NCBI GenBank assembly: GCA_030037905.1
Contig: JASHPX010000313.1
Span: forward strand, 1 to 44,795
Reading direction: 5' to 3'
From: Gammaproteobacteria bacterium
Lineage (GTDB): Bacteria; Pseudomonadota; Gammaproteobacteria; Steroidobacterales; Steroidobacteraceae
Length of the DNA stretch: 44,795 bases
Under the pieces are notes generated by a model. It did no database searches. It was not told the DNA's origin and saw only the letters and a program-made list of their open reading frames with translations. Positions 1-44,795 of the stretch are shown here, one piece after another. A program made the position numbers and the translations under genes. Numbering within the stretch: position 1 is the first letter of the stretch; every line of letters begins with the position of its first letter.

Positions 1-647
1 CCCACGACGTACTGTGCGTCGATCGTCAGCGGAATCTGCTCGGCACGCGGCGCGAGCGTGCCGCTGGTGGACAGCGTCGCCAGACTCCAGTCCTGGCCCG
101 CGAGCAGGTACCAATTGACACTGGTGTTGCGCAGCAGGCCGTAGAAGTGCCGGACGCGCAGCGTGTAGCTGTTGCTCTCGCTGGAATTGGACGTCACCCC
201 ACCGCTCAGGAAGTCGGTCTCGAGGTAGCTCTGCGCGCTCCAGTTACCGTCCTGCGGGCCCTCCACCAGCATGGCGAAGCGGCTCTGGCGGGCGCTCTCG
301 CGGAACTCGTCGAAATGCGCCTGGGGCTGATAATTGAATGGAATTCCCGTGTTGTAATTCGAGCCGATGTCCGCGGTCTCGTCCTTGCTGCGCCATACCG
401 ACTCCAGCGCCGTGAAGCCGCCGAAGGTGATGTTCACCGGGCCGGCCGAAAACGTCGGGGTGGCGACGCTGCTGATCGGGCTGTTGGAGACCGTGCTCGA
501 CTGGGCGTGCGCGCCACCCATTGCGGCGAGACCGCCGGCGGCGAGCAGCGCCGCCGTCAGGGCGCGTGTGTGCAGCGTGCGCGCGGCGCCTGGCGGCGAT
601 GAGGCACGTGGCGGCAGTGTGGTCAGCGGGGGGCTTTGTGCGTTCAT
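1..647 (-). CDS. Outer-membrane porin-like protein (DcaP-like), 5' part only
   Basis: Minus-strand gene running off the left edge; 215 codons are visible from the ATG at 647. A long N-terminal region with a hydrophobic stretch ending in AHAQS looks like a cleavable signal peptide. The mature part then begins with alternating strands such as VNITFGGFTALESVW, SRFAMLVEGP and YTLRVRHFYGLL, with aromatic girdles typical of a beta-barrel. The blocks FAMLVEGPQDGNWSAQSYLE and LLAGQDWSL resemble the DcaP/porin superfamily, so a trimeric outer-membrane channel for small anionic substrates is likely. The substrate cannot be assigned and the C-terminal Phe signature lies outside the window. It is divergent from the response regulator at 936, with a Pho-box-like repeat in between. 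Confidence 0.75.
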   Translation of the reverse strand, partial: MNAQSPPLTTLPPRASSPPGAARTLHTRALTAALLAAGGLAAMGGAHAQSSTVSNSPISSVATPTFSAGPVNITFGGFTALESVWRSKDETADIGSNYNTGIPFNYQPQAHFDEFRESARQSRFAMLVEGPQDGNWSAQSYLETDFLSGGVTSNSSESNSYTLRVRHFYGLLRNTSVNWYLLAGQDWSLATLSTSGTLAPRAEQIPLTIDAQYVV

Positions 648-721
648 CCAAGGGTTCCCTGTGTTGTACCGGATGGCGCGCGAAGTCTGTTGCAGTCGTA
701 TGACAACCACGCGATCGGAAT

Positions 722-739
722 ATGTCAGTATCGTGACAG
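722..739 (-). promoter_or_regulatory. Pho-box-like direct repeat upstream of the porin
   Basis: On the minus strand CTGTCAC-GATA-CTGACAT matches the Pho-box consensus (CTGTCAT, 4-bp spacer, CTGTCAT) at 12 of 14 half-site positions. A third half-site, TTGTCAT (706-700), lies in phase 22 bp downstream. The box is about 75 bp before the porin start. No good -10 hexamer sits 10 bp after it, so the claim rests on the repeat alone. Confidence 0.4.
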
Positions 740-862
740 CGGCCCCGCGGCCTGCCGCCGCGCCGCCCCCGCGCGCCGCGCCGGTCCTGGAGTGCGCTCA
801 GGGGCCATCGCGGGGGGCAGCGAGCACCGCACGGGCCCCCGGGACACTGGAATGAGAGCTTT

Positions 863-905
863 TTAATCGCGCCCTAACAGCGCTCTAATGCGCCTTGCGT
901 CAAAT
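863..905 (+). promoter_or_regulatory. Triple 11-bp repeat operator and -10 of the response-regulator gene
   Basis: TTAAT (863), CTAAC (874) and CTAAT (885) are spaced by exactly 11 bp. Exactly 10 bp after the last comes a -10-like hexamer, TCAAAT (900-905). This is the geometry of OmpR/PhoB-family activators that bind tandem repeats over the -35 region. The same arrangement recurs at 14771-14813, 14916-14958 and 15891-15933. It lies 30 bp before the response-regulator start, which suggests autoregulation. Confidence 0.6.
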
Positions 906-935
906 CGTTGTTGCATACATTCAGATCCGCCCATC

Positions 936-1637
936 ATGCGCATCCTGATCGTCGAGGACGACCGCAAGCTCGCTGAATTCGTGGCGCGCGGCCTGCGCGC
1001 GGAGCGCTACGCCGTGGACCTGGCTTACGATGGGATCGAGGGATTGAAGTATCTGCAATCCTACGAGTACGACCTGCTGGTGCTCGATCTGATGCTGCCG
1101 CAGCTCAGCGGCACGGAGCTGCTCGGCCGGCTACGACGCAGCCACGTGGGGCTGCCCGTGCTCGTGCTGACGGCACGCGATGCCACGGACGACAAGGTGA
1201 AGCACTTCGAGGCGGGCGCCGATGATTACCTGACCAAGCCGTTCGACTTCGCCGAGCTGTTGGTCCGCATCAAGGCCCTGCTGCGCCGCAGCCCTTCGCC
1301 ACGCAGCGACGTGCAGCGCCTCGGGGACCTGGAGATCAACCGCCTCACCCAGCAGGTGCGCCGCGCGGGGCAGCGCATCGAGCTCACAGCCAAGGAATAC
1401 GGGGTGCTCGAGTACCTGCTGTCCTCCCCGGGCCGCGTGTTCTCCCGCACCATGATCCTCGAGCACGTCTGGGACCAGAGTTTCGAGGGGGTCACCAATA
1501 TCGTCGACGTGTACGTGCGCTACCTGCGCCGCAAGCTCGACGATCCTTTCCCGGTCAAGCTCATCCACACCGTGCGCGGCGTGGGATACTGTCTGCGTGA
1601 ACCCGAGCAGGCGTTGCGCCAGGCCGAGCCCTCATGA
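936..1637 (+). CDS. OmpR/PhoB-family response regulator
   Basis: A 233-residue DNA-binding response regulator. The receiver domain (about 1-115) has the acidic pair ED at 7-9, phospho-acceptor D51 in LVLDLMLP and the conserved lysine K101 in LTKPF. The winged-helix domain (about 130-225) has the typical ELTAKEYGVLEYLL, HVWD and TVRGVGY blocks. The ATG at 936 (MRILIVEDD) is chosen over an upstream in-frame ATG because it gives the standard family N terminus and because the upstream start would lie inside the promoter repeat. The sensor kinase follows 55 bp downstream, so the two form an operon. It resembles CusR/CopR-type regulators, but no copper or silver genes are adjacent. It is the best candidate for the protein binding the TTAAT/CTAAC/CTAAT repeats. 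Confidence 0.93.
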   Translation: MRILIVEDDRKLAEFVARGLRAERYAVDLAYDGIEGLKYLQSYEYDLLVLDLMLPQLSGTELLGRLRRSHVGLPVLVLTARDATDDKVKHFEAGADDYLTKPFDFAELLVRIKALLRRSPSPRSDVQRLGDLEINRLTQQVRRAGQRIELTAKEYGVLEYLLSSPGRVFSRTMILEHVWDQSFEGVTNIVDVYVRYLRRKLDDPFPVKLIHTVRGVGYCLREPEQALRQAEPS

Positions 1638-1692
1638 CTGGCGCGTAACCTGCCTTCGAGCCCACGGAAGCGCAGTTGCAGGTGTCCGCTGA

Positions 1693-3198
1693 GTGAACCA
1701 TCGATCCCTCCCCTTCCGCCTGGCGGTCTGGTACGCGCTGCTGCTCAGCGCGACCTTCACGCTGGTCGGCGCCGGCATGTACTACGGTCTGGATCACTAC
1801 CTGCGCTCGCGGTTGAGCGACTCGCTGAGCCGCCGATCCGAGCAGGTCGAGCAGATTCTGCAGCAGGCTCCCGCGGGCACCAGTGATGCGCAGATTGCCC
1901 GCTCGGTCGATACACGCGTCGCCCCGGAGTTCAATAACCGTTTCGTGCGCATCACGCGCGCGCCCTCGACCCCCATATACCGCTCGGGCCGCCCGGCCGA
2001 CCACAGCTTCGACCCCACGACGATCGGCCCGCTCGCAGGCCCCTGGCCCGCCCGCAGCGCCGCGCGGCGCGTACCCACGAACGATGGGCCGGTGATGATC
2101 AGCGCCACGCCGGTACAGACCCCCTCGGGCCGCTATCTCGTCGAGCTCGGCAGCTCCCTCGAGCAGGTCGATGATGTGCAGGACCGACTGCTGATCCTGC
2201 TGGCGCTGCTGCTGCCGGTGCTGGTGGCGTGCGCCGCCGGCGGCGGCTACCTGCTGGTGCAGGGTGCGCTGCGGCCAGTCGAGCGCATGTCGCAGACCGC
2301 GGCGCGGATCAGCGTGCAGAATCTGGATGAGCGACTGCCGATCATGCGCACCGGCGATGCCTTGCAGGAACTGTCGCTCTCGCTGAATCACATGCTCAGC
2401 CGCCTGCGCGAGTCCGTGCAGACCTCGCGGCGCTTCCTGGCCGATGCCTCGCATGAGCTGCGCACCCCTCTGACGGTCATCAAGGGGGAGCTGCAGGAGA
2501 CCGTGCGCGACCCGCATTGCCCCGCGGAGCTGCGCGAGCGCATCGGCAGCACGCTGGAGGAAGTGGCGCGCCTGGAGCGCCTGGTGTCCGGTCTGCTCGT
2601 GCTCTCGCGCCTGGACGCCGGGGAGGCGCAGCGCGAGTGGCTCGAAGTGGACCTCGCCGAGCTCGCCGCCAGCACCGTGGAGCAGATGCGCCTGGTCGCC
2701 GAGGACCGCGGCCTACAGCTCAACGCGGCGGCTCTGCAACCGCTCACGGTGCACGGAGACCGCGGCCGCCTCAAGCAGGTGATCGTCAATCTGCTGGATA
2801 ACGCCATCAAGTTCACCCCGCGGGGTGGCGTAGTGACGCTGCGAACCGAGCTGCGTGAAGGCGACGGCTATCTGGAGGTGACCGATACCGGCATCGGCAT
2901 CCCAACCGTCGCCCAGCCGCACGTGTTCGATCGCTTCTATCGCGTGGATGAAGCCCGTTCGCGCGAAGACGGCCAGGAGGTCGGCGGCACGGGGCTGGGA
3001 CTGTCGATCGTGCGCTCGATCTGTTTCGCCCACGGCGCGCAGGTCAGCGTCGAGAGCACCCCCGGGCACGGCAGCCGCTTCCAGGTGCGCTTCCCACAGG
3101 CCGGGCAGCGTCCTGCGGTGCCACCGAGCGTGCCGGCCGCTGCCGAAACAGCCAGCCGCAGCGCGCGTCCCGTTCCCGCCGTCACTGCGACATCATGA
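1693..3198 (+). CDS. Sensor histidine kinase, partner of the upstream regulator
   Basis: A 501-residue inner-membrane kinase starting at GTG (MNHRSLPFRLAVWY). Helix 1 spans about 8-30, a periplasmic sensor region about 31-163 and helix 2 about 165-190. A HAMP linker follows, then the H-box with H254 in DASHELRTPL. The ATPase has N-box N366/N370, DTGIGIP (398-404) and GGTGLGL (431-437). The layout resembles CusS-type heavy-metal sensor kinases, but the ligand is unknown. The last residues (PVPAVTATS) are encoded in DNA that is, on the other strand, the decayed 3' end of a universal stress protein gene. The tail after about 465 is Pro/Ala-rich and probably dispensable. Confidence 0.92.
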   Translation: MNHRSLPFRLAVWYALLLSATFTLVGAGMYYGLDHYLRSRLSDSLSRRSEQVEQILQQAPAGTSDAQIARSVDTRVAPEFNNRFVRITRAPSTPIYRSGRPADHSFDPTTIGPLAGPWPARSAARRVPTNDGPVMISATPVQTPSGRYLVELGSSLEQVDDVQDRLLILLALLLPVLVACAAGGGYLLVQGALRPVERMSQTAARISVQNLDERLPIMRTGDALQELSLSLNHMLSRLRESVQTSRRFLADASHELRTPLTVIKGELQETVRDPHCPAELRERIGSTLEEVARLERLVSGLLVLSRLDAGEAQREWLEVDLAELAASTVEQMRLVAEDRGLQLNAAALQPLTVHGDRGRLKQVIVNLLDNAIKFTPRGGVVTLRTELREGDGYLEVTDTGIGIPTVAQPHVFDRFYRVDEARSREDGQEVGGTGLGLSIVRSICFAHGAQVSVESTPGHGSRFQVRFPQAGQRPAVPPSVPAAAETASRSARPVPAVTATS

Positions 3199-3241
3199 CC
3201 GGCAGCCACAGGCCCGCAAGCAGCTCGCGTGTAATCGTCGT
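3182..3241 (-). pseudogene. 3'-terminal remnant of a universal stress protein gene
   Basis: The minus strand reads TITRELLAGLWLPVMMSQ then stop. This closely matches the C terminus of the intact UspA at 6688-7551 (SVTRDLLAGLRLPIMMSH). An in-frame TAA lies just upstream (3244-3242) and no further Usp sequence is recognisable. DNA identity to the intact 3' end is roughly 80% over about 50 bp by eye. It overlaps the end of the kinase gene. The following 3242-3372 holds no gene I can support. Confidence 0.6.
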
Positions 3242-3372
3242 TTATATTCGCGGACGCGGCAGCGGCGGTTGCCCGCGCCGATCCGCCTCCCCCACTGAGC
3301 ACGCTCCACTGGCCGGTGTCGCTGTTGCACGTGCGCGCGCAGCGCTGGTGGTCAAGGTACAATGACCGGATC

Positions 3373-3897
3373 TTATGCGTACGCCGCGCGAAGAACGTCT
3401 CGAAACTCAGGCGTGTCCTCGAGAAACGTCTTGCGGCTGAGCGCGTCCGTAAGCCGCTCGATTCGATACTTCGAGCGAAGCCGCTTCTCCAAGAAACGCC
3501 CTGGCTTCTCCTTGAAGCCGATGAGAGCCATATCAGCGAGCGTCTCGCACCAAATGTACCATCCTCCCACGTCGGAGCAGGCGCCGAGGATCTCCGCGAA
3601 CACTCGCCACGGCGGACGCATGTTCAATGTTGCCTTGAGTTCTCGGTAGTCTTTCCAGTTCCGATTGATGAACCTCCAGTAGGCATCCTCGTCTGTATCC
3701 GCGGATACAAAGAAGACATCGTCTTCCCAATTCTCCACGTGCCCGCGTCTCTCGGGACTCGCCACAGGGCTCTGCCGAAAACAGGCTACAGCCGCGATCT
3801 CGCAGCAATCCGCCCGTATCAAGTCCTGGAGCAGCTTCTGTGTATCGGTCGAGAACATCAGGCGGTCGTCCATCAGGAATACCTCATCTGTACTCAT
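3373..3897 (-). CDS. Hypothetical protein, 174 aa
   Basis: A soluble-looking, acidic protein with no signal peptide or membrane segment, rich in W, D and R (for example VENWEDDVFFVSADTDEDAYWRF, NRNWKDYRELKATLN and WYIWCETLADMALIGFKEKPGRF). The starting ATG at 3897 is the first in frame. I do not recognise the family. The DNA here is visibly less GC-rich than the flanking two-component and efflux genes, which suggests acquisition. It is an isolated gene between the Usp remnant and two very small ORFs on the same strand. A toxin, immunity or phage-cargo role is possible, but nothing in the sequence decides it. Confidence 0.6.
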   Translation of the reverse strand: MSTDEVFLMDDRLMFSTDTQKLLQDLIRADCCEIAAVACFRQSPVASPERRGHVENWEDDVFFVSADTDEDAYWRFINRNWKDYRELKATLNMRPPWRVFAEILGACSDVGGWYIWCETLADMALIGFKEKPGRFLEKRLRSKYRIERLTDALSRKTFLEDTPEFRDVLRAAYA

Positions 3898-3945
3898 TGA
3901 GGAAAACGCGATCCGGAAGCCGCGCCCGGATGCGGCGTCCGGCAG

Positions 3946-4131
3946 CTATGTTCCGCACAGCCCTGTTCTTGCTGCTAGAGCAACCCATCGAGAACATAGG
4001 TCGAGTCGCGGGTCGCCGAGTGGATGACCTGGGTATGATAACCGCTGTAAAATGGCCTCGCGCTGGCGCTGAGCGAACTCGGTCGTCTCGAACGGACCCC
4101 GTGCATGCTCGAGCGACTCAGACGTATCCAT
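3946..4131 (-). CDS. Possible small hypothetical protein, 61 aa
   Basis: The ORF starts at an ATG that overlaps the stop of the preceding small gene by 14 bp. It encodes a basic, soluble sequence (MDTSESLEHARGPFETTEF, then RQREAILQRLSYPGHPLG). The overlap would allow translational coupling, but there is no recognisable family or clear ribosome-binding site, and the C-terminal part looks like random translation. It could equally be a decayed gene. Confidence 0.25.
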   Translation of the reverse strand: MDTSESLEHARGPFETTEFAQRQREAILQRLSYPGHPLGDPRLDLCSRWVALAARTGLCGT

Positions 4132-4285
4132 CCACTGGCTTGCTGGCTTCCTCTTCGATGGCATGAGCGAGCTTTACCGCGAGCTTCACGATCGCGTCCG
4201 TGGGAGACTTCCCGTAAGTAGGCGAGACCACCAGCCCGGCCGCAATCTGGGCGGCCGCTTGAACAATCAGCTCGTGCTTGTCCAT
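4118..4285 (-). CDS. Small hypothetical protein, 55 aa (phage/plasmid-type)
   Basis: The start MDKHELIVQAAAQIAAGL at 4285 is chosen because GAGG lies 7 nt upstream of it. The longer reading from 4315 has no such site. A short amphipathic helical protein: the pattern of an N-terminal helix, a loop (SPTYGKSPTDA) and a second helix (VKLAVKLAHAIEEEA) is reminiscent of small hypothetical proteins found in prophages and plasmids. The function is unknown. It is the first gene of a short minus-strand group with the two ORFs downstream. Confidence 0.5.
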   Translation of the reverse strand: MDKHELIVQAAAQIAAGLVVSPTYGKSPTDAIVKLAVKLAHAIEEEASKPVDGYV

Positions 4286-4580
4286 ATTCAATCCTCGCAT
4301 CGCAGATTTTTCCAATGCCTACCCATGACGCCCCCGGGGTCTTGACAGCGACGTGCGGGACGGGCGCCGCGACCCCGCGCAGCGGATGGCAGCGCATGAC
4401 GCTCTACGATCGACGGGATGGTGAGATCGCAGTGGATGAGGTGGAACGAATTCTGATTTGAAGGCTTCACCAGGAATACATGCAGGGCGATCAAACGACG
4501 TCACTTGTGCACCATCAGCGTCATATCAAGGAATCTAGCGCCATGATGCGCGCATCAATGAGCGCTGCGGTCGGACTGCC
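4286..4580. other. Gene-free stretch before the channel operon
   Basis: Nearly 300 bp with no supported gene. A consensus-like TTGACA occurs at about 4342, but no -10 lies at the right distance. A 21-codon plus-strand ORF beginning at about 4396 (MTLYDRRDGEIAVDEVERIL) is too short to call and may be a gene fragment. The promoter for the gene at 4581 must lie here but cannot be pinpointed. Confidence 0.4.
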
Positions 4581-5723
4581 ATGACCATACTGTGCGTCGT
4601 CGTTGGAATCATACTGATCGTCGGCGCACTTGTGGACGCCTTCGAGGTCGTGCTCCTGCCGCGACCGATCAAGCGGTGGTTTCGCCCCACCGGTATCTTC
4701 TTCAGCGTCACCTGGCCGCTGTGGACTGCCGTCGCCGCCCGGCTACCGTCGGGCGAAAAACGCGAGGCGCTGCTGAGCATTTACGGCCCTCTGTCGATGG
4801 TGGCGCTGCTGTGCCTGTGGGCGGCGTCTCTGATCTGCGGATTCGGCCTGCTGCAGTGGGTACTGCAGGGCTCGCTCAGCGCCACGCAGACCCATCCGAT
4901 CTTTACCGCAGTGCTCGACAGCGGTGCAGCGTTCTTCACCCTGGAATACGCCGAGGTCGCTTCCTCGAGCTTCCTATCGCGCACCCTCGTCATCATCGAG
5001 GCCGGCATGGGGTTCGGCTTCATCGCACTGACCGTCAGTTATCTGCCGGTCCTGTATCAGCACTTCTACCGCCGCGACATACACCTCCTCCAGCTCGCCG
5101 AGCGCGCCGGCTCACCGCCTGCGGCGGCCAACGTGTTCGCGCGCTTTTCGGCCGCCGGACGCCTCAATGCCCTCGAGGTGTGGCTGCGCGAGTGGGAGCT
5201 ATGGGCGGCGGAGCTGCTCGAGAGCCACAACACCTATCCAGTGCTGGCATTCTACCGCTCACAGCACGATGGCGTCTCGTGGCTCGCCTCGCTGGGGGTG
5301 ATCCTGGATTGCTGCACGATCGCGATCGCGGGGGTCAGAGAAGTGTCCCTCATGCAATCGGCCGCCACATTTGCCAGCGCCCGGCTTGTGCTGGTGGAAA
5401 TGAGCCGGTCACTCGGTGTATCCATCCATTGGGGTGCGCTGCAGGACTCACCCATGCGATCCACGCGCGAGGCGCTGCAACTCGTCCAGGAGATATTCGT
5501 TGCGCGTGGAATTCCGTGGACGAGCGGCCCCGACACCGAGGCGGCCGTCGCCGCCCTGTGTGCCAGCTACGAGCCAATTCTTTCCGGTTTGTCGGCGTAT
5601 CTCTTATTGCCCTTGCCTGGTTGGGCAAATATCGCGGACTTGGAGAGCCAGGGAGGAGACTTGCAGCGCGTCGTCGCTCGGCTCAGCAATATGAACGGCC
5701 TGATTGCGCAGCGTCCCGGTTGA
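4581..5723 (+). CDS. Potassium-channel-like membrane protein with degenerate filter
   Basis: A 380-residue protein. Hydrophobic helices lie at about 3-25, 68-92 and 134-158, with a re-entrant pore-like segment between the last two (about 105-127). The segment FFTLEYAEV (118-126) sits where two-TM potassium channels carry T-x-G-Y/F-G-D, but the filter glycines and aspartate are replaced (TLEYAEV). The C-terminal 220 residues are cytosolic and helical (ARFSAAGRLNALEVWLREWELW and similar) with no recognised nucleotide-binding motif. Related proteins are often annotated as two-pore-domain potassium channel family. This one may be a non-selective or non-conducting relative. It heads a plus-strand group with the DUF211 and VIT1-like genes. 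Confidence 0.65.
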   Translation: MTILCVVVGIILIVGALVDAFEVVLLPRPIKRWFRPTGIFFSVTWPLWTAVAARLPSGEKREALLSIYGPLSMVALLCLWAASLICGFGLLQWVLQGSLSATQTHPIFTAVLDSGAAFFTLEYAEVASSSFLSRTLVIIEAGMGFGFIALTVSYLPVLYQHFYRRDIHLLQLAERAGSPPAAANVFARFSAAGRLNALEVWLREWELWAAELLESHNTYPVLAFYRSQHDGVSWLASLGVILDCCTIAIAGVREVSLMQSAATFASARLVLVEMSRSLGVSIHWGALQDSPMRSTREALQLVQEIFVARGIPWTSGPDTEAAVAALCASYEPILSGLSAYLLLPLPGWANIADLESQGGDLQRVVARLSNMNGLIAQRPG

Positions 5724-5774
5724 GCCGCAGCGGCGCCGGCAGATCGGAATATGGAATCTTGCGGGAGCAATACC

Positions 5775-6062
5775 ATGAATGTTCGCAGGCTGTTGTTGGA
5801 TGTGGACAAGGCGCTGGCGCGGCCCACGGTCTTGGAGATCTCCGCGGCCATAGAGAAGCTGCCGCAGGTCGAGGGCCTGAACATCACCGTCACGAGCATC
5901 GATACCGAGACTCTCGGCATGGACGTGACCATCGAAGGCGCTAACCTTGACTATGACCTGATCGCCGCAGCGATTGAGCAGACCGGTGCCGTCGTGCACA
6001 GCATCGACGAGATCGTAGCAGGCAGGCGCTTGGTGGAACGCGTTCCGAGAGCCCGCCGGTGA
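5775..6062 (+). CDS. DUF211 family protein
   Basis: About 95 residues from the ATG at 5775 (MNVRRLLLDVDKA, with GGGAG upstream). An in-frame ATG at 5751 would add eight residues. The sequence follows the DUF211 pattern closely: RRLLLDVxKA, LPQVEGLNITVTSIDTET, VTIEGANLDYDLIAAAIEQTGAVVHSIDEIVAGR. DUF211 proteins are ferredoxin-fold assemblies best known from archaea, with no established function. The stop overlaps the start of the next gene (GTGA), implying translational coupling with the VIT1/CCC1-like membrane protein. That makes a role in metal handling or in regulating that transporter a reasonable inference. Confidence 0.85.
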   Translation: MNVRRLLLDVDKALARPTVLEISAAIEKLPQVEGLNITVTSIDTETLGMDVTIEGANLDYDLIAAAIEQTGAVVHSIDEIVAGRRLVERVPRARR

Positions 6063-6523
6063 CGCCTTGGCGGCAGCTCGCGACCAGCCATGCGCTCATG
6101 CCCGTGGTGATGGGTATCGTCGACGGCATTTTGACCTCCCTGACCCTGACGGGTCATCTGCTGCTCGATCCAGAGCACGGCCTGACGTTGGCGTTCTCGC
6201 TACGGGTCGGGGCCAGTGCATTCTTTTCTGGGGCATTCGTTTACTTGGTCGCCAAGTACACCGAGCTGCGCCAGCAGCTCGCACACGCCGAGCGGGAGCT
6301 GTCGTTGGCCACGCGCGGCCAGCTCGCCGTCACCACCCTCGGCCGTGCCATTGCGCGCGACGCGGTCCTCAGCGCGGGCGTGGCGAGCAGCGCAGCCTTC
6401 GTCGGCGCCCTCGCGCCGCTGTGCGTCGCGGTGGTACTGCCTCACTTTCGCTGGGCGCCAATAGCGGCGGCGCTGGCGCTCGCCCTGCTCGGAGCTGCCT
6501 TGGCAAAAAGTGATGAACGGTAG
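6059..6523 (+). CDS. VIT1/CCC1-like membrane protein, C-terminally truncated by frame
   Basis: A 154-residue protein from a GTG overlapping the DUF211 stop. The first helix contains VVMGIVDGILTSLTLTGH, which corresponds to the DGI signature helix of VIT1/CCC1 iron/manganese transporters. Next come a second helix (ASAFFSGAFVYLVAKYTEL) and a short charged segment (RQQLAHAERELSLATRG) in place of the family's metal-binding domain. Two further helices end with FVGALAPLCVAVVLP and IAAALALALLGAALA. It stops at AKSDER just after an A5 run, while a fifth helix is encoded immediately downstream in the +1 frame. Either the gene is split by a 1-nt indel at the A run or the last helix is made separately. 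Metal transport is inferred from family resemblance only. Confidence 0.65.
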   Translation: MTPWRQLATSHALMPVVMGIVDGILTSLTLTGHLLLDPEHGLTLAFSLRVGASAFFSGAFVYLVAKYTELRQQLAHAERELSLATRGQLAVTTLGRAIARDAVLSAGVASSAAFVGALAPLCVAVVLPHFRWAPIAAALALALLGAALAKSDER

Positions 6524-6602
6524 CGTGCTGCTCTGGACGGTGCCGCTCGTCGCAGGTGGTGCACTGCTGACCTACATCGGCGTCAGATTGGCGATTCTCT
6601 GA
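6513..6602 (+). CDS. 29-aa single-helix peptide (probable last helix of the VIT1-like protein)
   Basis: ATG at 6513 overlaps the upstream gene by 11 nt and reads MNGSVLLWTVPLVAGGALLTYI and on to the stop: one hydrophobic helix. Its glycine-rich character and position match the final transmembrane helix expected for VIT1/CCC1 proteins. The frame is also open upstream across the A5 run (6505-6509), so removing one A would fuse the two ORFs seamlessly. Codon choice looks normal. Confidence 0.45.
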   Translation: MNGSVLLWTVPLVAGGALLTYIGVRLAIL

Positions 6603-6687
6603 GTACCTAAATCCATAAACGTATCGAGACGTCATCCGCGCCAGAATCGTGCTGTACGCGGCCGAGGGGCTCGGCACGTCTCCGCCA

Positions 6688-7551
6688 TCAGTGCGACATC
6701 ATGATGGGCAGCCGCAAGCCTGCCAGCAGGTCGCGTGTGACGCTTCCGAGGATGATCTCGCGCAGCCAGGTATGACCATGGGCTCCCGCGACGATCATGT
6801 CGGCCCCGGCGGCGAGCGCCTGCTCCTGCAGCCGTTGCGCGATCTCGGCAGCCGGCACATTGGCGAGCTCGACCAGGTGCCCCGAGACGCCGTGGCGCCG
6901 GAGATGCTCGAGCAGGCGCGGCAGTGGCAGCGCGCCATGCTGTGGGAGGACATCTGCCGGGTTGATCGCAATCACGGTCGTCTTCTCGCTGCGCTCGAGC
7001 AGCGGCAGCGCGTCGCTCAGGGCCCGAGCGGCCGCGCGACTCGAGTTCCATGCGACCGCCACGTGGCCTCCGAGCGCGCTGAACTTTCCGCTCCTGGGCA
7101 CCAGCAGCACCGGCCGCCCGGCGGTGAATAGCATCTCCTCGGAGAAGCGATAGCCGGCCGAGGTGCTCCCGGCGGGCAGATCCACATCCAGAATGCAAAG
7201 ATCCGCATAGCGGGCGTGCTGCGGGACCGCGATCCCGGGCTCCTCGTCCAGGGTGCGCCATTCGACCTGCAGTCCGTAGCGCGCCGCGAGCTTTTCGAGC
7301 TGCGCCCGGCAGTGCACGGCCGCGTCGTCGATCGAGTCCACCACCGCGCTTTCGAGCGCCTGCATCTCGGCGAGCGGACGGCCGGCGAGCTCGGCAGTCT
7401 TGTGATGCGTGAGCTGCGAGGGGCTCCACTCCCGCAGATAGAGTGCAGTGATGCAGCTGCCGCTGCGGCGCGCGAGATCGACCGCCAGATGCAGGCACAC
7501 GCGCGAGCGCTCTCTTCGATCCACGCAGACGAGCAGGTCTCTCAGGGCCAC
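6688..7551 (-). CDS. Tandem-domain universal stress protein (UspA family)
   Basis: 287 residues from GTG at 7551 (MALRDLLVCVDRRERS). Two Usp domains: the first about 1-150 (core strands LLVCVD and LCILDVDLP, ending RPVLLVP), the second about 160-287 with VAVAWNSSRAAARAL and the nucleotide-loop-like stretch ADMIVAGAHGHTWLREIILGSVTRDLL, close to the G-2x-G-9x-G-S/T ATP-binding motif. Domain 1 lacks a clear version of that motif. The gene follows the outer-membrane factor by 15 bp and is the last gene of the RND efflux operon. A related 3' fragment lies at 3182-3241, so the gene has been duplicated or moved locally. Confidence 0.9.
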   Translation of the reverse strand: MALRDLLVCVDRRERSRVCLHLAVDLARRSGSCITALYLREWSPSQLTHHKTAELAGRPLAEMQALESAVVDSIDDAAVHCRAQLEKLAARYGLQVEWRTLDEEPGIAVPQHARYADLCILDVDLPAGSTSAGYRFSEEMLFTAGRPVLLVPRSGKFSALGGHVAVAWNSSRAAARALSDALPLLERSEKTTVIAINPADVLPQHGALPLPRLLEHLRRHGVSGHLVELANVPAAEIAQRLQEQALAAGADMIVAGAHGHTWLREIILGSVTRDLLAGLRLPIMMSH

Positions 7552-7566
7552 CGATTACCTCTGCCC

Positions 7567-9129
7567 TCAGGGATCCTCGAGCGGATCGCTGCGCGCGAGC
7601 GTATCCTTGAAAATGGCCAGGATCGCCGGCAACGGCCGCGCGATCGGCGGAACCTTCTGAAATCCCTGCCAGCCGCCGCCGAGATCGCGATACAGCTCGA
7701 TGACCTGATCATCGACGCTGGCCTCGGTTTGAATGTACTGCTCCTCGATCGAGTACTCGGCGTTCTCGGCATCCACCACGTTCAGATAATCCGTGAGGCC
7801 GCGGTTGTAGCGCTCGTTGGCGACGGTGACGGCCTGCTGGCTGGCGACCAGCGCATCGTTCAGGCTCGCGATGCTGCTTTCCGCGGCCATGAACTGCGCA
7901 GCATCCGAATCGACCTCGCGCACGGCCGTCTGCAGCGTTGCCTTGTAGTTCTCGAGCGCCGCCCGGGTGCGCACGTTGGCGATCTGCACGCGCGCATCCA
8001 GCTGACCGAAATCGAGCAGTGGCCAGATGACGCCCGGGCCTGCCGACCAGATATGTTGGCCGACGGTCGATGTCCCGACGACTCCCTGCTGGAATCCGAG
8101 GCCGCCGGTCGCGATGACCTGCGGGAACAGGTCGGCCGTCGCGATACCGATGCCGGCATTCTCGCTGGCGATCTCGCGCTCGGCCTCCTGCACGTCGGGC
8201 CGCCGGCGCAGCAGATCGAGCGGCAGCCCCGTCGAGACGCTTCCGGGCACGATTGGAATCATGCCCGGCTTGGACAGCTCCGCAACCAGATCTTCGGGGT
8301 ACTGGCCGAGGAGCGTCGCAATCGCGTACTCCCCCGAGCTGACCTCGGCATCGACGATCGGGACCTGCGCATCGATGCTGCCCAGTTCGCGCTTGGCGAG
8401 CGCCACGTCGAGCTCGTTGGTGATTCCCCGCTGGTAGCGCTGCGTGACGATGGTCACGTCCTGGCCGAGGGCGGCCGACGCCGTCTGCAGCACCGCGGCG
8501 CGCAGCTGCAGGCCGCGCAGGTCCACGTACGCCTGAGCCACATCGGCGATCACCGAGACCAGCACCGCGTTGCGCGCGTCGGATGCGGCCTCGGTGTTGT
8601 AGCGGGCCTGCTCGATCTCGCGACGGAATTTGCCGAACAGGTCGATCTCCCAAACCGCATCGAACCCACCGATCGTGGTGATTTGGTTGATCCCGTGCGT
8701 CGTGTCCGCGGACCTGAGCGGCTCCCCTGCACGTCCCTTGGTCAGATCACTGCCGGTACCGGTTCCGTAGCCGCCGCTCGCGTCCACCACCGGAGCCACA
8801 TTGCCGGTGAGGCCCGCTTCGTAGAGCCGCGCGGCCTGCAATCGGTCGAGCGCCAGGAGCGCATTCGGATTGTTGCTCACGGCCCGCTCGATCAGTGAGT
8901 CGAGCTCCGGATCGCGCAGCGATTGCCACCAGCTGGCAAGCGTAGCTGGCGAGGTGGCCGATGCGGTCACGTGCGCGGCCGTTGCCGGCGTGAGCGCAGC
9001 GTAATGATCCGGTACCCGCACGGCGGGCGTGCGGTAGTTGGGACCCACGGCGCAGCTCGCGAGTGCCGCGGCCGCCAGCAGCATCGGGACGGCGCACACG
9101 CTTGCGCGCGAGCGCGCGGTAGCTTGCAC
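7567..9129 (-). CDS. NodT-type outer-membrane efflux lipoprotein
   Basis: TolC-like outer-membrane channel of the RND pump. From GTG at 9129 the N terminus is a lipoprotein signal (basic residues, then PMLLAAAALASC). The lipobox cysteine is followed by AVGPNYRTPAV, as is standard for NodT-family factors. Two duplicated halves of coiled-coil hairpins and strands follow, with the expected blocks SWWQSLRDPELDSLIERA, LPLDLLRRRPDVQEAEREI, LFPQV and ERYNRGLTDYLNVVDAE. A longer in-frame start (TTG at 9195) would add 22 residues and put the lipobox unusually far in, so the shorter one is preferred. It sits between the membrane-fusion gene and UspA in the same operon. Confidence 0.88.
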   Translation of the reverse strand: MQATARSRASVCAVPMLLAAAALASCAVGPNYRTPAVRVPDHYAALTPATAAHVTASATSPATLASWWQSLRDPELDSLIERAVSNNPNALLALDRLQAARLYEAGLTGNVAPVVDASGGYGTGTGSDLTKGRAGEPLRSADTTHGINQITTIGGFDAVWEIDLFGKFRREIEQARYNTEAASDARNAVLVSVIADVAQAYVDLRGLQLRAAVLQTASAALGQDVTIVTQRYQRGITNELDVALAKRELGSIDAQVPIVDAEVSSGEYAIATLLGQYPEDLVAELSKPGMIPIVPGSVSTGLPLDLLRRRPDVQEAEREIASENAGIGIATADLFPQVIATGGLGFQQGVVGTSTVGQHIWSAGPGVIWPLLDFGQLDARVQIANVRTRAALENYKATLQTAVREVDSDAAQFMAAESSIASLNDALVASQQAVTVANERYNRGLTDYLNVVDAENAEYSIEEQYIQTEASVDDQVIELYRDLGGGWQGFQKVPPIARPLPAILAIFKDTLARSDPLEDP

Positions 9130-9206
9130 CCCGGCGCAGCCCCGTGACCGGTGGTGCCTGCACGATCGCGCCGCGTCTAGTCTGGAGCTGCTCAAGCGCC
9201 GCGACC

Positions 9207-10583
9207 TCAGTGAGCGGCGTGGCCGGCCGAGGCGCCCTGGCTGCCCGAGGCGTTCTGCTGATGCACGGCGGGGGGATCGTTACTCGTCCGGCCGCTCTTT
9301 GCGCCCGCGGCGCTCGCCAAATCCTCCGCACTGACGGCCTGGGGATTGACGACCTGTACCACCTCTCCATCGACGAGCGAATCCGGCGGGCTGTCGATAA
9401 CCTCATCGGAAGGAGACAGTCCGGTGAGGACCTCGACGTCGTCGCCGAAATTGCGCCCGAGCGTGACCGCCTTGAGCTCGGCGCGACCGTGCGGACCGAG
9501 CACGGCCACCTGCAGGCCGGCTTGCTGGAACACCAGCGCGGTGGCCGGAATCATCAGCACGTTCGGGTTGGGCGGCAGGTTGAAATGCACTTCCGCATAG
9601 GTGCCCGGCTGCAGCACCCCATCGGGGTTGCTGGCGTGCAATTCGACCAGCAGCGTACGTGCGGTCGTGTTGATCGCCTGTGTGGTGGTAGCCACGCTCG
9701 CCTGGAACTGCCTGCCGGGAAACTGCGGCAAGTCCAACTCGGCGCTCATGCCGGGGGCAATTTGTCCGGACATCGCCTGGGGCACCTGCACGTACACGCG
9801 CATCTCGTGAATATCGGCGACGCGGAACAGCTGCGGGGCGCTGCCACCACCGGCACCGCTGCCGGCATTGATGAGGTCGCCGACGTCGGTATTGCGTGCG
9901 GTCACGACGCCACTGAAGGGAGCGACGATGTTCTTGAATTGCTCGAGCGCCTGCAATCGAGCGACAACGCCCTGGTCCGACTGCACATCGGCGAGACCAG
10001 CGTCGTAGCGCGCCATCGCGCTCTGGTAGTCGGCCTGCTTCTGCGCCGTCTCCTGCTGCGAAACCGAGCCCACCGGCGAGTCACGCCAGCGGATATAGGT
10101 CGTCTTCGCGAAGTCCATCTGCGCCTTGTAAACGTTCGCCCGCGCGCGAGCGGCGTTGAGGTTGGCCTTGGCGGCCTCGAACTGCGCGTCGAGGTCGGGG
10201 GTGTCGATCGTTGCGAGCACCTGACCCTGCTTGACGTGCGCGCCGTAGTCGGAGTACCACTGCTTGAGGTAGCCCGCGACCCGCGCATAGATCGGCGCCT
10301 CGTGCCAGGCCGCGATATTGCCCGGAAGGACCAATTGCGTCGCCTGCTCGCCCCTCTGCGGGAGCACGACCGAGACGCTGGGAATCGCCTGTGCCGCGGT
10401 CCACTGCGCCACCTCGCGCGCCTTGACCTCCCGGTCGACGATGCCGGCAGCGGCGATCAACAGCGCGATCGCCGCGGTTAGCATGCCTACGCGCCGGAGC
10501 CTGCCCGGCGGGATGCTCGCGGCGGACGGCGGCGTGTGCTCGCCGGGCGACGAGGGCTGCCCATGGTCACTCGTCTCGGTCAA
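9207..10583 (-). CDS. RND efflux membrane-fusion (periplasmic adaptor) protein
   Basis: 458 residues from a TTG preceded by GGAGAG at good spacing. There is no earlier ATG or GTG in frame. A single N-terminal membrane anchor (about 32-50) follows a Pro-rich tail. Next come the lipoyl half (IYARVAGYLKQWYSDYGAHVKQGQVLATID), an alpha-hairpin rich in Ala/Gln (about 135-210), the second lipoyl half (IVAPFSGVVTARNTDVGDLI) and beta-barrel/MP domains (MRVYVQVPQAMSGQIAPGM; NVLMIPATALVF). The C terminus is an extended Ser/Ala/His-rich tail. It links the permease to the NodT channel and lies 42 bp after the permease gene. Confidence 0.92.
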   Translation of the reverse strand: MTETSDHGQPSSPGEHTPPSAASIPPGRLRRVGMLTAAIALLIAAAGIVDREVKAREVAQWTAAQAIPSVSVVLPQRGEQATQLVLPGNIAAWHEAPIYARVAGYLKQWYSDYGAHVKQGQVLATIDTPDLDAQFEAAKANLNAARARANVYKAQMDFAKTTYIRWRDSPVGSVSQQETAQKQADYQSAMARYDAGLADVQSDQGVVARLQALEQFKNIVAPFSGVVTARNTDVGDLINAGSGAGGGSAPQLFRVADIHEMRVYVQVPQAMSGQIAPGMSAELDLPQFPGRQFQASVATTTQAINTTARTLLVELHASNPDGVLQPGTYAEVHFNLPPNPNVLMIPATALVFQQAGLQVAVLGPHGRAELKAVTLGRNFGDDVEVLTGLSPSDEVIDSPPDSLVDGEVVQVVNPQAVSAEDLASAAGAKSGRTSNDPPAVHQQNASGSQGASAGHAAH

Positions 10584-10625
10584 CGTGACTCTCCTTCAGG
10601 CTCAGGCAACGGCTCGGGCAACGGC

Positions 10626-13600
10626 TCAAGCTGCGGGCTCGGGCGCTGCCGGGTCCGCGGCCGCCTGCTCCGGCTTCACATCCTTGCGGTGCAGGACGCT
10701 GAACACCACCGGAACGAAGAACAGCGTCGCGACGGTCGCCACCGCCAGGCCTCCGATCACCGCACGCCCGAGCGGCGCATCCTGCTCGCTGCCCTCCCCG
10801 AGCGCCAGAGCCATCGGCACCATGCCCACGATCATCGCCAGTGCCGTCATCAGCACCGGGCGCAGGCGGGTGACGCCGGATTCGAGCGCGGCGGCAGCGG
10901 CGTCCAGACCGCGCGCGAGTCCCTCGCGCGCGAAGCTCACGACCAGAATGCTGTTGGCGGTCGCAATGCCCATACACATGATGGCGCCCGTCAGGGCCGG
11001 CACCGACAGCGGCGTGCCCGTCATGAACAGCATCCACACGATGCCCGCGAGCGCGCCCGGCAGTGCGCAGATGATGATAAAGGGGTCCGTCCAGGACTGA
11101 AAGTTCACCACGATCACGAGGTAGATCAGCAGCACCGCGCTGGCCAGTCCTAGGTACAGTTGGCTGAAAGCGCTCTGCATCGTCGCCACCTGACCGCTCA
11201 GCTGCACGTACGAGCCTTTGGGAACCTGCCGCTGCGTCTGATGCATGATGCGCCGGATCGAGCCGGCGACCGCGCCCAGATCACGACCCTGTGTCGAGGC
11301 ATAGATATCCACGACCGGCTGCACATCGTAGTGCGAGATCAGCGCCGCACTCGGGCCGACGTTGATGCTGGCGATACCGCCCAGGTATGCGGGACTACGC
11401 ATGCCATCGGCGGTCAGCGGCAACTGCGCGAGGTCCGAGACGCTATCGATGCCGTATTGCGGCATCTGCGTCACCACCCGATAGCGTACACCGGTCTGCG
11501 TATTGAGCCAGAAGTTCGGGCTCACCTGCCCGCTGCCGGACAGCGACACCAGCAGACTGCTCGTCACGTTGCGCTCGGTGAGCCCCTGCTCCTCCGCGAG
11601 CGTGCGATCCACATTGACACTGATCTCCGGGTAATCGAACACTTGCTGGATGCGCGCATCCGCGATGCCGGGCACCTCGCGAATCCGTCGCAACAGGTTG
11701 CTCGCGTAGAGGTAATCAGCCTGCTGGTCCTTGCCGATCACCTGCAGATCGATCGGCGCCGGCTGGCCGAAGTTGAGAATCTGCGAGACGATGTCGGCCG
11801 GCAGGAACGAGAAGGTCGTGCCGGGAAATTCGCGCGGCAGCTCGGTGCGCAGCTGCTTGACGTAGTCGGCGGTCGGCCCGTGATCGGCGGTCAGCTCGAT
11901 CAGCGCATCCCCGTCCTCCGGACCCACCGTTCCGGTGTTCTGGTAGGCCATGTTGATGCCGCTGAAAGGCAAGCCGATGTTATCGGTGACGCTGCTGATC
12001 TGCCTGGGAGGAATGATCCGGCGCACGGTCTGCTCGACCTGATCGAACAGTCGCGCGGTCTCTTCGATGCGCGTGCCCGGCTGGGCGCGCACGTGCATCA
12101 GGATCTCACCGGAATCGACCGCGGGAAAGAAATTGCGGCCGAGGAACGGCATGAGGCCGAACGACAGCAGCACGCACACCAGGAAACCCACGATGAACGC
12201 GCGCGGATTCGCCAGAGCGAGCGCGAGCAGCGAGCGGTAGAGCTCCCGGAAGCGCAGGAAGCGCGCCTCGAAGCCGATCTGGAAACGCTTGAACGGGTTG
12301 GAGCGCCGGCCCTGAGGCTGCGTCCCGGCGCCGTGCGCGGCTCCCGCATGGCGGCGCAGCAGATAGTTCGCCATGGTCGGCACCAGCGTGCGCGACAGGA
12401 TGAACGAGCCCGTGAGCGCGAATACCACGGCCATCGCCATTGGCCTGAACAGATAACCGGCGACGCCGCCGAGCTGGAACATCGGGACGAACACGATGCT
12501 CAGACACAGCAGCGTCACGAACGCGGGCACCACGATCTGCTGCGCTCCATCCAGGATCGCAGGCTGGATGGGCTTGCCCATCTCCAGGTGGTAGTTGATG
12601 TTCTCGATCGTCACCGTGCCGTCGTCGACCAGGATGCCCACTGCCAGCGCGAGTCCCCCGAGCGTCATGACGTTCCACGACTGGCCCAGCCACGAGAGCG
12701 CGGTCAGCGCGAACAGGATCGCGAGCGGAATCTCGATGAGGATGATGACGGTTGAGCGCCAGCTGCCGAGAAACAGCAGGATGAGCAGGCCGACGAGCAG
12801 CGCGGCGATCACCGCCTCGCGGATGACACCGGACACCGCCGCCTTCACGAACACCGACTGGTCGTTCACGATCCGCAGGTGCAGGCTCGAGGACAACCCC
12901 GCTTCCACGCGCGGCAGCAGCTGCTTCACTCCGTTGATGATGTCGAGCGTGGAGGCGCTGCCGGCCTTCAGGATCGTCATGAGCACGGCGTGCGCGCCGT
13001 TCAGGCGCACGAGATTGGTCTGCGGCGGGCCGCCGTCGTGCACGTAAGCCACATCGCGCAGGTAGATCACGGTGCCGTTGACCTGCTTCACCGGCAGATC
13101 GTTGAGGCGGTCCCGCAGGACCGGGCTCGAGTTGATACCGACGTTCCAATCGAACCGTCCGATCTTCATGTCGCCGGCGGTGGGATTCAGGTTCTGCGCG
13201 TCTATCGCACCGACCACGTCCTGCGCCGACACGCCGTGAGCCTGCATGGCCTGCTCGTTGAGATCGACCTCTACCGCCCGGTCCACTCCGCCATAGGGCG
13301 AGGGCAATGCGGCACCGTTGACGGTAGCCAGCTCCGGGCGGATGAAGTTCTGCCCGTCATCGAACAGCTGCGCCGGGGTCAAGCCCTTGCCGGAGAGCGC
13401 CAGCTGCATGATCGGCACGCTCGAGGCATCGTAGGCAAGCACGTAGGGTGGCGTGATGCCCTGCGGCAGGTACTTGAGCACCGTTTGCGAGACGGCGGTG
13501 ATCTGCGCGACCGCGTTGGCGATGTCCACACCCGGCTGGAAAAAGATCTTGACGATGCCGTAGCCGTTGATCGACTGCGACTCGATGTGCTGGATGTCGT

Positions 13601-13829
13601 TGACTTCCGAGGACAGCGTGCGCTCGTAGAAGTAGACGATGCGTCCCGACATGTCCTGGGGCAGCATCCCGGTGTACGTCCACACGACGCTGACGACGGG
13701 AATGTTGATGTTCGGGAAGATGTCGGTCGCCGTGACGAGCGCCGCACGCACGCCGAAGATCGCGATGAGCAGCGCCAGCACGACGAACGTATACGGGCGC
13801 CGCAGCGCAAGCTGGACGATGCGCCACAC
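10626..13829 (-). CDS. RND-family efflux permease
   Basis: 1067 residues from GTG (MWRIVQLALRRPYTFVVLAL). It has the full AcrB-type layout: 12 predicted helices, two large periplasmic loops and, in TM4, VGILVDDGTVTIEN. The latter has the paired aspartates of the proton relay, with G where most HAE members have A/I. Other family blocks include SVPIMQLALSG, GSWRSTVIILIEIPLAI and, in the second half, ALPGALAGIVWMLFMTGTPLSV. It is the first gene of the operon (permease, adaptor, NodT channel, UspA), whereas adaptor-first order is commoner. Drugs, detergents or other amphiphiles are likely substrates; nothing visible fixes which. A weak copy of the 11-bp repeat operator lies about 80-125 bp upstream. 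Confidence 0.93.
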   Translation of the reverse strand: MWRIVQLALRRPYTFVVLALLIAIFGVRAALVTATDIFPNINIPVVSVVWTYTGMLPQDMSGRIVYFYERTLSSEVNDIQHIESQSINGYGIVKIFFQPGVDIANAVAQITAVSQTVLKYLPQGITPPYVLAYDASSVPIMQLALSGKGLTPAQLFDDGQNFIRPELATVNGAALPSPYGGVDRAVEVDLNEQAMQAHGVSAQDVVGAIDAQNLNPTAGDMKIGRFDWNVGINSSPVLRDRLNDLPVKQVNGTVIYLRDVAYVHDGGPPQTNLVRLNGAHAVLMTILKAGSASTLDIINGVKQLLPRVEAGLSSSLHLRIVNDQSVFVKAAVSGVIREAVIAALLVGLLILLFLGSWRSTVIILIEIPLAILFALTALSWLGQSWNVMTLGGLALAVGILVDDGTVTIENINYHLEMGKPIQPAILDGAQQIVVPAFVTLLCLSIVFVPMFQLGGVAGYLFRPMAMAVVFALTGSFILSRTLVPTMANYLLRRHAGAAHGAGTQPQGRRSNPFKRFQIGFEARFLRFRELYRSLLALALANPRAFIVGFLVCVLLSFGLMPFLGRNFFPAVDSGEILMHVRAQPGTRIEETARLFDQVEQTVRRIIPPRQISSVTDNIGLPFSGINMAYQNTGTVGPEDGDALIELTADHGPTADYVKQLRTELPREFPGTTFSFLPADIVSQILNFGQPAPIDLQVIGKDQQADYLYASNLLRRIREVPGIADARIQQVFDYPEISVNVDRTLAEEQGLTERNVTSSLLVSLSGSGQVSPNFWLNTQTGVRYRVVTQMPQYGIDSVSDLAQLPLTADGMRSPAYLGGIASINVGPSAALISHYDVQPVVDIYASTQGRDLGAVAGSIRRIMHQTQRQVPKGSYVQLSGQVATMQSAFSQLYLGLASAVLLIYLVIVVNFQSWTDPFIIICALPGALAGIVWMLFMTGTPLSVPALTGAIMCMGIATANSILVVSFAREGLARGLDAAAAALESGVTRLRPVLMTALAMIVGMVPMALALGEGSEQDAPLGRAVIGGLAVATVATLFFVPVVFSVLHRKDVKPEQAAADPAAPEPAA

Positions 13830-13908
13830 GGCCTAACGTACTCCGCGGGCGAGCGCTGCGGCCGCTGCGGCCGCTCCGCCTGTCGCAGGGCTGCTTCTCA
13901 TGCGTCGG

Positions 13909-13952
13909 ATGCTAGTCACCCGAGTGTTAAACGGGAAAAAGCGCACCATTAA
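13909..13952 (-). promoter_or_regulatory. Candidate response-regulator site and -10 of the RND operon
   Basis: On the minus strand TTAAT (13952-13948) and TTAAC (13930-13926) are exactly 22 bp (2 x 11) apart. The middle repeat is degenerate (CTTTT). TAGCAT follows after 11 bp (13914-13909) as a plausible -10. This is a weaker copy of the four triple-repeat operators in this window, about 80 bp before the permease start. Confidence 0.35.
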
Positions 13953-14081
13953 AATCCTTTCAGAATCTGGCCGCTGTGTTCGCGGACAGCGCGCACGACG
14001 GGCAGAATTCGCGGCCGCGGCCCCTGCCTGTGACGCCGATCACGCTGATCGAGATTCGCCGTCCCCGGTCAGTCGTCCGGA

Positions 14082-14750
14082 TCAGCCCGCCAGGCCGCTG
14101 CGCAGCGCACCCTGCTGCGCAGCGCCCGCCTGATGGCTCGACCGGTGATCGCGGCCGATGCCCTCTTCGAACACGATTCGAAGGCGCCGATCGATGACCT
14201 CGCGTGCGCGATAGATGCGCGAGCGTACTGTGCCGATCGGGCAGTGCATGATGGCAGCGATAGTCTCGTAGCTTTGGCCCTCGAGCTCGCGCAGCAGCAC
14301 CGCCGTACGTTGCTGCTCAGGAAGCAAGTCGAGGGCCGAGGTCACGAAGCGACCGATCTCCTCGGTCAACAACACATTTTCCGGCGTGGCAGCGTCCTTC
14401 GAGTCGGTCACGCGCGGGCCGCCCGGCTGCGCCGTGGTCTCGCTGACGAACAGTGCGGTGTTGCGCGTACGCGCCATCATCATGTTCTTCGCCGAGTTGA
14501 TCGAGATGCGATAGAGCCACGTGTAGAAGGAGCACTCGCGGCGAAAACGCGGCATGCCGCGATAGGCCTTCAGGAATGTGTCCTGCACGGCATCTTCCGC
14601 ATCCGACGGATCGTGCGTGTAACGCTTCATGAGCTGCAGGACTCGTGCGTGGTACTTGCGCACCAGCTGATCGAAGGCGCCACGGTCCCCACGCTGCGCG
14701 CGGCGCACGAGTACCCGATCCTCCGCTTCGCGGAGAGCTTCCGTGGACAT
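14082..14750 (-). CDS. ECF sigma factor (RpoE-like)
   Basis: 222 residues from MSTEALREAEDRVLVRRAQ. This ATG (14750) is preferred over the ATG at 14771 because it has GGGAG at 6 nt and because the predicted -10 (14776-14771) would overlap the upstream start. Region 2 (about 20-90) contains FDQLVRKYHARVLQL, DAEDAVQDTFLKAYRGM and CSFYTWLYRISINSAKN. Region 4 (about 140-195) contains LDLLPEQQRTAVLLRELEGQSYETIA and CPIGTVRSRIYRARE. It belongs near RpoE/AlgU, but no anti-sigma gene follows, unlike the usual rseA/mucA arrangement. Its promoter carries the 11-bp repeat operator, so it is probably downstream of the response regulator at 936 in a cascade. Confidence 0.9.
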   Translation of the reverse strand: MSTEALREAEDRVLVRRAQRGDRGAFDQLVRKYHARVLQLMKRYTHDPSDAEDAVQDTFLKAYRGMPRFRRECSFYTWLYRISINSAKNMMMARTRNTALFVSETTAQPGGPRVTDSKDAATPENVLLTEEIGRFVTSALDLLPEQQRTAVLLRELEGQSYETIAAIMHCPIGTVRSRIYRAREVIDRRLRIVFEEGIGRDHRSSHQAGAAQQGALRSGLAG

Positions 14751-14770
14751 GACGGCTCCCATGAAGCGCA

Positions 14771-14813
14771 AGACTAGGCATCAGGCATTAGAGGACGCTG
14801 AAGGTTGTATTAA
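14771..14813 (-). promoter_or_regulatory. Triple 11-bp repeat operator and -10 of the ECF sigma gene
   Basis: Minus strand: TTAAT (14813), TTCAG (14802) and CTAAT (14791), each step exactly 11 bp. The hexamer TAGTCT (14776-14771) comes exactly 10 bp after the last repeat. This matches the operators at 863 and 15891, and its middle repeat TTCAG is identical to that at 14927. Confidence 0.6.
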
Positions 14814-14915
14814 ACCCGGGGAAACGCCTCAGGCGGCCCATTGGTTTGACACATTCACCGAAAGGCGTGTAGTCCGATGACGGCCGCAGCGAATTTGGAT
14901 CACCGGCAGCCGGGC

Positions 14916-14958
14916 TTAATGTTCTCTTCAGCGCGCTCTAATGTGGGCGCCGTAGCGT
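14916..14958 (+). promoter_or_regulatory. Triple 11-bp repeat operator and -10 of the Gly-rich gene
   Basis: TTAAT (14916), TTCAG (14927) and CTAAT (14938) at 11-bp steps, then TAGCGT (14953-14958) exactly 10 bp further on. It shares the intergenic region with the divergent operator of the sigma gene about 100 bp away, so one regulator could switch both directions. The transcript would have an untranslated leader of about 80 nt. Confidence 0.55.
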
Positions 14959-15043
14959 GTCAGCGGTGCCATCGCGATACGGCGCGACAGGCTACATAAT
15001 GGAGCTTGCGCACTGACGCGCTCCACCGCGTGCAGGTGACGAT

Positions 15044-15790
15044 ATGAAATACCCCAATTGGCTACGCACAGCGGCAGTCATCGCAGCAGGCTCGCTGCTG
15101 ATGACCATGAGTATTCAAGGTACGGCGCTGGCACGTGGAGGTGGCGGCGGCCACGGCGGTGGCTTTGGCGGCGGCTTTGGCGGCGGCCACGCTGCATTTG
15201 GCGGTCGGGGCTTCGGCGGCGGCTTTGCGGGCCGAGGCTTTGCCGGCCGAGGCTTTGCCGGCCGAGGTTACGGTCGCTACGGCTATGGTCGCTATGGCTA
15301 TGGCTATGGCTATGGCTATGGCGGCTGGGGATGGGGACTCGGTCTGGGACTGTGGCTCTCGGTACTGCCCTGGGACTACGAGACGCTGTGGTGGGATGGG
15401 ATCCCGTACTACTACGCCGATGACGCCTACTACACCTGGGATCCGCAGGTCGAACAGTACGAGCAGGTGCAGCCGCCGGCACAAGTGGCACAAGAGGCCA
15501 CGCGACAGCCGCCGGCGGCGACTGAGCTGTTCGCGTATCCGAAGAATGGCCAACCCGAACAGCAGCAGGCCACTGATAAGGCGCAATGCCGCGCCTGGGC
15601 GCGCGGACAGAGTGGCTACAATCCGGCCGATGCCGCCACCGAAGCGGCACCAGCCGCCACGGCACCAGCAGCCACGGCGCCAGCGGTCACGGCCAATGAG
15701 CCGCCGGCGAATCCTCAATTTGCAAAGCGCGCCGATTACCTGCGTGCCGAGGCGGCTTGCCTGGAAGGCCGCGGCTATAGCGTGCGCTGA
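15044..15790 (+). CDS. Secreted Gly/Tyr-rich protein (DUF6515-like)
   Basis: 248 residues with a signal peptide (MKYPNWLRTAAVIAAGSLLM to TALAR). A low-complexity block of about 70 residues follows (GGG/GFGGG, three FAGRG units, then RYGYGRYGYGYG). The C-terminal part has YETLWWDGIPYYYADDAYYTWDP, a QPP linker, TELFAYPKNGQPEQQQATDKAQC and, at the end, RAEAACLEGRGYSVR. The WxGxPYYYxxxxYY and AYPxxGQxxQQxxxDxxxC blocks occur in periplasmic or outer-membrane-associated proteins of the DUF6515 type, whose role is unknown. The two cysteines could form a disulfide. The RBS is AGGTGA before ATG 15044. The operator upstream suggests envelope-stress regulation. Confidence 0.75.
   Translation: MKYPNWLRTAAVIAAGSLLMTMSIQGTALARGGGGGHGGGFGGGFGGGHAAFGGRGFGGGFAGRGFAGRGFAGRGYGRYGYGRYGYGYGYGYGGWGWGLGLGLWLSVLPWDYETLWWDGIPYYYADDAYYTWDPQVEQYEQVQPPAQVAQEATRQPPAATELFAYPKNGQPEQQQATDKAQCRAWARGQSGYNPADAATEAAPAATAPAATAPAVTANEPPANPQFAKRADYLRAEAACLEGRGYSVR
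15221..15321 (+). repeat. In-frame tandem repeats in the Gly-rich gene
   Basis: Three consecutive 15-bp units starting GGCTTTGC (15221, 15236, 15251; the last two identical) encode GFAGR. They are followed by a run of GGCTATGGTCGC/GGCTAT units encoding G-Y/R repeats. All unit lengths are multiples of 3, so slippage would alter protein length without a frameshift. Confidence 0.7.
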
Positions 15791-15801
15791 ATGCGTTGCA
15801 T

Positions 15802-15822
15802 CGCGATCTCAGTGGGATCGCG
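15802..15822 (+). terminator. Weak hairpin after the Gly-rich gene
   Basis: CGCGATC and GATCGCG form a 7-bp stem with a 7-nt loop, 11 nt after the stop codon. No T-run follows, so intrinsic termination would be weak at best. Confidence 0.35.
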
Positions 15823-15890
15823 CGGTCGTCGGGAATCTCTCGCCTGAGAGTTGCCGCAAATCTCTCGACCGGGAATTTGCTGAGAATTTC

Positions 15891-15933
15891 TTAATCGAGC
15901 GCTAACGCGTCTCTAATCGGCGCGGCGTGCAAT
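15891..15933 (+). promoter_or_regulatory. Triple 11-bp repeat operator and -10 of the lipoprotein gene
   Basis: TTAAT (15891), CTAAC (15902) and CTAAT (15913) at exact 11-bp steps. TGCAAT (15928-15933) follows exactly 10 bp after the last repeat. All three half-sites equal those before the response-regulator gene at 863-889, making these two the strongest copies. Confidence 0.6.
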
Positions 15934-16022
15934 AGCTCCCACGGTAACAACATTCGTTGCGCATCCCGGCATCGATTCCGCGAATTGCGCCGGGCCATGC
16001 TCCAACGCCGAGGAGATTCACG

Positions 16023-16736
16023 ATGAATAGCGAGCTCTGCAACCCAACACCCGGCGGATCTTCCACGCAATCCTGCGCACGCGTGCAGCGCCCGCGCGAC
16101 GCGCGACGGCTCTCGGGCTGGCGCGCGCTGACGAGCGCCGTCGCAGTCGCGGCCGCATGCATGGGCGTTGCCGCGTGTGCCGCCGCCGCTCCCTACGCTG
16201 CCGACAACCCGGATCACCTGGCCGCCGCTGAGCTCTCGCAGGTCGCCGGCATCTGCCACAACGTGCTCGGCCTGTCGCCCTCCGAGCGTCTCACCAGCGG
16301 CACCTGGCCCGGCGATGTGCATCTGGCCCCGGTGACGAGCCACTATCAGGGCTGCATCACCAGCCTGTCGGACTCGCTGCAACAGGCTGGCACCGCGTCC
16401 GCGGCTCAGAGCGCCGATGCCGACTGCCGCGCGCGAGGTCTCGCATCCGGCAGTCCCGCTCTCGCGCTGTGCGTGCTGCGTGAGGAGCAGCGGCCGGATA
16501 CGGCACGCTCTGCGCCCATCGCCTCCGCGCCCATTGCCACGAGCGCAGGCTCCCCAAGTCCACGGGCAGGAGCGGTTCCCGTCGGCTCGTTCTTCTACGC
16601 CTCGGGCGACGAAACCGTGCGCCGCGAGCAACAGGCGTGCGCCAGTCTGGGTTTCGAGCCACCCTACGGACAGTTCGCCAGCTGCGTGCGCAACCTGCAG
16701 GCGACGTTCTTCGCCATCGACAATCCGATCGAGTGA
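16023..16736 (+). CDS. Putative lipoprotein with C-x-LG motifs, unknown function
   Basis: 237 residues from ATG 16023, which has GAGGAG upstream (an earlier in-frame ATG lacks this). A basic N-terminal region, hydrophobic helix (ALTSAVAVAAACMG) and VAAC lipobox-like site suggest export, perhaps as a lipoprotein. The mature part carries regularly spaced cysteines: ICHNVLGLSPSERL, HYQGCITSL, DADCRARGL, ALCVLRE, and C-terminally QQACASLGFEPPYGQFASCVRNL. The repeated pattern C-x3-G...F-x2-C-V-x2-L suggests two related helical modules held by disulfides. I do not recognise a named family. The strong repeat operator upstream places it with the sigma factor and the Gly-rich protein in one regulon. 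Confidence 0.6.
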   Translation: MNSELCNPTPGGSSTQSCARVQRPRDARRLSGWRALTSAVAVAAACMGVAACAAAAPYAADNPDHLAAAELSQVAGICHNVLGLSPSERLTSGTWPGDVHLAPVTSHYQGCITSLSDSLQQAGTASAAQSADADCRARGLASGSPALALCVLREEQRPDTARSAPIASAPIATSAGSPSPRAGAVPVGSFFYASGDETVRREQQACASLGFEPPYGQFASCVRNLQATFFAIDNPIE

Positions 16737-16744
16737 GCCCGCGG

Positions 16745-16770
16745 GGCCGGCCGGTGAGCACCGGCCGGCC
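16745..16770. terminator. Perfect hairpin between convergent genes
   Basis: A 12-bp perfect inverted repeat (GGCCGGCCGGTG / CACCGGCCGGCC) with a 2-nt spacer lies between the stops of the plus-strand lipoprotein gene and the minus-strand sulfate-binding gene. It is a plausible bidirectional terminator, although without a T-run. Confidence 0.6.
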
Positions 16771-16781
16771 TTCCTGCAGCG

Positions 16782-17816
16782 TCAGTAGAGCTGGTCGAAC
16801 AGCCCGCCGTCGTCGAAGAACTCTTTCTGGACCTTGCGCCAGCCGCCGAAGGCGCTGACGTTGACCAGCGTCAGATGCGGAAAGCGCGCGGCATAGCGCG
16901 CCTGCACCGCCGGATCGATCGGCCGGTAGAAGTTCTCGGCGATGGTCTGCTGCGCGGCCGGCGTGTACAGGAAGCGTAGGTACGCCTCGGCGAGTTGCTC
17001 GGTGCCGTGGCTGCGGGCGTTCTTGTCCACGACGGCCACCGGCGGCTGCGCGAGCATGGAGATCGACGGCACGACGATCTGGAAGCTACCCGGACCGGCC
17101 TCCTTGATCGCAAGGAACGCCTCGTTCTCCCAGGAGAGCAGCGCATCGCCCAGATGCTCTTGTGTGAACGCGAGCGTCGAGGCACGCGCGCCGGTGCTGA
17201 GTACGACGACGTGGCCGTAGAGCGCCTTGAGGTAGGACTTGATCTGCCCCTGGTCGCCGTGATAGGTGCGTTGCGCATACGCATACGCTGCCAGGAAGAT
17301 CCAGCGAGCGGCGGCGGAGGTCTTCGGATTGGTCGTGATCACGCTGACACCCGGCCTCACCAGATCATCCCAGTCGACGATGTGCTTGGGATTGCCGTTG
17401 CGCACGAGGAATACGATGGTCGAGGTATACGGCGTGCTGTCGTTCGGCAATCGACCTTGCCAGTCGGCCGGCAGCAGCCCGGCCTGATCGTGCAGCGCGT
17501 CGATATCGGAGGCCACGCCCAGGGTGACGACATCGGCAGGCAGGCCGGCGATCACGGCGCGTGCCTGAGCAGACGAGCCGTTATGCGACATCCGGATCGT
17601 GACCGACTGCCCGGTCTTCTGCTTCCAGTAGGCCTCGAACTGCCGATTGATCTGCGCGTAGAGCTCGCGCGTGGCGTCGTAGGAAACGTTCATCAGCGTC
17701 TGTCCGCCCGCGGGCGCTGCCAGCGCGGCCGGCGGTGCGGCGCCGCCCAGCAGCAGCGCTGCCAGCAGCGCGACCGCCGCGCGCGCGGATGATCGGCATA
17801 AATCGTTTGCGTGCAT
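16782..17816 (-). CDS. sbp: Sulfate/thiosulfate ABC-type periplasmic binding protein
   Basis: 344 residues with a signal peptide ending in ALAAP. The mature part starts LMNVSYDATRELYAQINRQF, the diagnostic opening of Sbp/CysP proteins. It continues with MSHNGSSAQARAVIAGLPADVVTL, NPKTSAAARWIFLAAYAYA (the family has NPKTSGGARW) and HLGDALLSWENEA. It should bind sulfate in the periplasm, but no CysTWA-type permease or ATPase gene is in the window. It either uses a transporter encoded elsewhere or has a sensory/porin-coupled role. It lies 80 bp after a porin gene on the same strand, probably co-transcribed. Confidence 0.9.
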   Translation of the reverse strand: MHANDLCRSSARAAVALLAALLLGGAAPPAALAAPAGGQTLMNVSYDATRELYAQINRQFEAYWKQKTGQSVTIRMSHNGSSAQARAVIAGLPADVVTLGVASDIDALHDQAGLLPADWQGRLPNDSTPYTSTIVFLVRNGNPKHIVDWDDLVRPGVSVITTNPKTSAAARWIFLAAYAYAQRTYHGDQGQIKSYLKALYGHVVVLSTGARASTLAFTQEHLGDALLSWENEAFLAIKEAGPGSFQIVVPSISMLAQPPVAVVDKNARSHGTEQLAEAYLRFLYTPAAQQTIAENFYRPIDPAVQARYAARFPHLTLVNVSAFGGWRKVQKEFFDDGGLFDQLY

Positions 17817-17871
17817 CGGTGCGCCTCCAGTTGGACCCTCGCTGAGCGCTCATCTAGCGCTCAGGCCAGGT

Positions 17872-17911
17872 GACTTCAGAGCGAGTACTGCGACTTCAGA
17901 AGGAGTACTGC
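17872..17911. repeat. 20-bp tandem duplication at the porin 3' end
   Basis: Two adjacent 20-bp units beginning GACTTCAGA and ending GAGTACTGC (17872-17891 and 17892-17911) differ at two bases. The second unit encodes the porin's final QYSF-stop; the first is an untranslated copy just beyond the stop. Confidence 0.75.
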
Positions 17912-19125
17912 GTGTAGATGCCCACCTCGCTGAACTGACCGCTGGTCTTGATGCCGGTGCCGGCGACGGCGGTGCCGCCGATAGTGTACGAGGCATTGCC
18001 GTCGGCGCCGGCGATGGTGACGCTGCCATCGGTCACCTCCTCATGCTTGTAGACCAGCGCCAGATCGAGCGTCGGGAGGACCTCATAGGACGCACCGAAG
18101 TTGTAATAGCGGTCCTGGAGATTCGGATCGTAGTCCTTGCTGAGCTTGGAGTCGTCGTAGCGCCCGAACACCGACCAGCGCCTCAGGAAATTATAGGAGG
18201 CCCAGGCGGAGTAGCCATCCGCGTCATTGCTGACGACCGTGCCGGTCGGATCCTTCGCCGTAGCATTGGTCGCCACCACGACTCCGCCCGGGCCTGACAG
18301 CACCCCGGTGCTGGGGTTCGCGGTCTTGTAGTTCTTGGCGTTGTAGTATTCCCCGCCGAGGCGGAACTGGTTGGTAACCACCGCGGCGGTCAGGTCAAAG
18401 CGCGTGGCGGTGTTGCTGGCGAGATCCGCGGTGGTCTGCGTGATCTGCCCCAGATGTCCGCTGTAGAGGCCGGCGCCGAAGTTCAGCCAGGCGAGCGGCT
18501 TGACGATGAAGGCGCCATCGAAGTCCACGTCCTTGGTGCGCGTCGGATCCTTGTAGCCGCCGCCGTTGAGCCCCGAGACCGAGTAGCTGAAGATGCCGTT
18601 GCCGCCGGCGATACCGCTGGCATTGACTCCCCAGTCCGCGCTGTTGGCGAAGCCGAGCCGCTCGACCTCGGTCTTCTCGATGTAGCGATAGCCGTAGAGA
18701 TTCTGTACGAACGTGATCCACGGATCGTTGTAGGAGCCGGCGTGAACCACGAATGCGTCGTTGACGTGTGCCTGCAGGTAGAGCAGCTTGATGAACAGCT
18801 CGGTGACCCCGCCGCTATTGCTGGTCGTGCTGTTGGTGTAACCCGTGCCCGACGTGCTGCTGATGTACTGTGCGTCGGTGGTCAGATTGGCCGACCAGAC
18901 GTTGTTGAAGGTGTGATCGACGATCAGATAGGCACGCTTGATGTCGAAGCCCACGCCGGTCGGCGCGACATCGTTGCCGTTCTGCTGCTCGTCGATATCA
19001 CTGACATCGGCGTACACCAGGCCGCCGATGGTCGTGTTGGCACCGACGTCGGCCGCCCTGGCCCCTGTGGCCGCGCCCAGGCCCGCGGCCGTCAGCGCCG
19101 CTGCCAATAGAATCCGCTTGTACAT
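17896..19125 (-). CDS. Outer-membrane porin (OprO/OprP-like)
   Basis: About 409 residues from ATG 19125 (MYKRILLAAALTAAGLG; an upstream in-frame start would add 16 residues before the signal peptide). After the signal peptide (cut near ARAAD) the protein is a 16- to 18-strand-like beta-barrel ending in ...YTQYSF, the C-terminal aromatic required for BAM recognition. Blocks such as GFDIKRAYLIVDHTFNNVWSANLTTDAQY, HAGSYNDPWITFVQNLYGYRYIEKTEVERLGFANSADWGV and RWSVFGRYDDSKLSKDYDP resemble phosphate-selective OprO/OprP-type porins. Its position next to the sulfate-binding protein and YeiH argues for sulfate or organosulfur anions as cargo. A pair of 17-bp direct repeats lies 120-180 bp upstream. 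Confidence 0.82.
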   Translation of the reverse strand: MYKRILLAAALTAAGLGAATGARAADVGANTTIGGLVYADVSDIDEQQNGNDVAPTGVGFDIKRAYLIVDHTFNNVWSANLTTDAQYISSTSGTGYTNSTTSNSGGVTELFIKLLYLQAHVNDAFVVHAGSYNDPWITFVQNLYGYRYIEKTEVERLGFANSADWGVNASGIAGGNGIFSYSVSGLNGGGYKDPTRTKDVDFDGAFIVKPLAWLNFGAGLYSGHLGQITQTTADLASNTATRFDLTAAVVTNQFRLGGEYYNAKNYKTANPSTGVLSGPGGVVVATNATAKDPTGTVVSNDADGYSAWASYNFLRRWSVFGRYDDSKLSKDYDPNLQDRYYNFGASYEVLPTLDLALVYKHEEVTDGSVTIAGADGNASYTIGGTAVAGTGIKTSGQFSEVGIYTQYSF

Positions 19126-19244
19126 TAATTCGTGCTCCCAGATCGGTTGATTGTCGCCCGGCCCCGCGCGCACCCGCGTGCGATGAGCACGACGAGTCCC
19201 GCGCGCTGCTTCCCACGGGCACGACCATGGTGCGGGACGTGTCA

Positions 19245-19304
19245 GTCACAAATCGGTATCGAAACGGTCACGACACGGTCGGGATCGGTCACAAATGGGT
19301 ATGC
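19245..19304. repeat. Pair of 17-bp direct repeats upstream of the porin
   Basis: GTCACAAATCGGTATCG (19245-19261) and GTCACAAATGGGTATGC (19288-19304) are spaced by 43 bp, about four helical turns, in the 305-bp gap between the porin and the small CxxC gene. The spacing and position suggest a regulator binding site on one helix face. No consensus I know matches. The rest of the gap (19126-19430) shows no gene. Confidence 0.45.
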
Positions 19305-19430
19305 GCCTGGTGACAACGCCGTGACAGGCGCCGACTGCGGCCGTCAGCGAACGCCGACAGGCCGCGATGGATCGCTTCTATCAGTCGCTGATCGGGTGCG
19401 GGTGCTGCCGATGATCCTTTCGCCGACGCC

Positions 19431-19685
19431 TCACTCAGCGACCTCGCACGCCTGCCAGCTCGCGCAACGAGCAGAGCCCCCCACGTAGCGATCGTGCACG
19501 CTGCAGAGTCCATCGGCGGCGCGCACCGCCGCGTACGCGGAGCTGAGGGTCTCGAGCCCCGGCAAGCGCGCCTCGAGCTGGCGTGGCCCGTTCGCGAAGT
19601 GCCGGCACGAGGCGCAGCCGCTAACGCCGGCAGGGCCGGCCGTTGCCTGCCGTCGCCTGCCCTTGCCGTGGGATGTCTGCCTCAC
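19431..19685 (-). CDS. Small cysteine-rich protein coupled to YeiH
   Basis: 84 residues from a GTG that overlaps the YeiH stop (GTGA). There is no other usable start, so the N terminus is tentative. After a basic leader the conserved-looking core is SGCASCRHFANGPRQLEARLPGL, then LSSAYAAVRAADGLCSVHDRYV and SARCASWQACEV. The CxxC plus later Cys and His residues could bind a metal or form disulfides. There is no signal peptide or helix. I do not recognise a named family, but the C-x2-C...GLCxxHDRY arrangement looks like a real small conserved protein rather than chance translation. Translational coupling argues for joint function with the YeiH-type transporter. Confidence 0.55.
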   Translation of the reverse strand: MRQTSHGKGRRRQATAGPAGVSGCASCRHFANGPRQLEARLPGLETLSSAYAAVRAADGLCSVHDRYVGGSARCASWQACEVAE

Positions 19686-21088
19686 CGGAGACCATTCCAG
19701 AAGTGACTGAAAATTTGCGTCGAGAGAACGAAGCCCAGGACCACGTTGAACGCCACGCCGATGCTGAAGGCATAGAAGGGTCGGGTCCCCACCGCCGCCA
19801 GCTCGCGCACGCGCGTCGTCAGACCTATGCTCAGGAACGCGAAGGTGAAGGCCCAGGTGCGCAGCACCTGGATGGGCGCGACCAGGGCCGGCTGCACGGA
19901 GTGCTGGTAGGCGGCATAGCTGTAGCCTCGGGTGACGAACGTGACCAGCGCCGAGGCCACCACGAATCCCAGGACGAACTTGGGGAAGCGCCGCCAGATC
20001 TCCCCGGCGCGCGTGCGCGTGTCGACGCCGGTCGGCTCCCAGCGGGTGGTTGCCACGACGGACAGGACGAATGCCCAGACACCGATCCAAATGTCGCGCC
20101 CGATGACCTTCATGAGCGTGAAGGCGTTGACGGCCGCGTCGGCGCTGCCGGCGATGCCGGGCACGTGGCCCGCGTAGCCACCGTAGGCTTGAGCCGCAGC
20201 GAGACCTGCAGCATCGGCAAACTCGGAGGTACCGATCCAGGCGCCTGCCACGCCCGTGGACAGTCCCAGGGAGCGCGACAGCAGCGGCAGCACGAAGATC
20301 ATGACGATCGCCCACAGCACCACGAGAGAGATGGCGATGGAGGCATCCTGGCGCCTGGCGCCCACCGCGCCCGCCACGGCGATCGAGCCGGAGACCCCGC
20401 AGATCGCCCCGCCGCTACCGAGCACCGCAGCGAGTCGCTGGTCCAGGCCGAAGAAGCGCCCCGCCGCGTAGATGACGGTGAAGGTGAGAACCGAAACGAT
20501 CCCGGCCTGCACGATCGCAACTGGTCCGGCCCACGCGAGCAACGTCAGTGGCAACCCCGCGCCCAGCAGCACGATGCCTGTCTTGATATAGAACTCCACG
20601 CGAAAGGCGGCATCGGCACTCCTCGGCAGGCCCACGGTGTTGGAGATCAGCAGGCCCACGAGCAGCGCCAGCAGCGGTGGCTCGAGGTTGTAGCGCGAGG
20701 CCTCGGCCCATTGGCCGATGAAGTACAGCGCGAGCGCGCCGGCGTAGACGATCAGGAACCAGGGCAGGAACTGTCGCCAGCGGATACCCAGGGACGCCGC
20801 GCCGATACCGAGCAGCAGCGCCCACAGCGCGAACAGCGCCACATATTGCGCGGCATGCGTGCGCAGCTGCGCGAGCACCTCGGCGAGGTGCGTCCACTTG
20901 CGCGGCGCGATCGCGATCCAGGAGATGCTTGCGCCGCTGGCGAATAGCGCCGCCGCCACGGCCACGAGGCCGAGCCCTATCCAGATGGCCCACCAATCTT
21001 CCTTGCCCAGCAGCCCCGGGCGCGCAGTGCGGCCGGATGCCCTCGGCTGCGAGAGTGGTGCACCGGAATGTTCTGCGATTTCCGTCAT
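19682..21088 (-). CDS. yeiH: YeiH/UPF0324-family putative sulfate exporter
   Basis: An inner-membrane protein of roughly 468 residues with at least ten helices. Blocks diagnostic for the YeiH (Cons_hypoth698) family are LLALLVGLLISNT, FYIKTGIVLLGAGLPLTLL, LAAVLGSGGAICGVSGSIAVAGAV, GTSEFADAAGLAAAQAYG and RDIWIGVWAFVLSVVATTRWE. Members are annotated as putative sulfate exporters, some controlled by CysB-like or sulfur regulators; direct transport evidence is thin. Start 21088 (MTEIAEHSG) follows GGACGGG. An in-frame ATG at 21130 is the alternative. It lies downstream of the rhodanese and FAD/NAD(P) genes in the same direction. Confidence 0.85.
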   Translation of the reverse strand: MTEIAEHSGAPLSQPRASGRTARPGLLGKEDWWAIWIGLGLVAVAAALFASGASISWIAIAPRKWTHLAEVLAQLRTHAAQYVALFALWALLLGIGAASLGIRWRQFLPWFLIVYAGALALYFIGQWAEASRYNLEPPLLALLVGLLISNTVGLPRSADAAFRVEFYIKTGIVLLGAGLPLTLLAWAGPVAIVQAGIVSVLTFTVIYAAGRFFGLDQRLAAVLGSGGAICGVSGSIAVAGAVGARRQDASIAISLVVLWAIVMIFVLPLLSRSLGLSTGVAGAWIGTSEFADAAGLAAAQAYGGYAGHVPGIAGSADAAVNAFTLMKVIGRDIWIGVWAFVLSVVATTRWEPTGVDTRTRAGEIWRRFPKFVLGFVVASALVTFVTRGYSYAAYQHSVQPALVAPIQVLRTWAFTFAFLSIGLTTRVRELAAVGTRPFYAFSIGVAFNVVLGFVLSTQIFSHFWNGLR

Positions 21089-21226
21089 GAGTGTGCCCGT
21101 CCATTGGCGCGCGCGTTGAGTGGTGGACATCCGCGGCGGAGCGCCGTACCCGGCGCATCGTGCGGGGGGCTGCAGGCGACGGAGCGCTCCGCCGCGGTGT
21201 CCGATTCGAAACTCGTAGTCGTCAGC

Positions 21227-22732
21227 TTAGCCACGGGCGGTAACCGCGTCGGTGAGCACCGCGTGACAAACCGGTGAGTGGGAGTCCAACGCCGCAGGCC
21301 GCTGGCGCGCGGGCGCCGCCGGCGACATCGCCGCCGATAGGCTCGTGGCGAGCACCGTCGCGAGCTCGCCCACCCGCAGGCGCAGTTCGCCGACCGCGGT
21401 CGCCTCCCAGTACTGAGCCCGCAACATGGGTCCGACATAGAACAGGCTCGTCGCTAGCTGTCCCTGTGCGTCGACGAGTACGCCATGGGGGCCGGTGCGC
21501 ACGCCCAATCCAGTCGCATCCGCAGACGCCAACCCCTCATCGAGCAGCTGACGCCACAGCGGGTCGGCGCTCGACGCGAGCGCATGATCCACGCCGCTGC
21601 ACTCGATGACCCGATCGACCCACAGCTCCTGCAGATCGAGATGCCCGCGCCTGCGCCACAGCGCCACGAGACGCTCGCCGTCGGCGCAGAGCTGCACGAC
21701 GCTGCCGGCGCGCACGCGCAACTGACCGCTCTGCCGCAGGGCCGCGAGGCGCCGGGCGATCACCGGCGGCATGCGGTGGCGGTGAATGTCCCAGTAGATT
21801 CTTGCGTGCCGCAGGAACCGGCGGCGCTCGGGCTCGCTCATGCCCTGCCAGAGCAGCGGCGCCACTTCGCGCACGCGCGTGATCGCCTCGCGCCAGTCCC
21901 CGCCACGCTGTTGCACCGTTTGCACGAGCAAGCGCACTGCCCGCAGCATCTGCCGCGCAGTCGGTCTCGCCAGGCGGCGGCGCAGGTCCACCTCCGGCTC
22001 GAGTACCGCATCGAACGCCACTGTCTGCGCCGTAGGCAGCAGGCCATGGCGCGATAGCGCGAAGATGTGCACATCGGGATTGCGCGCCACGGCCGCGAGG
22101 GCCACATCCACCATCGTCAGACCCGTACCGATCAGCAGCACGGCCCGGTCGGAGGGCGCGACCGCAGCGTCCCTGTAGGCATCGCGCACGTAGGCGCGAT
22201 GATCGAGCACATCGGCGGCATACGCGGGGACTGCGGGAACCGGATAACCACAGGCGAGCACGACCTGGTCGGCGAGCAACGCGCGTTGCTCGAGCGTCAC
22301 GCACAGCCTCCCGGAGGTGGAATCGGGACGCACTGCACTGACTTCACCGCGCAGGCTGTCGAGTCGGATCCAATCTGCGGCGGCCAGCCGCGCGAGCCGC
22401 AGACGCTCCCGCAGGTATTCTCCGTACAGCTGTCGGGGCAGAAAACTGTGGGCGTGTGCCCGCGGCAGCCGCCGGCGCGCGAAGCGGACCAGCTGGGTGG
22501 CATCCTCCGGATCCGCCGACATGCGAGCGGCCGGTACATTGAGCAGATAGGGATACGCGTGCGGCGCGAACGCAACGCCGCAGCCGAGCTGATCCCGCCG
22601 CTCCACCAGCACCAGGTGCGTCGGCGCCGCGGGCGGATGCTGCAACAGGTTTACCGCCAACATCGTGCCGCAGTAGCCACCCCCGATGATGACGATGATG
22701 CGCGGCGGTGTGCTGCTCGCTGCCAAGGCCAT
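21227..22732 (-). CDS. FAD/NAD(P)-binding oxidoreductase-like protein
   Basis: 501 residues from MALAASSTPPRIIVIIGGGYCGTML. The N-terminal Rossmann motif GGGYCG (17-22) and acidic end VLVERR bind FAD. A second dinucleotide motif, VLLIGTGLTMVDVAL, follows at about 200, and the central LNVPAARMSADPED block is typical of the NAD_binding_9 / FAD-NAD(P)-binding family. Homologues accompany siderophore, thiol or nitrogen/sulfur modules, and the electron acceptor is not known. The C terminus (VGPMLRAQYWEATAVGELR) matches the family end. It is probably co-transcribed with the upstream rhodanese (105-bp gap) and the downstream YeiH gene. No signal peptide, so cytoplasmic. Confidence 0.82.
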   Translation of the reverse strand: MALAASSTPPRIIVIIGGGYCGTMLAVNLLQHPPAAPTHLVLVERRDQLGCGVAFAPHAYPYLLNVPAARMSADPEDATQLVRFARRRLPRAHAHSFLPRQLYGEYLRERLRLARLAAADWIRLDSLRGEVSAVRPDSTSGRLCVTLEQRALLADQVVLACGYPVPAVPAYAADVLDHRAYVRDAYRDAAVAPSDRAVLLIGTGLTMVDVALAAVARNPDVHIFALSRHGLLPTAQTVAFDAVLEPEVDLRRRLARPTARQMLRAVRLLVQTVQQRGGDWREAITRVREVAPLLWQGMSEPERRRFLRHARIYWDIHRHRMPPVIARRLAALRQSGQLRVRAGSVVQLCADGERLVALWRRRGHLDLQELWVDRVIECSGVDHALASSADPLWRQLLDEGLASADATGLGVRTGPHGVLVDAQGQLATSLFYVGPMLRAQYWEATAVGELRLRVGELATVLATSLSAAMSPAAPARQRPAALDSHSPVCHAVLTDAVTARG

Positions 22733-22836
22733 GGCGCTCAGCGTAGGGCGCCACCGGTAGCAAGTCGGTAGCAAGCGGGTAGCGGCCGCGTCACGCCCGT
22801 GGCAGGCGCATGCTTCATGCTGCGCTCGCGCGCATC

Positions 22837-23328
22837 TCACGGTCCGGGCGCGGCAGTAGCGGCAGACGGCCGGGCCGCGGGCACTGCGATCTTCGTCAAC
22901 ACCCCACCTTCCCTGACGTAGAGCTGTGCGCCCGCGGCGCCCGCCACTTTGAACCCGTGGCTCGCGAGCAGGTCCGCGGCCCTGCCGGCGCGCGCCGCGT
23001 GGTTCGAGACGGTGACGAGGATGCGGTCGCGCGGTATCCAGGCCAGGCTGTCCGTCAGATCCTTCAGTTGGATGCTCAGGTACACCGGGAAACCGCCGAT
23101 GGCGCTGATCTCGTCGGGCCGGCGTACGTCGATGAACAGTACCTTGCCCGGTTCGGCCAGCAGCTTGTCCAGCTCCGGGCGCGTAAGCACGTGCGCCTTG
23201 GAGGGCGCGCGCCGCACGTGCCCCGTACCCTGTGCCCCCGGCTGCGCGAGCGCCACGGCGGCAGACAGCAGCATCATCATCGTTATCGTCATCGTCGCCA
23301 GCGTGACTGGTAGTTTCATGTTTCTCAT
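22837..23328 (-). CDS. Exported rhodanese-domain protein lacking the catalytic cysteine
   Basis: 163 residues with an N-terminal signal peptide (to about residue 29, AVALAQP). The single rhodanese domain has KVLFIDVRRPDEI, the CH2A-type start, and the Cys-loop position ILVTVSNHAARAGRAADLL. Active rhodaneses have C-x-x-G-x-R there; here serine/asparagine stand in place of cysteine (around S108). The G-x-A continuation and downstream helix are kept, so it is a real domain but probably not a sulfurtransferase. A binding or sensing role is more likely. The start at 23328 has AAGGTGAG upstream; ATG 23319 is an alternative. A sigma-54-type promoter lies about 55 bp upstream. Confidence 0.85.
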   Translation of the reverse strand: MRNMKLPVTLATMTITMMMLLSAAVALAQPGAQGTGHVRRAPSKAHVLTRPELDKLLAEPGKVLFIDVRRPDEISAIGGFPVYLSIQLKDLTDSLAWIPRDRILVTVSNHAARAGRAADLLASHGFKVAGAAGAQLYVREGGVLTKIAVPAARPSAATAAPGP

Positions 23329-23381
23329 CTGCGTGACTCACCTTCGGAGTGGACGGTTGCGCGAGGAGCGCTTGCCTGTAG

Positions 23382-23398
23382 AGCAGCTCGCGTGCCAA
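23382..23398 (-). promoter_or_regulatory. Sigma-54 (-24/-12) promoter of the rhodanese operon
   Basis: The minus strand reads TTGGCACG-N4-CTGCT. The -24 element is a perfect TGGCACG and the GG-N10-GC spacing is exact. Only one base of TTGCW differs. The predicted start of transcription lies about 40 nt before the rhodanese ATG. Confidence 0.6.
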
Positions 23399-23654
23399 CG
23401 ATCACGCCACCGCCGTCCTGCGGCCGCGCGTCGCGCCCGGATTGGCCAAATCTTTGATTCTGCGATTGCCTTCTGTAACTGCCGGGGCCGTTCCTGTGGC
23501 GTGGCTGCCTCGAGCCGACCGCGCGGCGACGGATACGCGAACCGATCCACTGCACCAATAGCAACAGCAACCGCCGCCGCGGTGCTGAATTCGCAGCACG
23601 TGGCGGCCACTCCTGCCGGTAACCGGGCCTGCGCCAGCGGCCTCCGCCGCCCCA
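23399..23654. other. Intergenic region between the TonB receptor and rhodanese genes
   Basis: No supportable gene on either strand. A short inverted repeat GTGCTG / CAGCAC (23582-23599) lies about 190 bp upstream of the sigma-54 promoter, a distance typical of activator sites. The arms are only 6 bp and could be chance. Confidence 0.35.
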
Positions 23655-26483
23655 TCAGTCGAACTTCACGCTGGCTTGCAGGCCGTACCAGGACGGCAAG
23701 CCTGGCGTCCAGCTGTTCCACGTCCGCGCAGTGACGTAGTGATTGTCGAACGCATTCTTGGATACGAAGCTGAGGTCGAATCTGCCGCTCGCGGTGGTCA
23801 GGCCGAGCGAGAGGTTGACGAGACCGTAAGCACCGACCCACGCGTACTCCGAGAGCGATGCATCGCTGTTGAAGCGGCTCTGGTAGTCGTAGTCGAGGTC
23901 GGCGTGAAACAGCTTTCTGCCTACCGGGACGTGGAAGGCGGCGTCGAAGTCGAAGCGCACCTTCGGCGCGTTGGGAAGCGTTCTACCGTCCAGGCTGATA
24001 TAGGGCGGACTGGTGATGTCACCCTCCTCCGCCGGCCTGCTGGCGAACGGATAGCTCTTGTAGATCGCCTCGTTGTACGCACCGGAGAAGCGCAGCTGCG
24101 TATACGGCAGGCCCGCGTAGTCGGTCTCGAGCTCGACGCCCTCGAGCTGCACCCATGGCACGTTGCCGTTGCCCGAGACGTACACCGGCGTGCCGGTATT
24201 GGCCAGCGCCGTGGCGGCCGCATCATAGGTGTAGACGGTCTGCTGGAAGTTGTAGAGATTGTCGAGATAAACATCGGCATTCAGAATCAATGTGTCCCTC
24301 AGCAGATCGTTGTTCACACCGAGCTCGAACGAATTGGAGGTCTCCGGCTCGAGCTGGTAGGCAGTGCCGCCGATGTTCGTCACGCTGGTGATCTGCGTGG
24401 CGCCGGACTTGGCGCCGCGCTGATAGGTAAAATAGGGCGTCACCTCGTCGTTGATCCTGTAGCTCAACGACACGTCGCCGGTCGGCAGCCAGGCGTCGTA
24501 GGGCGTCCCGGTCGCGGGCGAGTACAGGGCGCCGAGAGCGCTCGCCCGCAGCGCCTTGGCGGTGGCGACCTGCAACTGCTGCGCCGGCGTCAGCGCCTCG
24601 TAGGAGACGGCGTTGAAGTACTGCTCGGCTACGGCGTTGGCCAGGGCGACCTGCGCGGCGGTGTTGTTCCCCAGCAGCGCGCCCGTCGCGCTGGAGTTGA
24701 AGCCGCCGAGGATGACATCGTCGATCGACGCCGGATCGAGCGCCGCCCCATAACCCTGGTCGGAGAGCACACCGCTCTGCACGATGGTGCGATACTGGTG
24801 CGTGATGCGCACGCCCACGCCGAGGTCCAGCGGCCGGGTGATGTGCCAGTCGACGTGGCCAAACCACGCCTCGGCTTCGGTATCATCGATTTGCTCGGTC
24901 CCTCGATAAACTCTGTCCTGTGAGTTCTCCATCAGCAGCTGGCCGGGGGCATCGGTGTCGAGTATCGCGTATTGCGCCGCGCTCGCATCCCAGGCGCCCG
25001 CATCCGAGCCGTAGCGGGTGCGGCTGAAGTTGTTGTCATTGTCCGTGAGGTAATACAGGCCGCTTACCCAGTCGACCGGAGCGCCGGCCGCCGAGGTCAA
25101 TCTGATCTCCTGGGTGAACTGGCTGTAGTCGACGATGTAGCCGCCGTCATCCGTGATATCGAACGGGGTGCCGTCGTCGTTCGCCGCGCTGAAGTAGGCA
25201 TCGCGGTAGGCGCTGATCGACTCGAGATCACCGGGCGGCAGCTTCCAGTCGAGCGTGAGGGCCGCGCCTCCGGTTCCGGTGTCGATCGCACCGTTGGCGT
25301 CATTGTCTACCGGATCGGCGAGGTAGTCCGCGTACGAATAACTCGCCTCGGATGTGAACCAGCTGCGCGACAGCTTGCCCACCGGCTGGTTGGCCTGGTT
25401 CACCAGCGTGCCGTCGGCATAGTACTGCGGTGTGGGCAGGTGGAACGTCAGGCCGTTGAGATATTGATTTGCCCGGGGCTGGTAATCGGCGATCAGCAAC
25501 GCAGAGAAGTTCTCGTAGGGCGTCGCGAGCAGCTCGAAGCGCCCCTCCGTGCGATCGGTGTTGACATAGCTTTGCCGCCCGGCGAGCTCCACGAAGCTGT
25601 TGTTGTACTCACCGTCCTGATAATTGCGCTCGAACGCGAAGCGATACGCCAGTAGATCGTCGATCAGCGGACCGCCCGTCGCAGCCTCGGCCAACAGCGA
25701 GTTATAAGTCCCATAGGTGACGGAGACGTCCGTCTCCGGCGTGAAGGTCGGCTTGTTCGTGGTGATGGCCACGGTACCGAGGCTGGAGTTGTAGCCGCCC
25801 TCGCTGCCCTGAGGCCCGCGTGTCACCGAGACGGAATCGATATCGAAATAGTCCAGACCGGTGGACAGCGGTGCGTAGACGTAGCTGACCCCGTCTACGT
25901 CGACGAGGACGCTCGGGTCGATGTTGTCGCCTGCCGCCGTGCTGGCGTTCACTCCGCGCAGCGCGATACCACCCGTACGCGGATTGCCGAAGTCGAATTG
26001 CACGTTGGCGAGGTGCGAGAGGACGTCGCCGATACTGACCTGGTCGAGCGCCTGCAAATCCGCTCCACTGATGATGGACACCGACTTGGGCACATCGTGC
26101 AGTGACTCGAGCTGCTCGAGCGAATTGTCCTTCTCTCCCGTTACCACGACCTCACCGAGACGGCTGTCAGCTGCTGGGTCGGCGCCGGCGTCCGTGTTGA
26201 CGTTGGCGTTGGCGTTGGCGTTGGCGTCGGCAGCCGGCAAGCCGGAGGACCCGGCTTGCGCTTCGGCTGCCGCGGGCGCGGCGGATGGCGCGGCGGCCGT
26301 GGATGGCGCAGCGGCCGTGGATGCCGCGAATACCGCGTTGGACCATGGCACCAGAGCGCCACCGAGCAACGCGATCGCAACCGGCGATACCCTGCGGCAC
26401 CGATTGCCGAGGGAAGGGCGGCGTGGCCCTATGGCCGATCGCCCGTCAGTGAATGGGCCGTGCAAATGGGTCGGCGTCGACAT
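23655..26483 (-). CDS. TonB-dependent outer-membrane receptor
   Basis: 942 residues from ATG 26483 (the preceding in-frame TTG is ignored; GGGAGAG is well placed for the ATG). A long N-terminal region holds a signal peptide (about 35-55, ALLGGALVPWSNAVFAAS) and a low-complexity Ala/Pro/Asn linker. The TonB-box-like sequence GEVVVTGEKDN follows, then the plug (VPKSVSIISGADLQALDQVSIGDVLSHL, ALRGVNAS, VDVDGVSY, VTRGPQGSEGG). The barrel ends in ...WYGLQASVKFD. Plug and barrel resemble receptors for small organics more than siderophores, without proof. It is divergent from the DUF6152 operon, and its own promoter is sigma-54-type, unusual for this family and consistent with a nutrient-scavenging role. 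Confidence 0.93.
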   Translation of the reverse strand: MSTPTHLHGPFTDGRSAIGPRRPSLGNRCRRVSPVAIALLGGALVPWSNAVFAASTAAAPSTAAAPSAAPAAAEAQAGSSGLPAADANANANANVNTDAGADPAADSRLGEVVVTGEKDNSLEQLESLHDVPKSVSIISGADLQALDQVSIGDVLSHLANVQFDFGNPRTGGIALRGVNASTAAGDNIDPSVLVDVDGVSYVYAPLSTGLDYFDIDSVSVTRGPQGSEGGYNSSLGTVAITTNKPTFTPETDVSVTYGTYNSLLAEAATGGPLIDDLLAYRFAFERNYQDGEYNNSFVELAGRQSYVNTDRTEGRFELLATPYENFSALLIADYQPRANQYLNGLTFHLPTPQYYADGTLVNQANQPVGKLSRSWFTSEASYSYADYLADPVDNDANGAIDTGTGGAALTLDWKLPPGDLESISAYRDAYFSAANDDGTPFDITDDGGYIVDYSQFTQEIRLTSAAGAPVDWVSGLYYLTDNDNNFSRTRYGSDAGAWDASAAQYAILDTDAPGQLLMENSQDRVYRGTEQIDDTEAEAWFGHVDWHITRPLDLGVGVRITHQYRTIVQSGVLSDQGYGAALDPASIDDVILGGFNSSATGALLGNNTAAQVALANAVAEQYFNAVSYEALTPAQQLQVATAKALRASALGALYSPATGTPYDAWLPTGDVSLSYRINDEVTPYFTYQRGAKSGATQITSVTNIGGTAYQLEPETSNSFELGVNNDLLRDTLILNADVYLDNLYNFQQTVYTYDAAATALANTGTPVYVSGNGNVPWVQLEGVELETDYAGLPYTQLRFSGAYNEAIYKSYPFASRPAEEGDITSPPYISLDGRTLPNAPKVRFDFDAAFHVPVGRKLFHADLDYDYQSRFNSDASLSEYAWVGAYGLVNLSLGLTTASGRFDLSFVSKNAFDNHYVTARTWNSWTPGLPSWYGLQASVKFD
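26196..26231 (-). repeat. Hexanucleotide repeat in the receptor linker
   Basis: Six consecutive 6-bp units on the plus strand (GTTGAC, four GTTGGC, GTCGGC) encode alternating Ala/Asn residues on the minus strand, just before the TonB-box-like motif. In-frame slippage would lengthen or shorten the linker without inactivating the gene. Confidence 0.75.
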
Positions 26484-26525
26484 CAATGACTCTCCCTGCC
26501 GTCATGTTGATTGGTTGGGCGGGTG

Positions 26526-26542
26526 AGCAAGCGACATGCCAA
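26526..26542 (-). promoter_or_regulatory. Sigma-54 (-24/-12) promoter of the TonB receptor gene
   Basis: Minus strand TTGGCATG-N4-TTGCT: one mismatch to TGGCACG, a perfect TTGCW and exact GG-N10-GC spacing. Transcription would begin about 30 nt before the receptor ATG. Confidence 0.65.
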
Positions 26543-26661
26543 GATGCCCGCGTGTAACCCCGCAGCTTCTCGCGGCCTGTCGGCGCTGCGTTGAAGACAC
26601 GCCTGCGTGCACGCCGACGATTCATCCGGCTGTGTTCACCGCTGCCGGCAGTGCGCATAAA

Positions 26662-26688
26662 GCAGCAGCGCAAACACCATGCTGCTGC
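26662..26688. promoter_or_regulatory. Inverted repeat, candidate activator site for divergent sigma-54 promoters
   Basis: GCAGCAGC and GCTGCTGC are separated by 11 bp. The centre (26675) lies about 135 bp from the receptor promoter and about 155 bp from the DUF-operon promoter, a normal distance for an enhancer-binding protein to serve both. The SfnR-type activator at 30384-31493 is the natural candidate. The remainder of 26543-26827 shows no gene. Confidence 0.4.
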
Positions 26689-26827
26689 GTGCGAAGCAGT
26701 CACTCGGATGCCGGGTTTTCGGCTGCTCGCTGGCGCGGAGCTCGCGGCCGTCACACAGGACAGGCATTTCGAGTACTTAGCGTCGACTGGAATCGTCTGC
26801 GCGGGCGCATCGAAGCGCACCGGCCGG

Positions 26828-26844
26828 CTGGCCTGTCATTTGCA
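26828..26844 (+). promoter_or_regulatory. Sigma-54 (-24/-12) promoter of the DUF6152 operon
   Basis: Plus strand CTGGCCTG-N4-TTGCA: two mismatches in the -24 element, a perfect -12 TTGCA and exact GG-N10-GC spacing. It lies about 80 bp upstream of the first ATG of the operon (26924), facing away from the receptor promoter. Confidence 0.5.
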
Positions 26845-26923
26845 ACATGCGGGTGGAACCGGGCCGGTGAGTTGATGTGGCCCGTTGCATCGCCCGAACC
26901 CATCGAGTTGCGGAGAACCTGTC

Positions 26924-27406
26924 ATGTCGATTCTTCCCGAAAAGCTGCGGCGGCGCTCATCGCGATATTGGCTGCCCGTGGCGACCGTCCTCGGTCTTCT
27001 CGCAGTTGCATCCTCGCCCGCCTCGGCGCATCACGCCTTCGCCGCCGAGTACGATGCAAACATGCATCTGGACCTGATCGGGGTGATCACAAAGGCCAGA
27101 TGGACGAATCCGCACAGCTGGCTCTATTTCGATGTCCGGGACGCCAGCGGCAAGCTGGTCAACTGGGGTGTGGAGTTCGGCGCTCCCAACGCACTCTCCG
27201 GTCGAGGTCTGACCAAGGCTGATCTGCAACCCGGCACTGCAGTCCACATCGTCGGATACCGCTCGAAGAGCGGTCTCAACTATGGGTACGCGGTCGCCAT
27301 CACGCTCGGCGACGGGCGAACCTTCAGGGTCGGGGGTGCACAGGATGCCCCCACGGCGGCCGTGGTCCCTTCCAGGCCTCCTGCCGGCGGCATCGTGAGC
27401 AACTGA
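26924..27406 (+). CDS. DUF6152 family secreted protein
   Basis: 160 residues from ATG 26924 (GGAGA upstream). A signal peptide (LPVATVLGLLAVASSPASAHH) is followed by the family opening HHAFAAEYDANMHLDLIGVITKARWTNPHSWLYFDVRDASGK. The mature region is a small beta-rich fold, with NWGVEFGAPNALSGRGLTKADLQPGTAVHIVGYRSKSG and DGRTFRVGG. This matches DUF6152, a periplasmic OB-like family of unknown function with a conserved His pair at the mature N terminus that could bind metal. First gene of a four-gene operon. Confidence 0.85.
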   Translation: MSILPEKLRRRSSRYWLPVATVLGLLAVASSPASAHHAFAAEYDANMHLDLIGVITKARWTNPHSWLYFDVRDASGKLVNWGVEFGAPNALSGRGLTKADLQPGTAVHIVGYRSKSGLNYGYAVAITLGDGRTFRVGGAQDAPTAAVVPSRPPAGGIVSN

Positions 27407-27437
27407 CCGAAGCAGAGCACGTGCGGGAGAACCGTCC

Positions 27438-29324
27438 TTGAAGAAACCACTCTTGCAGAGCGCCGCTCGCGCGCGGCACGGATGGCACGCAATCGCGGCG
27501 CTATCCGCCACGGTGGGTTGCTTCCTGACCTTATCGAGCGCATACGGCGCCGGCGGCGCCGCAGAGATCCCGCGCCTCGCGAACGGGCGGCCGGACTTCT
27601 CGGGGATCTGGCAGACGTTGAGCGCAGCGGATTACGACCTGGAGGCACACTCGGACCGCACGGACGCGCCCCCCTTCGCAGGAGCGATACAGGGCGGGTC
27701 CATTCCCTACGTGCCCAAGGCACTGGAGCGCAAGCGCAGGAACTTCGCCGCCCGGCTGACCGCCGATCCGCGCCTCGAGTGCTGGACGCTGGGGACCCCG
27801 CGCGGGATCTACTATCCCGAGCCGTTCCAGATTTTCGAGCGCTCCCAGGACCTGACGATCGTATTCCAGTTCGGCGATACGGTCCGAGACATTCATACCA
27901 ACGGCACGCTTCATCCGCTCGACACCGATAATGAATTCTGGCTGGGAGATTCGCGCGGCCACTGGGAGGGGGACACGCTGGTGGTGGACGTGCGTGACTT
28001 CAACGACCAGACCTGGCTCGATCGTGCAGGGGATTTTCACGACGAGGCGCTGCACGTCGTGGAGCGCTGGAAGTTCCTGGACGCCAACACCATCCATTAC
28101 CAGGCGACGCTCGACGACCCCGGCATCTACAGCCGGCCGTGGACACTGCAGATACTGCTCTACCGTCATCTGGAAAAGAATTTCCACCTGATCGAGGACT
28201 ACTGCTACACGCTGGATTACGATCAGTACTACCCCTTTCCTCCGAGCTACCGCCGTCCGGACCCAGCGGGTAGCGCGGAACTCCGTCGCGCTCCCGCTGA
28301 CGGCGATGCTCTGATCGACGCGAGCAGCACTCCGGCGGCGCCGCAGGCACCAAAGGCACCACAGGCACCACGGGCACCACAGGCCTCGGCGGGTCTGGGC
28401 CCGCGATGGGAGAAGACCGTGCCGAAGATCGCTTCGGGAAAGTGGACGGGCAAGCGACTGCCGGACGGTCAACCGGACGTTCAGGGCGATTGGTCCAACA
28501 CCATAGCCAACCAGAACAACTTCACCGACCCGCAGGGCGGGATTCCCGGCGATCCGGACCGCCGCGGCCGCCCATTGGGCCCTCGCGACCAGCGCGCGCC
28601 GAGCCGCGTCAGCGATCCTGCAGATGGACAGATTCCCTATCAGCCGTGGGCGCGGGCCATCCAGCAGAGGCTGCAGGCGAATTTCTTCAATCCAGTCAGG
28701 CCTGAATATATCGAGCCGCTGGATCGATGCGCGCCTGCCGGCATCCCCAAGTCATTCTACTGGCATGGGTTTGAGATCCGGCAGTTTCCCGGTTACGTGT
28801 TGCTGCTGTTCAACTCCGGACACCGCATCATCCAGCTGGACGGCACACCGCACCTGCCGGCGAGCATGAAGCTGTGGATGGGCGATTCGCGCGGTCACTG
28901 GGAAGGCAATACGCTGGTCGTGGATGTCAGCAATCTGAATTCCAAAGCGCGCTTCGGCAGGACCGGCAATTTCGCCAGTGAGAATGTACACGTCGTCGAA
29001 CGCTACGTATTCGACAATAACGGCCGGCGCTTCAACTACGTGGCGACGTTCGACGATCCCACCGTCTACACCCGGGCATGGACCGCCACCATCCCGATGC
29101 GCCGCTTCACGGTGGCCGATCGGCCCAACGAGTGGTCCTACGAGGTCTTGACGGCGAATGCACCGGGTCGCCCGCCCCTAGCGGATCACTACGAGCGCAT
29201 CTGCCAGGAGAACAACGGCGGCTTCGGTCACGTAGCGGCCTCCGCCCCCGCGGTGACGGCAGCGGCGCAGCCGCCGGCGCGCACGCAGGCGCCGACGCAG
29301 ACGCCAACGCAGGCAACGCACTGA
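27438..29324 (+). CDS. Secreted two-domain protein with duplicated PDFSGxW/GHWEG modules
   Basis: 628 residues from TTG (GGGAGA upstream; no nearby ATG). A signal peptide (about 18-38) precedes two copies of one domain. Copy 1 has RPDFSGIW (51-58), LGDSRGHWEGDTLVVDV (169-185) and LHVVERW (205-211). Copy 2 has QPDVQGDW (345-352), MGDSRGHWEGNTLVVDV (481-497) and VHVVERY. They are joined by an Ala/Pro/Gln linker (about 295-316, APQAPKAPQAPRAPQ). Single-domain relatives of about 300-400 residues are common, unnamed, in Acidobacteria and soil proteobacteria. The invariant Trp, His, Glu and Asp residues suggest ligand or metal binding, but I know of no demonstrated function. Lies 31 bp after the DUF6152 gene. 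Confidence 0.75.
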   Translation: MKKPLLQSAARARHGWHAIAALSATVGCFLTLSSAYGAGGAAEIPRLANGRPDFSGIWQTLSAADYDLEAHSDRTDAPPFAGAIQGGSIPYVPKALERKRRNFAARLTADPRLECWTLGTPRGIYYPEPFQIFERSQDLTIVFQFGDTVRDIHTNGTLHPLDTDNEFWLGDSRGHWEGDTLVVDVRDFNDQTWLDRAGDFHDEALHVVERWKFLDANTIHYQATLDDPGIYSRPWTLQILLYRHLEKNFHLIEDYCYTLDYDQYYPFPPSYRRPDPAGSAELRRAPADGDALIDASSTPAAPQAPKAPQAPRAPQASAGLGPRWEKTVPKIASGKWTGKRLPDGQPDVQGDWSNTIANQNNFTDPQGGIPGDPDRRGRPLGPRDQRAPSRVSDPADGQIPYQPWARAIQQRLQANFFNPVRPEYIEPLDRCAPAGIPKSFYWHGFEIRQFPGYVLLLFNSGHRIIQLDGTPHLPASMKLWMGDSRGHWEGNTLVVDVSNLNSKARFGRTGNFASENVHVVERYVFDNNGRRFNYVATFDDPTVYTRAWTATIPMRRFTVADRPNEWSYEVLTANAPGRPPLADHYERICQENNGGFGHVAASAPAVTAAAQPPARTQAPTQTPTQATH

Positions 29325-29346
29325 CTGACACCGCACTGACTGACCC

Positions 29347-29853
29347 ATGACGAGCCTCCATGAGCTGGCGCAGGCGCTGCAGGACTCACGCATCGGAGAT
29401 GCGATCGCGGAATCGCGCTACATGTTCCCGATCTTCGAGGGAACGCACCTGCTGTCGCTGGTGTTCTCCGTCGGGCTGATCTTCCTGACCGATCTGCGAT
29501 TGATCGGCGTCTTCTGGCGCCAGGTTCCCCTCACCGAGGTGCTGCATCAGCTGCGACCCTACATTCTCGGTGGCTTCGCCGTGCTGTTCGTGTCGGGCGG
29601 CCTGGTGTTCTGGTCGGAGGCGGCCACCATCATGGCCAGCCCGCTATGGTCCATCAAGATGGTGCTCGTGGCGGCCGGAGGATTGAATGCCCTGTACTTC
29701 GAGCTGGTGATCGCCAAGCGGCGAGAAGTCGCGGAAAACCACCCGGTATTGCCCTCGAGCGTCCGCTACGCGGGGCTCGCGTCCATGACCATCTGGACGC
29801 TCGTGATCATCTGTGGCCGGCTGCTCGCCTATGTGCCGCGTTGGGGCTCCTGA
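29347..29853 (+). CDS. DUF6644-like integral membrane protein (first copy)
   Basis: 168 residues with four hydrophobic helices: about 32-52 (THLLSLVFSVGLIFLTDLRLIG), 71-90 (YILGGFAVLFVSGGLVFWSEA), 96-118 and 140-160. The Ser-Arg-Tyr/His-bearing first helix (ESRYMFPIFEGTHLLSL) and the WSIKMVLV segment are the hallmarks of the DUF6644 type. The histidines near the membrane faces could ligate heme or metal, an inference only. It follows the duplicated-domain gene by 22 bp and is followed by a second, diverged copy of itself. Confidence 0.7.
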   Translation: MTSLHELAQALQDSRIGDAIAESRYMFPIFEGTHLLSLVFSVGLIFLTDLRLIGVFWRQVPLTEVLHQLRPYILGGFAVLFVSGGLVFWSEAATIMASPLWSIKMVLVAAGGLNALYFELVIAKRREVAENHPVLPSSVRYAGLASMTIWTLVIICGRLLAYVPRWGS

Positions 29854-29873
29854 CCGGTGGGAAGCGCAGCATC

Positions 29874-30347
29874 ATGTCGATACTGCAGGTGCTGAACGAT
29901 ATCCAGCACAGCTCGATCGGGCAGCTCATCGGCGAGTCGAACCATCTGGTCATCGCCGCCCTGCAGGTCGTTCACGTGTTCGGCGTCCTGCTGCTCCTGG
30001 CCTCCCTGACGCTGATCAGCCTGCGGCTGCTGGGCCTGGCTCTCTCCCACTGGAGTCTACCCTCGCTGTCACGCGAGCCGGGCCGCCTGCTTTGGATCGG
30101 TCTGGGCCTGGCAGCAGGGAGCGGGGTGCTGATGTTCATCAGCGGCCCGGCCCACTATTTCTACAATCGCGCGTTCCAGATCAAGATGGTCTGTCTGCTG
30201 TGCGCGCTGGCTGTGCACACGCTCGGCTTCCGCCGGCTCGCCGCGCGCGAGTCCTGCCGCCCGCTTCTCACCCGCGCCGTGGTCGGGCTATCGCTGCTGC
30301 TCTGGTTCAGCGTCGGTATCGCCGGCCGCGCCATCGGCTTCATTTGA
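29874..30347 (+). CDS. DUF6644-like integral membrane protein (second copy)
   Basis: 157 residues, paralogous to the gene just upstream (SSIGQLIGESNHLVIAALQVVHVFGVLLLLASL parallels the first copy's opening). Four helices: about 24-51, 70-90, 96-118 and 134-155. The shared features are the E-S-N/R opening, HVFG/THLLS near the first helix, and the second and third helices followed by AFQIKMVCLL (SPLWSIKMVLV in the other). It has more His residues than copy 1. The last gene of the operon, it ends 37 bp before the convergent SfnR-type regulator. The two paralogues may form a heterodimer. Confidence 0.7.
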   Translation: MSILQVLNDIQHSSIGQLIGESNHLVIAALQVVHVFGVLLLLASLTLISLRLLGLALSHWSLPSLSREPGRLLWIGLGLAAGSGVLMFISGPAHYFYNRAFQIKMVCLLCALAVHTLGFRRLAARESCRPLLTRAVVGLSLLLWFSVGIAGRAIGFI

Positions 30348-30383
30348 TCGGTCAGCCAGCGCGCGGTCACAATCGCCGCCTGA

Positions 30384-31493
<1,110 letters not shown>

Positions 31494-31730
31494 CGGACTC
31501 CTCGCTGCACTCGTGCAATGACCGCGGCCCTCGAGAGGCTAAGAGACTGGCGCCGGGGCGTCGAATAACGATTGCTCATGCCGCCTCGCGATCCGTTATG
31601 TAGCCGAAATGTCACCAAATAGGCACCCCCGATATGCGCCCACTGCGTTGTCAGGGAGCGTGCATTGGATATGATCACAGCGTGGACCGCCGCTGCCGGG
31701 CAGCGCCATGCACGTTCCAAACTCTTGCTC

Positions 31731-32774
31731 ATGAAGCTCCAACAGATGCGCTATCTGGCGGCCATAGTGCACAACGGGCTGAACATGACGGCCGCCGCCA
31801 ACAAGCTGCGCACCTCGCAGCCGGCCCTCAGCAAGCAGATCAAGCTGCTGGAAGAGGAGCTGGGCTTCGACATCTTCGTGCGCAGCGGCCGCACGCTCAC
31901 CGACATCACCCCACCCGGACAGCAGGTCGTGGCGCATGCGATGCGCATGCTGCGCGAGGTGCAGAACATCAAGAGCATCAGCAGCGGGATCAGGGACAGG
32001 GACGGTGGTTCATTGTCGATCGGCACCACGCACACGCAGGCGCGCTACGTGCTGCCGCCGGTGATCGAGCGCTTCCGCAGCGCGTATCCGCGCATCCAGC
32101 TGCATCTGCACCAGGGTACCTCCGAGCAGATCGCCGAGCTGGCGAAGATGCAGCGCCTGGATTTTGCGGTCGCCACCGGTTCGAAAGAGCTGTTCGCGCA
32201 GATGGTGCTGCTGCCCTGCTACCGGTGGCGCCGCCGCATCATCGTACCGCTGGATCATCCCCTGGCGCAGGTCGCCACGCCGACACTGGCGCAGTTGGCG
32301 AGCTTCCCTATCATCACCTACGTCTTCAGTTTCACGGGCCCGTCCTCTCTGCACCAGCAGTTCGCCGACGCCGGCCTGACGGTCGATGTGGCGCTCACGG
32401 CGCGCGACGCCGATGTGATCAAGACCTATGTGCGCCTGAATCTGGGCATCGGTATCGTCGCCGAGATGGCGGTCAATCCCACCGATGACCCCGATCTGGT
32501 GTCGATCGATGCCTCGCACCTGTTTGCGATCCACACGACGTGGATCGGCTTCCCCCGCGGTGCCCTGCTGCAGCGCTACATGTACGACTTCGTGCAGCTG
32601 CTCGCCCCGCACCTGAATCGCCGCTTGGTAGAGTTGGCCGCCGACGCCGACGACGCGCAGGCCGTCGAAGCGCTGTTCAAGGACGTGCCACTGCCGATGC
32701 GCTCGGGGAGCGCTGCCGCCGGGCGGCCAACGCAGATGATCGGCAAGCGACCGGACGTCAATCCAGCGCCCTGA
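31731..32774 (+). CDS. cysB: CysB-family LysR-type regulator
   Basis: 347 residues from ATG 31731 (MKLQQMRYLAAIVHNGLNMTAAANKL), the standard CysB start; in-frame codons at 31665 and 31671 would add an atypical leader. The helix-turn-helix continues TSQPALSKQIKLLEEELGFDIFVRSGR. The effector domain contains GTTHTQARYVLPPVIERFRSAYP, LHQGTSEQIAELA, and ITYVFSFTGPSSL in place of CysB's ITYxxGFTGRS. These regulators sense sulfate/APS or N-acetylserine and activate sulfur-starvation genes. Divergent from the SfnR-type gene with about 240 bp between them, where both promoters and the CysB site must lie; no other gene is seen there. Confidence 0.9.
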   Translation: MKLQQMRYLAAIVHNGLNMTAAANKLRTSQPALSKQIKLLEEELGFDIFVRSGRTLTDITPPGQQVVAHAMRMLREVQNIKSISSGIRDRDGGSLSIGTTHTQARYVLPPVIERFRSAYPRIQLHLHQGTSEQIAELAKMQRLDFAVATGSKELFAQMVLLPCYRWRRRIIVPLDHPLAQVATPTLAQLASFPIITYVFSFTGPSSLHQQFADAGLTVDVALTARDADVIKTYVRLNLGIGIVAEMAVNPTDDPDLVSIDASHLFAIHTTWIGFPRGALLQRYMYDFVQLLAPHLNRRLVELAADADDAQAVEALFKDVPLPMRSGSAAAGRPTQMIGKRPDVNPAP

Positions 32775-32811
32775 GCAGCAGCACCGGATGATTGGACGAT
32801 CCGGGTGCGCC

Positions 32812-33555
32812 TCAGGGCTTGAGCGTTGCCGCGATGCTGCGTACTTCGTCGGGGCTGTGCTCGCCGGACAGCGGTGTCCCGGGCACCAGATATTTGGCCA
32901 TGTCGAGTCCGCCGACGACCACGGGCTCGAACCCTATCTCCCGGATGAGCCGCGAGGCCAGCCCGATGGCCCTTCTATCACCCGCAATCGGCATGCCGAT
33001 CTTCCCGGGATCTTCGTGCGCGCTGGCCATTTCTGCCGCCGGTACCGCGTTGAATGCCCGCACGACGTAGGCGCCACGCAGCATCTGCGCGTCGAAGCGC
33101 CCGGCCCCCTGTTCGCTCGCCCGACTGGCGATCTCGCCGTCGCGTTGTGGGAAGGGATTGCTCGCATTGATCACGACCTTTCCCTCGAGTGAGGAGCCGA
33201 GGCTCTGCATGAGCCCCGGAAACGCACTGTACGGAACCGCGAACAGCAGCACCTGGCCGAACGCGGCGGCCTGCTGCGGCGTACCCGCGCGGGCATTCGG
33301 CCCGACTTCGGCGGCGAGCTTCTTATCGTTGTCGAGATCACGCGAGGAGAACATGACCTGGTTTCCAGCCCGGGCCCACACGCCCCCGAGAGCGCTGCCG
33401 ACATGACCGGACCCGATGATGCCGATCCTCAGCTTTTGGCCCTCGGCTGCCGTGGCGATACCTGCCGTGAGCGGGAGCGCGCCGAGGATGACTGCCATAC
33501 CGGTCAGCTCGAGCAGATCCCGACGACTCAGATCCGTAGTGTCGTGCGTTTTCAT
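32812..33555 (-). CDS. Tat-exported NADP/F420-type oxidoreductase-like protein
   Basis: 247 residues from ATG 33555 (GGTGGAGA upstream). The N terminus LSRRDLLELTGMAVILGALPLTAGIATAAEG carries a twin-arginine motif, a hydrophobic stretch and an AxA-like cleavage site. The enzyme core KLRIGIIGSGHVGSALGGVWARAGNQVMFSSR is a Rossmann NADP/F420-binding motif of the F420_oxidored (PF03807) family. It continues with LFAVPYSAFPGL, VVINASNPFPQRDG, VVRAFNAVPA and the C-terminal PLSGE. Export with a bound cofactor through Tat is unusual for this family. It lies 32 bp after the ArsB-like gene, so the two may be co-transcribed. Confidence 0.8.
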   Translation of the reverse strand: MKTHDTTDLSRRDLLELTGMAVILGALPLTAGIATAAEGQKLRIGIIGSGHVGSALGGVWARAGNQVMFSSRDLDNDKKLAAEVGPNARAGTPQQAAAFGQVLLFAVPYSAFPGLMQSLGSSLEGKVVINASNPFPQRDGEIASRASEQGAGRFDAQMLRGAYVVRAFNAVPAAEMASAHEDPGKIGMPIAGDRRAIGLASRLIREIGFEPVVVGGLDMAKYLVPGTPLSGEHSPDEVRSIAATLKP

Positions 33556-33587
33556 GTGGGTCTCCACCCTGGGAATTGGAGTTGCCG

Positions 33588-34844
33588 CTATTGTAGCCGG
33601 ATGGCGAGGAGCGTCAGCAGCAGCGCCGGCAGCATGATGCAGATCCCCAGCCGCAGAAAACGTAGGGCACTGACCTGCTCACCCTCGCGGCGCAGGGCGA
33701 TCAGCCACAGGATCGTCGCCAGAGAGCCGGTAACCGACAGGTTCGGTCCGAGGTCCACACCCACGAGCACGGCGCTGCCGATCGCGAGCGGCAGCGGCGA
33801 GGTTCCCAGCGTCGTGCCCGCGGCGAGTGCGAGCGGCAGGTTATTGGTGAGGTTGCAGGCGAGCGCCGTTGCGAGACCCACCTCCCAAAGAGTGCCACCC
33901 CGCGTATGCGCCGCGGTCTGCAGCGTCCGTCCGAGATCGGCGAATACCCCGGTGCGGTCGATGCCCGCGACCAGAACGAACAGGCCCGCCACCAGCGGCA
34001 ACACGCTCCACGACACACCGCGTAGCAACGCCCAGGGCGCACGGCGCTCACGCACCAGCGCCACTGCCACCGTCAGAAGTGCCGCGACGGCAGCCGGCGC
34101 CCCCAGTTGGATGCCTGCGGCAGAAGCCCCCAGCAGCGCCGCGGCGGTCAGCAGGATGCCGGCACCAGTGAGGCGTGCCCCGGCCGACAACGCTGGCACG
34201 CTAACCTCCTGAGCGATCGTGCCGCGCAGTGCGCGCCGCTGCGTCAGTCGCAGTGCTGCGAACGTCACCACCACCGCCACCGCCGAGGGCAGCGCGAAAC
34301 GCGCGAGCCACTGCGCGAGCGGTGGCAGGTGATTGCCGAACACCACGAGGTTGGCCGGATTGGAGATCGGCAGCGTGAAGCTTGCGGCGTTGGCGATGAA
34401 GGCGCAGACGAACAGGTACGGCAGCGCCGGCGCGCGCGCGGCGCGCGCCACCGCGCCGACTGCCGGGGTGAGCACGACCGCGGTCGCATCGTTCGACAGC
34501 AGCATGGTCACGAGCGTGCCCACGGCGTAGACGAGCGCGAACAGCCGTCGCGGGCTGCCACGCGCGTGCCGCGCGGCGAGCGCCGCGAGCCAGTCGAACA
34601 GCCCCTCGCGCCGTGCGAGCTCCGCCAGCAGCATCATGCCGAGCAGGAACAGATACACGTTGGCGCCGCGGGCAGCCGCGCGCCAGGCGTCGGCCAGCGG
34701 CAGCAGCGACAGCGCCGGCAGCAGCAGCGCTCCGGCGACTGACCACACCGCTTCCGGCCAGCCGCGGGGACGAATCAGCACCCCGAGCGTAGCCAGGACT
34801 GCGATAGCCCAAATCGCCAGATCAGCGGGCGTGGCAGCGGACAT
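33588..34844 (-). CDS. arsB: ArsB/NhaD-type inner-membrane transporter
   Basis: 418 residues, about 11 helices. The family blocks are GANVYLFLLGMMLLAELARREGLFDWLAALAARHARGS, VGTLVTMLLSNDATAVVLTPAV, FVCAFIANAASFTLPISNPANLVVFG, and in the second half LACNLTNNLPLALAAGTTLG and LVGVDLGPNLSVTGSLATILWL. The motifs SNDATAVVLTPAV and NPANLVV are typical of ArsB arsenite permeases. No arsR or arsC is present, so other oxyanions cannot be excluded. Divergent from the EamA gene; the 59-bp gap holds both promoters. Confidence 0.85.
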   Translation of the reverse strand: MSAATPADLAIWAIAVLATLGVLIRPRGWPEAVWSVAGALLLPALSLLPLADAWRAAARGANVYLFLLGMMLLAELARREGLFDWLAALAARHARGSPRRLFALVYAVGTLVTMLLSNDATAVVLTPAVGAVARAARAPALPYLFVCAFIANAASFTLPISNPANLVVFGNHLPPLAQWLARFALPSAVAVVVTFAALRLTQRRALRGTIAQEVSVPALSAGARLTGAGILLTAAALLGASAAGIQLGAPAAVAALLTVAVALVRERRAPWALLRGVSWSVLPLVAGLFVLVAGIDRTGVFADLGRTLQTAAHTRGGTLWEVGLATALACNLTNNLPLALAAGTTLGTSPLPLAIGSAVLVGVDLGPNLSVTGSLATILWLIALRREGEQVSALRFLRLGICIMLPALLLTLLAIRLQ

Positions 34845-34903
34845 GCCTGGTGCGGTCGCTGCCTGCGCGCGGCCGCACAGGTATAGTGATCACGGAGATG
34901 TCG

Positions 34904-36007
34904 ATGTCCCTGAAAGTGGCGTCCCGAGCCATCGCGCGGTCCAGCCCGATGCTCGCGTTGCTGTCGGCGGCATTATTCGGTGCGAGCACCCCGTGCGCCA
35001 AGCTGATCCTGGGCGAAGGGGTGGATCCGTGGCTGCTCGCCGGACTCCTGTACCTGGGCTCGGGTCTGGGCCTCGGGCTGTATCACGGGGGGGGTCGTCT
35101 GGTGGGCCGCCTGGGCGCTCGCGCCGCTCCCGAGGCCCCGCTGCGCGCGGCCGATCTGCCCTGGCTCGCACTGGTGGTGCTGGCCGGCGGAGTCATCGGA
35201 CCGGTGCTGCTGATGTACGGACTGGCACGCTTGCCCGCGGCCTCGGCCGCACTACTGCTGAACCTCGAGGCGATTGCGACGCTGCTGATCGCGTGGATCG
35301 CGTTCCATGAGCACGTCGACCGGCGGCTCATGATCGGCGCGATTGCGATCGTGGCGGGGGCGGTATGGCTGTCCTGGCAGCGAGGCCCGCTGCGCGCGGG
35401 CACCGGTGCCGCGGCGATCGCCGGAGCTTGTCTGGCCTGGGGCATCGACAACAACCTCACCCGCCGGCTCTCGGCGGCCGATCCGGTGCAGATCGCGCTG
35501 ATCAAGGGCCTCATCGCAGGCAGCGTCAATCTGGCGATTGCCCTGGGTCTCGGGGCCCATCTACCCAGCGGCGCGGCGATGGGTGCGGCCGGCCTGGTCG
35601 GGCTGCTCGGCTACGGTGCGAGCCTGGTGCTGTTCGTGCTCGCCCTGCGAGGACTGGGGGCCGCGCGTACGGGGGCTTACTTTTCCACCGCGCCGTTCAT
35701 CGGGGCGATACTGGCCGTGCTGCTGCTCGCCGAGCCGGTCACGCTGCGCCTGATCGGCGTCGGCCTGCTGATGGCGATCGGGGTGTATCTACACCTGTCC
35801 GAGAGTCACCAGCACGAGCATGAGCACCCGGCGATGGCGCATGAGCACCGCCACAGGCACGACGAGATGCACGCGCACGAGCATGGCCTCGAGGATCCGC
35901 CCGGCGAGCCGCACAGCCACTGGCACGTGCACGCGCCGATCGTGCACAGCCATCCGCACTACCCCGACCTGCACCACCGTCACCGGCACGCCCGCCGGCG
36001 GCGCTAG
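34904..36007 (+). CDS. EamA/DMT transporter with long His-rich tail
   Basis: 367 residues from ATG 34904 (GGAG at 6 nt; the ATG at 34898 overlaps that site). Ten helices form two EamA repeats: ALLSAALFGASTPCAKLILG begins repeat 1, and TGAAAIAGACLAWGIDNNLTRRLS begins repeat 2. After the last helix (VTLRLIGVGLLMAIGVYLHLSE) comes a cytosolic tail of about 70 residues with more than 25 histidines in HxH patterns (HEHEH, HRHRH, HPHYPDLHHRHRH). The tail should bind divalent metals, so metal or metal-chelate transport is inferred. A TATAGT -10-like hexamer occurs at 34882. The stop codon lies at the centre of a 32-bp palindrome. Confidence 0.85.
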   Translation: MSLKVASRAIARSSPMLALLSAALFGASTPCAKLILGEGVDPWLLAGLLYLGSGLGLGLYHGGGRLVGRLGARAAPEAPLRAADLPWLALVVLAGGVIGPVLLMYGLARLPAASAALLLNLEAIATLLIAWIAFHEHVDRRLMIGAIAIVAGAVWLSWQRGPLRAGTGAAAIAGACLAWGIDNNLTRRLSAADPVQIALIKGLIAGSVNLAIALGLGAHLPSGAAMGAAGLVGLLGYGASLVLFVLALRGLGAARTGAYFSTAPFIGAILAVLLLAEPVTLRLIGVGLLMAIGVYLHLSESHQHEHEHPAMAHEHRHRHDEMHAHEHGLEDPPGEPHSHWHVHAPIVHSHPHYPDLHHRHRHARRRR

Positions 36008-36021
36008 CGCCGCCGGCGGGC
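35990..36021. terminator. 32-bp perfect palindrome between convergent genes
   Basis: A perfect palindrome centred on GCGCTAGCGC, with GCCCGCCGGCG and its complement as outer arms. It spans the EamA stop codon and precedes the 3' end of the convergent TonB receptor. It is likely a bidirectional terminator; no T-run. Confidence 0.65.
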
Positions 36022-36041
36022 CCCGTTCGGGTCGCGCTCGA

Positions 36042-38630
36042 TCAGAACGTCAGCGAGCCCCGCAGGTAGTAATAGCCACCGTCGATGCCGAAGGGCGAGA
36101 ACGTCGGGTACTGGAATACCCCGAGTGTGTCGCCGTACTTGAAGTTGTCGTAGTGGGCAAGGAGCGTAGCGTTGTATTTGTCCGGATAGCGGTCGAACAG
36201 GTTCTTCGCCCCGGCAGTGAGCCGGAAGTGCGCCGCCAGCTGGTAACCGACCTCGAGGTTGGTGATCGGCGTCACACCGATCTCACTCAGAAAATACTCC
36301 GGGACGTTGGCCGGGTTGTCGCCGTCGTCGTTATCCCATTCGGACGTCGGGCCGTAGATCAGCTCCTGCAGGTTGACCGAGGCCTTGCCGGCAGTCCAAA
36401 GAGCGTCCAGATTGAGGGCGAATTTTGGGCTGGCGGTAGTCAGGTCCGAGATGGCGGTCGCGTTATACAGCGACTGCCCTGCCAGCTGCAGCGGTGTCGG
36501 CGGGACCCTGGTCACCCCAGTCTCATTGAAGGTCCCGCCGACCGACCAATCGACATGGCCGAAACCGTACTGGACGGGGAAGCTGAAGGTCAGATCCGCC
36601 CCCTGCGTTCTGGTATCGATGCCGTTGGCGAAGATATCGATACCCGTGGTGCCGGTGGCGACCACGCTCGGATCGAGCTGGTTGCCGTTCGCCTCGATGG
36701 CTGCGTTGATCGCCGGCCCCGCGGGCTGCAGCACGCCGTTGAGCGTGCCATATAGATCGCCGGTGTCGACGATGCGGTTGGTGATATCGATGTGGTAGAG
36801 ATCGAGTGTCGCAATCACGCTCGGCGTCGGGCGCCATACCGCGCCCAAGCTGAAGTTGACCGAGTGCTCGGGCTGCAGGCCGTTGCCCAAGCCCACCAGC
36901 TTGCCGCCCGCTGAATCCGGCGGCAGTTGGACATAGGCCTGGTTGATGATCACGTTCGTCGAGGAGTAGTACTCTTCGGCCAGCGTCGGGGCACGAAACC
37001 CGCTGCTGGCCGTGCCGCGCAGCGCGAACTGCGGCGTGAAGTCGTACCGCGCCGTGAGCTTGCCTACCGTGGCGCTGCCGAAGTCGCTGTAGTGCTCGTA
37101 GCGGCCCGCGACGTCCACGTGCAGCAGCGAGAGCGGCTGGGTCGCGAAGTCGGCGTAGACGGCTTCGTTGTCGCGCGAATGCGAGCCCGCATCGGTCGGC
37201 GTAAAGCCCGGGTAGGACTGCGCACCGCCGTCGAGATAGGAAATAGGGATGCCGGCGCCGATCTTATAGCCGTCGCGTCGATATTCCAGACCCCAGGCGA
37301 CATTCAGCGGGCCGGGCAGGCCCACGTCGAAGTCGCGGTTCACGTCGAGCGTGGAGGTCCATTGCGTCGTCTGCAGCAATCCGTCGTAGTAGTTCGACGG
37401 CGTGGGCTCGCCATTGAGCGCGTAGGTATCGGCGTTGGCGGAATGCAGCGTGTAGGCGTCGAAGTGATCGGATCCAGCCGTGGTGGACAGATCCCAGTTC
37501 CACTGGGCGATCGTGCCTTTGAAGCCGCCGGTGGCCGAATAGTCGTATTCGATGCTGGCTTCCTGCGGGGTGAAGCCGAATGGAAATGGATAGGTCGTGA
37601 CGTCCGTCGCTGGATTGGTATAGGAGACCTTGCTCGGCAGACGATATTTCTGATCGGAGGCCGCGTCCTTGTCGCCGAAGCTGCCAAAGGCATAGAACTG
37701 CGTGCCGTCGTCGAAGTTGACTCCTGAATTCAGCGAGAAGATCTTCAGATCGTACTGCCCGTCCCCCTCCTCTCCACCGAGATAGGGATAGCCCGGCACT
37801 TCCGTCATGTTGGAGTCCGGATAGCTATCGAGATTGGCCGGATTGATCACGCGCTCGTCGATGGCACTGCGGTTGCTCGAGCCGTGATGGTGCACCTCGC
37901 CCGTGAGGTTGAGGTAGCTGTTGTCGCTGGGCGCAAAGCCGGCGTTGGCGGACACATCGCCGGTCTGCCCGCCCCCGTCGATGTAGTTGCCGTAGGTACC
38001 GTTGACGGTGACGCCGCTGGGCTGTTTCTTCAGAATGATGTTGATGACCCCGGCGATCGCGTCGCTGCCGTATTGCGCGGCCGCCCCGTCGGTGAGCACC
38101 TCGATGTGATCGATCGCGTCGAGCGGGATGAAATCGAAATCGACACCGGCGCAGCCCTGATACGGGCCGCTATCCAGCTCGATATTCGCGGTGGTGTGCC
38201 GCCGTTTGCCATCCACGAGCACCAGGACATCGTTGCAGCTCAGCCCGCGCAGCTTCGCCTGCAGTGTCTGCCCGGCCATGTCATTACCAAAGGCCTGCGC
38301 GGTGAATGAGGGCAGGATCTGTGCCAGCGCAGACAGCAAGTCAGGACTGCCCGAGGCGGCGCGCAGCGCGTCGCCGCTGATGATCTGCACCGGTGCGGCG
38401 CTATTGGCCGCCGTGACGCCCGGCTCGCGCGAGCCGGTCACGATCACTTGATTGAGGGTGCCCTGGTTCGATTCCGCACTCTCCTGCGCGCCTGCTGCTC
38501 CCGCAGAGCTGGTCGACTGGTCGGCCGACTGCGCCCAGGCGCAGGCACCGGCAGCTGCCAATACCCACACCAGCAGAAAGCTGCAGAGCAGCGACATGGC
38601 CTGCCGGAAACCCGAGAACGCTGCACGCAT
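36042..38630 (-). CDS. TonB-dependent outer-membrane receptor (second)
   Basis: 862 residues from ATG 38630. The signal peptide (LLCSFLLVWVLAAAGACAWAQ) is followed by a short linker, the TonB-box-like NQVIVTGSRE and a plug with PVQIISGDALRAASGSPDLLSAL, KLRGLSCNDVLVLVDGKRRHTTANIE, EVLTDGAAAQYGSDAIAGVINIILKK. The plug has two cysteines (LSCND and YQGCAG) that could pair. The barrel closes with ...YYYLRGSLTF. The DGKRRHTTANI and IDHIEVLTDGAAAQYGSDAIAGVIN motifs are typical of receptors that are widespread in Xanthomonas/Steroidobacter-like genomes, where carbohydrates or aromatic compounds are taken up; the cargo here is unknown. Convergent with the EamA transporter, with no cotranscribed gene. 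Confidence 0.93.
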   Translation of the reverse strand: MRAAFSGFRQAMSLLCSFLLVWVLAAAGACAWAQSADQSTSSAGAAGAQESAESNQGTLNQVIVTGSREPGVTAANSAAPVQIISGDALRAASGSPDLLSALAQILPSFTAQAFGNDMAGQTLQAKLRGLSCNDVLVLVDGKRRHTTANIELDSGPYQGCAGVDFDFIPLDAIDHIEVLTDGAAAQYGSDAIAGVINIILKKQPSGVTVNGTYGNYIDGGGQTGDVSANAGFAPSDNSYLNLTGEVHHHGSSNRSAIDERVINPANLDSYPDSNMTEVPGYPYLGGEEGDGQYDLKIFSLNSGVNFDDGTQFYAFGSFGDKDAASDQKYRLPSKVSYTNPATDVTTYPFPFGFTPQEASIEYDYSATGGFKGTIAQWNWDLSTTAGSDHFDAYTLHSANADTYALNGEPTPSNYYDGLLQTTQWTSTLDVNRDFDVGLPGPLNVAWGLEYRRDGYKIGAGIPISYLDGGAQSYPGFTPTDAGSHSRDNEAVYADFATQPLSLLHVDVAGRYEHYSDFGSATVGKLTARYDFTPQFALRGTASSGFRAPTLAEEYYSSTNVIINQAYVQLPPDSAGGKLVGLGNGLQPEHSVNFSLGAVWRPTPSVIATLDLYHIDITNRIVDTGDLYGTLNGVLQPAGPAINAAIEANGNQLDPSVVATGTTGIDIFANGIDTRTQGADLTFSFPVQYGFGHVDWSVGGTFNETGVTRVPPTPLQLAGQSLYNATAISDLTTASPKFALNLDALWTAGKASVNLQELIYGPTSEWDNDDGDNPANVPEYFLSEIGVTPITNLEVGYQLAAHFRLTAGAKNLFDRYPDKYNATLLAHYDNFKYGDTLGVFQYPTFSPFGIDGGYYYLRGSLTF

Positions 38631-38765
38631 GATCGATCCTTCTTATGGTTGATTGAAACCGCTGCATTGGCTGGATAGGCACGGACGGACGCGCAGCGCA
38701 CGGGATAGCGCGCAGGCTGCGCCTCGCCTCGTGTCCGTCAGGACCGCACCTCGTTATATTCTTAA

Positions 38766-39050
38766 GTATATAGCGAGTACCGCGGCGCCGCCAGAGGCGA
38801 TGAACACAACGGCAGCGCTGAGCGCTACGGCGGCGGTGCCGGCGCTGGCTGCGGTGCCGGCGGTTGTGGCGGTGGCAATGGTAACAGCGGTGCCGGCATT
38901 GGTATGGGTGCCGGCAGCGGCAGCGGTCCCGGTAGAGGCAGCGGCCGCGACAGTGGGGACGGCGATGCGCGCGCTGCAGTGACAGCGGCGCATGCGGCCA
39001 GGCCGCGCGGACGAGTCGGCATCCGCGCGGCCCCGGCTGGGTCTGATTGA
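38766..39050 (+). pseudogene. Gly-rich reading frame without a start codon
   Basis: A frame open for 94 codons after a TAA at 38763. It reads EHNGSAERYGGGAGAGCGAG, then GNGNSGAGIGMGAGSGSGPG and ends RAAPAGSD. Glycine codons vary freely between GGT and GGC, as in a true coding frame. There is no ATG, GTG or TTG at its beginning, so it looks like the remnant of a Gly-rich protein gene. The overlapping Ala/Val frame and the Pro frame on the other strand are compositional shadows. 38631-38765 holds an AT-rich patch (about 38753-38772) that may be the receptor's promoter. Confidence 0.35.
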
Positions 39051-39083
39051 ATCAACCCGACAATCAACTCCACTCCCGAACTA

Positions 39084-40592
39084 TCAACCGAGCTCGATCG
39101 GCACGAACAGCCGCTGGTCGCCCCGCTGGATGAGCAGCGCGACGTGGTTGTCGTTCCTCACCAGCGCGCGCAGCTGCGACACGCTCTGCACGGGCGTGCC
39201 GTTCACTGCGAGCAGCACGTCACCTGCCTGAATGCCGGCTTCGGCGGCCGGACCCTGCGCGGCCTCGACCACCAGTCCGTGCGTAACGCCCGCCTGGTTG
39301 CGCTCGTCGGCAGTCAGCGGTCGCACGCTCAAACCGAGATGGCTCTGCTCGGAGGCGGCCGCGCTCTGGTTCGAGGCAGTCAGCGGCGCAGCCGATCCAA
39401 CCGTCGCGGTGATCGTCGTGGGCTTACCGTCGCGCCACACCTCGAGCGTGGCCTCATCTCCGGGCGGCGTGGTGTTGACGAGCATGGAGAGCGCGCCGGC
39501 GTCGGCGACATCCTTGCCGTCGTACTTCACGATGACGTCGCCTTCGCGCAGGCCGGCGCGCGCCGCCGCGCTATCCGGCTCGACCTGGGACACGAGCGCA
39601 CCCGTGGGATTCTTCAGATGGAAGGAGTCGGCGAGCGACTGATCCACGTTCTGCACGTCCACACCGAGCCGTCCGTGCTCGACCTTGCCGGTGCGCACGA
39701 TCTGTGATTCGACCTGCTCCGCATAATCGATCGGGATCGCGAACGAAATGCCCTGGTAGCCACCCGAGTTGCTGTAGATCTGTGAGGTGATGCCGACCAC
39801 GGCACCGCTGGCGTTGAACAGCGGCCCGCCGGAATTACCCGGGTTGACCGCCGCGTCGGTCTGAATGAAGCCAACGTAGCCGTCGTCGGGCAGCGAGCGG
39901 CTCTTGGCGCTGACGATACCCGCGGTGGCCGATTCGGTGAGTCCGAAGGGCGCACCGATCGCCATCACGTAGTCGCCCACCTGCAGGTTATCGGAGTTAC
40001 CCAGATGCACGGTCGGCAGGTCATGCGCATCGATCTTCAGCACCGCGATATCGCTGGCGCGATCCGCGCCCAACACGCGGGCGCGATACTGGCGGTGATC
40101 GGACAGCGTGACGGTCACCTCCTTGGCGCCGTTGACGACGTGCGCATTCGTGAGGATTGTTCCATCGGAACTGATGATGAAACCTGAACCGAGCGCCCTG
40201 GTCGGCACATTCTCGGGAGGTCCCTGCAAGCCGTGGAAAAACTGTGAGAATGGATTGTTGCCGTCACCGAAGGGGTTCTGGCCAAACAGATTGCCGAAGT
40301 CGAACGGCTGCCCGGCGACGCGCTCCTCGCCGACCGTCGTGATGCTGACGACGGCCGCCTGGTTATGCGCGAATATCGCCTGATAGTCGGGGGCAGTACC
40401 CGGCGGAATTGCGCTGGGATAGGCGTCGGCCGCGGTGCTCGGGATCGCACCGGTCAGGGTCGCGCTGGTCGGGGTCGCGGCGGCTGCGCTGCCGTCGGCA
40501 TGCAGCAGCGAGGGTGCCGACCAACCGGTCAGCCCACCGAGGGCAAACAGTCCGGCTGCAGCCCACCCCAGGTGTTTTGCGTGAGGGTTCAT
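39084..40592 (-). CDS. degQ: DegQ/DegP-type periplasmic serine protease
   Basis: 502 residues. A signal anchor (WAAAGLFALGGLTGWSAPSLL) is followed by a linker and the trypsin-like domain with catalytic H151 (TNAHVV), D181 (DIAVLKID) and S254 (GNSGGPL). Two PDZ domains follow: about 285-385 (GALVSQVEPDSAAARAGLREGDVIVKYDGK) and about 415-502 (GLVVEAAQGPAAEAGIQAGDVLLAVNG). It degrades or holds misfolded envelope proteins. The loop between signal and protease is rich in G, F and N, as in DegQ-like MucD proteins. A perfect CTTAAG-N5-CTTAAG repeat 66 bp upstream suggests control by the adjacent QseBC/PmrAB-like system. Confidence 0.93.
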   Translation of the reverse strand: MNPHAKHLGWAAAGLFALGGLTGWSAPSLLHADGSAAAATPTSATLTGAIPSTAADAYPSAIPPGTAPDYQAIFAHNQAAVVSITTVGEERVAGQPFDFGNLFGQNPFGDGNNPFSQFFHGLQGPPENVPTRALGSGFIISSDGTILTNAHVVNGAKEVTVTLSDHRQYRARVLGADRASDIAVLKIDAHDLPTVHLGNSDNLQVGDYVMAIGAPFGLTESATAGIVSAKSRSLPDDGYVGFIQTDAAVNPGNSGGPLFNASGAVVGITSQIYSNSGGYQGISFAIPIDYAEQVESQIVRTGKVEHGRLGVDVQNVDQSLADSFHLKNPTGALVSQVEPDSAAARAGLREGDVIVKYDGKDVADAGALSMLVNTTPPGDEATLEVWRDGKPTTITATVGSAAPLTASNQSAAASEQSHLGLSVRPLTADERNQAGVTHGLVVEAAQGPAAEAGIQAGDVLLAVNGTPVQSVSQLRALVRNDNHVALLIQRGDQRLFVPIELG

Positions 40593-40657
40593 GGCAAGTC
40601 TCCTGTGATCACGAGGCCATCCTTGGATGGCAGCTGCGCGTAGCGTCGCTCCCGGGG

Positions 40658-40674
40658 CTTAAGCGAACCTTAAG
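40658..40674. promoter_or_regulatory. PmrA/QseB-like box before the protease gene
   Basis: CTTAAG (40658-40663), 5-bp spacer, CTTAAG (40669-40674): a perfect direct and inverted repeat with the spacing of PmrA/QseB sites (11-bp period). It lies 66 bp upstream of the protease ATG and just beyond the 3' end of the kinase gene. A similar box precedes the kinase gene. Confidence 0.6.
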
Positions 40675-40738
40675 AGCTACCGGGCGCGGCCCGCGCCGCA
40701 TGCGAGCATCGCCGCATGAGGCCACGCGGGCGGTGCGA

Positions 40739-42154
40739 TCAGCCGGCCACTGACCGGGGAGGTTGCCGCGGAAGCAGCTGCTGTGAAGGCTGCGCAGGTG
40801 CCGCGGGAGGCGGCTGCGAAGGCGGCTCTGGATGACGCAAGACAGCACCCGCGGCATCGGGGAAAGCTACCGTCACTTTCAGGCCCCCTGCGGGGGCATC
40901 TCCCAGAGTGACCCGCGCACCGTGCCGGTCGGCCACCGCCTTGACGATGGCCAGACCCAGTCCGCAGCCCCCTTCGGGAGCCGAAGCGCGCCGATGGAAG
41001 CGATCAAATGCTCGCGATCGTTCTGCAGGCGGGATGCCCGGGCCGGTGTCGATCACCTCGAGCCACGCTCCTGCCTCAGCGCCGCCGCTGCCGATCGATA
41101 CCTGCACGCGCCCGCCGGCAGGTGTGTAGCGAATGGCGTTGTCCACGAGGTTGCGCACCAGAATGCGCAGCGCCTCGCGATCCCCGGAGACCTGAGCTTC
41201 GCTCACGGCTTCGAGGGCCAGCTCGATGCGGCGCTCCACCGCGAGTGCATGCATTTCCGCGAGCGCCTCGGTGGCCACTTCCCGCAGCGACACCGGGACC
41301 CGCGTCTCCGGCGGCACGTCGCGCGGCTCGTTGCGCGCCAGCGCCAGCAGCTGGCCGACGAGGTGAATGGCCCGATCCACGGCGGCGCCCAGTTGGACAC
41401 GCGCCTGGGTGCGTGCGGCGGGATCAGGAGCGCGATCGAGCAGCTGCAGCTGCAGCCTGACCGCCGTGAGCGGAGAGCGCAGCTCGTGCGCCGCATCGGC
41501 GATGAACGCGCGCTGCGCGGCGAAGGCCGCATCCACGCGGCCGAGCAGGCGGTTGAGCTGATCGACCAGTGGCGCGATCTCCTCGGGCAGGTGCGTAGCG
41601 GCCACCGGCGCGAGGCTGTGCACGTCACGGCGCTGGACTTCCCCGGCCACGCGGCGCAGCGGTGCGAGACTCTGGCCTACCACCCAGGCCATGGCCGCGG
41701 CCAGCAATGGCAGCAGCACCAGCAGAGGAATCACCACGCGCAGCGCTGCGGCGCGCGCCAGTCCCTGGCGCACGCGCAGCGGCTGGGCGACCTGGATCAC
41801 TCCGTCGAAGGTCTGAAGGCCGTAGACACGCCACGGCTGACCTTGCAGGGTCACGTTCGCATACCCTACATAGGGACGGTCGATGGTGGGCAGTCCTGGG
41901 CGCGACAGGTACTCCACCCTGCCGAACAGGTCCCAGATCTCCACCACGAAATCCCCGCCCGTGGGAGGCAGCTCCAGACGCGGCGCGAGCGGCACCTGGC
42001 TCTGCAGCGACAACGCCATCTGGCGCAGCTGGTAGTCGAACAGCGCCGAGGTCTCGGCGAGCACACGGCGATAGGTCAGTATCCCCGCCAGCAGCGAGAT
42101 CACCGCCACGAGGCCGAGCAGCGCGAGCAGCAGGCGCGTACGGATCGAGGCCAT
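40739..42154 (-). CDS. QseC/PmrB-type sensor histidine kinase
   Basis: 471 residues. Helix 1 spans about 7-30, the periplasmic domain 31-135, helix 2 138-160, then a HAMP linker (QSLAPLRRVAGEVQRRDVHSLAPV). The dimerisation domain has H223 in ADAAHELRSPLTAVRLQLQLL. The ATPase has ILVRNLVDNAIRYTPAGG, VIDTGPGIP and GGCGLGLAIV. The short loop and LAPLRRVAGEVQRR linker are characteristic of the QseC/PmrB/TctE subfamily. The C-terminal 40 residues are a Pro/Gln-rich tail. A PmrA-like box lies 25 bp upstream. Its partner regulator is upstream on the same strand, beyond a palindromic element, so the kinase may be expressed separately. Confidence 0.93.
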   Translation of the reverse strand: MASIRTRLLLALLGLVAVISLLAGILTYRRVLAETSALFDYQLRQMALSLQSQVPLAPRLELPPTGGDFVVEIWDLFGRVEYLSRPGLPTIDRPYVGYANVTLQGQPWRVYGLQTFDGVIQVAQPLRVRQGLARAAALRVVIPLLVLLPLLAAAMAWVVGQSLAPLRRVAGEVQRRDVHSLAPVAATHLPEEIAPLVDQLNRLLGRVDAAFAAQRAFIADAAHELRSPLTAVRLQLQLLDRAPDPAARTQARVQLGAAVDRAIHLVGQLLALARNEPRDVPPETRVPVSLREVATEALAEMHALAVERRIELALEAVSEAQVSGDREALRILVRNLVDNAIRYTPAGGRVQVSIGSGGAEAGAWLEVIDTGPGIPPAERSRAFDRFHRRASAPEGGCGLGLAIVKAVADRHGARVTLGDAPAGGLKVTVAFPDAAGAVLRHPEPPSQPPPAAPAQPSQQLLPRQPPRSVAG

Positions 42155-42178
42155 CGGTCGACAGTTTCACTCCGCGGG

Positions 42179-42195
42179 CTTAATCGAGGCTTAAC
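42179..42195. promoter_or_regulatory. PmrA/QseB-like box before the kinase gene
   Basis: CTTAAT (42179-42184), 5-bp spacer, CTTAAC (42190-42195), the same spacing as at 40658-40674. It lies 25 bp before the kinase ATG and abuts the left end of the palindromic element. Confidence 0.55.
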
Positions 42196-42367
42196 CCGGA
42201 TCATTCAGGAATGGCATGTCATGGAGGCTCATGAGAAAAGCCGTTTTCAGGACCGCCGTGAAGCCATCCCTGGCGGCTGCGGGCGGGACGTCCTGTCCCG
42301 CACGCTCCTGAAAACGGCCTTTCTCGTGAGCCTCTACGGCGGATTCCAGTCTTCATGAATGATCCGG
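42196..42367. repeat. 172-bp imperfect palindromic element
   Basis: Outer arms CCGGATCATTCA (42196-42207) and TGAATGATCCGG (42356-42367) are perfect complements. Inner arms of 29 bp, beginning GAGGCTCATGAG (42224-42252) and ending CTCGTGAGCCTC (42306-42334), pair with two mismatches. A third hairpin GCGGGAC / GTCCCGC (42283-42301) forms the core. No ORF of note. The structure resembles a MITE or a REP/BIME-like intergenic repeat between the regulator and kinase genes. No flanking target duplication could be established by eye. Confidence 0.75.
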
Positions 42368-42372
42368 CTGAA

Positions 42373-42400
42373 GGCAGTCTCGAGGCCTCGAGGCAGTCTC
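42373..42400. repeat. GGCAGTCTC pair around a 14-bp palindrome
   Basis: GGCAGTCTC occurs at 42373-42381 and 42392-42400, flanking and overlapping the perfect palindrome CTCGAGGCCTCGAG (42379-42392), 14 bp before the stop codon of the regulator. It may act as a terminator stem for the regulator transcript. Confidence 0.55.
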
Positions 42401-42413
42401 ATTCAATGATGCG

Positions 42414-43070
42414 CTACGCGGGGATGAAGTAGCCCACACCGCGCAGCGTTCGGATGGCGTCGGCGCCGAGCTTGCGGCGTAGACCGTGGATATAGACCTC
42501 CACCGCATTGCTCTCCACCTCCTCGCCCCAGCCGTAGAGCCGATCTTCGAGCTGCGCACGCGACAGCACAGCGCCGGGTCGCTGCAGGAGCGCCTCGAGC
42601 ACGGCGAATTCGTGTGCCGAGAGCAGCACGGGGGTGCCGTCACATTCGACTGAGTGCGTCACCGGATCGAGCCGGATGCCACGATGCTGCATGCAGGGGT
42701 CGCCGCGCCCGGCAGCTCGCCGCAGCACCGAGCGCATGCGCGCGGTCACCTCGTCCAGATCGAAGGGCTTGACGATGTAATCGTCGGCGCCAGCGTCGAG
42801 GCCCGCAACGCGATCGGGCAGCTCATCGCGCGCCGTCAGGATGAGCACGGGAGTCGCATCGGCGCGCCGGCGCAGTCCACGCAACACGTCCAGCCCATCG
42901 CGACCCGGCAGGCCGAGGTCGAGCAGCACCAGGTCGAAGCGCTCCGCCTGCAGCGCTGCGGCCGCACTGTTACCGTCGCGCGTGCAGTCGACCGTGTAGC
43001 CCTCCTGCCGCAGCGCCGTCTGCAGGCCCTGCGCGATCATCTGATCGTCTTCGACCAGCAGCACTCGCAT
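42414..43070 (-). CDS. QseB/PmrA-type response regulator
   Basis: 218 residues from ATG 43070 (MRVLLVEDD; GGGAGA upstream; the start at 43091 would add seven residues of untypical sequence). The receiver has D51 in LVLLDLGLPGRDGLDVL and K101 in IVKPFDLDEV. The winged helix includes LSAHEFAVLEALLQRPGAVLSRAQLEDRLYGWGEEVESNAVEVYIHGLRRKLG and TLRGVGYFIP, the QseB/PmrA/TctD hallmark. It should bind the two CTTAAG-type boxes upstream of the kinase and protease genes. Divergent from the Kch-like channel gene. Confidence 0.95.
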   Translation of the reverse strand: MRVLLVEDDQMIAQGLQTALRQEGYTVDCTRDGNSAAAALQAERFDLVLLDLGLPGRDGLDVLRGLRRRADATPVLILTARDELPDRVAGLDAGADDYIVKPFDLDEVTARMRSVLRRAAGRGDPCMQHRGIRLDPVTHSVECDGTPVLLSAHEFAVLEALLQRPGAVLSRAQLEDRLYGWGEEVESNAVEVYIHGLRRKLGADAIRTLRGVGYFIPA

Positions 43071-43261
43071 GTTTCTCCCGGCGAACTTCACGACCGCCGC
43101 CCTCGACGAACGACACCTGCGGCTCCGAGCGGGCGAACGGCTGACTCGCTGGCTCGCATCCGGCGGCTCCTCGGCCGCATCGATCTCCTATAATGCTCAG
43201 CCAACTCACCGACCTGGCCGACCCACCGGCGCACGCACCCTCGGCGTAGATTCTTCCACTC

Positions 43262-44530
43262 ATGCCTGACGAGCAGCAAGCCGGCAGCCACCCGCCGCCG
43301 GCGCAGCAGCGCAGCCGGCTACGGCTGGACTTTGGCGTCTGGTCACAGATTTCGCGTAACCGTGCAACCAAACTGCTGCGGATGCGCGCGTGGTTTCCAC
43401 ACGTGCCCATGGCGCTCGTGGTCTGCCTGATCGGCCTGGCGCAGTTGTTGTTCACATCGGGCTCGGTGCCACGGCTGATCGCCCTGTCGAAAGGCGGCAA
43501 ATCGATCGTGTACAGCGTGGCCACGGGGCTGGCTGTGCCGGTGATCCGCGGTGCGCCACAGGAAGCGATCGGTGGACTGCTGGTGCTGATGGGCATCGGG
43601 TTGCTGTTGCGCTCGCGCCTGGCATGGGTGCTGGCTTTTCTGCTGACACTCGCCACCGTGTCACTCGAGCTCTCGCCGCTGTCGACGGCCTCGAAATCGC
43701 TGGTATTTTTCAACGTATTGCTGCTGGTGCTGCTGCTCCTGACCCGCCGCAGCTTCACCCGTGCCAGCCTCGCCACCGGAACACTGTTCGCCCTCACCTC
43801 CGTCCTGTTCACCGTGGGCTATGGTGTTCTGGGCTCGTACGTCCTGGGCAGCGGTTTCCGCCCGGCGATCACCAACCTCACCAGTGCGGTGTACTTTGCG
43901 ATCGTCACCCTCTCGACCGTCGGTTTCGGTGATATCACGCCACAGACGCCGGTGGCGCGTCTGTTCACCGTATCCCTGATCGTCCTGGGATTGGTGGTCT
44001 TTGCGACCTCGCTGACCGCCATTCTGGGGCCTCTGGTCGAGCAGCGCATGAGCCGATTGATACAGCCGAAGAGAAAGAAGATGAAACGCACCTCCCATAT
44101 CATCGTCATCGGCGACGGAGCATTGGCGCTCAATGCGATCAAAGCCCTCGCCACACGCGGCCTGCAGGTGACCGCGATTTGCTCCCGTCAAACCGATGAC
44201 ACCGCCCAGTTCGAGGATCTAGTGGTCGGCGACGGCAGCGATACCGAGGTGCTGCGCAGCGTTAACATCGATCAGGCCAGGGCGGTCCTCGCACTCAGCG
44301 AAGATGATGCATATAACGCTTTCGTGGTGCTGGCCGCCAAGGAGCTGAACCCCAAGACCCGTACGGTCGCCGCGATCAGTGATACTCGCAACAGCGGCCG
44401 TGTGGCACGCGTGCACCCCGACGTCGTCCTGGCCCTGCCCGTGATCGGCAGCGAGCTGCTCGCGATGGCCTTGAGCGGCGAGGAAATCAAGGCCGACGCG
44501 TGGGTCGATCAATTGATGCGACTCGAATAG
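43262..44530 (+). CDS. Kch-like potassium channel with RCK domain
   Basis: 422 residues. A cytosolic N terminus of about 45 residues is followed by several hydrophobic segments (about 48-65, 84-95, 103-120, 121-139 and 148-160). The pore module comprises 172-195, the filter TVGFGD (219-224) within YFAIVTLSTVGFGDITPQTP, and a final helix to about 255. The RCK/TrkA-N domain begins near 279 (HIIVIGDGALALNAIKALATRG) with the Rossmann glycines, and contains VVGDGSDTEVLRSVNIDQARAVLALSEDDAYN. The layout matches E. coli Kch-like voltage-gated-type channels. Divergent from the regulator gene; the gap 43071-43261 contains no other gene. Confidence 0.92.
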   Translation: MPDEQQAGSHPPPAQQRSRLRLDFGVWSQISRNRATKLLRMRAWFPHVPMALVVCLIGLAQLLFTSGSVPRLIALSKGGKSIVYSVATGLAVPVIRGAPQEAIGGLLVLMGIGLLLRSRLAWVLAFLLTLATVSLELSPLSTASKSLVFFNVLLLVLLLLTRRSFTRASLATGTLFALTSVLFTVGYGVLGSYVLGSGFRPAITNLTSAVYFAIVTLSTVGFGDITPQTPVARLFTVSLIVLGLVVFATSLTAILGPLVEQRMSRLIQPKRKKMKRTSHIIVIGDGALALNAIKALATRGLQVTAICSRQTDDTAQFEDLVVGDGSDTEVLRSVNIDQARAVLALSEDDAYNAFVVLAAKELNPKTRTVAAISDTRNSGRVARVHPDVVLALPVIGSELLAMALSGEEIKADAWVDQLMRLE

Positions 44531-44624
44531 CGGCCGACAGGCTGCTTTTGAGTCTGGCTCAATCCCGTGAAAAGCACTCCGCTCGAGCCTCACCAGCAGC
44601 TGCCGGCGCGCGATAATGTGACCC

Positions 44625-44795
44625 ATGAGCCCGATCATCCAGGCGCATATGCTTGCCCTCGCACCGCATCCTTCCGCCCTCGGGGATGCCGTGCGATCGG
44701 TCGAGGCGCGCCTCGCCAGAGCCGCCGACGGCGGGCTGACCCTCCGGTACTGCGTCGAGGGCGATCCGAGGCGCATGTGCCTGCCGCCGCCTCGT
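44625..44795 (+). CDS. DOMON-like domain protein, 5' part only
   Basis: 57 codons before the right edge: MSPIIQAHMLALAPHPSALG then VRSVEARLARAADGGLTLRY, and finally CVEGDPRRMCLPPPR. The LxPHPxxP-type opening, VEARLAR and GGLTLRYxxEGDxxRxxLPPPR blocks match small DOMON-like domain proteins, a beta-sandwich family of unknown role that usually contains a following WQHTCFE block, here outside the window. The interval 44531-44624 after the channel gene shows no gene. Confidence 0.7.
   Translation, partial: MSPIIQAHMLALAPHPSALGDAVRSVEARLARAADGGLTLRYCVEGDPRRMCLPPPR

Follow-up and report, generated by a model that had tools for sequence, protein, structure and literature searches.

SfnR is a sulfur-starvation activator of Pseudomonas. 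Tandem enhancers of the NtrC type are found at glnA, where two sites lie about 32 bp apart, and Pseudomonas putida S-313 has a sulfate-ester TonB receptor, SftP, with AtsK, in a system that comprises an alkylsulfatase and LysR-type control. Judging by paper titles cited in PMC13352529 and PMC8234197, Pseudomonas SfnR is regulated by CysB and targets sfnFG and sfnA.

The locus described here lies in a stretch of 44,795 nucleotides (the window), for which a sequence-only reading had proposed a sigma-54 regulon under an SfnR-type activator; that assignment is now supported by conserved promoters, blind ranking of enhancer dyads, linkage to the activator gene and a tree of enhancer-binding proteins (EBPs). 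Like the Pseudomonas SfnR system, the window has a same-clade EBP without a sensor domain, sigma-54 sites, a CysB-family gene nearby and a near-identical 18-bp dyad (joint form CTGYTG-N6-CARCAG). It differs in that no SfnG exceeds the cut-off in this genome, in its targets (a TonB receptor, a DUF6152 protein, a repeat protein and a Cys-less rhodanese-fold protein), in the centre letters of the dyad (C/G for T/A) and in its tandem pairs 31-32 bp apart. As in NtrC enhancers, a sigma-54 promoter is preceded by a pair of dyads separated by about three helical turns, whereas the dyad itself is different and the window EBP has no receiver domain. By its predicted role in taking up organic sulfur through the outer membrane, the receptor can be likened to SftP, but unlike SftP/AtsK it is under predicted sigma-54 control. 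No description of such an SfnR-type regulon was found among the matches listed in the open-licence literature.

Sigma-54 sites and their conservation

The three exact GG-N10-GC sites that the sequence-only reading had located were read in the sequence as given (Table 1). Scored against background, they were present but unremarkable by motif score: GG-N10-GC occurs 967 times in the window (66% GC), and 18 sites score at least 11/14 against a Markov mean of 9.85, three of them being the promoters and 15 lying elsewhere. At 12/14 or more there were five sites against a mean of 1.37, including the promoters at 23382 and 26526. Because such matches are too common in the window, motif score as the sole evidence for promoters was dropped. 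A tighter sigma-54 pattern, drawn up post hoc with the three sites already known, matched the 4.5 Mb genome 70 times and, reversed as a control, 29 times; three of the 70 matches are these sites. An rpoN gene was found in this genome.

Sigma-54 sites recur ahead of equivalent genes near close homologues of the window EBP. Equivalents of the rhodanese-like promoter were seen in loci L068 (3084-3100) and L180 (13668-13684), of the TonB receptor promoter in L062, L063, L067 and others, and of the DUF6152 promoter in L062, L063, L068 and L180. As exact elements kept at conserved places, the three sites are, on sequence grounds, sigma-54 promoters, from which transcription would depend on RpoN and an activator.

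Table 1. Features of the window, with positions, strands and supporting evidence
Feature	Position	Strand	Evidence
Sulfate/thiosulfate-binding protein (SBP)	16782-17816	-	NCBIfam 392.9 bits, cut-off 288
YeiH-like membrane protein (PF03601), likely same operon as rhodanese-like gene	19682-21130	-	Pfam 145.6 bits, cut-off 24.5
FAD-NAD(P)-binding protein (PF13454), likely same operon as rhodanese-like gene	21227-22732	-	Pfam 110.9 bits, cut-off 21.8
Exported rhodanese-fold protein without catalytic Cys	22837-23328	-	Pfam rhodanese 18.4 bits, below cut-off 22.2
Sigma-54 -24/-12 element, rhodanese-like gene promoter	23382-23398	-	TTGGCACGCGAGCTGCT; score 12/14
Tandem dyad pair, predicted enhancer of rhodanese-like promoter	23550-23567, 23582-23599		CTGCACCAATAGCAACAG, GTGCTGAATTCGCAGCAC; start-to-start 32 bp
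TonB-dependent receptor, likely ATG at 26483	23655-26486	-	Pfam Plug 46.6 bits, cut-off 23.9
Sigma-54 -24/-12 element, TonB-dependent receptor promoter	26526-26542	-	TTGGCATGTCGCTTGCT; score 12/14
Tandem dyad pair, predicted shared enhancer of divergent TonB and DUF6152 promoters	26651-26668, 26682-26699		GTGCGCATAAAGCAGCAG, CTGCTGCGTGCGAAGCAG; start-to-start 31 bp
Sigma-54 -24/-12 element, DUF6152 gene promoter	26828-26844	+	CTGGCCTGTCATTTGCA; score 11/14
DUF6152 protein, signal-like N-terminus, OB-like model	26924-27406	+	Pfam 93.4 bits, cut-off 27
628-aa protein, two related PDxSGxW-type repeats	27438-29324	+	No Pfam family; repeats align
DUF6644 membrane protein 1	29347-29853	+	Pfam 28.4 bits, cut-off 27
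DUF6644 membrane protein 2	29874-30347	+	Pfam 36.9 bits, cut-off 27
SfnR-type EBP	30384-31493	-	Pfam; tree
CysB-family LysR regulator, divergent from EBP	31731-32774	+	NCBIfam CysB model 427.8 bits, cut-off 436

A tandem dyad upstream of the promoters

Upstream of the sigma-54 sites lies a putative enhancer, an 18-bp dyad of the form CTGCTG-N6-CAGCAG, mostly as a tandem pair. The inverted repeat previously noticed between the divergent genes is real and consists of two such dyads; the enhancer had been noticed only in part at first reading, and a second pair precedes the rhodanese-like gene. Among 17 promoters (four of 21 being omitted for a shared intergenic region or as near-duplicates), the spacing was 31-32 bp in 12, compared to a mean of 0.29 and a maximum of 3 over 2000 shuffles. 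For another dyad model, the window and its genus were kept out of the training: three of the 21 promoters were omitted, then the window's three (15 left) and then those of its own genus (10 left). Across the 44.8 kb window, this model gave its top two ranks to the two pairs that sit exactly upstream of the three sigma-54 sites. When the 70 promoter matches were set by eye against the 50 dyads listed out of 72, a promoter match with a dyad no more than 350 bp away was seen on the window contig alone.

A half-site gap of 9 was rejected as a separate element: it scores equal to gap 6 (at least nine letters in 14 of 21 promoters), and its best match overlaps the gap-6 dyad in 20 of 21 promoters, offset by the CTG repeat, and is therefore the same element.

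The related sequence CTGTTG-N6-CAACAG occurs at nine sites in six Pseudomonas genomes (reversed control, two). In one of these genomes (G406) it begins 195 bp ahead of sfnG, and weaker dyads precede two other Pseudomonas sfnG genes. A dyad common to the window and the Pseudomonas sfn genes suggests that the enhancer is of the SfnR type.

Linkage of promoter-plus-dyad units to the EBP

In a count for which the dyad model had been trained largely on these promoters, a site together with a dyad pair was found at 17 of 28 target-type genes of EBP-linked loci versus none of 46 other genes, random 400-mers of those loci (real promoters among them) reaching 1.5%. The count covers matches that retain the first 35% of the gene and have at least 200 bp upstream; L068 was scored as EBP-linked, the EBP being in its genome (G006) though not seen on that contig. 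The figure of 17 is lowered because the anchors miss sites of some receptors (L182, L184, L186 and L188). Where loci lack the EBP, none of their seven target-type genes had the combination. By locus, promoter-plus-dyad units lay near an EBP homologue at 10 of 13 EBP genes, and there were none at the five loci without one. A receptor promoter added after model building, that of G309, combines a score-12 site with the highest-ranked dyad pair in its 12-kb stretch. It is this recurrence near EBP homologues, together with the upstream dyads, that carries the weight of the claim; promoter matches by themselves are insufficient.

Several observations count against the regulon. The combination is absent from 11 of the 28 target-type genes at EBP-linked loci, the DUF6152 gene of G309 and one receptor of G367 have neither site nor pair, and in L182, L186 and L188 the dyads are single or otherwise spaced.

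In a scan of genome contigs with the EBP, the matches listed cover at least 80 loci, mostly with distant EBPs, and among them the only close homologue is that of L087 (Rhodocyclaceae, 58%). There, 17 other window proteins were not found by tblastn, the ten Pfam-scanned ORFs appear unrelated, and a single dyad pair lies near the contig end without an adjoining sigma-54 site of score 11.

The EBP and its CysB-family neighbor

The SfnR-type identity proposed for the EBP is borne out by its Pfam domains, a sigma-54 AAA+ domain from residue 35 and a Fis-type HTH with no N-terminal sensor domain, and by its position in the tree, where it joins the EBP of the P. gingeri SfnG/SfnB locus with 100/100 support (55% identity over residues 5-346). 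The tree set 15 proteins of the clade against 23 other EBPs, taken from at least 79 others among the matches listed. The sigma-54 contact loop GAFTGA reads AAFTGA in the window EBP and in G015, while the remaining 13 clade members have GAFTGA or GSFTGA; the AAFTGA form was listed among the points against the regulon reading.

A CysB gene had been claimed nearby. A CysB-family regulator is indeed present, but it scores just below the CysB cut-off, and such a gene adjoins the EBP at only 3 of 13 EBP genes, which was counted against the regulon.

Target genes and a probable sulfur link

Of the "rhodanese" operon, the upstream sigma-54 site stands and the rhodanese label is corrected: besides the score below the Pfam cut-off, Ser replaces the catalytic Cys (VSNHA) in all six aligned homologues, and the position aligned with this Ser in 5ve3 is the loop Cys. 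The product is probably a rhodanese-like protein without sulfurtransferase activity. The YeiH-like protein reaches 67.8 bits with the NCBIfam YeiH model, below its cut-off of 232.6. The modelled first repeat of the 628-aa protein is a calycin/FABP-like barrel by a weak match (best Foldseek E 4e-4, target TM about 0.55-0.6), and in the DUF6152 model the OB-like match is weaker than the calycin match (best Foldseek E 1.5e-3). DUF6152 had no mention in the literature searched. No Pfam family matches the 425-aa protein encoded at 17896-19173.

SfnG stayed below the cut-off in this genome (best TIGR04021 score 31.6 bits versus 383) and in seven EBP-bearing relatives, in a search that left out G383, G067 and G378. 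The earlier statement that no known desulfurisation enzyme is encoded here holds for SfnG, the sole enzyme model behind it. Control of the SfnG monooxygenase, which marks the SfnR dimethyl sulfone regulon, was not found in this genome. A link to sulfur is suggested instead by other genes: the SBP of the window, the sulfate ABC transporter genes SBP-CysT-CysW-CysA behind the same promoter elements in relatives, and the CysB-family neighbor at 3 of 13 EBP genes. In L184 all four transporter genes pass their NCBIfam cut-offs and the SBP gene lies behind a site and dyad pair; the window SBP gene has no such combination of its own in the window, which was counted against the regulon reading.

Proposed mechanism and alternatives

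Taken together, the data are likely to reflect one SfnR-type sigma-54 regulon that responds to sulfate shortage and serves the capture of organic sulfur. The three promoters, with their matching enhancer element, are probably switched on together by the SfnR relative encoded 4 to 8 kb away. As this EBP lacks a sensor domain, its amount is the likely signal, probably set by CysB under sulfate shortage as we infer from SfnR. EBP dimers would bind the two tandem dyads, which lie some three helical turns from each other, and join into an active AAA+ oligomer. Looping would then bring this oligomer to the sigma-54 RNA polymerase at -24/-12, and the promoter would be opened. The pair in the divergent gap would drive the TonB receptor gene as well as the DUF6152 operon, and the second pair the rhodanese-like, FAD and YeiH genes. 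Their products may capture an organic sulfur compound and process it: the receptor would sit in the outer membrane, and outside the cytoplasm there would be the DUF6152, calycin-like and rhodanese-fold proteins, with the DUF6644, flavoprotein and YeiH-like proteins acting after them.

The regulon itself thus appears real, with targets that differ from the known sulfur-releasing enzyme. More tentatively, it may control an undescribed organosulfur route. In such a route, a sulfur compound that is bulky or hydrophobic would be delivered by the receptor together with carriers outside the cytoplasm (the calycin-like repeats, DUF6152 with its OB-like model and, as a binder, the Cys-less rhodanese-fold protein), and the missing desulfurising enzyme would be either the PF13454 flavoprotein or one of the cluster's DUF proteins. 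A sigma-54 site with tandem CTGYTG-N6-CARCAG dyads 31-32 bp apart offers a usable signature for SfnR-type regulons outside Pseudomonas, and DUF6152, DUF6644, the PDxSGxW repeat protein and the Cys-less rhodanese-fold protein are tied to a testable condition, sulfur shortage.

One alternative keeps the regulon and its control by the window EBP but not the sulfur-shortage signal, the activator having been recruited for another TonB-imported nutrient. The SfnG result in this genome and seven relatives, the several targets without a known sulfur role, the loss of the catalytic Cys and the DUF1549/DUF1553/DUF1501 genes that adjoin the receptor in G309 and G367 would fit it; we nevertheless regard it as unlikely, given the relatives' SBP and CysTWA genes behind the same elements, the CysB-family gene adjoining the EBP, the SfnR ancestry of the EBP and the Pseudomonas dyad near sfnG.

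Activation of these sigma-54 promoters by another EBP is a much poorer candidate. The genome offers 16 PF00158 matches, at least 11 of them EBP genes with strong AAA+ matches, but the units follow homologues of the window EBP (10 of 13 EBP genes, none of five other loci), and the near-identical dyad lies near Pseudomonas sfnG, where a same-clade EBP occurs.

That the sites are chance matches in GC-rich DNA, the genes using other promoters, is scarcely credible: the 15 other high-scoring sites and the count of 18 against a mean of 9.85 allow for it, but the sites are conserved in relatives, the dyad pairs were predicted blind, their 31-32 bp spacing is commoner than in the shuffled control, and the one sigma-70-like match in 22700-32000 lies ahead of the CysB gene and of none of the target genes.

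An additional sigma-54 site of score 11 is present on the plus strand inside the TonB/DUF6152 divergent gap, at 26730-26746. The DUF6152 sites of relatives have TTTGCA or CTTGCA ends, like the site at 26828 and unlike this one.

Sigma-54-like promoters and their conservation

The putative assignment of three promoters in the window to an SfnR-type enhancer-binding protein (EBP), proposed in the sequence-only reading, is well supported by sequence comparison. Re-reading of the window, a single entire contig (C72) of its genome, confirmed the positions and strands of the three sigma-54-like sites, and the genes behind them are the rhodanese-like gene, the TonB-dependent receptor and the DUF6152 gene. 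Scored against background, the sites are present, but their score by itself is not special: the window (GC 66%) contains 967 GG-N10-GC matches, the three sites are among 18 scoring at least 11 of 14 (Markov mean 9.85), and two of them are among the five scoring at least 12 (Markov mean 1.37). A tighter sigma-54 pattern, drawn up once the sites had been seen, gave 70 matches in the genome (4.5 Mb, 403 contigs, completeness given as 93.5%), including the three sites, versus 29 for the reversed pattern. rpoN is present in the genome.

Close EBP homologues (E<=1e-100) amounted to 13 genes in 11 of the 396 genomes of the order, the window genome counted. In the EBP neighbourhoods L180-L188, sigma-54-like sites were observed before TonB receptors, sulfate-binding proteins, a rhodanese-like gene and DUF6152. 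Of 148 relatives, 39 gave matches to the 628-aa protein whose gene follows DUF6152, and the strongest of these pointed to orthologous clusters in genomes G015 and G006; sites at matching places there, in four fetched loci, are tabulated.

Coordinates of the features discussed (L, fetched loci of relatives; G, their genomes)
Sequence	Position	Feature
Window	16782-17816 (-)	sulfate/thiosulfate-binding protein (SBP)
Window	22837-23328	rhodanese-fold protein
Window	23382-23398 (-)	site, rhodanese-like gene
Window	23550/23582	dyad pair; centre 177 bp from rhodanese-like site
Window	26526-26542 (-)	site, TonB receptor
Window	26651/26682	dyad pair; centre 134 bp from TonB site, 152 bp from DUF6152 site
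Window	26828-26844 (+)	site, DUF6152 gene
Window	27438-29324 (+)	628-aa protein
Window	30384-31493 (-)	EBP
Window	31731-32774 (+)	CysB-family gene
L062	8450-9535	EBP of G015
L062	13007-13023, 13367-13383	sites, matching places
L063	691-707, 1016-1032, 4146-4162	sites, matching places
L067	556-572	site, matching place
L068	2057-2073, 3084-3100	sites, matching places
L087	14080-14129	dyad pair
L181	15657-18278	DUF1549/DUF1553 genes
L182	2672-6438	DUF1549/DUF1553 and DUF1501 genes
L184	8642-10558	thiamine-diphosphate enzyme gene
L208	3964-3980	score-12 site, G309 receptor
L208	4186-4692	cytochrome c gene, G309
L208	4772-4788	score-12 site, cytochrome c gene

A paired dyad upstream of the promoters

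A palindromic motif search in 17 promoters yielded an 18-bp dyad, CTGCTG-N6-CAGCAG, upstream of the promoters, a putative enhancer. With a half-site gap of 6, matches of at least 9 of 10 letters were found in 14 of 21 promoters (Markov mean 0.43, maximum 3 in 300), whereas gaps of 2-5, 7, 8, 10 and 11 gave only 0 to 2. A gap of 9 also returned 14 promoters, yet was rejected as a separate element, its best match overlapping the gap-6 dyad in 20 of 21. Twelve of the 17 promoters have their two highest-scoring dyads 31-32 bp apart (mean of 0.29 promoters in the controls, maximum 3 in 2000); NtrC tandem sites are spaced by 32 bp. Exactly two pairs above threshold occur in the window, and a model built from ten promoters of other genera ranked them first and second (sums 34.0 and 28.4), the next sums at pair spacing being 15.6, which overlaps the first pair, and 9.9.

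Pair and promoter were found together near 10 of the 13 EBP genes; at L182, L186 and L188 the promoter is present and the dyads are single or differently spaced. The pair was absent from five loci with repeat-protein homologues and no EBP in the fetched stretch (L064-L066, L069, L070). A strong pair also lies near a contig end in Rhodocyclaceae (L087), on a contig encoding an EBP of 58% identity; no score-11 site adjoins it.

The combination of a site scoring at least 11 and a pair scoring at least 17 was counted gene by gene. At EBP-linked loci it preceded 17 of the 28 genes of target type (TonB, DUF6152, rhodanese-like or SBP), a count that is partly circular, since the dyad model was trained on most of these promoters. 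The combination was absent from all 46 homologues of other window genes at those loci (two had a score-11 site without a pair) and from all 7 target-type genes at loci without an EBP (one had a site); in random 400-mers from the EBP-linked loci its frequency was 1.5%. Two tests are less circular: the ranking by the other-genera model, and a G309 receptor promoter retrieved once the model existed, whose score-12 site is accompanied by the highest-scoring pair in that 12-kb stretch. Counting against the regulon, 11 of the 28 genes lacked the combination, and neither site nor pair precedes one of the G367 receptor genes (L209) or the DUF6152 gene of G309 (L210). A G309 cytochrome c gene is preceded by a score-12 site together with a dyad pair of lower strength.

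The proposed activator and Pseudomonas SfnR

In the EBP, the sigma-54 AAA+ domain starts at residue 35; a Fis-type HTH is the only other domain found. Fifteen such EBPs joined in the tree with support of 100/100 against 23 others picked among the matches listed; the window and G015 proteins carry AAFTGA, the other 13 GAFTGA or GSFTGA. One member, placed within the 15 with weak support (88/43), is encoded at the P. gingeri sfnG locus, which also has an SfnB gene above cut-off and methionine-transporter-like genes, and is 55% identical to the window EBP over its residues 5-346. Titles cited in PMC13352529 and PMC8234197 describe SfnR as a CysB-regulated and sigma-54-dependent regulator with sfnFG and sfnA as targets.

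Of 15 genomes searched with the SfnG model (TIGR04021), the 3 with a match above cut-off are all Pseudomonas; the window genome and the seven EBP-bearing relatives among the 15 did not reach the cut-off. The suggestion that no known desulfurisation enzyme is encoded here holds for SfnG, the model used. Perfect CTGTTG-N6-CAACAG was found at nine sites in six Pseudomonas genomes, versus two for the reversed pattern. One begins 195 bp ahead of sfnG in G406; three, in G407, G409 and G410, are no more than 2.2 kb away from below-cut-off SfnG-model matches; two in G405 stand roughly 3 and 7.5 kb away from such a match; and the remaining three have none nearby. The dyads by weak matches in G405, G407, G409 and G410 mark candidate further SfnR targets.

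Putative function

A sulfur role of the regulon is likely, judging from gene content, and the cluster may serve to capture and process some organic sulfur compound, with SftP/AtsK as the comparison system. Pointing towards sulfur are the window SBP (392.9 bits, cut-off 288), a YeiH-like protein (which passed Pfam, not NCBIfam YeiH), TauE/SafE near the EBP in L183, and a CysB-family gene next to three of the 13 EBP genes. In L184, SBP, CysT, CysW and CysA each exceed a sulfate-transporter cut-off, and the SBP gene is preceded by a sigma-54 site with a dyad pair. Pointing away are the window SBP gene, which has no such site and pair, the lack of an above-cut-off SfnG match in the window genome, and the rhodanese-fold protein, in which Ser replaces the catalytic Cys in all six aligned sequences. 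This exported family conserves the loop VSNHA despite the Cys loss and is possibly a binding protein. No description of such a regulon was found among the literature matches listed (open-licence papers).

The 628-aa protein consists of two repeats, which are separate genes in L063, L180, L188 and L067; their occurrence in a single frame here may be due to gene fusion or to an error in sequencing or assembly. Its first repeat is predicted to form a calycin/FABP-like barrel (mean pLDDT 73.9, best E 4e-4), and the DUF6152 protein an OB-like fold (mean pLDDT 74.3, best E 1.5e-3). At a guess, the PF13454 flavoprotein would be the enzyme of the putative system. The thiamine-diphosphate enzyme gene of L184, above no NCBIfam cut-off among the matches listed, is divergent from the sulfate transporter genes. 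In G309 and G367, the TonB receptor has DUF1549/DUF1553 genes as neighbours where DUF6152 and the repeat proteins would otherwise stand.
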